Source of the DNA: Acetofilamentum sp.
GTDB taxonomy: Bacteria > Bacteroidota > Bacteroidia > Bacteroidales > JAADGE01
Direction: 5' to 3'
DNA: 45,213 bases
Assembly (NCBI GenBank): GCA_020720665.1
Contig: DYOF01000008.1
Coordinates: forward strand, 1 to 45,213
Numbering within the stretch: the first letter of the stretch is position 1; each line of letters begins with the position of its first letter. Made by a program: the position numbers and the translations under genes. Positions 1 through 45,213 of this stretch are shown here, piece after piece. Below the pieces are notes generated by a model. The model saw nothing but the letters and a program-made list of their open reading frames with translations. It searched no databases and was not told where the DNA came from.

Positions 1-10
1 TATAACCAAG

Positions 11-40
11 AAGACCTCTCAAAATCAAGAGGTCTTTTTT
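11..40 (+). terminator. Rho-independent terminator of a gene left of the window
   Basis: AAGACCTCT (11-19), 8-nt loop, AGAGGTCTT (28-36), then a T run to 40. Confidence 0.8.
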
Positions 41-198
41 GTTTTTTATATATTACCTGAAAATCTAAAATGAACGTTTAAAAACCACAAAGACACCAAG
101 AAATTCACAAAGAACACAAAGATTTTATATTCATCTTTAAACTTTGTACAAAATGTTGATGTTTTGATGTTTAAATATTCAATTTAGATTTTTAAATA

Positions 199-2298
199 TT
201 ATTTCAACCATTTATCTAACCAGCTTTTAAATTCTCTTTGCCATAAAATTCCGTTTTGAGGACTGAGTACCCAATGATTTTCTTCGGGAAAGTATAAAAA
301 CTTTGCCGGAACGTTTCGTAATACTGCCGCATTAAAAGCACTCATACCTTGTGTTGCTGCAATTCTGTAATCTTTTTCACCATGAATTACCATAATCGGA
401 GTATCCCAATTTTGAACAAATTTATGTGGTGAATTTGCATATGAATTTTGTGCCGTTTTGTTTGTTTTATCCCAAAATGAACCGCCAAGGTCCCAATTAA
501 CAAACCACATTTCTTCGGTTTCTAAATATTGTGATTCTAAATTAAACATACCGTCATGAGCAATGAACGCTCTAAATCTTTGATTATGATTACCTGCTAA
601 CCAATAGACAGAAAATCCTCCGTAACTCGCTCCTACCGCAGCTAAACGATTTTCATCAACATAAGGTTCTTTTTTTATTGCATCTATTGCCGATAAATAA
701 TCTTTCATGTTTTGTCCGCCGTAATCGCCGCTTATTTGCTCATTCCACTCTTGTCCGAAACTCGGCAATCCTCTTCTGTTTGGTGCAACAACAATATATC
801 CGTTAGCCGCCATTTGCTGAAAATTCCATCGATATGAAAAAAACTGACTTACAGATGATTGAGGACCGCCTTGACAATACAATATTGCCGGATATTTTTT
901 TGAGGGATCGAAATGCGGCGGATAAATTACCCAAACCAACATGTCCTTTCCGTCGGTTGTTTTCACCATTCGCTCTTCTGCTTTTGCTGATTCTATTTGG
1001 TCAAGTACATCTTTATTTACAAAACTTAATTGTGTTTCTTCACCGGTTTGGTTTACAGAAAATATTTCGGTCGGTGCCGACATGGATTGTTTCGTTGCGA
1101 TAAGCTTATCGGACAATACAGCTACCGATTGATAGTTATGGTCACCTTTTGTTACGGCATGTATTTCGTTTGTCTCAATATTTAACTTGTAAATTTGAAA
1201 ACGAGCATGATAATCACTTACCGTATAAATATTTTTTCTGTCTGCGGTCCATGATATTCCGTGAATGTTTTGGTCAAAATCAGACGTAAAATCTTTTTTA
1301 GTGTTACTTAAAAAATCATAAATAAATAAACGATTTTTATCAGATTCATATCCCTCGCGTTCCATACTTTCCCATGCAATTTTTAAACCGTCGGGTGAAA
1401 AAACGGGAGCCTTGTCATAACCGAGCATTCCTTCGGTTAAATTTTTGCTTGTTTTGCTTTCGATATCATATAAATAAATATCAGAATTGGTTGACAAAGC
1501 ATAATCTTTTCCTTTTTTCTTAACACAGGTATATGCAATAAATTTTCCGTCGGGACTCCAAGTAATTTCCTCTAATCCGCCGAAAGGTTTCAAAGGTGAA
1601 TCAAATATTTCTCCGTCCATAATATCTGTAGCATCTCCTACTGAATTTCCTGTAAAATCGGCAACAAAAATATGACTGTATGAATCGGTCCATGTATCCC
1701 AATGGCGATACATTAAATCGTCAATGATTCGGGCATCGGCTTTCGGTAAATCAGGATAGACATCTACAACGTGATTAACCAAATCGACTTCTTTAATATA
1801 AATGATTTTAGTTTCATCAGGAGAAATAATAAAACCGTTTATACCGCCGTTAATATTCGAAATTTGCGTACGCTCGGTTCCCTCCGAGTTCATTTTCCAC
1901 AGTTGCATCCCGGTTTCACCGGAAGTCATAAAAAAAATGTGTTTTCCGTCATTACTCCACACAGCGTTATATTCTCCTGTAGCCGTTTCGCTTATACGTT
2001 TCATGTCGCCGCCGTTTACAGGCATGGTGTACAATTCTCTGTTGCCTTTATTTTCTTGAATATCATAATATGTAATTCCGAAGAGTAAGGTTTTTTCATC
2101 CGGAGATACTTCAACTTCACTTAACCTACCTAATGACCACAATATTTCAGGTGTCATTACATCACCGGTAATTTTTATGTCAGGTTTTCCTATAATTTTC
2201 GCTTCAAAACCAGACTCGGCAGCCTGCTCATTTTTTTCTGTTTTACAAGCTGTTACAAAAAATAAAGCTATTGAAAAACTATAAATTATGTGTTTCAT
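199..2298 (-). CDS. S9 family prolyl oligopeptidase / dipeptidyl aminopeptidase-like lipoprotein with PD40 beta-propeller repeats
   Basis: Lipobox-like FFVTAC at N-terminus; repeated WSPDGK-type PD40 motifs; GASYGG nucleophile, HGEKDYRI Asp region and ENHWV His region. Confidence 0.93.
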   Translation of the reverse strand: MKHIIYSFSIALFFVTACKTEKNEQAAESGFEAKIIGKPDIKITGDVMTPEILWSLGRLSEVEVSPDEKTLLFGITYYDIQENKGNRELYTMPVNGGDMKRISETATGEYNAVWSNDGKHIFFMTSGETGMQLWKMNSEGTERTQISNINGGINGFIISPDETKIIYIKEVDLVNHVVDVYPDLPKADARIIDDLMYRHWDTWTDSYSHIFVADFTGNSVGDATDIMDGEIFDSPLKPFGGLEEITWSPDGKFIAYTCVKKKGKDYALSTNSDIYLYDIESKTSKNLTEGMLGYDKAPVFSPDGLKIAWESMEREGYESDKNRLFIYDFLSNTKKDFTSDFDQNIHGISWTADRKNIYTVSDYHARFQIYKLNIETNEIHAVTKGDHNYQSVAVLSDKLIATKQSMSAPTEIFSVNQTGEETQLSFVNKDVLDQIESAKAEERMVKTTDGKDMLVWVIYPPHFDPSKKYPAILYCQGGPQSSVSQFFSYRWNFQQMAANGYIVVAPNRRGLPSFGQEWNEQISGDYGGQNMKDYLSAIDAIKKEPYVDENRLAAVGASYGGFSVYWLAGNHNQRFRAFIAHDGMFNLESQYLETEEMWFVNWDLGGSFWDKTNKTAQNSYANSPHKFVQNWDTPIMVIHGEKDYRIAATQGMSAFNAAVLRNVPAKFLYFPEENHWVLSPQNGILWQREFKSWLDKWLK

Positions 2299-2415
2299 AA
2301 ATAAAATATTTGAATGAAGTGCAAATTTAAATTATATACGGTTTTAATATTACGAATTTCACAATTTTTAAGCATTATAGGAACATATTTTTTTTGATTA
2401 ATTTCAGAAGAAAAC

Positions 2416-3888
2416 TCACTTAATTTCCCACTCTGAACCGTCTTTTGTATCTTTTACAGTTATACCTATTTCATTTAATTTGTCTCTTATTTTATCAGAA
2501 GTTTTAAAATCTTTATGTTGTTTAGCTTCCGTTCGAATATTAAGCAACAAATCCATTACATCAGTTAATATTTCATTATTGCCGAAATCAGATGTTTCAT
2601 GTTTTAATCCGAGAATATCAAATACTATGTCTTTATAAAGGTTTTTCATATATGTTAAATCATCGGTACTAATGGTTTCTGTTCCGGCATATATTGAATT
2701 AATCATTTTAACGCCGTCAAACAAATGTGCAATTAATATCGGCGTATTCAAATCATCATCCAATGCACTAAACAATTTATCTTTAAATTGGTTAACATTA
2801 ACGGTACTTTCCGTACGGGGTATTAATTTTTCTAAGGTATTAAGAGCATCCGTTAATCGTTCGTAGCCTTTTTGTGAGGCTTGTAATGCTTTGTTTGAAA
2901 AATCAAGTGTACTGCGGTAGTGTGCCTGTAACATAAAAAACCTGACAACCATAGGGCTGTATGCCTGTTCTAACAGTTTGTGATTTCCCGAAAACATTTC
3001 ATCTAAGGTAATGAAATTTCCGAGTGATTTACTCATTTTCTGACCGTCAATGGTTATTAAATTATTGTGCATCCAATATTTTACGGAATCTTCACCGAGA
3101 GCAGCTTTTGATTGTGCTATTTCACATTCGTGATGCGGGAATTGTAAATCCAATCCGCCGCCGTGGATATCAAATTTATCTCCCAGATATTTTGTACTCA
3201 TTACAGAACATTCCAGATGCCAACCCGGAAATCCGTCACTCCATTCTGAGTTCCATCGCATTATATGTTCGGGCATCGCTTTTTTCCACAAAGCAAAATC
3301 AAACAGATTTTTTTTTTCGCTTTGTCCGTCGAGTTCTCGTGTATTGGTTTGCAAATCATCTAATACTCTGCCCGAAAGTTTACCGTAATTATTGGTTTTT
3401 GAATATTCAGCAACATCAAAATACACCGACCCGTTAACTTCATAGGCATAACCGTTAGAAATAATTTTTTTAACCATTTCAGCCTGCTCAATAATGTGTG
3501 CAGATGCATGGGGTTCAATACTTGGTTTCAAAGTATTTAATTGCTCCATATTTCGATGATAACTGTTGGTATATTTCTGTACAATTTCCATCGGTTCAAC
3601 TTGATCCAACTTTGCTTTTTTGGCAATTTTGTCTTCACCCTCATCGGCATCATTTACCAAATGCCCTACATCTGTAATATTTCTGACATATCGAACTTTA
3701 AATCCTATGTATTTTAAGTATCTGAATAAAATATCAAAGGTAATTGCAGGACGTGCATGACCGAGATGTGCATCACCGTAAACTGTGGGTCCGCAAACAT
3801 ACATGCCTACAAAAGGCGGATTTATCGGTTCAAATTTTTCTTTTCTTCTGCTTAGTGTATTATATATTGTTAATTTATTTTCCATCAT
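2416..3888 (-). CDS. cysS: Cysteinyl-tRNA synthetase
   Basis: [17 protein letters not shown] (HIGH-type motif), [37 protein letters not shown] (KMSKS). Confidence 0.98.
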
Positions 3889-3891
3889 TCA

Positions 3892-4242
3892 TTATTTTGT
3901 CATGCTTATACTTACTTTCTCAATTTTCCCTCCCATCGGCGGATTTATTTTTGATAATTTTATTGTAATTGATTGAATATGTTCTAATTTATCGTATAAA
4001 GCATCAATAATTCGTCCGGCAATATTTTCAAGTAAATTCGATTTTTTTTGCATTTCAGCTTTTATTATTTTATATGCCGTTTGATAATTAACGGCATCCT
4101 CAATTTGATCACTTTCCGCAGCCTTACGGCAGTCTGTTTCAATTTTTAAATCAACTAAAAACCGATTCCCTACAATTTTTTCTTCTTTGTAATGTCCGTG
4201 ATACGCATAAAACTCCATTCCTTCAATCTCAATAAATCCCAT
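3892..4242 (-). CDS. folB: Dihydroneopterin aldolase
   Basis: IEIEGMEFYAYHGHYKEEKIVGNRFLVDL and C-terminal INPPMGGKIEKVSI typical of FolB; 3 nt from cysS. Confidence 0.93.
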   Translation of the reverse strand: MGFIEIEGMEFYAYHGHYKEEKIVGNRFLVDLKIETDCRKAAESDQIEDAVNYQTAYKIIKAEMQKKSNLLENIAGRIIDALYDKLEHIQSITIKLSKINPPMGGKIEKVSISMTK

Positions 4243-4268
4243 TTTTGAGTTTTTAAAATTTCAAATTG

Positions 4269-4276
4269 CAAATGTA
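4269..4276 (-). promoter_or_regulatory. Putative -7 box (TACATTTG) for folB-cysS
   Basis: CAAATGTA on + strand matches the Bacteroidota TAnnTTTG box on the minus strand, about 27 nt before the folB ATG. No clear -33 element seen. Confidence 0.5.
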
Positions 4277-4298
4277 TGAATAAAACAATAATTCATTT

Positions 4299-4306
4299 TA
4301 TCTTTG
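4299..4306 (+). promoter_or_regulatory. Putative -7 box (TATCTTTG) for glnS
   Basis: TATCTTTG 28 nt before ATG 4334; divergent from the folB box 22 nt away. Confidence 0.5.
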
Positions 4307-4333
4307 CATGATAATTTTTCAGACCATATTAAC

Positions 4334-6037
4334 ATGACAGATAAGACTATTAAAGAAAATGCAGAGGAAAAAAAGCCATTAAATTTTATTGAGCAAATTA
4401 TTGAAGAAGATATAAACTCCGGAAAACACAAGGAAATTATAACCAGATTTCCTCCCGAACCTAACGGATATCTTCATATCGGGCATGCCAAATCGATTAT
4501 TCTAAATTTCGGATTAGGCGAACGGTATAAGGGAAAAACAAATTTACGATTTGATGATACAAACCCCGTTAAAGAAGATGTGGAATATGTTGATTCAATT
4601 TTAGAAGACGTAAAATGGTTGGGCTATGATTGGAATGGAGACGTTCGATTTGCATCTGATTATTTCGATCAATTGTATGATTGGGCTGTAATGCTGATTA
4701 AAAAGGGATTAGCATATGTTGACGACCAAAGCGGTGAAGAAATTTCAGCAAATAGAGGAACACCATCAAAACCGGGCACTTCAAGTTCCGGCAGAAACCG
4801 TAGTATTGAAGAAAACATTGATTTGTTTGAACGGATGAAAAACGGTGAATTTAAAGACGGAGAAAAAGTATTACGTGCCAAAATTGATATGAGTTCACCC
4901 AATATGCACATGCGTGACCCTGTGATGTATCGAATTAAACATGCACATCACCACCGAACAGGAAATAAATGGTGTATCTATCCGATGTATGATTACACAC
5001 ACGGTCAATCTGATTATATTGAAGGAATAACGCATTCAATATGCACACTTGAATTTGAAAATCACCGTCCCTTATACGATTGGTTTTTAGAGCATATTTA
5101 TGAAACGGGAAAAACAAAACCCCGACAAATCGAATTTGCTCGATTAAATTTAAGTTATACCGTTATGAGCAAACGAAAATTGGCTCAATTGGTTGAAGAA
5201 AAATATGTGTCAGGATGGGATGATCCGCGAATGCCTACTATTTCAGGTTTGAGAAGAAGAGGTTTTACACCCGAATCATTAAAAGTTTTTGCTGAAAAAA
5301 TAGGTGTCGCAAAACGTGAAAACATAATTGACGTTGATTTATTAGAATTCAGCATCAGAGAACATTTGAATAAAATAGCACAACGTGTAATGGTTGTGCA
5401 AGAACCTTTAAAAATAACCATTACCAACTATCCTGAAGGAGAATCCGAATGGTTGCCGGCAGTTAATAATCCGGAAGACGTATCAATGGGCGAAAGAGAA
5501 GTTCCTTTTTCAAAAACACTTTATATTGAACAAGAAGATTTTCTTGAAGAAGCAGATAAAAAATTTTTCAGATTAAAACCCGGCGGCGAAGTAAGATTAC
5601 GCTATGCCTATTTTATTAAGTGTAATGAAGTAGTTAAGGATAAAAACGGCAATATTACAGAACTTTTGTGCACCTACGACCCGCTTTCAAAAGGAGGAAA
5701 TTCACCTGACGGAAGAAAGGTAAAAGGAACACTGCATTGGGTTTCTGCCGAACATGCCGTTGATATTCAAATCAAGCAATACGACAGACTGTTTAATGAT
5801 GAAGCCCCGGACAGTTATAAAGACAGAAATTTTACAGAATTTATTAATTTGGAATCACTTTCTGTTGCAAAAAATTGTAAAGCAGAGCCATATTTAAAAC
5901 AAGCAAAACAATGTGAAAGGTTTCAATTTGAAAGAAAGGGCTATTATATTTTAGATAAAGAATCAAAGCATGATAATATGGTTTTTAACCGAACCGTAAC
6001 ACTTAAAGATTCATGGAAAAATAAGATTTTTTTGTAA
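4334..6037 (+). CDS. glnS: Glutaminyl-tRNA synthetase
   Basis: [46 protein letters not shown] track starts at a TTG (4304) lying in the putative -7 box; ATG 4334 is preferred. Confidence 0.97.
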
Positions 6038-6082
6038 ATTAAATTGAATTTTATAAATTTCGACAAGAAAAAACTATAAACT

Positions 6083-6550
6083 ATGGCAAAAATTACAATT
6101 AACAGTTACAATGAATTTGCAAAATATGAAGGCAAAGAAATAGGCGTTTCTGACTTTTTAAAAATTACTCAGGAGCAAATTAATAAATTTGCCGACGCAA
6201 CTTTAGATTTTCAATGGATTCATACCGATACTGTTCGTGCAGAAACCGAGAGCCAATTTGGTTCAACAATTGCTCACGGATATTTAACTTTGTCAATACT
6301 GCCTTATTTGTGGGAACAAATTATTCAAGTAAATAATATCAAAATGCAAGTAAATTACGGTATTGAAAAGTTTAAATTCATGGAAGCCGTACGCGTAAAC
6401 GATGAAGTTCGATTGAACGTGAAGGTTATGAGTGTTAAAGATTTAAGAGGTGTTTGCAAAGCCGAAATGCAAGCAACACTCGAAATAAAAAACAGAAAAA
6501 AACCGGCATATATCGGGACAATTGTATTTCTTTATCATTTTAATTCCTGA
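6083..6550 (+). CDS. MaoC-like (R)-hydratase, hot-dog fold
   Basis: FADATLDFQWIHTDTVRAETESQFGSTIAHGYLTLSILP is the R-hydratase D/H motif; ends in TGA. Confidence 0.92.
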   Translation: MAKITINSYNEFAKYEGKEIGVSDFLKITQEQINKFADATLDFQWIHTDTVRAETESQFGSTIAHGYLTLSILPYLWEQIIQVNNIKMQVNYGIEKFKFMEAVRVNDEVRLNVKVMSVKDLRGVCKAEMQATLEIKNRKKPAYIGTIVFLYHFNS

Positions 6551-6555
6551 TATTT

Positions 6556-7170
6556 ATGAAAAAATCAGTTCTATACGTATTCGTTTTTCTTATTCCCTTT
6601 ATTTCATTCAGCCGGGAAGATTAAAAAACATACGCGATTATTTATTCCGGAATTTCAAAAGAAAAAAAAGAATACAATCAATTAATCAAAATAAATCCGA
6701 TTATATTTTTAGCAGGCGATATTCCTATTTATTACTACGAACAAAAAATTAACGAAGTTTTTTCTGCAGAAGCAGGAATAGGATTAAGTTTTTATGATTA
6801 TTTTGAATCATCTTATTCAATATTTGATGATTTAACTGATTATTCTGAATATAATATTTACCATGATTTCGGTTACAGTTTCAGACTTAATCTTAAATAT
6901 TACCTTTCCTATATTTTGGATGAATGGTATTTCGGATTGGAATATCAGAATAAAAAATATTACGCAGAAATGGTTAATATTAACACAAATGAACGATACA
7001 GAAATGATAAAACTGTGAACGATTATCGAATAATGGTCGGGTGCGTTTATTATTTCTCAGACAAAGTTTTTGCTGATTTATACGGTACGATGTGAATCAG
7101 GAATAAACATGTATTTTCTGAAGGACATACAAACACTTACAAAGTTCCCAATATCAGTTTTGGAATATAA
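6556..7170 (+). pseudogene. Decayed outer-membrane beta-barrel / porin-like gene with two in-frame stops
   Basis: One frame from ATG 6556 to TAA 7168: MKKSVLYVFVFLIPFISFSRED*KTYAIIYSGISKEKKEYNQLIKINPIIFLAGDIPIYYYEQKINEVFSAEAGIGLSFYDYF...VYYFSDKVFADLYGTM*IRNKHVFSEGHTNTYKVPNISFGI*. Stops TAA 6622-6624 and TGA 7093-7095. Confidence 0.8.
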
Positions 7171-7199
7171 AAAGCCTCAAATTTGAGGCTTTTTATATT
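7164..7199. terminator. Perfect palindrome / bidirectional terminator between two decayed genes
   Basis: AATATAAAAAGCCTCAAA / TTTGAGGCTTTTTATATT, 18-bp arms, T runs on both strands. Confidence 0.75.
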
Positions 7200-7200
7200 A

Positions 7201-7407
7201 TTACATATTCGGTATCTTCATAAAAATTGTCCGTTCGCTTTTATCAAACAAGTACATAAAAAGTTTTCCGGAATGTAACAGAGCAAAGTCCAAACTTCCT
7301 CTTTTACTTGATTTTCCGTCAAATGAAATTTTAACGGTTTCAGAAACACTTCACGGTTCAATTGTTGTTAAATCGATATAAGGGTCTCTGATAACAAAGT
7401 TTGCAGA
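7201..7407 (-). pseudogene. C-terminal remnant of an unidentified protein gene with an in-frame TGA
   Basis: Minus-strand frame reads ISANFVIRDPYIDLTTIEP*SVSETVKISFDGKSSKRGSLDFALLHSGKLFMYLFDKSERTIFMKIPNM*; internal stop at 7351-7353. Confidence 0.55.
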
Positions 7408-7417
7408 AATTCAGGTA

Positions 7418-7930
7418 TCAGACTAATGATTTTGCAATTTTTAATGCTTCTTCGTAATTGGGTTCAGTTGTAACTTCCGAAACGTATTCAACGTGTTTTA
7501 TGATGTTATCCGCATCCACAACAATAACCCCTCTGGCTAATAATCTCAGGGGTTCCATTACAAAACCGTATTTAGAGCCGAAGTCTAAATCTTTGTGGTC
7601 TGATATTGTAATTGCAGTATCAATACCTTCTGCACCGCAAAAACGTTTTTGAGCAAAGGGTAGGTCAACAGATATTGACAAAATAGTAATGTTTTTGTTT
7701 TCAGAGGCTTCTTTATTGAATCGTTTGTTTTGAATTGCACATACTCCTGTGTCTAATGAAGGAAATACTGAAAGTATTTTTACTTTTCCGTCAAAATCAG
7801 AAAATTTAACAGGTTTTAAATCGTTTCCTACTGCGGTAAAATCAGGTGCTTTGTCTCCTGTTTTAACAGCATTTCCTGAAAGAGGCATCGGGTTTCCTGC
7901 AAATGTAATTTTAATATGATTTGTTTTCAT
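7418..7930 (-). CDS. tpx: Thiol peroxidase (atypical 2-Cys peroxiredoxin)
   Basis: GKVKILSVFPSLDTGVCAIQNKRFNKEA, DLPFAQKRFCGAEG, ARGVIVVDADNIIKHVEYV. Confidence 0.96.
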   Translation of the reverse strand: MKTNHIKITFAGNPMPLSGNAVKTGDKAPDFTAVGNDLKPVKFSDFDGKVKILSVFPSLDTGVCAIQNKRFNKEASENKNITILSISVDLPFAQKRFCGAEGIDTAITISDHKDLDFGSKYGFVMEPLRLLARGVIVVDADNIIKHVEYVSEVTTEPNYEEALKIAKSLV

Positions 7931-8055
7931 TTTTCTTATTTAGAATGATTATATATAACACAAATAAACAACAAAAGATTTTATTTTCCTAATAATTAGA
8001 TATGAAATTTTGAAAATTTATGAAATTTGATTAAATTTAATAAAAATTCCAATTG

Positions 8056-8808
8056 ATGAAGCCATATAAAATCGGTTTAGTATTAGGCGGAGGCGGAACT
8101 CGCGGCTTTGCTCATTTAGGTATTATAAAAGCTTTGGCGGAAAAAGGAATAAAACCCGATATAATTTCGGGAGCCAGTGCCGGTTCTATTGCGGGTTCAC
8201 TAATTGCCGACGGTAAATCTCCGGATGAGGCTTTAGAAATAATCGGCAAAAAAAGTTTTTTTAAAAATACAAGAATTCGGTTTCCAAAAGACGGTTTTTT
8301 TAGTTTTGACGGTTTGATTCAGGAATTAAATAACATATACTCTGTTAAGCGGATGGAGGATTTACTAATTCCGTTGTATGTTGCGATTACAAATTTAAAC
8401 AGCGGAAAGGTAGAATATCACCGAGAAGGAAAATTAACAGATTTTGTAATTGCGTCATCCAGTATTCCGATATTATTTAAACCAATAGTATTAAACGGGC
8501 AAATGTATGTTGACGGAGGATTAATAGATAATTTGCCTGTAAAACCCATCGAACATATTTGTGAAAAAATAATAGCGGTAAATATAATGCCCATTGTTGA
8601 AAAATCTACTTTCAAAGGGATGAAACAAATTATAACACGAACATTAGATTTAACGGTAAATTGTAAAACTCAGGAAGCCAAAAAACGCACTGATTTTTTT
8701 ATTGAACCTCCCTTATTAAGGCATTATCCTATTTTTAGCACAAAAAAAGCAAAAGAAATATTTGAAATCGGATATAACTATACTAAGGAATTAGATATTA
8801 AGTTTTAA
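8056..8808 (+). CDS. Patatin-like phospholipase
   Basis: GLVLGGGGTRGFAHLGIIKAL oxyanion loop, GASAGS nucleophile, YVDGGLIDNLPV DGG motif. ATG is at 8056, not the track's TTG at 8053. Confidence 0.95.
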   Translation: MKPYKIGLVLGGGGTRGFAHLGIIKALAEKGIKPDIISGASAGSIAGSLIADGKSPDEALEIIGKKSFFKNTRIRFPKDGFFSFDGLIQELNNIYSVKRMEDLLIPLYVAITNLNSGKVEYHREGKLTDFVIASSSIPILFKPIVLNGQMYVDGGLIDNLPVKPIEHICEKIIAVNIMPIVEKSTFKGMKQIITRTLDLTVNCKTQEAKKRTDFFIEPPLLRHYPIFSTKKAKEIFEIGYNYTKELDIKF

Positions 8809-9215
8809 AGGTCTTCCGAGTCATCTCCCGCGTCATCTTCAAAATCATCTCCTTCAAAATTATCATCAAAGCCGTTTTTAAACGAATCATCAGATTCGTC
8901 ATCGGAGGTAAAATCTGTATCTGATTCTGTATCCGTATATTTATCCGTATATTCTTCTTTTATTTCTTCTTTCAAAAATCCGTCATCATCATAATCAAAG
9001 TCATCTGTAATTATTTGTTCTGCTTTTTTAACCGACATTCTGATTAAATAAATTTTCTCATCGGTTTCAAAAGGTAAAGCACTGACATTGTTACCGTTAA
9101 TATCTGTATATTGAATCAGGTGCTTAGAAAACCCTTCGGGGTAACTTAGTTTTACCTGTTCTTTAATTTCTTGACTAAGTTTTTCAAAATCTTGTAGAAT
9201 TCTTTTTTTACTCAT
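8805..9215 (-). CDS. Hypothetical protein with highly acidic C-terminus
   Basis: 136-aa ORF with Asp/Glu/Ser-rich tail (TDTESDTDFTSDDESDDSFKNGFDDNFEGDDFEDDAGDDSEDL). Confidence 0.75.
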   Translation of the reverse strand: MSKKRILQDFEKLSQEIKEQVKLSYPEGFSKHLIQYTDINGNNVSALPFETDEKIYLIRMSVKKAEQIITDDFDYDDDGFLKEEIKEEYTDKYTDTESDTDFTSDDESDDSFKNGFDDNFEGDDFEDDAGDDSEDL

Positions 9216-9282
9216 TTTGATTTCTGTGTGAACGGTTAATTAGTTTAATCAGGCTACAAATGAAATATATTTTTTTAAAAGA

Positions 9283-9314
9283 TATATATTTTAAAAAATG
9301 TTTTAAAATATATA
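9283..9314 (-). terminator. AT-only hairpin after hpt-adk
   Basis: TATATATTTTAAAA (9283-9296), loop AATG, TTTTAAAATATATA (9301-9314); 14-bp perfect stem downstream of the hpt-adk stop. Confidence 0.4.
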
Positions 9315-9333
9315 GTAAAAAGTAATTTTAAAT

Positions 9334-10464
9334 TTAACGCAATTTATCAATTATAGTTGAAATTTCTTTAAAGATATCGTCAATATTTCCGACACCGTTA
9401 ATTTCATGTAATTTCCCCTGGTCTGCGTAATATTCTGCAACTTTTGCAGTTGTTAATTTATACGTTTGAATTCTTTTTTCAATAATATCCGGTGTGTCGT
9501 CAATTCTTCCGCCTATTTTTGCTCTTTCCGATAATCGTCTGACTAATTCATCTTTGTCAACATCTAAGGCAAACATGGCTGATATTTCGTAATTTTTATT
9601 TGCCAATAATTTGTGTAATCCTTTGGCTTGTTCAACGGTTCGCGGGAAACCGTCTAATACAACTCCTGATGTACCTTTATTTGCTTCAATTTCTTTGACA
9701 ACCATACCTAAGATAATGTCATCGGGGACTAATCCGCCTTTATTCATGTGGTTTTTAGCAATTTGGCCAAGTTTTGAGTTTATTTCAAGTTCTTTACGAA
9801 GAATGTCACCGGTTGATAAGTGAACCAAATTGTATTTTTCTATTATTTTTTTTGATTGAGTTCCTTTACCGGATCCGGGAGGTCCGAATAATAAGAAATA
9901 TTTTACTTTTGAAATAGTTTTGTTTTTAATTGCTTCGGCATTCGTGTAAATTGCAGTTAAATTTCTGCCTAAACCGTCATAATCTAAACCATATCCGACG
10001 ATAAAATCATCCGGAATTTCCATTCCGATATAGTCAATAGTGTAGTTTCTCATGAAAGCATCCGGTTTTACAAGCAAACTGGCGATACGAATTTCTTTTG
10101 GTCCGAGTTCTTGAATTTGATCGACAATTTTCTCCATTGTTATTCCGGAGTCAATAATGTCTTCAAGAATAACAACCGTTTTCCCTGTTAAGTCTTCGTT
10201 TAAGCCGATTAATTTTTTTACGTTTCCGGTTGATTTTGTACCTTCGTATGAAGCAAATTTAATAAATGAAATATGTGCATCAAATTCTATTCGTTTGAAT
10301 AAATCGGAGGCAAACATAAAGGCTCCGTTTAAAATTGCTACAAAAATAACGTCTTTACCTAAAAGTTGAGCATTCATTTCATCAGCCATGTCTTGAACGG
10401 CATCCTGAATACGTTTGGTAGGTATCGTTAATTCAAATTCTTTATCGTGAAGCTTAATTCTCAT
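9334..10464 (-). CDS. adk: Hypoxanthine phosphoribosyltransferase - adenylate kinase fusion
   Basis: N-terminal PRTase signature VVILEDIIDSGITM with VGYGLDYDGLGRNL; C-terminal YFLLFGPPGSGKGTQSKKI P-loop, LSTGDILR, VVLDGFPRT, GGRIDDTPD. Confidence 0.96.
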   Translation of the reverse strand: MRIKLHDKEFELTIPTKRIQDAVQDMADEMNAQLLGKDVIFVAILNGAFMFASDLFKRIEFDAHISFIKFASYEGTKSTGNVKKLIGLNEDLTGKTVVILEDIIDSGITMEKIVDQIQELGPKEIRIASLLVKPDAFMRNYTIDYIGMEIPDDFIVGYGLDYDGLGRNLTAIYTNAEAIKNKTISKVKYFLLFGPPGSGKGTQSKKIIEKYNLVHLSTGDILRKELEINSKLGQIAKNHMNKGGLVPDDIILGMVVKEIEANKGTSGVVLDGFPRTVEQAKGLHKLLANKNYEISAMFALDVDKDELVRRLSERAKIGGRIDDTPDIIEKRIQTYKLTTAKVAEYYADQGKLHEINGVGNIDDIFKEISTIIDKLR

Positions 10465-10497
10465 CGTTTAAAATAATTATGTGCTGTTAAAAAGTTA

Positions 10498-10505
10498 CAA
10501 ATGTA
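10498..10505 (-). promoter_or_regulatory. Putative -7 box (TACATTTG) for hpt-adk
   Basis: CAAATGTA on + strand about 34 nt before the ATG. Confidence 0.4.
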
Positions 10506-10591
10506 ATAAAATGTTTTTCATTCAAATAGCAAAAAATGCCTAAAAATTTATTAATATTGAAATTTTTTAACACATGATTAATTCAATAATA

Positions 10592-11413
10592 ATGAAAGTA
10601 ATATTATTTGTAATCAGTTTTTTTGCAATTTCCCGATTAAGTTATGCTCAATATCAGACGGAAACAGGAGCACGTCAGGGTGGTATGGCAGGTTCGGGAA
10701 TAATTGTTAATGATCTTTGGTCATCTTATCATAATCAAGCGGGTTTAGCGGATATAAAGGGATTAAGTGCCGGCATATTTTATTCGAATGTATTTAATGT
10801 TGATGCCTTTCGTCAAACTGCATTTGCAATTTCTGTTCCTACAGAAACTTATGGAGTTGCAGGATTTAATTACACACTTTCGGGGGATGAATTTTCAAAT
10901 TTCAGTAAATTCGGATTATTATATTCTAAGCGTTTAGGCAAAAGAATTACTGCGGGAATACAAATTGATTATTTCAGACGAGCACAATTAACTTTCGGTG
11001 TAACGAGTATAGCTGTCGGCGAGTTCGGGCTTATTGCCGAACCTGTGAAGAATCTTTTTATAGGAGCACATGTTTTTAATCCGTGGAGAGCAAAATTTGC
11101 CGGTACAAACGAATATATGACTTCAATTTTCAGAATAGGTGCAGGTTATAAATTTTCAGAAAATGTTTTATTTACATTGGAAGGAGAGAAAGATATTGAA
11201 CAAAAGTCGGTAATAAGAGGCGGAGTTGATTATCAATTATTTGAAGGATTGTTTTTACGTGCGGGCGTTGCATCAAACCCTACAAAATATAGTTTCGGCT
11301 TGGGTTACACAATTAAAGGGATAACAATTAATGCTGCATATATCAATCATAATGTAATAGGTTATTATATGCAGTTTGGATTAGCTTATTCTATATTAAA
11401 AAAACGGAAGTAG
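10592..11413 (+). CDS. PorV/PorQ (FadL-like) outer-membrane protein
   Basis: Signal peptide MKVILFVISFFAISRLSYAQ; GARQGGMAGSGIIVNDLWSSYHNQAGLA; beta-barrel-like repeats. Internal ATG 10592 gives a better signal peptide than 10574. Confidence 0.75.
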   Translation: MKVILFVISFFAISRLSYAQYQTETGARQGGMAGSGIIVNDLWSSYHNQAGLADIKGLSAGIFYSNVFNVDAFRQTAFAISVPTETYGVAGFNYTLSGDEFSNFSKFGLLYSKRLGKRITAGIQIDYFRRAQLTFGVTSIAVGEFGLIAEPVKNLFIGAHVFNPWRAKFAGTNEYMTSIFRIGAGYKFSENVLFTLEGEKDIEQKSVIRGGVDYQLFEGLFLRAGVASNPTKYSFGLGYTIKGITINAAYINHNVIGYYMQFGLAYSILKKRK

Positions 11414-11414
11414 T

Positions 11415-12821
11415 TTACTTGTTTTCGTTTTTTAATTGTTCTCTTTTCCATGATTGAAAAACCTTGTAGTAAGCAGCTTCAAAATTCTCTGCCGGACCGG
11501 GAGCAGGATACAATAATAAATTTCCGTCAGGATGAATCAGATAATATGTCGGGTAGGCTGCAATGTTATAATCTGTTAATATTTTATCATTTTCATCACA
11601 ATGAAGGATTGTCCAATCGTAATTTTTTAAACTTTTAATATAGTTTGTGTTGTTATCTTTAAATATCATTACAATTTCTAAAGCTTCAATTTTTTTTTCG
11701 TCCAAGTTTTTTATTAACTCTATTTCATTTTGGCAGGTATAACTGTCTTTATCATAGAAACAAAGATATACAAATGAATTTCCGAAATCTTTTATTGAAT
11801 GCTTTTTTGAGTCTTTATCGTACAAATTAAAGCCGGGAACTTGATAACCGATAATCATTTGGGAAGAATTGTTTAAAAAAGTGCTGATAATTTCTTTGTT
11901 TCGTTTTTCCAAATCTGATTTTTCTGAGGAAATCAATAAATTAATGATGTTTTTTTGATATATCGGATTTTGGTAAAATAAAGCTGCTAAATTCAAAATT
12001 AAAAGATATTCTCTGAACTCTTTGTTTATAAATATTTCATCGGTTTGAAGTAAATTCATATATGCATTCCATGAATAATCAGATGATAAATAATCATATA
12101 TTTTTTTTGAAAAAGTATCGAAAATAAAGGTAGAAAAAGATTCGTTTAAAAATTTATTATATGCAGGATTTTGGTATAGTACAGGTTGTTTTGCGAAATT
12201 AGTTCTTATAATTTCATTTTTATTGTTGTAAAATGATAAATACCTGAATTGTAACAAACTATAGTTTACATAGTTATTAAAGAAATAATCGTTATAAAGT
12301 GATGCACTGTCTCTGAGTTTTGTAATTTCTTTATCTGTTAAGCTGAAATTTGAATTTTTTTTCTCTTCAAAAATATATTTAACTGATTTGTTGTATAAGT
12401 TGTCAAAATGTTTTATCGCTGTACTTAAATTGTTTGTATTATTTAGTGTTCTGATGTAAAATTCAATCGGGCGGAAATAAGGATTTAGTCTGTCAGATTC
12501 GTTTTTCACGGTTTTTTTAGGCAGAATAATTTTATAGCTTTGACCGGGTTCAATAAATAGTATTCCTTCAAAAACATCTAAATTAATAAACACAGGAATT
12601 GTATCGGTTTCAGTAAAATCAAATGAAAAATTCCCTTCTGAATCAACTGTTGAACGACTTATTATTTTCTTTGATTTTGTAATATAATCATCAAGTTTGA
12701 ATAGTTCTAATTGTTCACCGGTATAGGATGCTGCGTTTCCGTATATTCTAATGTTTTGAGATAAAACAGCAGGAAACTCTAAAAAAATAATTAAGAAAAA
12801 TAAGACAATAAATTTATTCAT
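11415..12821 (-). CDS. TlpA/thioredoxin-like exported protein with DUF4369-like N-terminus and non-canonical active site
   Basis: Signal peptide ending LSQ; PGFNLYDKDSKKHSIKDFGNSFVYLCFYDKDSYTCQNEI; AAYPTYYLIHPDG cis-Pro region. Confidence 0.75.
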   Translation of the reverse strand: MNKFIVLFFLIIFLEFPAVLSQNIRIYGNAASYTGEQLELFKLDDYITKSKKIISRSTVDSEGNFSFDFTETDTIPVFINLDVFEGILFIEPGQSYKIILPKKTVKNESDRLNPYFRPIEFYIRTLNNTNNLSTAIKHFDNLYNKSVKYIFEEKKNSNFSLTDKEITKLRDSASLYNDYFFNNYVNYSLLQFRYLSFYNNKNEIIRTNFAKQPVLYQNPAYNKFLNESFSTFIFDTFSKKIYDYLSSDYSWNAYMNLLQTDEIFINKEFREYLLILNLAALFYQNPIYQKNIINLLISSEKSDLEKRNKEIISTFLNNSSQMIIGYQVPGFNLYDKDSKKHSIKDFGNSFVYLCFYDKDSYTCQNEIELIKNLDEKKIEALEIVMIFKDNNTNYIKSLKNYDWTILHCDENDKILTDYNIAAYPTYYLIHPDGNLLLYPAPGPAENFEAAYYKVFQSWKREQLKNENK

Positions 12822-12863
12822 GATTATTTATTAGGATAGTAAACGTAATGGATGATGAATATA

Positions 12864-14366
12864 TTATTCGGCATTATTTATGATTTGCTCTAATTTTTTT
12901 TGCCGGCTGATATCAAAACCGATATTAATAATTTTTTGAAACTGATTTTCTTTGTTATAAACGGGAGTTAAGGTTTCTTGCAGCCAAACATCGGTTGCTT
13001 CATCGTTTAGATGAAAAATGCGTGTTCTTACTTTTCCTGATTGTAAATCTGTTTTAAATTGTGTCAACCAATCATTATTTTCTTCCGGTTGAGGCAAAAA
13101 GTTAAAAAGAGAATTGTTTATATATTCATCTGTTTTATTTTTAAAAATGTGCTTGCTTTTTGTGTTCATGTATGTAACTTGTCCGTCAAAATTGTAATGA
13201 ATAACAGAAACAACCGTTGACAAAGCAGATGAGATGTATTCATTTTCAGCAATTTGCTCTGATAATAATTGCTTGTCATTTTTAAAGCCTTCCAAAAGTT
13301 CGGTAATGTGTTTTTCTTTTTGAGCAAGTTCTTGCTTTAAACGATTGTAATCTTCTGCTAATATTTTTGTTTTCTCAATATTTCGGATATTTGAAATTTG
13401 TGACGCCAAACGTTCGCTCAAAATATTCAAAAATTCAATTTTATAATCAGATATTTTTTTTAGAGAGGCAAGTTCTAAAACTCCGAATAATTTTGATTCA
13501 AAAATCAGAGGAATTAATAAAAGCGTATCAGGTGAATTTTCGCCCAAGCCTGAGCTAATGTATGTATATCCTTCGGGCAAATTTTCAATTTTTATGGTTT
13601 TTTGTTCTTTTGCGCACTTTCCTATAATCCCTTCACCTATTTCAATTTCGGCATCTAACTTTCTTTTTTTGTCATAGGCATAGGCCGCCTCCAAAATCAA
13701 CACATTTTTTTCATTTTTTTGATATAAAATAAAAAATCCGACTTGTTCAATTTGCAGATACTGAACAATTTTTTTTACAACTTGGTTTGCCATATTTTGA
13801 GTTGAATCAAAACTTTGTTGTAAAAGTGCCGTAAAATCGGCAATACCGTTTTGATGCCATTGGATTTTTGAGTTTTCTTCCTCGCTTTGCTTTTTTTCTT
13901 TTTCAGCACTTGAAATGGCTTCTTTAATTTCAACCAGTTCTTTCAAAATAGGTATATCCGTTTCTGTTTTAGAAAGGGAAACGGGTGTTTCGATACCGGT
14001 TTTAATTTCCTGAAATATGTTTTGAATGACAGTAATCGTTTTATTTAGTTGCTCTAATTCGTTTGAAAGTAAACCAAGTTCGTCTTTTTTCTGTAAACCT
14101 ATGGTTTCATTTTTTTTTGTAGTTCCTTTATTGATGTTTTCTGCATATAATTTTAATTTAAAAACACCATTCGGTATGCCACTGAATAACACATAAATAA
14201 TAAAGCTGTTAATAAGAACGGCTGTAATTAAAACAAAAATAAAAGCAGTAAGGTTTTCTTCGGCAAAAATTTTGATTTTAGAAATCGGTATAAAAATTAT
14301 TATTACAAGGAAGTAAAATAATATTGAAGAAAGAATTGAAATTGTTATTTTTGATTTGATATTCAT
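12864..14366 (-). CDS. Membrane protein with two TM helices, GAF and PAS domains; no kinase domain
   Basis: Two N-terminal TM segments, HAMP-like linker, GAF-like VGFFILYQK...GEGIIGKCAKEQKTIKIENLPEGYTYISSGLGE...LLIPLIFESKLFGVLELAS, C-terminal PAS/PAC (GFDISRQKKLEQ). Confidence 0.82.
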   Translation of the reverse strand: MNIKSKITISILSSILFYFLVIIIFIPISKIKIFAEENLTAFIFVLITAVLINSFIIYVLFSGIPNGVFKLKLYAENINKGTTKKNETIGLQKKDELGLLSNELEQLNKTITVIQNIFQEIKTGIETPVSLSKTETDIPILKELVEIKEAISSAEKEKKQSEEENSKIQWHQNGIADFTALLQQSFDSTQNMANQVVKKIVQYLQIEQVGFFILYQKNEKNVLILEAAYAYDKKRKLDAEIEIGEGIIGKCAKEQKTIKIENLPEGYTYISSGLGENSPDTLLLIPLIFESKLFGVLELASLKKISDYKIEFLNILSERLASQISNIRNIEKTKILAEDYNRLKQELAQKEKHITELLEGFKNDKQLLSEQIAENEYISSALSTVVSVIHYNFDGQVTYMNTKSKHIFKNKTDEYINNSLFNFLPQPEENNDWLTQFKTDLQSGKVRTRIFHLNDEATDVWLQETLTPVYNKENQFQKIINIGFDISRQKKLEQIINNAE

Positions 14367-14386
14367 GCCGATTCTATATGTCAGAG

Positions 14387-14394
14387 CAAAGATA
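14387..14394 (-). promoter_or_regulatory. Putative -7 box (TATCTTTG) for the GAF/PAS gene
   Basis: CAAAGATA on + strand between rsmI stop (14401) and GAF/PAS start (14366). Confidence 0.45.
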
Positions 14395-14400
14395 CTAATT

Positions 14401-15111
14401 TTAATTTGAATTTTTTATCTTCTGTTTTTTCACCGGTTTATTCTCTTTCCCTTTAACAACCACAACAATTTCTCCTTTAATCGGTTTTTTAGAGAAATAC
14501 TCTTTCAATATTATTGCATTTCCTCTGATTGTTTCTTCATAAATTTTGGTGAGTTCACGTGAAACCGATATTTCTCTTTCATTACCGAAAATTTCAGAAA
14601 TTTGCTCTAAGAATTTTATTAAACGGTGAGGTGATTCGTAAAATATAATAGTTCTTTCTTCACTTTCAAGTTCGAGCAAACGTTTTTGGCGGCCTTTTTT
14701 TTGCGGGAGAAAACCTTCAAAACAAAATTTGTCTGACGGGAATCCGGAATTAATTAATGCCGGAATAAATGCACTTGCACCGGGGAGTGTTTCAATATTA
14801 ATGTCATTTTTAATGCATTCTCGTATAATTAAAAATCCGGGATCCGAAATACCGGGAGTACCGGCATCAGTTACTAATGCGATTTCAATACCTGAGTTTA
14901 ATTTTTCAATAATTTGATTTATAATTTGATGCTCGTTAAATTTATGGTATGCAAGCAGTTTTGTCTTTATATTAAGGTGATGTAATAATAGTCCTGTTTT
15001 TCGGGTATCTTCAGCTAAAATCAATTCAACCGATTTTAATACTTCAACCGCTCGGTATGTTATGTCTTGTAAATTTCCTATGGGTGTAGGAACGATTATT
15101 AATTTTGACAT
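14401..15111 (-). CDS. rsmI: 16S rRNA (cytidine-2'-O)-methyltransferase
   Basis: LIIVPTPIGNLQDITYRAVEVLKSVELILAEDTRKTGLLL, ALVTDAGTPGISDPG, GFLPQKKGRQKRL. Confidence 0.97.
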   Translation of the reverse strand: MSKLIIVPTPIGNLQDITYRAVEVLKSVELILAEDTRKTGLLLHHLNIKTKLLAYHKFNEHQIINQIIEKLNSGIEIALVTDAGTPGISDPGFLIIRECIKNDINIETLPGASAFIPALINSGFPSDKFCFEGFLPQKKGRQKRLLELESEERTIIFYESPHRLIKFLEQISEIFGNEREISVSRELTKIYEETIRGNAIILKEYFSKKPIKGEIVVVVKGKENKPVKKQKIKNSN

Positions 15112-15152
15112 ATTTTTAGTGGGATGTTTAAAAAATTAAAAGTAAAAAAATA

Positions 15153-17876
15153 TTATATTCGTTTCAGCTTTTTCTTTTTAATAAAAAAGTAAATTAAGAA
15201 ACTCCAAAATCCTAAAATTGCAATAAATGAAATCAGATTAGAGAGTTGCGAATATTTCGGAATATAATAGAGTTCAATTGTGTGATTTCCTTCGGGCAGA
15301 ATAATTCCGGTAAAACCGATATTTATTCTTGATAATTTAGTTTTTTTGTCGTTGATTTTTATTTTCCAGCCGTCATCAAAAGGAATTGTAAAAAATAACA
15401 ATTTTGTTTTTCTTAAGCTTATTTTTCCTTTGATAGTTGATTGTGTAAAATCTGTAATTTGTAAAGAATCTTGTTTTAGTTCATCGGTTATTTTTTTATA
15501 TCTATTAAAATTAAAATTTACGGCGGGAACAATAATGCTCGTGTCATTAGGATTGATTTTTTCAAATTCATCAATATTTATGCTTTTGTTAAAATATTTT
15601 TCGTAAACAAAACCACTCAGCAGAGCAATTTGATTTTTAAAATTTGAAACACTGTATTTTTTAATTGTTAATAAATATCTGTCGGTATTATCGGTTCCGA
15701 TGTTTGTTTTTAAAGCGTTTGTAAATAAATTTTCATTAGGGAAATTAATATTTAACAGTTCTTGCAATTTATTGATTAATGTATTAAGTTCTTGAAATTC
15801 AACATTTCGAGATAAATCTTGGTAAAGATTACTAAGGGTTTGTTCGCTGATTTGATAGCTAATTAGGCTTTTAAAATCTTCGTAATCAATATATTTATCA
15901 TAGGTATAAGCAAATGGCAAAGCATATCGGTTTTTCAAAACAGTAATGCCTTTAATTCTTGCTATGGAATCAAAGCCGAATTTCAAAAATTCCGGATTTT
16001 CTGATTTTGAAAGATGGTATTTTACGTTTCCGAAGGTCTGTAAAAGCGGATAGTTGCGGAAACCTGTAAGCCAACGGGTTGCAGTTTCATCTCCTTTTTG
16101 AATTAAGCCGGTTTCTTCCAAAAATCGAACATAATTTAATTGGTTAAATGACGAATAGCTTGTTGTGCCAAAATAGCCTTGTGCAAGCGCATCATTTAAA
16201 CTTGAATGAACTGCACTTCCGGATTGATAATCTTTTTCGGTTCTGTAAAATGCGGTTTTGTTTATTTCTTTGATATAGTTTACGGCTTCAATTGTTCCGT
16301 CATTATAGCCTGCTTTTTCTGTTTTAAATTCTTGTTTTGTAACAGGTTCTCTGTCGGCATAAGACGTGTAAGAAAAATAGCTGAGTTCGGCAAGTAAAAG
16401 AAGTATAATTCCTATTTGAGCAATTTTCTTATATTTTGGTTTTGATAACAGCAGCAGCATTATTGAATAAGCAATTATTAACAATGCTGCCGCATTTCGT
16501 ATGTTTATATTTAAAGCATTTTCCGGAATAGAATTATAGGGATAAAATAATCCGGTCAGCAAAATTAAAATGGTTGCTGAAAGCAGTATGATGTTAATCT
16601 TAAATTTTTTATCCAATTCGTTGAGCGCATAAATTGCGAAAAATAAAAGCGTAAACGGAATAAAAAAATCAAAACCGTATCTGAAATAGTCGCCTGTAAA
16701 TGCCAGAAATGCATAACGAAAATAAGGAATAAATAAAGTGCTTGTCCAAATAGCCGCAAAAATTCCGAATATTATTTTTTTTCGTTTAGAAAGATGTATA
16801 AATACTTGCGGGGCAATTAATAATGTAAATAATCCGATATAAAATAAAGGGGATTCTAAATAATTGTTCCAACCTTGAAATTTGTTTCCCGTTCCGAGAA
16901 TATCACTTGAATAAAATCGTAAAATTGTTGATGCTCCTAAATCGGTTTGTTCTGCGATTTCTTTTCCTGAGCTTAATATATCAGAGTATGACGCATTTCC
17001 TGAAACTCTGGGGCTGTTATACATTTTTGTAAAAGAAACAATAAGCTGCCGGATATTCATTAAGAAACCGATTAAACCTAATAAAAGCATTTTTAAAGCC
17101 AACTTGATGTATTGCGAAATTTTATTTTCTTTTTCGGAGAAAAATCGGAATAAGGAGTAAATTATTAGGAAAACTGTGTAAATATATAGAACAAACACGT
17201 TAGAAGACAGCCAAATAACAGCAAAAGGAAAGAAATACCAACGCTTGTTCAGGTATAATTGTTCAAAAGCAAACAATAAGAACATTGCTTTGAAAATATG
17301 AGATGAAAATCCCCATCCGCTGCCAACTACCATATATCCTGAAAACGTAATCAGTAAAGCACCGATAAATGCAGAAAATTTCTTTACCGACAGGGTTCTG
17401 AAATACAGAAATGTTATTATTCCGCCGAATAGGAAGTCATAGATAAAAATTTTAATAAAACGAGAAAAAATTAAAGAATCACTACCGTATTTTATTGCTG
17501 AAATATAATCAATGCCTTGTCTTAACAATCCGTATGGTTCTGTGGCTAAACCGGTTTCAAAATTTTGTCCCATTCCTTTATAAAAAGACCATTCAGAAAA
17601 AAAGCCTTCTTTTAACATATTAACGTTATGAACTAATCCGGGATAATTTTGATTAATTGAGTCGCTTCCAATGTCTTTAAAAAAAAACAAATAATCAAGT
17701 GTTAAGTATTTATAAAATGCAATCAGCCCAACGGTTATAATTAATCCCGCCAGAACCCATACATTAAGGGGAAGTTCCGGCTGCATAATTTTTGATTGGG
17801 TTTGAATTTTATTACTTGCCGATTTCGGGTTTTTAGGCTTCTGAATAACAACAGTTTCCTTTTTTTGTCTCTTCAT
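15153..17876 (-). CDS. YfhO-family polytopic membrane protein
   Basis: 907 aa; many TM segments, GQNFETGLATEPYGLLRQGIDYISA, C-terminal LFFTIPFDDGWKIKINDKKTKLSRINIGFTGIILPEGNHTIELYYIPKY typical of YfhO-like proteins. Confidence 0.88.
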   Translation of the reverse strand: MKRQKKETVVIQKPKNPKSASNKIQTQSKIMQPELPLNVWVLAGLIITVGLIAFYKYLTLDYLFFFKDIGSDSINQNYPGLVHNVNMLKEGFFSEWSFYKGMGQNFETGLATEPYGLLRQGIDYISAIKYGSDSLIFSRFIKIFIYDFLFGGIITFLYFRTLSVKKFSAFIGALLITFSGYMVVGSGWGFSSHIFKAMFLLFAFEQLYLNKRWYFFPFAVIWLSSNVFVLYIYTVFLIIYSLFRFFSEKENKISQYIKLALKMLLLGLIGFLMNIRQLIVSFTKMYNSPRVSGNASYSDILSSGKEIAEQTDLGASTILRFYSSDILGTGNKFQGWNNYLESPLFYIGLFTLLIAPQVFIHLSKRKKIIFGIFAAIWTSTLFIPYFRYAFLAFTGDYFRYGFDFFIPFTLLFFAIYALNELDKKFKINIILLSATILILLTGLFYPYNSIPENALNINIRNAAALLIIAYSIMLLLLSKPKYKKIAQIGIILLLLAELSYFSYTSYADREPVTKQEFKTEKAGYNDGTIEAVNYIKEINKTAFYRTEKDYQSGSAVHSSLNDALAQGYFGTTSYSSFNQLNYVRFLEETGLIQKGDETATRWLTGFRNYPLLQTFGNVKYHLSKSENPEFLKFGFDSIARIKGITVLKNRYALPFAYTYDKYIDYEDFKSLISYQISEQTLSNLYQDLSRNVEFQELNTLINKLQELLNINFPNENLFTNALKTNIGTDNTDRYLLTIKKYSVSNFKNQIALLSGFVYEKYFNKSINIDEFEKINPNDTSIIVPAVNFNFNRYKKITDELKQDSLQITDFTQSTIKGKISLRKTKLLFFTIPFDDGWKIKINDKKTKLSRINIGFTGIILPEGNHTIELYYIPKYSQLSNLISFIAILGFWSFLIYFFIKKKKLKRI

Positions 17877-18132
17877 AAAAATTTTAAATATAAAGAAGTG
17901 TTTTTTGTTTCAAAAATAGGATAATTATATGAAACACCCATGTAAAAACAATTTTTCATACAAAAGAGCATGTCTAAATAAACCGGCTTGCATAATTCTT
18001 CAAGGTTTTTAGGTGTTCCTATGTGCCGGAAAAACAAGCAAAATAAATAATGATATACATTCAATTTGCAGAATATTAATTAATTGCATGTTCTTAGACA
18101 TATTAAACTGAAAACGTTTAAATTATTAATTT

Positions 18133-18140
18133 TATATTTG
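18133..18140 (+). promoter_or_regulatory. Putative -7 box (TATATTTG) for the flippase gene
   Basis: TAnnTTTG motif 16 nt before the TTG start at 18157. Confidence 0.4.
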
Positions 18141-18156
18141 TTGAAAATATAGGCTT

Positions 18157-19401
18157 TTGAATAATTTAAGAAAAAAAATTTATAAAATATCTAAAAAATC
18201 CGGAGATAAAATGGGCTTTGATTTGCCTTATTTTATTGAAAACGGGTTTTGGGTTTTGTTGTCGCAAGCTGTTAATACAGGAGCTGCATTTATTATGTCG
18301 ATATTTTTTGCTCGATACTTATCAAAAGAAACATTCGGCGAATATCAATTGATTGTTTCAATCATCGGAATTTTAGCAATATTTTCATATACCGGTTTAA
18401 ATACTTCAATTTTGAGATCAGTTGCTCGAGGTTATGAGAAAAGTTATAAAACTGCTGTAAATTTCAGCTTTAAAAAATCACTTTTAGCTATTCCGATTTT
18501 TTTAATTTTGTCAGTTTGGTATTATTTTCATGAAAAAACAGATGTTGCCTGTGTATTGATTTTTGCGGGATTAGCTTTTGCTTTTATTCAAGCTCATAAC
18601 AAATGGTTTGCTTTTTGGAAAGGGAAAGAAAAATTTGAAAAAACGGCAAAACAACAAATTATTCAAAGCGTAATTTTAAATTCAAGTTTAATTCTTGCCG
18701 CAGTATTTTTTTCAGAGTATTTGATAGTTACAGCAGGAACTTATTTAGTTGTAAATGCCGGCTTTAATACCTTGTGGCATTTTAAAGCAAAACATGCAAT
18801 TGTAGGTAACAAAATTGATGAGGATTGCATCCCTTACGGAAAATACATGACCAAAATGGGAATTTTATCAAGTTTAATTTTATATTTTGATAAGATAATT
18901 ATCGGATTTATTGATTTAGAACTTTTAGCTGTTTACGGCATTGCCCTAAAACTTTTTGATGTTGTTAAGCAAATCATCAGAAGTTTTTACTCTGTAAGTA
19001 CTCCAAAATTTGCCAAGAAAAAAGTAACAATAAAAAAACAAGAACTATTTATCATGATTATCGGCGGAATTTTGTTATCCGGATTAATTTATGCTGTTTC
19101 CGAACCGATTATAATTTATTTCTTTACCGAAGAATACACAGAAGCCGTTAATATATTTAAAAAGTTGTTGTTTGTTTTACCTTTTGTATTTGTAAGTCCT
19201 TTATTTGCTATTAAAGCTAATGCAGAAAAAGATAAATCAAAAATAGTGAAAAAAAATATTTTAGTGCCGGCTGTTGCAATAGTCGGTTCAATCCTGATAT
19301 TTTTATTAACAAATAACATGGAGTATTTCGTTTTATCAAAGGTATTTATTATGCAAATTGCTTTTTTTATTGTTTTAGTTCCGTTGAAATCAAAAATTTA
19401 G
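18157..19401 (+). CDS. Oligosaccharide flippase / polysaccharide biosynthesis protein (Wzx-like, MATE/MOP)
   Basis: DLPYFIENGFWVLLSQAVNTGAAFIMSIFFARYLSKETFGEYQLI; many TM helices. Start is TTG 18157 or ATG 18211. Confidence 0.9.
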   Translation: MNNLRKKIYKISKKSGDKMGFDLPYFIENGFWVLLSQAVNTGAAFIMSIFFARYLSKETFGEYQLIVSIIGILAIFSYTGLNTSILRSVARGYEKSYKTAVNFSFKKSLLAIPIFLILSVWYYFHEKTDVACVLIFAGLAFAFIQAHNKWFAFWKGKEKFEKTAKQQIIQSVILNSSLILAAVFFSEYLIVTAGTYLVVNAGFNTLWHFKAKHAIVGNKIDEDCIPYGKYMTKMGILSSLILYFDKIIIGFIDLELLAVYGIALKLFDVVKQIIRSFYSVSTPKFAKKKVTIKKQELFIMIIGGILLSGLIYAVSEPIIIYFFTEEYTEAVNIFKKLLFVLPFVFVSPLFAIKANAEKDKSKIVKKNILVPAVAIVGSILIFLLTNNMEYFVLSKVFIMQIAFFIVLVPLKSKI

Positions 19402-20156
19402 GCTTGACCTACAGCAAACATATATACCGGCAAATCTTTTGAACTTACAAATTTCATAAACGGATTCAGATTTAAAATTGTTAATACATTGAACAGATAT
19501 CTGTTTAAGTTCACGGCAGGATATTTGATTTGTTTTTTATATTTTAAATAGCTGAACATTTTATGACTTTCCCTTAATTCAATGAATCTAAAGTATGTTG
19601 AAAAAAGTTCAATAAATTCGTGTTGAAAAAATTCTTTAACATGCATGGTGTCAAATGGTTTTTCGGATATTCTGACAGGAGTGCCGATAATAATTAAGGC
19701 ATCTTTTTTAGAAATTCGTTTTATTTCTGCCGTCATTTTTTCCGGATATTGTACATGTTCAATGACATCGGAAGAAATTATCAAATCGAAAGTATTTTCC
19801 TGAAAATTGATATGATAAACTTCAGAAACTGAAAATTGTGCTTCAGGAATTTTAAGCTTTGCTGTTTTTATGGCTTCTTCAGACAAATCAATTCCGAACA
19901 TATTAAAATTAATGTTTTTTATTTGTTTTTTAAGTAAATATAGTAAAACACCGTCGCCGCAGCCGACATCAAGAATGTTAAGGCTTGTTTCACTCGAAAA
20001 ACCTAATTTTGAGATATATTCTTCAATTAATTGTATCTGTTTTAAATAGCGTGCTAAAACAAATGCGTTTAATTTTCTTAAATTAAACTTATTAATTTGT
20101 TTATAGTGATAATCGGAACTTCTGGTTTTGTATTTAGTAAATTGAATTTCATTCAT
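19398..20156 (-). CDS. Class I SAM-dependent methyltransferase
   Basis: LNILDVGCGDGVLLYLL motif I; FDLIISSDVIEHVQYPEKMTAEIKRI. Confidence 0.92.
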   Translation of the reverse strand: MNEIQFTKYKTRSSDYHYKQINKFNLRKLNAFVLARYLKQIQLIEEYISKLGFSSETSLNILDVGCGDGVLLYLLKKQIKNINFNMFGIDLSEEAIKTAKLKIPEAQFSVSEVYHINFQENTFDLIISSDVIEHVQYPEKMTAEIKRISKKDALIIIGTPVRISEKPFDTMHVKEFFQHEFIELFSTYFRFIELRESHKMFSYLKYKKQIKYPAVNLNRYLFNVLTILNLNPFMKFVSSKDLPVYMFAVGQA

Positions 20157-20161
20157 AATTT

Positions 20162-20908
20162 TTACAATTTAATACCTATTCTTCCTGTTAAATCAATTCT
20201 GTTCAGTAAAATTGGTATTTTGTTTTCGGTAAAATATTCGTCAACTGCTTTTCTGCAACCCAACCAATAACCGTAATCGTCAATTATTAAAACTCCTTTC
20301 GGAGAAAGTGAAGGGTAGAGGTATGTTAATTCGTGAAATGTTGATTCGTACCAGTCGGTATCTAATCGTAAAAGTGCAATATTTTCAGGTATAATTTCAG
20401 GAATGGTGTCTTCAACCTTTCCTTTTACAAAAAAAATGTTTTCTTTTGGGTATCCGGTTGAATATATATTTTTTTTAACTTCTTCTATTTCAGAACGACA
20501 CCAATCGGAACCGCCTTCCTTATTGATGCTTTGTTTGAATTTTTGAACGGCACTTCGATTTGTATATTTAATATCCTTTTCTGTCGGTTCGGTCATTCCT
20601 TCATAGGTATCATAAAGATATATTTTTTTATCGGTGCAATTGTTTTTAATCAAACTTAACGCAATCATCATAGAACTTCCGCCCTTCCAAACTCCGCATT
20701 CAACGTAATCTCCGGGAATTTGGTTTTTAAGGGTATATTCAATGCTTTTATAAACCGAATAGAGCCTTTCAACGGATGTCATCGTAAAAGGGAAACATTT
20801 TTCTGCTAAATCAAGAAAATCTTTTTCCATATCGGAAAAGGGATTTTCTTTCTTAATTTTTATAATTTTATAACCGATTTTATTTAAAATTCCTGAAAAT
20901 ATGCCCAT
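20162..20908 (-). CDS. TylF/MycF (macrocin O-methyltransferase)-family methyltransferase
   Basis: GDYVECGVWKGGSSMMIAL, IYLYDTYEGMTEPT, LLRLDTDWYESTFHELTYLYPSLSPKGVLIIDDYG. Confidence 0.92.
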   Translation of the reverse strand: MGIFSGILNKIGYKIIKIKKENPFSDMEKDFLDLAEKCFPFTMTSVERLYSVYKSIEYTLKNQIPGDYVECGVWKGGSSMMIALSLIKNNCTDKKIYLYDTYEGMTEPTEKDIKYTNRSAVQKFKQSINKEGGSDWCRSEIEEVKKNIYSTGYPKENIFFVKGKVEDTIPEIIPENIALLRLDTDWYESTFHELTYLYPSLSPKGVLIIDDYGYWLGCRKAVDEYFTENKIPILLNRIDLTGRIGIKL

Positions 20909-20910
20909 TT

Positions 20911-21632
20911 TTATTTTTTTGCGATAATAAAATATCCGCCGTGGTAATTCCCCAATTTTTGGTGATTTTTTATGAATTTTGAATTATCTAATTTATTTAT
21001 CAAGTTAAATATTGGGAACATAAAATATGCTATATGTCTGATAATTATCGGTAATGACTGAATCAATGTTTTTTCATGGCATTTCTGACGGTAAAAAATC
21101 GTCCCGTAATTTCGATGGTTTCAATTTTAAAACCGATGTTATTTAATTCCTTTTCCCATTTTGAATAAGTCCATCGCTGAAAATCAAAGGGATCGGCATG
21201 AATAGGGTATAAAAAAGGAACCGACATAATAAATGTACCGTTTGGTTTTAAAACTCTGAAACATTCTTTCAGTCCGCAGCTGATTTTTTCGACATGTTCA
21301 AAAAGTTCAACAGCATTAACAACATCAATACTTTCCGGTTTGATAGTTTTCATGTCGGCAACATCAGTTATGATGTCAGGCTTATATGAGGGTTCAATGT
21401 CTGCAAAAATCCATTTTTCTACACTTTCCTTAGGTTTTACAAAAGCACCTCTGTCACGTCCGCCGATATCTAATACAACTCCCTTATATTCAGAGATATA
21501 TTTTTTTTGCAGATAATCAATCTGTTTTCTTCTGTCGCTGCTTCGGAAATAATATTTTAATTGTTTGAAGGTCATTTTATAAATTTTCTGTAACAATGAT
21601 ATAAAATGTAAATAGATTTTGCAAAAAAACAC
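20911..21632 (-). pseudogene. Class I SAM methyltransferase interrupted by one -1 frameshift at an A6 run (pseudogene, recoded gene or sequencing error)
   Basis: ORF 21063-21632 (DIGGRDRGAFVKPKE...VNAVELFEHVEKISCGLKECFRVLKPNGTFIMSVPFLYP...RNAMKKH*) ends after AAA AAA CAT TGA. The -1 frame continues ACA TTG ATT CAG as TLIQSLPIIIRHIAYFMFPIFNLINKLDNSKFIKNHQKLGNYHGGYFIIAKK* to TAA at 20911. ATG 21575 is the likelier start. Confidence 0.85.
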
Positions 21633-21666
21633 TATGCGTATTTTTATTTTTTATTGTTTGCCGAGC

Positions 21667-22665
21667 TTATTTATTTAGTTTTTTTACAAGTTTATATTTT
21701 AAAATTTCTGTTCGTAACGCTATAAGATTTTTAAAATTTAAATGCTTCGGATGTTTTATATTTTGGAAAATAGTTTTAATGAAATTAATATATTCGGCAG
21801 CAACTTCATTCATTGAAGGCAATTGAATTTCATTTTGACAGGAGTTATAGTTATCTTTTATATGATGTAGTTTTTTTATAATTTCAGAATGCTCATTGTA
21901 AATACATCCGGCTTTTCCGATAATTTCAGGATGTCCGCCGTCATTATAAGCTAATGCGGGTAAACCGCAATGCAGTGCCTCAATGAGCGAATTTGAGCAC
22001 GGATCATTTTTTGATGCTGTAATAAAAATATCGTGTTGTTTTAAAAGTTCTGCAAGTTGATTTCCGGGCAAAGCTTCAATGTGTTTGATATTTCTGAATT
22101 TAACAGGACTGTTTCCGCAAAATGTCATTTCAAATTCAGAAAAATTCAGTGCGGTATCAAGATATTTATACGTATCAAAACCTTTGCTCATATTTGATGC
22201 CCAGCTGGTTGCAATTATTTTTGTTTTTCGATTCGGATTAAACGGTTCTTTTTTTGAATGATTAAATAGCAGAGGATCGGGTGCATTTGTAATTATTGTT
22301 TCGGGAACATTAATTTTGAGGCCGAGTTCGATATTTTTATTTTTTGACCATTGAGATTGAAAAATAATTCCGTCTGCAATTAAATTGTTTGTTTTATATA
22401 TGAGCTTGTCTAATTTTAAAGTATCCTTCCGGATTAAAAAAACAGGTCCGTCAATGCGGTGGATAAATACTTTTTCGGGATGATTGGCTTTAAGCCTAAT
22501 TAAATCATTAAGTCGGTGATGACTGTTAAATAAAATAACATCAGCTTTTTCAGGATTTTGTTCATAAATGTTTTTAATTATTAAATCATTTTTTAGTGCT
22601 TTTAAAAATTGGTTCCCGCCGCCATAGGGTCCGGATTTTATTTCCAAAAAAATATTAATTTTCAT
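21667..22665 (-). CDS. Glycosyltransferase (GT4/GT-B-like)
   Basis: GGGNQFLKALKNDL; HDIFITASKNDPCSNSLIEALHCGLPALAYNDGGHPEIIGKAG. Confidence 0.88.
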   Translation of the reverse strand: MKINIFLEIKSGPYGGGNQFLKALKNDLIIKNIYEQNPEKADVILFNSHHRLNDLIRLKANHPEKVFIHRIDGPVFLIRKDTLKLDKLIYKTNNLIADGIIFQSQWSKNKNIELGLKINVPETIITNAPDPLLFNHSKKEPFNPNRKTKIIATSWASNMSKGFDTYKYLDTALNFSEFEMTFCGNSPVKFRNIKHIEALPGNQLAELLKQHDIFITASKNDPCSNSLIEALHCGLPALAYNDGGHPEIIGKAGCIYNEHSEIIKKLHHIKDNYNSCQNEIQLPSMNEVAAEYINFIKTIFQNIKHPKHLNFKNLIALRTEILKYKLVKKLNK

Positions 22666-22702
22666 TTGTTTTTTAAATTATTTTCAAAGTTCAGACAGAA
22701 TC

Positions 22703-22750
22703 GCATCATAAAATAATTATTCTTGTGTGTAAATAATTATTTTATAATGC
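22703..22750. repeat. AT-rich inverted repeat between glycan-locus genes
   Basis: GCATCATAAAATAATTATT (22703-22721), 10-nt loop, AATAATTATTTTATAATGC (22732-22750); 18 of 19 pairs match. Confidence 0.8.
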
Positions 22751-22760
22751 TTGTAATATG

Positions 22761-23690
22761 TTATAACTTTTTTAAAATTACAAAAAATGTTGCTCCGTAT
22801 CCGCTATATTTTCGGGAAAGGAATTTGTTAATTTTTTTAAACAATAAATTTTTCTGACTTATTTTACCGATAAAATTATATGTTTCAAGATGTTCGATTT
22901 CAAAATTCGGCAGATATTTATCTTTAAGTTCAGAAATATCAATTCCCTTTGTTTTGTCTATTTTTTTTCCTGCTGAGGGAGAATGAAAATCTGTCATTTT
23001 ATTGATTTCATCAGTACTTAAAATATTTTCGATAGCTTTTTCTTTAATTAGCTGTATATTAATTTGTTCTGTAATACTGTTTAATTTGTTTTTCTGTTTA
23101 ACTATTCGGTTAATTTTTGTTATACGTGCTAAGGTAATTAAGAATTTTTTAAACGATGTAAATGATTGAAGAAACAAGAATAACTTTAATAAAAAAGAAT
23201 GATTATAAAATGCTTTATTCGGTTCATGTCCGATAATTATTCGTCCGCCGGGTTTTGTGATTCGGTTTAAGTCCAGAAAAAATTGCGTTAAATCGGGAAC
23301 ATGATGAACAACAGAATTTATTGTGATGATGTCGGCATTTTTTGTAAGTATTGAATTTCCTGAAAGTTTAACAAAATCAAATTGACATTTAAAACCGGTT
23401 TTTAAATTTTTTTCGGCAACTTTTAACATTTCTTGTGACAGGTCAGAACATATAATAAAATCATTTTCCGTGCAAAACTCAGCAATGTTAATCGGAACAA
23501 AGCCGGTTCCGGTTCCGATATCCAAAATTGTAATCGGAGAGTTGTATTCGGATTTGATTTTTTGAAAATTATGTTTCCAACGCTGCGTTTCACCTTTAAA
23601 AATATCCTGATGTTTGTTTTGATAGGATTTTCCTTCTAAATCATGGAAAATTTCATTAACTTTTATGGCTAATTCTTTGTTATTGAGCAT
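22761..23690 (-). CDS. Class I SAM-dependent methyltransferase
   Basis: ITILDIGTGTGFVPINIAEF motif I; DIITINSVVHHVPDLTQFFLDLNRITKPGGRIIIGHEP. Confidence 0.9.
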   Translation of the reverse strand: MLNNKELAIKVNEIFHDLEGKSYQNKHQDIFKGETQRWKHNFQKIKSEYNSPITILDIGTGTGFVPINIAEFCTENDFIICSDLSQEMLKVAEKNLKTGFKCQFDFVKLSGNSILTKNADIITINSVVHHVPDLTQFFLDLNRITKPGGRIIIGHEPNKAFYNHSFLLKLFLFLQSFTSFKKFLITLARITKINRIVKQKNKLNSITEQINIQLIKEKAIENILSTDEINKMTDFHSPSAGKKIDKTKGIDISELKDKYLPNFEIEHLETYNFIGKISQKNLLFKKINKFLSRKYSGYGATFFVILKKL

Positions 23691-24720
23691 TTGAAACAGT
23701 TTCGATTATGTTTTTAAGTCGTTGTTTATAGGCTTTGAAATTATTTATATTAATAATTTTCTCATAATTTTTTTCGGCAAATTGTTCTTTTAAACCGGGA
23801 TGTTCATTAAAATCATTTATTTTTTCGATGAAACATTGAGTATTTGAACAAATTGATTCAGGAATCAGCAAATCAGAAGCCATACCGACCGGTGTGCTCA
23901 AAATCGGTATTTTGCATAAGGATGCCTCCGTTACGGCTTTCGGGCCGCCTTCGGAAACAGAAGTTATTACATACAAATCAATTAAATTATAAAGCAGATT
24001 AATATGTGATTCTGATAAATTGTTTTCATTAATATCGTCTTGTAAATTTGTAACAAAATTTTCATTTCCGATAAATAAATAGGGTATTTGATTTAATTTG
24101 CATTGATTTATCAGATAATGTCTTCTGGGACCGGCTAATAAAAGAATAATTTTTGAACGGTCAGTTTCTTTCAGAATATCAACAATCATATCCGGGTTTT
24201 TATGCCATTTGGCTTTAGTTAAATCGTCGCCGCGACTGTCGCGTTGGAAAGAGCCGATAATAAATTTATTTTGTATGAGTGTAAAATCAAGATTTATTTC
24301 GTTGCATATTTCCTTTTTTGATTTCTTAAGATTTTTGAAAATGTTTTCATCAACATAAAAAGGATTTATGAATATTTTTTCAGGACTGATTTTATGATTC
24401 AGAAGAAATTGTTTTTGTTTGTTATTTGCACATATCCAAAAATCGGTGAATGAAAAGTATTTTGTAATGTTTTTTTTATTTTCTTCGGGGTCGTTTGTGA
24501 TAATATTAATAATTTTTCGATTGTTTTTAAATTTTCTCAGAAAGTAAAATTTTCGTTTTAAAATGTACGAATACCAAACATTCAGTATAATATCGGCATT
24601 TAAAAAGCAAGAAACAATTTTGTATCCTTGTTCGCTCAGAGCCTTTTTATTATAGAAATGATCCTTGTCAACTGACCAGCCCTGTTTGTCTTTTCCTATA
24701 ATTTTAATTTTAACCGTCAT
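23680..24720 (-). CDS. Glycosyltransferase (GT-B)
   Basis: IIGSFQRDSRGDDLTKAKWHKNPDMIVDI; LYVITSVSEGGPKAVTEASLCKIPILSTPVGMASDLL. ATG at 24720; the track begins at a TTG. Confidence 0.85.
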   Translation of the reverse strand: MTVKIKIIGKDKQGWSVDKDHFYNKKALSEQGYKIVSCFLNADIILNVWYSYILKRKFYFLRKFKNNRKIINIITNDPEENKKNITKYFSFTDFWICANNKQKQFLLNHKISPEKIFINPFYVDENIFKNLKKSKKEICNEINLDFTLIQNKFIIGSFQRDSRGDDLTKAKWHKNPDMIVDILKETDRSKIILLLAGPRRHYLINQCKLNQIPYLFIGNENFVTNLQDDINENNLSESHINLLYNLIDLYVITSVSEGGPKAVTEASLCKIPILSTPVGMASDLLIPESICSNTQCFIEKINDFNEHPGLKEQFAEKNYEKIININNFKAYKQRLKNIIETVSNAQ

Positions 24721-25549
24721 TTTTTTCTGCAATTACAAAAGTTCTGTTGTTGCTGATTTTAATAATTCGTTTTGAATAATTATTTTTAAAGCAAATTTCA
24801 TCAACGGCTTTAACAACACCGGGGAATTGGTTTTCTGAATAATCATCAAAGAAAATGATGTCGTTTTTTTGTTGCTTGTTAATCAGGTAATTAAACTCTG
24901 TCAATACGTGCGAGTAATCATGTACGGCATCTAAAAATGCAAAATGAATTCGAGGTATATGGGTTCTTTTTAATTCGGTTTTAGTGTTTCCTTGATGAAA
25001 AACTATATGGTTGTCAATAAGGTATTTGTATTCTTTGAGAAGCTCTTCTCTGGTTTTTTTACCTTCCGTATCATCTATTGTGTTCCAATACATTTTATGT
25101 GTATGCGGTAATACGTCAAAAGTAAATATTTTACCCTGTATATTTGAATCAGCAAGAGCTTTAGCCATAACAATTGCAGAAAATCCTTTAGCTGTTCCGG
25201 TTTCAAAAACATTAATATTCACAATTTCGTTTTTTGAAATATACATCCTTAAGAACGAATACAGCAATCTTCCGTGTTGATAACAGATGTCTGATTTTTT
25301 AATGCCGACTTGAGTGTGTAAAGCTAAGTTGTCAAGAAATTGATTATCAATCCTGAAATGATTTTCTGTTTCTATTTGGTCAACAAGAGGAAATTGAATT
25401 AATTTAGCCTTAGCAGCCAATTTTAAATAGTCCTCTTTTGTCCCCTTAGGTTTTTTTGTCAACGGCGATGAATACCAATTCCTTTCCGCATATTTATTAA
25501 CAAGGTTTACTATAAAATTATCAAATTTTTGAATGATTCTCGGATACAT
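24710..25549 (-). CDS. Class I SAM-dependent methyltransferase (Methyltransf_24/TylF-like)
   Basis: NVFETGTAKGFSAIVMAKAL, GKIFTFDVLPHTHKMYW, FAFLDAVHDYSHVLTEFNYL, IIFFDDYSENQFPGVVKAVDE. ATG at 25549; the track begins at a TTG. Confidence 0.8.
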   Translation of the reverse strand: MYPRIIQKFDNFIVNLVNKYAERNWYSSPLTKKPKGTKEDYLKLAAKAKLIQFPLVDQIETENHFRIDNQFLDNLALHTQVGIKKSDICYQHGRLLYSFLRMYISKNEIVNINVFETGTAKGFSAIVMAKALADSNIQGKIFTFDVLPHTHKMYWNTIDDTEGKKTREELLKEYKYLIDNHIVFHQGNTKTELKRTHIPRIHFAFLDAVHDYSHVLTEFNYLINKQQKNDIIFFDDYSENQFPGVVKAVDEICFKNNYSKRIIKISNNRTFVIAEKNDG

Positions 25550-25554
25550 ATTTT

Positions 25555-26415
25555 TTATTTTTTCCAAATACTGAGGTCTTTATTTAAGAATTTTTCTAAT
25601 TCTTCAATTTCAGACAAATATTTACGGTTTAAGTTATTTTTAGTCAGATAATTCATTTGCGGATACGGACGACTTAAATACCGATTATGAAATTGATAGA
25701 ACGGGTAAAGAAGTTTATGATTACGCGTTAGTTTATTATTTAATAATTTATTTGTGATTTTAAAATTAGCTATTTTAGTTTGATTATATGCTTTTTCGGT
25801 TTTAAGTGATTCAATAAACGGCAGTTGCAAAAATTTGAATATTTTATTGAGTTCGTCAAGCGGATTTGTTTTTAATTCTTCGAGTATAACGCAATACATT
25901 TGATTTTTTTTGAAATAGTTCAAAAAGGAATGCAGCATTTTCATATATAAGCCGGTATTGAAATAGGAAAAATTAATTAAATGAAAATAATCAAGAGCTA
26001 TTCTATCGGATTCTTTTTCTATTGCTTGTTCAAAACTGCTTGATTCTCTGTTTTTTGAAAAGGCATGCCAATAGTGCGAATAGGCTCTGTTTATCGGATT
26101 TCTCAAAATGAATATTAATTTTGCGTCAGGAACATATTCAAACATTCTTTCAGGAACATAGTCATAAATATAGCTTGAAGTTGATTGACCGATTAAACCG
26201 TTTAATTTCTTGGTTTTAAAATGTTTGCTGAATTCACTGATGCCTTTTTTGTAATTTACAGGGTTGTCAAAAAAATGAATTTCAGTATCCGGCGGGCTGA
26301 ATGTAATTTGCCGGTGTTGTGATAAATATTTTAACAAAGATGTTGTGCCGCATTTTTGAACACCGCATATAATAAAATCAGGTTTAATTGAATTTTTTTC
26401 AAGTGTTTTGGTCAT
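25555..26415 (-). CDS. Sulfotransferase
   Basis: PDFIICGVQKCGTTSLLKYLSQH (5'-PSB loop) and KLIFILRNPINRAYSHYWHAF (3'-PB) PAPS-binding motifs. ATG at 26415. Confidence 0.94.
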   Translation of the reverse strand: MTKTLEKNSIKPDFIICGVQKCGTTSLLKYLSQHRQITFSPPDTEIHFFDNPVNYKKGISEFSKHFKTKKLNGLIGQSTSSYIYDYVPERMFEYVPDAKLIFILRNPINRAYSHYWHAFSKNRESSSFEQAIEKESDRIALDYFHLINFSYFNTGLYMKMLHSFLNYFKKNQMYCVILEELKTNPLDELNKIFKFLQLPFIESLKTEKAYNQTKIANFKITNKLLNNKLTRNHKLLYPFYQFHNRYLSRPYPQMNYLTKNNLNRKYLSEIEELEKFLNKDLSIWKK

Positions 26416-26417
26416 TT

Positions 26418-27083
26418 TCAGCTTAGCTTTTCTAATAAACAAATAAAGTGTTTTTGCGACAAATTAGAGTTAAAAATATTAAACATACGATTAGAAAACT
26501 TTTTAAGAGAAGGTTTAAGATAGTTTTGTTCGCTTTCAATAACTTTAATTTCGTAGTTATTTTTTTGAGCGTGAAATTCTATAAAATCTTTGGCTTCATC
26601 AAACGAAAAAAACCAGCGATGCCGGTCATGCGGTTTGTAAAACGGCAAACCGTAAAATTTACTGTATTTTCCGTATTGTAGGCGAAGTTCTTTTTTAACA
26701 GAATAAGGTTTTTTTCTCAAAAAATGAAATATACTGATATGTGCATTTGGTAAGGTAATAATTATATTTTTTGATGCAATTCGACAAATTTCATTAAAAA
26801 CGGTATGAAAATTATCCAGATGTTCCAAAACATCGGCACATACAATTGTTTCAAATTGTTTATCCGTAAACGGGAGTTTTTCGGTTTTATCTAAATCAAT
26901 TACGACATCGGGTTTTCCTGAAATATCAATACCGGTATATATTATTTCGTTTTTAATGTGTTTTTTTAAATCGGCATTATAACATCCGATATCTAAAACG
27001 GTTTGAGAGGACAAAAAAATGTACTCAAATCGTTCGGCTAACCATTTGCTTCGTTCTTCTCTGTTTGTATAAAACCAATTCAT
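26418..27083 (-). CDS. Class I SAM-dependent methyltransferase
   Basis: QTVLDIGCYNADLKKHI, FETIVCADVLEHLDNFHTVFNEICRIASKNIIITLPN; ends in TGA. Confidence 0.9.
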   Translation of the reverse strand: MNWFYTNREERSKWLAERFEYIFLSSQTVLDIGCYNADLKKHIKNEIIYTGIDISGKPDVVIDLDKTEKLPFTDKQFETIVCADVLEHLDNFHTVFNEICRIASKNIIITLPNAHISIFHFLRKKPYSVKKELRLQYGKYSKFYGLPFYKPHDRHRWFFSFDEAKDFIEFHAQKNNYEIKVIESEQNYLKPSLKKFSNRMFNIFNSNLSQKHFICLLEKLS

Positions 27084-28207
27084 TTGTTTTGTGTATTTAT
27101 TATTTGCAGAATTTTTTCGGCAAATAGGTGCATGTTATGATGTTCTTTTGCAAAAATCAGGCTGTTTTCAGAAAATTTTAATAAAATTTCAAGATTTGTT
27201 ATCATTGTTTCAATTTTTTCTTCTAAATCGGTTTCGTCTTTTGCCTTGAATATATATCCGTTTCGGGCATCTTCAACATAACATTTTGTTCCGTTTTCAG
27301 AGCTGCAAATTACCGGTAAACCGAATGCGCTTGCTTCAACAATCGAATAAGCAGCCGGTTCGGCATAACTCGGTAATATATACAAATGGTGGTTCGGATA
27401 TTGTTTCAAAATTTCTGCATATTCTATGTTTTCATAAAAATGAATATTATGTTCTGCGTTTAAATTTCTAACGGTTTCTGTCAATTTTCGATAATAATTC
27501 TTATCACTTGTTTCTCCGAAAAAGTTTAGTTCAATATTGTGTCCCTTTTTTATTAAATTGTAAACGGCATTAACAAGTGCTGATTGAGCCTTACGTTTAG
27601 TGTATTTACCTACGGAAATAATTTTTATTTTATTTCTCGGAATTTGGAAAGAATGTTTTTGTTCAGGAAAAACAAAGGGTAAATAATAAACATTTTTGAT
27701 ACCGAAATTTTTAAAAGCCTCAAAGTTTGATTTAATTGGTGTGATATAAGCAAACAGCTTCAAAAATTTGAAAAGTTTTATGTTTAAACGAAAAAGTGTT
27801 TCAGAGCCTTTAATATGCGTATATTTGCTTTGTGTCAGCATTAAAACTTTTGTGTGAAATTTTTTAGCCAGATACAAAGATTTCAATGCGCTTATATTTT
27901 GAAATGCTTTTAAAATGACAACATCAGGTTTATATTGTTTAAAAATTTGTTTTAATTCTTTTCCGGGAGAAAGCACACGGCGTTCAAAGCTTGATTTTAA
28001 ATTAGATTTCTTAAAACCTGAAAACGTTTTAATAAGCAAACGAGATATTATTGAAGCGTTAATTATTTTTATATCAATGTGTTCATGAAATTCTGATTGT
28101 CCTTTATACAGAGCAATAACTTTTACGGTATGACCCGCATTTTGCAGGGATAATGCTCTGTAATAGAGGTTTGTATGAAAACGTTGCGTAATAATTAAAA
28201 ACTTCAT
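27080..28207 (-). CDS. Glycosyltransferase family 4-like
   Basis: KIISVGKYTKRKAQSALVNAVYNL; LYILPSYAEPAAYSIVEASAFGLPVICSSENGTKCYVEDARNGYIF. Confidence 0.92.
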   Translation of the reverse strand: MKFLIITQRFHTNLYYRALSLQNAGHTVKVIALYKGQSEFHEHIDIKIINASIISRLLIKTFSGFKKSNLKSSFERRVLSPGKELKQIFKQYKPDVVILKAFQNISALKSLYLAKKFHTKVLMLTQSKYTHIKGSETLFRLNIKLFKFLKLFAYITPIKSNFEAFKNFGIKNVYYLPFVFPEQKHSFQIPRNKIKIISVGKYTKRKAQSALVNAVYNLIKKGHNIELNFFGETSDKNYYRKLTETVRNLNAEHNIHFYENIEYAEILKQYPNHHLYILPSYAEPAAYSIVEASAFGLPVICSSENGTKCYVEDARNGYIFKAKDETDLEEKIETMITNLEILLKFSENSLIFAKEHHNMHLFAEKILQIINTQNK

Positions 28208-29319
28208 GTTAAGTGCTTAATGATTTCTTCTAAATTTTTAATATTTTTTTTAATGTTATGATTTTCTGATAAATAGTTAAAGGCATTTTCTCCTTTTATT
28301 CTTAAATCATCTTTATTTAATACTAATGCTTTAGTTTCTTGAATAAGTTTTTCAAAATTATTTTCACAAAATATACCGCAATTGTATGCACTAATAAAAT
28401 TATCCGGATTGACATTTAAAGAAATAATCGGTGTTTTTGTTGATGCCGCTTGTAAAAATGTATTCGGAAATCCTTCATAGTCGGATGTGTTAATAAAAAC
28501 AAGGGCTTCATTAAAATAGCTAAGGATTTCATTAAATTGAACACATTCGATAAAGCTTAAGTTTTTAAGTTTTTCAGCTTCCGATTTAAGCTTATACCAT
28601 TGTTTAAAATCCTTTTTATGATAAGGACAAATCATTACAAATTGTATTTCGGGCAAACAGTGAGCTAATTTTATAAATAATTCGGGTTGCTTAAAATCCA
28701 CAGTTCTTCCGACCCAAAGGACATGTTTTTTTTCAATAATTTTTGGATTATTAAACGAAAAAACATTTTTAAATTCAACACCCTTAATTGAATGGCATTG
28801 TGCCAACATTTTTTTTTGATATTGATTTTGAGAAAGAACAACATCGGCATGTTCCAGACCGTATTTAAAAATTTTTCCTGAAATTCCGGAACGTTTTATT
28901 CTGCTCATATCCGTATCAACATCATTAGCCGAACGATGAATCAATTTTTTTTTGAATATTTTTTTATAAAATGCCGTAATACCGACTATCGGGTTAAATG
29001 TTGTTGTAATAATCACGTCAGGTTTAAGCTTAATTAAAATCAAAAAGTAGTGTAGAGATTTAATTAATTTTGCAATCATACCGTCGTCAGAATTCATAGT
29101 AATACTCCTCACCAATATTATGTTTTCGTATGTTTCAGTTCTTTTTTGCTTTTGTTTTTCGGTTAAAAAATAAATTTCAAATTCCGGATTTTTTGCAATT
29201 TCGGATGAAAGTAAAAACATTTGAAATTCTGCTCCTCCAAAATTTGTTTGCGGAATATTTTTGAAATACGGATAAGAAGCCGGTGAAAAAAAACAGACTT
29301 TTATTTTTTGATTGCCCAT
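28204..29319 (-). CDS. Glycosyltransferase family 4-like
   Basis: FGGAEFQMFLLSSEIA; VLWVGRTVDFKQPELFIKLA; VFINTSDYEGFPNTFLQAASTKTPIISLNVNPD. Confidence 0.92.
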   Translation of the reverse strand: MGNQKIKVCFFSPASYPYFKNIPQTNFGGAEFQMFLLSSEIAKNPEFEIYFLTEKQKQKRTETYENIILVRSITMNSDDGMIAKLIKSLHYFLILIKLKPDVIITTTFNPIVGITAFYKKIFKKKLIHRSANDVDTDMSRIKRSGISGKIFKYGLEHADVVLSQNQYQKKMLAQCHSIKGVEFKNVFSFNNPKIIEKKHVLWVGRTVDFKQPELFIKLAHCLPEIQFVMICPYHKKDFKQWYKLKSEAEKLKNLSFIECVQFNEILSYFNEALVFINTSDYEGFPNTFLQAASTKTPIISLNVNPDNFISAYNCGIFCENNFEKLIQETKALVLNKDDLRIKGENAFNYLSENHNIKKNIKNLEEIIKHLT

Positions 29320-30233
29320 GCTTCGATACTTTTACCCGGAATAATAAATCCGATACTGCGATACAACAAAGCTAAAACTTTATGAAGAAATTTGATGTTT
29401 TGTGTCGCATTTTTAAATTTTCCGATGTTTTTTTTCCCTTTTGAAATCTGATTTTCTTGAATGTTTTTTGGGGTGTTTTTCTTTCTGAAAATAGATAGTA
29501 TTTTGCTTTTAATAAACCAAATATCAATTCCGTATGAAGATATATTCAGAGTTGTTAAATTATGATTATCAAATAATTTGCGGATTGTTTTTTTTTCAAA
29601 ATAGTTTACATGCCCGGGTGGTTTGTTAACGTGATAATTATTAAACCATCTTCTGGACAAGAGATTGAAATCAGGAACTCCCGAAATAATCATTAACCCG
29701 TTCGGTTTCAGCAGTTGTTTCAATTTTTCGGTAACTGCATTAACTTCATAAATATGTTCATATGTGGCATGTGAAAAAACAACATCAAAACTATTTTCGG
29801 AATATTCGGTTTCAAAAATGTTTTTGGTTTCAATGTTTAAATTAAATTCTTTTCCGGCTAACTCAGAATAAGGCGAAAAATCAGACCCGTATGCTTCAAT
29901 TCCTTTTCTTTTTGCTCTTAATAAAAATTGCCCTGAGCCGCAGCCGAATTCTAAAAGTTTAAGTTTTGGAGTTTTAAAATGACGAATAATTTTATTGAGT
30001 ATTTGATCGTAATATGCAGCCGTAATTAAATGTTCTTTTTGGAGATAACGATAAAATGTATCGAGGTCGTAAATATTTTTTTCGAGTACATTTTGTTTGG
30101 GAATATCTGCAAAAACCATAGAACAGTTTTCACATCTTAATAAATCTGTGTTGTTCAAATTAATAATGAAACGACCCTTTTGATTGTCGCAAAAAGGACA
30201 CTTTCTGAATGATATGTTTTTAACTTGCTTCAT
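29301..30233 (-). CDS. SAM-dependent methyltransferase with N-terminal zinc ribbon
   Basis: CPFC...CENC pair at N-terminus; LKLLEFGCGSGQFLLRAKRKGIEAYGSDFSP; VVFSHATYEHIYE. Confidence 0.9.
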   Translation of the reverse strand: MKQVKNISFRKCPFCDNQKGRFIINLNNTDLLRCENCSMVFADIPKQNVLEKNIYDLDTFYRYLQKEHLITAAYYDQILNKIIRHFKTPKLKLLEFGCGSGQFLLRAKRKGIEAYGSDFSPYSELAGKEFNLNIETKNIFETEYSENSFDVVFSHATYEHIYEVNAVTEKLKQLLKPNGLMIISGVPDFNLLSRRWFNNYHVNKPPGHVNYFEKKTIRKLFDNHNLTTLNISSYGIDIWFIKSKILSIFRKKNTPKNIQENQISKGKKNIGKFKNATQNIKFLHKVLALLYRSIGFIIPGKSIEAWAIKK

Positions 30234-30241
30234 TCAAATGC

Positions 30242-32596
30242 TTAATTGTGTTTTTTTTTCCAATGATAAAGAGCCGTAAAAGCGGTATTATCCGTTTTAA
30301 TTTTTTTAGTGTTTTCATTCAGTTGATTTTCAATAACTGCTTGAACTTCTTCTTTATTTAAAGCAAAATCAAATATTCTTACATTATCAATAAACCCTTT
30401 AAAAATTGGATTTATTTGAAATTTTACTAAACTTGAATCTGTGGTTGTTAATTCTTTTTCAACAAGCTCGCCGTTTATAATAACCCCTTGATAAAAATTC
30501 TTGTTTTCATATTCTTGAAACCATACGATATTACTTTTCTTTTTATCATGCAGAAAAGCGCTTACCGTATCTATATTTTCTTTAATAAAATAAATACTGT
30601 CGTTTACTAATTGACATTCAAGAAATTCGTTATTTTCATCGGCAATCATAAAAACTCTGTCGTTTATTAAATTGTCGGGAAGCAAATCAAAAGAAACAGA
30701 ATATGAGTTAGAAGCTTTTAAGTTGGCTGCCGGTATATATTGGTTTGCAAAAAAATCATTTAATGAAGCTTTCATCGTTTCATCAAAATAAAAAACTTCA
30801 ACACCGGTATTGTCAATACCTGTTCCGTTATATTTTTTAAAATATAAATTAACAAATGCTATGAAATGTTTGTCGATTCTATTTTCGTTATGTGTGTGCC
30901 ATGTTATCCATCCCGATTTATATTGTGATAAATCTTCATATAAATCAGCAAAATTTCTGCCCTTATAACTGCCTAAGCTGATAAATTTTGTTTCCGGTGA
31001 AATGCCTTGCATATATAATTTCGGACCCCAATGTTTGAAAACAACATCGCCATTTTTGTAATTCTCTGAAATTGATTTATATGCAATTGAAGGTTTTGCC
31101 GGAGATAAGGTATTTGTTTCATATAAAGTTCCAAATCCGTTATAATATTTTAAACTGATTACTATTATTAATAACCCGATAATCAGAAATTGAATTGTTT
31201 TTGAGAATAAAACCTTAACTAATATTGTAAAAATTCCAAAAATAAGTAATATCACGATGGGGGTTACAAATGAAATATATCGGAAATGAGGAGCATATTT
31301 AAAAACAAATGAAAAAAGAATCCATGTAATTATTGCCGTTAAAAAGAGTGCTAAATATGTTTTTCGGAATAAATTGTGTTTAATAATAAAATAAATTGAA
31401 AGACCTAAAATAAGTATAATGATATTTGTATAGACAGAAAAAGGAAAATCGAATAGAGCTTTTGTATAGACTTCCGAATTATTAACTTCAAAAAATGTGA
31501 AACGTTTAAATCCTACTTTAAACGGAAAAATGATTTGAAATAACAGAATCAAAATAAAAGTAATTGAAGCCGTTAAATATTTTTTTTCTTTATAAAAGAG
31601 AAAAACGGAGAAAACGGAAAAAATTAAAAAAACAGGAAATAAAAGTGTTGTATTTTGGTGTGTGAAAAGGTTTGAATAAATTAAGATTAATAAAAAAGGA
31701 AGAACGATATAATTAAAATTAAGATAGTTTTTAAAAAACGGTTTGTTATCAGAATTAAATAATTTGTATGTGTTTTGTTTCGTAAAAAATGAATAAGTCC
31801 AATAAAAGGACAAGAAAAATGTCGGAAAAATCATAGCATACATTCGTGCCCACCGACCGAGTATTAAAAACGGAACATACAATGCTACAGAAAGAGCGGT
31901 TAAAATTATTGTGTGTTTATCCTTAACAAACGGATAGCCGAAAATTATAATAAAAATAATCAGTATTACGGAAAAAAGAGCAGACGGAAATCGAGCAGCC
32001 CATGTATTGATGCCGAATAACTTAAATGAAAGAGCCGTTATAAATTGATGAGGCTTTGCCCGGTTATATGGTGTTTTATCTACAGTTTGTTTAATAAAAT
32101 CCCATTGTTTAAATTCTCCGGTCATAGTGTAGCCGGCAGCACCTCTGACAACACTGATTTCATCCGAATACAAGTCGTATTTATCTAATTTGTAAAATGT
32201 TGTAAAAGTTGATAATCCGATTACTATAAATATTAAAACAGCGAATAATATGTTTTGTTTGTTAAAAAAATTGTCAGTTTTAAAAATTTTATTTTGGTTT
32301 TTGAAATTAAGTTCGATGTGTTTTTGAAAACGGGTTTGATTATAAATAATTGAAATAATTCCGGTTAAAACAGCTAAAATACTTATCGGTAAACGAAAAT
32401 TTGATAAGGGATGTGCCGGCGAATTATATTTTGTAAGGCTGAAAATATCAATAATTATACTTAGTAATAAAAAGAATAGAAAAATGTATGTGCTGAAACC
32501 GGCAAATTTTGAAACACCCTTTTTCTTTTGAGATAAAGTACTTTCGGGCTTATTACTTACTTTAATGTTTTTTTCGCGTGTTCGTTTCATTTTCAA
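30242..32596 (-). CDS. GT-C (ArnT/PMT-like) glycosyltransferase with C-terminal LamG/concanavalin-like domain
   Basis: LYSDEISVVRGAAGY Asp-Glu loop, PHQFITALSFKLFGINTWAARFPSALFSV, many TM helices; C-terminal GFIDNVRIFDFALNKEEVQAVIE is LamG-like. Confidence 0.82.
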   Translation of the reverse strand: MKMKRTREKNIKVSNKPESTLSQKKKGVSKFAGFSTYIFLFFLLLSIIIDIFSLTKYNSPAHPLSNFRLPISILAVLTGIISIIYNQTRFQKHIELNFKNQNKIFKTDNFFNKQNILFAVLIFIVIGLSTFTTFYKLDKYDLYSDEISVVRGAAGYTMTGEFKQWDFIKQTVDKTPYNRAKPHQFITALSFKLFGINTWAARFPSALFSVILIIFIIIFGYPFVKDKHTIILTALSVALYVPFLILGRWARMYAMIFPTFFLSFYWTYSFFTKQNTYKLFNSDNKPFFKNYLNFNYIVLPFLLILIYSNLFTHQNTTLLFPVFLIFSVFSVFLFYKEKKYLTASITFILILLFQIIFPFKVGFKRFTFFEVNNSEVYTKALFDFPFSVYTNIIILILGLSIYFIIKHNLFRKTYLALFLTAIITWILFSFVFKYAPHFRYISFVTPIVILLIFGIFTILVKVLFSKTIQFLIIGLLIIVISLKYYNGFGTLYETNTLSPAKPSIAYKSISENYKNGDVVFKHWGPKLYMQGISPETKFISLGSYKGRNFADLYEDLSQYKSGWITWHTHNENRIDKHFIAFVNLYFKKYNGTGIDNTGVEVFYFDETMKASLNDFFANQYIPAANLKASNSYSVSFDLLPDNLINDRVFMIADENNEFLECQLVNDSIYFIKENIDTVSAFLHDKKKSNIVWFQEYENKNFYQGVIINGELVEKELTTTDSSLVKFQINPIFKGFIDNVRIFDFALNKEEVQAVIENQLNENTKKIKTDNTAFTALYHWKKKHN

Positions 32597-32696
32597 AAAG
32601 TGGGCAGGCTAAATTAAATGAAAACTAAAGAAAAAGCAAATCATTTTCTGTTATAATTTTAAGCCGATATTAAAAAGAGGTTTAGCACAGAATGAA

Positions 32697-33806
32697 CTAT
32701 GAAAAAAGTAATTTAAACTCTTTTAAAATAATGCCTTTTTGATGTTCTGTTTTTATATAATTAACTCCGTTTTTGCCAAATGTTTTACATAATTCATTAT
32801 TTGTAATGAGAGTTTCAAAATCGGATGTAAATTTTTCAAAACTTCCGTTTGCACAATAACCGAGTTTATAGGTGTCAATTATTTTATCAGGGTTAACTGA
32901 ATACGATAACACGGCACATTCAGCTTTCATAGCTTCGGCACTTGTATTTGAAAAACCTTCATAATCGGAAGTAAGTACAAAAACTTTTGCATTTTCATAA
33001 TAATCACTTATTAATTCGGGTTTTACATAGTTAATTAATTGCAAATTCTTTATCTTTTCAGCTTTCTCCTGAATTTCTCTTCCATAGTTTATTTTTTCCC
33101 TGACAATAGGAGCTATCATAACAAACGGATAGTCGGGATAGTTTTTTGCTAAAATTAAAAATCGTTCGGGGTTTTTAATTTCGGTTAATCGACCGACCCA
33201 CAATATTGTTTTTTTTTCTGAGCGATTGATTTCAGATTTATTAGAATCGGGATAAATATTTTTAATAATTCTGTCGGGTTTTCTTTTTCTGTGTTCTTCA
33301 AAAGCATTGAATTGTTGGCGAGTTTGTGCTGTAAGGATATCTGCTTTTTTGTATGTATAACTCATAAACGCCGCAGTAAGTTTTCCGTGATATTTTTGTT
33401 GTCGTTTTTTTGAAATTTCAGCATCAGCAGCAATCATATATATTATTTTTTTTCGCAAAACCCTTTTAATGTAGAATACAGCAACGGCAACACCGGCATC
33501 AGCAGAACGGAAAATATAAAAATCGGCATTGATGTTTTTTAAAGTTTTAAATAATTTTAACAGCCGTTTAAAAATGTTATCATTAAAACTGAATGATTTG
33601 CGGATTTTTACTTTTTGTATTTCTTCAAATTCGGGTTGATTAAAATCAGCTACACAAAAATGCACATCAAAATTTGAATCTTTTGCCGTTTCAGTACTTA
33701 AAAGATAGGATTGTAATTGAGCACCGCCTATTTTGTCTTCAGCCCCGTCGATATCAGGATTAAAAAGATAATATGCTCGCGGTATTACAAAGCAAATTTT
33801 TGTCAT
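32697..33806 (-). CDS. Glycosyltransferase family 4-like
   Basis: KIGGAQLQSYLLSTETA; ILWVGRLTEIKNPERFLILAKNY; VFVLTSDYEGFSNTSAEAMKAECAVLSYSVNPD. Confidence 0.92.
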   Translation of the reverse strand: MTKICFVIPRAYYLFNPDIDGAEDKIGGAQLQSYLLSTETAKDSNFDVHFCVADFNQPEFEEIQKVKIRKSFSFNDNIFKRLLKLFKTLKNINADFYIFRSADAGVAVAVFYIKRVLRKKIIYMIAADAEISKKRQQKYHGKLTAAFMSYTYKKADILTAQTRQQFNAFEEHRKRKPDRIIKNIYPDSNKSEINRSEKKTILWVGRLTEIKNPERFLILAKNYPDYPFVMIAPIVREKINYGREIQEKAEKIKNLQLINYVKPELISDYYENAKVFVLTSDYEGFSNTSAEAMKAECAVLSYSVNPDKIIDTYKLGYCANGSFEKFTSDFETLITNNELCKTFGKNGVNYIKTEHQKGIILKEFKLLFS

Positions 33807-34855
33807 ACGTTATAGTATTGTTTATACCATTCAACAAAATTTCGAACACCTGTTTCTAATTTTGTGTTCGGTTTATAATTAAAATCATGAATCAAATCAC
33901 TTACATCGGCAAAAGTGGACTGAATATCTCCGGCTTGCATCGGTAAATATTTTTTATCGGCTTTTTTCCCGGTTGCTTTTTCAATTGCGGATATAAAATC
34001 TTCTAATTTCACCGGCAGGTTATTGCCGATATTGTATAATTTGTAAGGAGCTGAAGAATTTGAAGGATCGGGTTTTTCAGAATTCCAATTATCATCGCCT
34101 TTCGGTATTTTTTCAATAACAAAGCTAATGCCTTCAACAATGTCATCTACATAGGTAAAATCTCTTAACATATTACCGTTATTATAAACTTTTATTTCTG
34201 AGCCTTCAAAAATGGCTTTTGTAAAAAGAAAAAGAGCCATGTCCGGTCGTCCCCATGGTCCGTAAACTGTAAAAAAACGCAATCCGGTTGTGGGAAGTTT
34301 AAAAACATGACTGTAGGAATGTGCAATCAATTCATTTGATTTTTTAGTTGCGGCATATAAACCGGCAGGGTGGTCGGTATGATGGGTTGTTTTAAAAGGC
34401 ATTTCGGTATTTAAACCGTAAACACTGGAACTCCCGGCGTAAATAAAATGTTTTACTCCGTTATTTTTGGAGGCTTCTATAACATTAAAAAAACCGTTTA
34501 TGTTGCTTCGAATATAAACTTCCGGATTTTCAATGCTGTATCGAACACCTGCTTGTGCCGCTAAATGACACACATAATCAAATTTTTGTTCTGAAAACAA
34601 GCGATTGATGTTTGCACTGTCTTCAATTTCAAGTCGGATAAAAGTATAATTTTTGTGAATTTTACTTTGAACAGGCTTTCCGTATTCAATGCTTATTTTA
34701 TAAACACCTGATTGTTCGAGTCTTGCAAATTTTAAACCGGAATCGTAATAGTCGTTTATATTATCAATTCCGATAACTTGAAAATTCAATTCGATTAACT
34801 TTTCAACGACATGAAATCCGATAAACCCGGCTGATCCCGTAACTAAAATCTTCAT
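33803..34855 (-). CDS. NAD-dependent epimerase (UDP-glucuronate 4-epimerase-like)
   Basis: MKILVTGSAGFIGFHVVEKL, IDNINDYYDSGLKFARLEQ, YAATKKSNELIAHSYSHVFKLPTTGLRFFTVYGPWGRPDMALFLFTKAI. Confidence 0.94.
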   Translation of the reverse strand: MKILVTGSAGFIGFHVVEKLIELNFQVIGIDNINDYYDSGLKFARLEQSGVYKISIEYGKPVQSKIHKNYTFIRLEIEDSANINRLFSEQKFDYVCHLAAQAGVRYSIENPEVYIRSNINGFFNVIEASKNNGVKHFIYAGSSSVYGLNTEMPFKTTHHTDHPAGLYAATKKSNELIAHSYSHVFKLPTTGLRFFTVYGPWGRPDMALFLFTKAIFEGSEIKVYNNGNMLRDFTYVDDIVEGISFVIEKIPKGDDNWNSEKPDPSNSSAPYKLYNIGNNLPVKLEDFISAIEKATGKKADKKYLPMQAGDIQSTFADVSDLIHDFNYKPNTKLETGVRNFVEWYKQYYNV

Positions 34856-34860
34856 TTTGT

Positions 34861-36003
34861 TCAGTTGTTTTTTTGATATGAAAAAAATAGATTTATATAC
34901 TCATCAGCAATAGTTTGCCAATTATATTTTTTAGATTTTTCCGCAGAATTTTTTCCTAATTCTTCTGTTAAATCCGGATAAAAGTAAAATTTTTTGATGA
35001 TTTCAACAAGTTCATCTGTGCATCCCGCCTGAAATACAAAACCGTTGTTGCTGTCAACCAATTCTTTAGTGCCGCCGACATTTGTTACAATAACAGGCAA
35101 TCCTGAAGCCATAGCCTCCAATAAAGCATTACTCATACCTTCATTATAGGACGGCAGAACAAAAATATCAGCATTTCTGTATGTTTCCGGCATTTGTTCT
35201 CGCGGAACATAACCGGAAAATTGAATTTTATCAGCGACATTAAGTTCTGATGCATATTTTTTATAAGCCTCTGTTTCATCACCTGTTCCCACTAAGTTTA
35301 CCTGAATTTTTATGCCTTGTTTTTGTAATTCGGAAACTGCTTCGATAAGAGTATATTGACCTTTTCGTTTAATCAGGCGAGCAGAGCAAATTAATTTTAA
35401 GGGCTGTTCAGTTTTATATGTTTTAGCGTAGAATTTATAATTATCAATTCCGTTATATATGATTTTTAATTTCAAATTAGGAGAAATTTTTTCAATCATT
35501 TGTTTCTCCGTTAAGCATTTTGTGATTATTAAATCCGCATGTCGCCATATTTTTTTGATAAAGGGCGATATAAATTTATATAAAAATGTGTAGCGTTCTT
35601 CAAATCCGGGAATATCCGGACCGCCGATTCTGACGATATAAGGTATTTTTCTGAACCGACTCAAAAATAAAGCAGGTAAACCGGAAGGAACTGTAGTCCA
35701 AACTAAAATTAAATCATATTTAACTGTTTTACTCAAAGCAAATCCCTTTTTCAGAGATTTAAACGCATATCGGATTAATTCGATATTCGTTGCATGATGA
35801 ATATTTTTTTTATTAACGGGTACTTCAAAAATTCGAATAGTTTTTGAAAATTGTTTTTGTCTGCTGTGTTTATCTGCAGATGAGCTGATTAAATCAATGA
35901 ATAAGTCAGGAACCGTTTCAAAAATTTTGAACAGTTCGAGATTTACCGTTCCGGTACCACCGCCCAACGGAGGAAATTCATTGTTAAACATCAGTATTTT
36001 CAT
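34861..36003 (-). CDS. Glycosyltransferase family 4
   Basis: NEFPPLGGGTGTVNLEL; LICSARLIKRKGQYTLIEA; ADIFVLPSYNEGMSNALLEAMASGLPVIVTNVGGTKELV. Confidence 0.95.
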   Translation of the reverse strand: MKILMFNNEFPPLGGGTGTVNLELFKIFETVPDLFIDLISSSADKHSRQKQFSKTIRIFEVPVNKKNIHHATNIELIRYAFKSLKKGFALSKTVKYDLILVWTTVPSGLPALFLSRFRKIPYIVRIGGPDIPGFEERYTFLYKFISPFIKKIWRHADLIITKCLTEKQMIEKISPNLKLKIIYNGIDNYKFYAKTYKTEQPLKLICSARLIKRKGQYTLIEAVSELQKQGIKIQVNLVGTGDETEAYKKYASELNVADKIQFSGYVPREQMPETYRNADIFVLPSYNEGMSNALLEAMASGLPVIVTNVGGTKELVDSNNGFVFQAGCTDELVEIIKKFYFYPDLTEELGKNSAEKSKKYNWQTIADEYINLFFSYQKNN

Positions 36004-36013
36004 TTTGTGTGTT

Positions 36014-36961
36014 TTAATGAGATGAATCGAAATTTTTCATATCACTGATAACATACAGGGGGCGTTTTCTTACATCGTCATATATTTTACCGATATATTC
36101 CCCTATAATCCAGAGCAGCATAAACATAAATCCCATAAAAATGAATAATACTACAACCAACCATTTGTATAGATGATAATAAGCACCGTTAAAAACAAAA
36201 TCGAAAACTTGATATAATAATAATCCGGTTCCGGTAATAATGCTGATAAAACCCAATAAAAATCCCAATCGAAGCGGTAACATCGAAAAATTAAAAACAC
36301 CGTCCATACCTAATCGGGCTAATTTCCCTAAGGTATAATTTGATTCGCCTTTTTGGCGGTCAGGACGCTGATAATCTACAAATGTATGTTTAAAACCGGT
36401 CCATGCAACCATACCTCTGATGTATCTTGAGTGTTCGGGCATTTGATTAATTTCTTTTAGTACATTTCGGTCAACCAATCTAAAATCGCCTACGTTTCGA
36501 GGAATATCAATATGTGTAAATTTTCCTAAAAAACGATAATATAATTTTGAGCCTGATTTTTTTATTAAATTATCTTTTCTGAAATTTTGACGACGGGCAT
36601 AAACAATTTGAAAACCTTCATGCCATTTTTGAATCATTTTTTCTATTACCTCAGGCGGGTCTTGTAAATCACAGTCCATTGAAATGACGGCATCACCTTC
36701 GGCATATTTTAAACCGGCAGATAATGCGGCTTGATGACCGAAATTGCGACTTAAATTTATGTATTTTAAATTTTTGTCTGACTCTGCCAATTGTTTTAAA
36801 ACGGATAAAGTTCCGTCAGTACTGCCGTCATTCACAAAAATGATTTCCCGTTCGTTTTGATAGTTTTCGGTTATTTCAATAATGCGTTTATACAGTGCTT
36901 CAATATTTTCTTCTTCGTTAAAAGCAGGAATAACAAATGAGTATTTTGATTTTTTTTTCAT
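36014..36961 (-). CDS. Glycosyltransferase family 2 (GtrB/ArnC/DPM1-like), two C-terminal TM helices
   Basis: YSFVIPAFNEEENIEALYKR, INLSRNFGHQAALSAGLKYAEGDAVISMDCDLQDPPEVIEKM, C-terminal TM pair and GEYIGKIYDDVRKRPLYVI. Confidence 0.95.
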   Translation of the reverse strand: MKKKSKYSFVIPAFNEEENIEALYKRIIEITENYQNEREIIFVNDGSTDGTLSVLKQLAESDKNLKYINLSRNFGHQAALSAGLKYAEGDAVISMDCDLQDPPEVIEKMIQKWHEGFQIVYARRQNFRKDNLIKKSGSKLYYRFLGKFTHIDIPRNVGDFRLVDRNVLKEINQMPEHSRYIRGMVAWTGFKHTFVDYQRPDRQKGESNYTLGKLARLGMDGVFNFSMLPLRLGFLLGFISIITGTGLLLYQVFDFVFNGAYYHLYKWLVVVLFIFMGFMFMLLWIIGEYIGKIYDDVRKRPLYVISDMKNFDSSH

Positions 36962-37180
36962 AATTATTTAAAAAAAAGCAATGTAAAATAAGTTAAAATT
37001 TACTAAAAGAACTCTGTACAGACACAATATTTAATGTAATTGTTGCATGTTGGGTTATATCAAAATTAAAATTTGCGAGTTAAAAATGATGAAATATAAA
37101 TATTTTTTAGTTTTGACGAAATTATAATTAAACCTTTTTAAAAAAAATAAGTCATATATCGAATTTTTAAACCAATACAG

Positions 37181-39634
37181 ATGAAACATAAAATTTTAAT
37201 TATCATATTATTTATTGCAAATCAGTTAATTATTGCTCAAAACGGACAACCCGGAGGCATGAATCGTGAAAATATGCCGAGCGACGGTGTGATTAAAGCT
37301 CAAGTTATTGACAGTGAGACTAAAAACCCCGTAAAATTTGCAAATGCAGCCTTATTCAGTATGAGAGACTCATCGGTTGTTGCCGGTGTTGTTTCAGACG
37401 AGAACGGTTTTTTTGAAATGACCGGATTAAAATACGGCAGATTTTATTTAATTGTTGATTTTATAGGATACTTTAAAGAAACATTGAACGATATAAAAAT
37501 TAACCCGGCAAACAAAGAGCTGAATTTGGGCGAGATTATTTTAAAACAATCTGTTGAAAATATAGAAGAAGTCGAAATAATCGGTGAACGCAATTTGGTT
37601 GAATACAAAATTGACCGAAAAGTAATCAATATCAGTAAAAATATAAACGCTGCCGGCGGAACATTAGTAGATGCTTTGGAAAATGCGCCTTCAATAAAAG
37701 TAGATATTGACGGAAACGTCAGTATGAGGGGCAGTTCTAATTTTACCGTGTTAATTGACGGAAAACCAAGCGTATTGGATGCTAACGATATTTTACAACA
37801 AATTCCGGCATCTTCTGTTGAAAATGTAGAAATTATTACAAACCCTTCGGTAAAATATGATCCTGACGGAACAACGGGTATTTTGAATATTATTATGAAA
37901 AAAGAAACCGTAAGCGGATTTAACGGAATTATAAATGCATCAATCGGAACAGGTGATAAATATTCAACAGATTTTTTAATTAATTACCGAACAAAAAAAG
38001 TAAATTATAATTTTTCAGCAAATTATGGTGACAGAACTCATTTTTCAACTGAAACATCACTCAGAAAAACATTTTATGCAGATACAACCGAATTTTTAGA
38101 ATCAATTACCGAAAACAGTCATCAAAGAAATAACTATTCGGTTTCAGGAAGTGCGGATATAAATTTTAATAATAAAAATTCATTATCAGTTGGCGGACAA
38201 TACGGTTTTTATGGTTTCGGTATGGAAACAGTTTCAGACATAAAAAATTATACGCTACCTGAAACGTTTAATAGTTATAATTTGAATATCGGAACAAACG
38301 ATGTGGGAGGAAATTTTTTTTCGGCAAATATTGATTTTACACATTCATTCAGTAAAAAAGGACATCAATTGGTATTTTCATCAAGATATTCAGGAAGAAC
38401 CGGAGGAGTGGAATCATCCGTTACAGAAAATCAAACCGAAGCCGATTTCGCGACCATATTGCTGACAGACAAATACAGAACTTTTCAAGACAGAGGGAAT
38501 ACAGGATTTGATATAAAAGCAGATTATACACTACCGATAAATGAAAATTTAAAATTTGAAGCCGGTTATCAAAGTCGTTTCAGAGATGCTTCCGGAGATT
38601 ACATTAAAGAAAACTACATTGATTCTGAATGGAAAAAAGATGAAACATACAGTAATGAGTTAAACTTTATCAGAAATATTCATTCTATATATTCCTCACT
38701 TTCCGGAAAGAAATTCGGAATTCAGTATATGATAGGATTAAGGGGAGAATATACCGATCGTTTGTTGGAGCAAATTACAAGCGGAGAATCATACCCGGTT
38801 AAACGTTTAGATTATTTTCCGAGTGTTCATTTAACTAAAGAATTTAATAAGGAACAACAAGTGCAAGCGTCTTACAGCAAACGAGTTGAACGTCCTAAAT
38901 ATTGGTATTTGAACCCATTCCCCGGATATACGGATGCCTATTCCGTGCGGGTAGGAAACCCCGCTTTATTACCCGAATATATTGATTCTTATGAATTGTC
39001 ATACAACCGAAGAATTAATAAATCCTATTTTAATATTGAAGCTTATTACCGACAAACCAACAATAAAATTAACCGAATACAAGAACTTTTACCGGACGGA
39101 AGAATTTTAAATACATTTGATAATTTTGATAAAGAATTTGCATACGGTACAGAAATTTCAGGAAATTTTCAAATTGCAAAATGGATGATCTTATATGCAA
39201 ATGCTAATGTGTATAATTACAATCTTGAAGGTGAAACGGCAGGCGAAAGTACAAATGTAAACAGTACCAATTACGATTTTAGGCTTAATTCAACAGTTAT
39301 GTTTTCGAAAAGCACACGCCTGCAACTTGACGGAGTTTATGATGCACCGACTGTAACAACACAAGGCACACGCGAAGGGTTTTATTATTTCGGAGCTGCT
39401 TTTAAACAAGATTTTTTTGACAAAAGAATTTCAGTTGTTGTAAGAGTTAATGACATCTTTAAAACAGGAAAACAAATAACCGATTCCGAAGGTGACGGTT
39501 TTTCATTTCATCAGGAAGAACTAAGAGAAGCACCGGTATTTAATTTGAGTTTGAGCTATAAAATTAACAACTATAAACAAGAGAAAAAAGAACGAAACGG
39601 CGAGATGAACGACATGGACGAAGGCATGATGTAG
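37181..39634 (+). CDS. TonB-dependent receptor / outer membrane beta-barrel protein with carboxypeptidase regulatory-like N-terminal domain
   Basis: Signal peptide ending IIAQ; VIDSETKNPVKFANAALF...GFFEMTGLKYGRF; plug DALENAPSIKVDIDGNVSMRGSSNFTVLIDGKPS; long beta-barrel. Confidence 0.93.
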   Translation: MKHKILIIILFIANQLIIAQNGQPGGMNRENMPSDGVIKAQVIDSETKNPVKFANAALFSMRDSSVVAGVVSDENGFFEMTGLKYGRFYLIVDFIGYFKETLNDIKINPANKELNLGEIILKQSVENIEEVEIIGERNLVEYKIDRKVINISKNINAAGGTLVDALENAPSIKVDIDGNVSMRGSSNFTVLIDGKPSVLDANDILQQIPASSVENVEIITNPSVKYDPDGTTGILNIIMKKETVSGFNGIINASIGTGDKYSTDFLINYRTKKVNYNFSANYGDRTHFSTETSLRKTFYADTTEFLESITENSHQRNNYSVSGSADINFNNKNSLSVGGQYGFYGFGMETVSDIKNYTLPETFNSYNLNIGTNDVGGNFFSANIDFTHSFSKKGHQLVFSSRYSGRTGGVESSVTENQTEADFATILLTDKYRTFQDRGNTGFDIKADYTLPINENLKFEAGYQSRFRDASGDYIKENYIDSEWKKDETYSNELNFIRNIHSIYSSLSGKKFGIQYMIGLRGEYTDRLLEQITSGESYPVKRLDYFPSVHLTKEFNKEQQVQASYSKRVERPKYWYLNPFPGYTDAYSVRVGNPALLPEYIDSYELSYNRRINKSYFNIEAYYRQTNNKINRIQELLPDGRILNTFDNFDKEFAYGTEISGNFQIAKWMILYANANVYNYNLEGETAGESTNVNSTNYDFRLNSTVMFSKSTRLQLDGVYDAPTVTTQGTREGFYYFGAAFKQDFFDKRISVVVRVNDIFKTGKQITDSEGDGFSFHQEELREAPVFNLSLSYKINNYKQEKKERNGEMNDMDEGMM

Positions 39635-39663
39635 CCTTATAAAAATACTGAATTTTTAAAGTA

Positions 39664-39700
39664 AAAACAGCCGGATAATTCTATACGGCTGTTTTATTTT
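39664..39700 (+). terminator. Rho-independent terminator after the TonB-dependent receptor
   Basis: AAAACAGCCG (39664-39673) pairs with CGGCTGTTTT (39686-39695), followed by a T-rich run. Confidence 0.8.
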
Positions 39701-39745
39701 TAGTTAATGTTTGGTCGTGAAATGAACTTATTAATAGTAATTTAT

Positions 39746-41242
39746 TTACATCCGTTTTAGTTTCCACAGAGAAACAGAGTTTGCTTTTGTTTCGCTTTGG
39801 TTTTGGTCTCTTAGTGAGTTTCTTTTTTCTGTGATTAATTTGCTTGCAAAAATTGCTGCAATTTCTTCTGAGTCTTTGTTTTCTTCATATAATTTTTCGG
39901 GTGAGAAATGCTCATTAACAAAACCGGTATTATAATTACCTGATTTAAATGCTTCATGCTGCATAACAAATTTTCCGAACGGGAGTGTTGTTTCAATTCC
40001 GTTAACTTTATAGTCGTCAATTGCACGAATCATTCTTTCAATTGCTTCATCGCGCGTTTTTGCATAGCTGCACATTTTTGAAATCATGGGGTCATAATAA
40101 ATCGGAATATCCATTCCTTCTTCAACACCGTCGTCAATTCTAACTCCTATTCCTTCGGGTTTTTTATACTTTATTAATTTACCGATATCGGGTAAAAAGT
40201 TGTTTGTAGGGTCTTCGGCATAAACTCTCAATTCAATAGCATGACCTAAAATTTCTAATTCGTTTTGAGAAAAACTTAAAGGATGACCTTCTGCAATTCT
40301 TATTTGCTCTCTTACTAAATCAATACCGGTAATTAATTCGGTAACCGGGTGTTCCACTTGCAAACGCGTATTCATTTCTAAGAAATAAAAATCGCCGTTA
40401 TTATATAAAAATTCAACGGTTCCGGCTCCTTTGTAATTACATGCCTTTGCAACTTTTACAGCAGTTTCTCCCATTTTTTTACGTAATTCGGGAGTTAATA
40501 CCGCCGAAGGCGCTTCTTCTATAACTTTTTGATGTCGCCGTTGAATCGAACATTCGCGTTCAAATAAATATACAGTATTTCCTTGAGCATCGGCCATAAT
40601 TTGAATTTCAATATGCCGCGGAGCAGTAAAGAATTTTTCTATAAATACAGAACCGTTTCCGAATGCCGATGTAGCTTCATTAACCGCTAATTTCATTTGT
40701 TCTTCAAAATCATCGGGTTTAAAAACCGCTCGCATTCCTTTTCCTCCGCCTCCGGCAGCTGCTTTAATTAATATAGGATACCCAATTTGCTCTGCAATTT
40801 CTTTGGCTTTGAAAATGTCGGTAATGGCTTTATCTGTTCCCGGAATCATGGGTATATTGTAATCCTTAACGGTATCTTTTGCTTGAAGTTTGTCTCCCAT
40901 TAAGCGTATTGCTTCGGAATCGGGACCGATAAATATGATTTCGGCATCTTGTACACTTTTTGCAAATTCAGCATTTTCAGATAAAAAGCCGTATCCGGGA
41001 TGAATTGCATCAACATTCAGCTTTTTACAATATTCTATTATTTTTTCACCTAAGAGATAGGATTGTGCAGAAGGAGGAGGTCCCAAACAAACGGCTTCGT
41101 CTGCATATTTTACATGCGGGGAAAGTCGGTCGGCTTCTGAATAAACAGCAACCGTTTTTATTCCTAATTCTTTTGCAGAACGCATAATTCTTAATGCAAT
41201 TTCACCTCTGTTTGCTACGAGTATTTTTTTTATTTCGGGCAT
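39746..41242 (-). CDS. accC: Acetyl-/acyl-CoA carboxylase, biotin carboxylase subunit
   Basis: KILVANRGEIALRIMRSAKELGIKTVAVYSEAD, KAAAGGGGKGMR, ECSIQRRHQKVIEEAPS, FLEMNTRLQVEHPVTE. Confidence 0.95.
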   Translation of the reverse strand: MPEIKKILVANRGEIALRIMRSAKELGIKTVAVYSEADRLSPHVKYADEAVCLGPPPSAQSYLLGEKIIEYCKKLNVDAIHPGYGFLSENAEFAKSVQDAEIIFIGPDSEAIRLMGDKLQAKDTVKDYNIPMIPGTDKAITDIFKAKEIAEQIGYPILIKAAAGGGGKGMRAVFKPDDFEEQMKLAVNEATSAFGNGSVFIEKFFTAPRHIEIQIMADAQGNTVYLFERECSIQRRHQKVIEEAPSAVLTPELRKKMGETAVKVAKACNYKGAGTVEFLYNNGDFYFLEMNTRLQVEHPVTELITGIDLVREQIRIAEGHPLSFSQNELEILGHAIELRVYAEDPTNNFLPDIGKLIKYKKPEGIGVRIDDGVEEGMDIPIYYDPMISKMCSYAKTRDEAIERMIRAIDDYKVNGIETTLPFGKFVMQHEAFKSGNYNTGFVNEHFSPEKLYEENKDSEEIAAIFASKLITEKRNSLRDQNQSETKANSVSLWKLKRM

Positions 41243-41387
41243 GAATAATTATTGAATTTTAAGTTGTTAAAATATGAAAATATCGTCATAACTGCAATTA
41301 TTAATTGTTCAGAAATTGTATCATAAAATATAAAACGTCTGATATTCTTAGTAAATATCGGATATTAAAAAGAAATTCTTCTGAAGA

Positions 41388-42044
41388 TTAACCGTTAAGT
41401 TTTTTATAATCTGCTAAAAATTTCTCTAAACCAAGATCGGTTAACGGATGATTTAAAAGACCGGTTATAGCACTCAACGGAGCCGTAACAACATCAGCAC
41501 CAACTTCGGCACATTGTATTATATGTTGTGTATGTCTGATTGAGGCAGCTAAAACTTGTGTTTCAAAACCGTAATAATTGTACATATCTACAATATGTTT
41601 AATTAATTCAACGCCGTCGGTTGAAATGTCATCTAAACGTCCTATAAACGGGGAAACGTATGTAGCTCCGGCTTTTGCTGCTAAAAGGGCTTGTCCTATA
41701 GAAAAAACTAATGTGCAATTTGTTTTAAAGCCTTTATCGGAAAAATATTTAATTGCTTTAATTCCTTCTTTTGTTACCGGAACTTTTATAGTTATTTGAG
41801 GATGAAGAGCTGCCAGTGTTTCACCTTCTTTAATCATTCCGTCAAAATCTGTTGCAATTACTTCGGCGCTTACATCACCGTCAACAATTTCGCAAATGGT
41901 TTGGTAATGTTTTTTTATGTTTTCGTCTCCTTTAATTCCTTCTTTTGCCATTAATGACGGATTTGTTGTAACACCGTCTAAAATTCCTAAGTCTTGTGCT
42001 TCTTTTATTTGATTAAGATTGGCTGTGTCTATAAAAAATTTCAT
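41388..42044 (-). CDS. fsa: Fructose-6-phosphate aldolase / TalC-type transaldolase
   Basis: [83 protein letters not shown]. Confidence 0.95.
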
Positions 42045-42077
42045 TTTTCTAAATATTTGTAATTAATTAATAATTTG

Positions 42078-42085
42078 CAAATTTA
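42078..42085 (-). promoter_or_regulatory. Putative -7 box (TAAATTTG) for fsa
   Basis: CAAATTTA on + strand about 34 nt upstream of the fsa ATG. Confidence 0.4.
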
Positions 42086-42132
42086 CATTAGTTTATGAAA
42101 TTAAAGTATTCTGATGTAATTTATTCAAACAA

Positions 42133-42164
42133 AAAACAGACGGCTATTATTAACCGTCTGTTTT
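42133..42164 (-). terminator. Rho-independent terminator of the PD40 lipoprotein gene
   Basis: AAAACAGACGG (42133-42143) pairs with CCGTCTGTTTT (42154-42164); minus strand continues with a T run. Confidence 0.8.
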
Positions 42165-42181
42165 GTAATATATAAAATTAT

Positions 42182-43768
42182 TTAATCGCAATTTGAATCG
42201 GGGTCGAGCCTGATATTTTTATATTCCGTTGTTTTTGGTGCGTTATCGGCAGGAATTGTAAATTTATCCGTAAAAATGATTTCACCGTTAACTTCAACTG
42301 CAATTTTATATGTTTTGCCCCATTTTGTAATAAAAATAAAACGTTTATTTATGGAGTTTGGCTTAACGGAATATGATTCTTGTGTTTCTTCATCCTTAAT
42401 TATGATATTTGTATTCGGAATATCATCAGAACATTTTGAAAACACGCTGCCAATCATAACCGTTACGTCTGCTCTTTGAACAGAGTCTAATGTTATTAAA
42501 AATAAATCGTTTTCATCAGAATCTTGATGTGAAGGGGATGAATAATAGGCTCTTTGACCGTCGGCAGTGGGCATATAAAAGATATCATTCCCGATTGTAT
42601 TAATAGGAAAACCTATGTTTTCGGCTTTTGTCCATGTATCAAAATTTGTTTTAGTTGATTTGAAAATATCGTAGCCTCCCAGATTTTCGTGTCCTTTCGA
42701 GCAGAAATATAATGTTTTTCCGTCGGGATGGATATACGGACCTTCTTCGTTGTATTTTGTATTTACGGCAGTTCCTAAATTTCTGGCAGGTCCCCAAACC
42801 CCGTTTCGTAATTTTTCAGAAACATAAATATCTAAGCCGCCGAAACCGCCGGGACGATCGCTTGTGAAATACAAATATTTTCCGTCGGCAGAAAGTGATG
42901 CATGAGTTTCTCTTTCAATTGTATTAATATTCGGACCCAATTTTTCGGGTTTTCCCCATTCGCCTTTTTCGAATGAACTCATGTAAATACTCCCGTATTC
43001 TTCATCTTTATAAATAAATAATTTTTGCCCGTCAACGGATAAGCCGATGGATGCTTCATGCTTTTCTGTATTGATATTTAAGCCGATACTTTTGGGAACT
43101 GTCCATTTTCCGTTAATGTTTTCTGAAATAAAAATGTCTTCGTTAAAATTCCCGTCTTCATCAATTTCTTCATTCCATCCGTTGGGTCTTCTTGATGTAA
43201 ATATTAAAATTGATTCGTCAGCCGAAATAACCGGGCTGTGGTCTTGAAATTCAGAATTAATAGTATCTCCTAAATTTTGTATTGTAAATTTAATTTTATT
43301 TTCAAAAAGGCGTTGTCCGTGTTCGCATTTTAAAATTTCTCGGTCAATAAGGGTTGTGAGCAGTTCATTTTTTTCCACATCAGTTTTGATTTCTGATAAT
43401 TCTTGCAAAGCAGCTATAAATAAGTAAGACGCTCTGTATGCACGAGCCAATTGAAATGAACTTTCAATATAATGCGCTTTTGTTGCAGGCTTATTATACA
43501 GGTCTTTTGCTTTTTTGAAATATAGAATTGATTCTTTAACACGGTTTTTAGTATTTATTAATGCAAATCCCATTTTGTAATTGAAGTCGGCGTCATTAGG
43601 ATTATCAATTAAATATCGTTCATAAAAATCAATACTTTCGACAAAAATTTCGCCGTCAATAAATTCATCGGTTAACTGAACATTCGTTAAATTATTTTTT
43701 TGTGACAAAAAACAGCCGTTTAAAATAATTGTAAGAAATACTACAAAACTAATCTGTTTAAAATTCAT
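42182..43768 (-). CDS. TPR plus PD40 (TolB-like propeller) lipoprotein, no OmpA domain
   Basis: Lipobox-like LNGC; TPR-like N-terminus; repeated PD40 motifs (SPVISADESILIFTSRRPNGWNE, ASLSADGKYLYFTSDRPGGFGGLDIYVSE, PYIHPDGKTLYFCSKGHENLGGYDIF). Confidence 0.88.
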   Translation of the reverse strand: MNFKQISFVVFLTIILNGCFLSQKNNLTNVQLTDEFIDGEIFVESIDFYERYLIDNPNDADFNYKMGFALINTKNRVKESILYFKKAKDLYNKPATKAHYIESSFQLARAYRASYLFIAALQELSEIKTDVEKNELLTTLIDREILKCEHGQRLFENKIKFTIQNLGDTINSEFQDHSPVISADESILIFTSRRPNGWNEEIDEDGNFNEDIFISENINGKWTVPKSIGLNINTEKHEASIGLSVDGQKLFIYKDEEYGSIYMSSFEKGEWGKPEKLGPNINTIERETHASLSADGKYLYFTSDRPGGFGGLDIYVSEKLRNGVWGPARNLGTAVNTKYNEEGPYIHPDGKTLYFCSKGHENLGGYDIFKSTKTNFDTWTKAENIGFPINTIGNDIFYMPTADGQRAYYSSPSHQDSDENDLFLITLDSVQRADVTVMIGSVFSKCSDDIPNTNIIIKDEETQESYSVKPNSINKRFIFITKWGKTYKIAVEVNGEIIFTDKFTIPADNAPKTTEYKNIRLDPDSNCD

Positions 43769-43782
43769 TTTTTAAAATTTAG

Positions 43783-45165
43783 TTATTCGTCAGCTTTGAA
43801 CATCGGGTCCCAAGGCGGTAAAAGAATTGGTTTTTGAGATAAAATTTTAAGCGTTTTTTCATCTATAAATGATTTTAAAACTACAATTCTGAACATATAT
43901 TCATTAAACCAACGATCGGTCATTGTCAGATATCCGTTATGTCCGGATGTTTTTCCCCAGCTATTTTCTAACAGCCATTTACTTATATTTCCTTCGGAAT
44001 CGGTATCAGCACCAACTAATGCCATTCCGTGAGTTGAGCCGCTGTCATGAGATAAAATGCGTTCTTTCTTTGTCATATCAAATTTAACGCCAAAAAGTGA
44101 TTCGTAATCATAATTTTCTGTATCCAACAATCCTTCTTCTTTGTTAAGTTGTTTTCCGACATCACACGAAAAGTACAATGCTTCGTTGTTTTGTAAAGAT
44201 TTTAAGGCATATTCTTTAATAACTTCAATGGGTAAATTTATAAATTTCCAATTTTTTCCTTCTATAACATTTCGGTCGTTTTCAATTTCATAGAGCTTGA
44301 AGAGTTCTTTTGTGGGGTCGTTCATAAGCATAATATAATCATCAAAATTTATATTTCCGAGGGTTGCTTTCATAAATGATTGCGGAGTATATTTTTGTGT
44401 CGTGCTGATTTCATTATTTTTATTTTTAAAACGCCATTCAAACTCAAGGGGCGGTTCACCAAGGTTTATGGCTAAAATTTTATAAACATCTTCAAGCATT
44501 TTTAATTTATGAATACGCAAAACGTCATCAGTTCCTTTAATTGAACGTAATTCGAGAGCATCTTCTCTTAGTTTTCTGTTTATTAAACCGGTCATCATTC
44601 GTGTATTTTCGCTTGAATTGGTTTCGGGCATAACATCTTTTGGTACTAAGCCGTATTTTTCAGCAAGGTTTGTAAAGGAATTCCAAACACCGCCGTCTCC
44701 GATAACATTGGTTAATAACCATTCTGTTTTTCTGTCGTCAATCGGTAGTGAGCGGGTGTCGATTATTCCTTCGAGAAATAAATTCGATTTTTCGAAAATG
44801 TCCCAGAAATAAAGGTAATTTGTTGAGAATTCAAATTCAGATAGGTTTAATGTATTCATTACTTTTGGTCTTAATACATTTAAACCGGTGAACATCCAAC
44901 ATCTTCCGGAAGATTTTTGGTCGGTAATTCCCTTAACTTCAACTCTATATTTGAATTCATGATCAAATTTTCCGATATTTGTTCTGTTCAGAGCCAAATT
45001 ATTTATTGAGTTATTCGTTACTGCGTTTGTTACGGCCTTATTAAAGGTTTTATCAGAATCATATGCTTTTTTTATGGCATTAATTTCTTTATCAGAAATA
45101 TTTTTTTGAGCAAAAACAGAAATTGTAAATAATACTGTTGTAATAATTGAAATTAATAGTTTCAT
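43783..45165 (-). CDS. C1 family cysteine peptidase (bleomycin hydrolase / aminopeptidase C-like) with signal peptide
   Basis: N-terminal MKLLISIITTVLFTISVFAQ; QKSSGRCWMFTGLNVLRP (Cys), STHGMALVGAD (His), LLENSWGKTSGHNGYLTMTD (Asn). Confidence 0.94.
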   Translation of the reverse strand: MKLLISIITTVLFTISVFAQKNISDKEINAIKKAYDSDKTFNKAVTNAVTNNSINNLALNRTNIGKFDHEFKYRVEVKGITDQKSSGRCWMFTGLNVLRPKVMNTLNLSEFEFSTNYLYFWDIFEKSNLFLEGIIDTRSLPIDDRKTEWLLTNVIGDGGVWNSFTNLAEKYGLVPKDVMPETNSSENTRMMTGLINRKLREDALELRSIKGTDDVLRIHKLKMLEDVYKILAINLGEPPLEFEWRFKNKNNEISTTQKYTPQSFMKATLGNINFDDYIMLMNDPTKELFKLYEIENDRNVIEGKNWKFINLPIEVIKEYALKSLQNNEALYFSCDVGKQLNKEEGLLDTENYDYESLFGVKFDMTKKERILSHDSGSTHGMALVGADTDSEGNISKWLLENSWGKTSGHNGYLTMTDRWFNEYMFRIVVLKSFIDEKTLKILSQKPILLPPWDPMFKADE

Positions 45166-45213
45166 CTGTCTAAAAATTTATAATTAATTAATATTCTGTA
45201 AATTGAACTCAAC

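What the first reader, a model, noticed from the sequence alone, without database searches (positions are those of the whole stretch)
20911..21632. Glycan-locus methyltransferase split by one base at an A6 run, restored by a -1 shift
The annotated 189-aa methyltransferase ends ATG AAA AAA CAT TGA. Read in the -1 frame after AAA AAA, the sequence continues for 52 codons with no stop and ends in GNYHGGYFIIAKK*, a plausible methyltransferase C-terminus. Three explanations fit: a homopolymer error in assembly, an ON/OFF mutation in the strain, or recoding by ribosomal -1 shift or transcriptional slippage. The run is short and the heptamer G AAA AAA C is not the strongest known slippery site, so error or mutation is the default. 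It lies in a surface-glycan operon, where phase variation would matter.
Basis: partly seen in the sequence, partly recalled or inferred. Interest (0 to 1): 0.66.

Follow-up and report, generated by a model that had tools for sequence, protein, structure and literature searches.

The report
Methyltransferase gene broken by one base
A methyltransferase gene in a surface-sugar gene cluster of a draft Bacteroidota genome has its reading frame broken by one base at a run of six A's; relatives carry it intact with no slippery site, so this is an ordinary recent mutation or assembly error, not a regulated frame switch.

Summary
On the minus strand the frame-0 ORF ends ...RNAMKKH* at an A6 run (21069-21074). 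The -1 frame then stays open for 52 codons to a stop at 20911-20913, 2 nt before the next gene. The tail is a real methyltransferase C-terminus: at least 14 orthologs from other species carry body and tail in one uninterrupted frame, and the window's tail is 56-75% identical to its closest relatives, with no sign of decay.

The break is unique to this sequence. No other gene among 121 comparable ones in 333 kb of the same draft genome is broken. Recoding lacks support. No ortholog has such an A run at the site, the site is only a weak A_AA.A tetramer rather than an X_XXZ_ZZN heptamer, and the downstream RNA is not structured (z = 0.3). The organism's intact genes hold hundreds of A6 and longer runs. 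Phase variation also lacks support, since the tract is short, common and not conserved.

The best reading is a one-base loss at DNA level, either a very recent strain mutation or a consensus error. Reads are needed to separate these. As written, the gene would make a 170-aa protein lacking the last strand of the fold, probably inactive. Ordinary.

The parts
21063..21575 (-). Frame-0 part of a class I SAM-dependent methyltransferase (170 aa from ATG 21575; the GTG at 21632 is an upstream extension), ending RNAMKKH*
   Evidence: ortholog starts; PF08241 Methyltransf_11, E 2e-08, above the gathering score
21069..21074 (-). A6 run (ATG AAA AAA CAT) where the frame is lost
20911..21069 (-). Displaced C-terminal tail of the same methyltransferase (52 codons in the -1 frame, ...GNYHGGYFIIAKK, stop 20911-20913; it begins by re-reading the last A of the run); by analogy with an ortholog model it carries helices and the final beta strand
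20162..20908 (-). Next gene in the operon, intact TylF-type macrocin O-methyltransferase family protein (PF05711, E 2e-44)
19398..20156 (-). Further class I methyltransferase of the same locus, intact
21667..22665 (-). Upstream neighbour, glycosyltransferase group 1, intact

Best explanation
A conserved, single-frame methyltransferase gene of a surface-glycan locus has lost one base at a short A run in this assembled sequence. The loss shifts the frame, and translation would stop after MKKH, removing the last 52 residues, which in orthologs hold a helical segment and the final strand of the methyltransferase fold. The change happened in DNA, either very recently in the strain by replication slippage or in the consensus sequence during assembly. 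Shown: the frame break, the homology of the tail, intact orthologs, absence of decay. Inferred: that the loss is at DNA level rather than bypassed by recoding, and that the truncated protein is inactive. I rate true recent mutation and consensus error as about equally likely.
For: At least 14 orthologs (L003, L004, L006, L008, L009, L010, L034, L035, L037-L042, L044) read through body and tail in one frame. The orthologs re-found in a search of 393 genomes of the order are also intact. The tail is 75% identical to each of the three closest orthologs against 71, 67 and 68% for the body, and only 1 of 19 otherwise invariant tail positions is changed in the window, so it has not decayed. Orthologs carry AAC AAA ACA, AAT AAA ACA, AAC AGA ACA and the like at the site, so the A run is not a conserved signal. 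No other break was found among 121 comparable genes, 124 kb of coding matches. AlphaFold of the ortholog L034 (pLDDT 86.5) puts helices 178-199 and 201-205 and strand 215-221 after the break point. Prior work treats frame breaks seen in one genome only and confirmed by homology as sequencing error or recent indel (PMC3711429).
Against: A tail free of decay would also be seen if the tail were still translated by recoding. Raw reads and same-species strains were not available, so mutation and assembly error cannot be separated, and low-level bypass cannot be excluded.
Confidence: 0.92

Rival explanations
1. Programmed -1 ribosomal frameshifting at A_AA.A joins the two parts into a 221-aa enzyme, with the 170-aa form as a second product.
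For: The A_AA.A tetramer lies exactly at the junction and is a weak but real -1 motif in E. coli (PMC4066793). The tail is undecayed.
Against: The A run is absent from nearly every ortholog, all of which are in one frame anyway. It is not an X_XXZ_ZZN heptamer in frame. Tetramers without a stimulator are barely above background, and A_AA.A was the least efficient of the six active tetramers even with a pseudoknot. The downstream RNA fold is no better than shuffles (z = +0.30), and no SD-like stretch is visible upstream (sequence). 96 canonical A_AAA_AA(G/C) sites sit inside intact genes of the sampled genome.
Confidence: 0.03
2. Transcriptional slippage at the A run yields a fraction of in-frame mRNA.
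For: The site is a homopolymer of A in an AT-rich genome.
Against: Selection against slippage typically becomes visible at about nine A/T (PMC1088944). This run is six. ORFs in 333 kb of this genome carry 548 A6 and 361 A7-A10 runs, which suggests that RNA polymerase copies such tracts faithfully.
Confidence: 0.02
3. Phase variation: the A tract is a contingency repeat switching a glycan methyltransferase ON and OFF, caught here in OFF.
For: It lies in a surface-glycan locus; the break is recent and at a homopolymer.
Against: The tract is short, extremely common in the genome and not conserved in orthologs. All other orthologs are intact. Longer A/T runs in neighbouring genes are in frame.
Confidence: 0.03
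4. The gene naturally ends at MKKH and the tail is a chance open frame.
For: About 11% of ORFs in the sample have an open -1 frame this long at their 3' end.
Against: The tail is 56-75% identical over 52 residues to the C-termini of the seven closest orthologs in one frame.
Confidence: 0.002

Closest known systems
Singleton frameshifted genes (indel mutation or sequencing error), as catalogued by GeneTack in prokaryotic genomes (PMC3711429)
   Same: The break is seen in one genome only, is confirmed by homology to intact relatives, and lies towards the 3' end of the gene
   Different: Nothing of note; raw reads were not available here
Class I SAM-dependent methyltransferases, Pfam PF08241 Methyltransf_11
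   Same: SAM-binding core with LDIGGRDRG; Rossmann-type predicted fold; Foldseek hits to BioC, RebM and similar
   Different: Substrate unknown; TM-scores of 0.5-0.6 only; the window copy lacks the C-terminal strand in frame
-1 frameshifting insertion-sequence and dnaX genes (A_AAA_AAG)
   Same: A-rich junction and -1 direction
   Different: No tandem slippery heptamer in frame, no stimulator, no conservation

Membership tests
Recent frame-disrupted gene (indel or sequencing error) | Intact single-frame orthologs in relatives | tested here: met
Recent frame-disrupted gene (indel or sequencing error) | Break private to one genome | tested here: met
   same-species strains not available
Recent frame-disrupted gene (indel or sequencing error) | Read support for or against the lost base | not testable with these tools
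   no raw reads
Programmed -1 ribosomal frameshifting | In-frame X_XXZ_ZZN heptamer or efficient Z_ZZN tetramer | tested here: not met
   ATG AAA AAA CAT offers only A_AA.A; weak by PMC4066793
Programmed -1 ribosomal frameshifting | Motif conserved in orthologs | tested here: not met
Programmed -1 ribosomal frameshifting | Downstream structure or upstream SD-like stimulator | tested here: not met
   (z +0.30; pseudoknots not modelled); sequence
Transcriptional slippage | Run of about 9 or more A/T, under-represented in coding sequence | tested here: not met
   A6; 548 A6 and 361 longer A runs in 211 ORFs; PMC1088944
Phase-variable contingency gene | Unusually long, conserved, hypermutable repeat | tested here: not met
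   read-level heterogeneity not testable
Methyltransf_11 (PF08241) | Score above the gathering threshold | tested here: met
   35.2 bits against 21.2
Methyltransf_11 (PF08241) | Methyltransferase activity | not testable with these tools
   none

The most novel reading that the evidence does not exclude
A lineage-specific A_AA.A (or RNA-polymerase slippage) bypass keeps the methyltransferase partly functional, setting the level of a glycan methylation without any conserved signal.
Probability: 0.04. Interest if true: 0.45.

Novelty: already known. Interest (0 to 1): 0.07.

Why it matters
Little beyond annotation. The gene should be recorded as a frame-disrupted methyltransferase rather than a 189-aa protein, and should not be cited as a recoding or phase-variation case. 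If it were true recoding, it would show frameshifting at a minimal site in a glycan locus.

Tried and rejected
Downstream RNA structure as a stimulator: not significant. Search for same-species or near-identical copies: none, the closest relatives are about 70% identical in DNA. A second copy in the same genome: none. A tail-only match in G007 (L052) looked like an independent tail gene but is an ortholog cut by a contig end. L009/L036 looked broken because the tblastn match ran into an upstream stretch with stops; the gene itself is intact. 'Stop inside' hits in the frame-break survey were judged to be short spurious (shadow) ORFs in the query genome, not breaks.

Full report
Observation. The minus strand of the window reads ...GTC AGA AAT GCC ATG AAA AAA CAT TGA ending at 21063, and the frame one base back stays open for 52 codons to a stop at 20911-20913; the next gene starts at 20908. 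The 189-aa length comes from a GTG at 21632. Orthologs start at or near the position of ATG 21575, so the broken product is more likely 170 aa and the intact family about 221 aa. An open -1 frame of that length is not rare by itself: 23 of 209 ORFs in sampled stretches of the same genome have one.

Homology. The frame-0 part matches Methyltransf_11 above its gathering score. The window lies in a 2.6-Mb, 237-contig draft genome, and the named relatives are mostly metagenome-assembled Bacteroidota. Searches of relatives and of GTDB genomes gave orthologs from at least 14 different assemblies. A query made of body plus tail aligns to all the close ones in a single uninterrupted frame, ending GNYHGGYFIIAKK or similar. 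The window sequence is the only one needing two frames. The tail is therefore the true C-terminus of this protein.

Age of the break. Tail identity to the three closest orthologs (75%) is as high as body identity (67-71%). At positions invariant in seven close orthologs, the window differs at 1 of 19 in the tail and 4 of 67 in the body, like the intact orthologs. So the tail has had no time to decay, or the break is not in the organism at all, or the tail is still translated.

Base rate. I compared 333 kb of this genome with 1.2 Mb of a congener (G001). 121 comparable genes gave one frame break, this one; the reverse comparison gave none in 109. The assembly is therefore not riddled with frame errors, but one event per 100 or so genes is unremarkable for either error or mutation. 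Prior large-scale work puts homology-confirmed singletons down to sequencing error or recent indels, with 3'-end cases leaning to real indels (PMC3711429).

Recoding and switching. Orthologs read AAC AAA ACA, AAT AAA ACA, AAC AGA ACA, CAA CGA ACC and so on at the site. The A run is not a conserved feature, and each ortholog is in one frame regardless; two (L008 and L038) happen to have AAA AAA followed by G in frame and still continue without a break. The only -1 motif in frame in the window is A_AA.A. Measured E. coli tetramers are barely above background without a stimulator, and A_AA.A ranks last of the active six with one (PMC4066793). The 94 nt downstream fold no better than shuffles (pseudoknots not modelled). 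For transcriptional slippage the usual length is near nine (PMC1088944). 211 ORFs of this genome hold 548 A6 runs, 361 longer A runs and 96 canonical A_AAA_AAG/C sites. The same numbers speak against the A6 being a contingency repeat.

Consequence. AlphaFold2 of the ortholog from L034 (pLDDT 86.5, pTM 0.84) shows a class I methyltransferase-like fold. The break falls at about residue 170, inside helix 161-174. Helices 178-199 and 201-205 and the last strand 215-221 come after it. Foldseek finds SAM-dependent methyltransferases such as BioC and RebM at TM 0.5-0.6. Losing the last strand of this fold probably inactivates the enzyme (inference). The neighbours (glycosyltransferases, TylF-type methyltransferase, sulfotransferase, flippase) support a surface-glycan locus. 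The gene is patchy: in a search of 393 genomes of the order, 4 had a match, the window's own genome included. Its loss would therefore probably be tolerated (inference).

Verdict. This is a private, recent one-base frame break in an accessory methyltransferase gene. Whether it is in the organism or only in the assembly needs reads. No evidence supports recoding or phase variation.

Noticed in passing
window 9334-10464 (-): One 376-aa ORF appears to fuse a hypoxanthine phosphoribosyltransferase-like N-terminus to an adenylate kinase-like C-terminus (FLLFGPPGSGKGTQSKKI...); read by eye only.
   Followed up: no
L037, L038-L041, L044: Close homologs (53-64% identity) of this methyltransferase lie on contigs binned as Nitrospirota, Patescibacteria/Paceibacterota and Lokiarchaeota, suggesting transfer between phyla or mis-binned contigs.
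   Followed up: no
window 18157-36961: A long glycan locus with methyltransferase, glycosyltransferase and sulfotransferase genes on the minus strand and a flippase on the plus strand at one end; several genes overlap by a few bases.
   Followed up: partly
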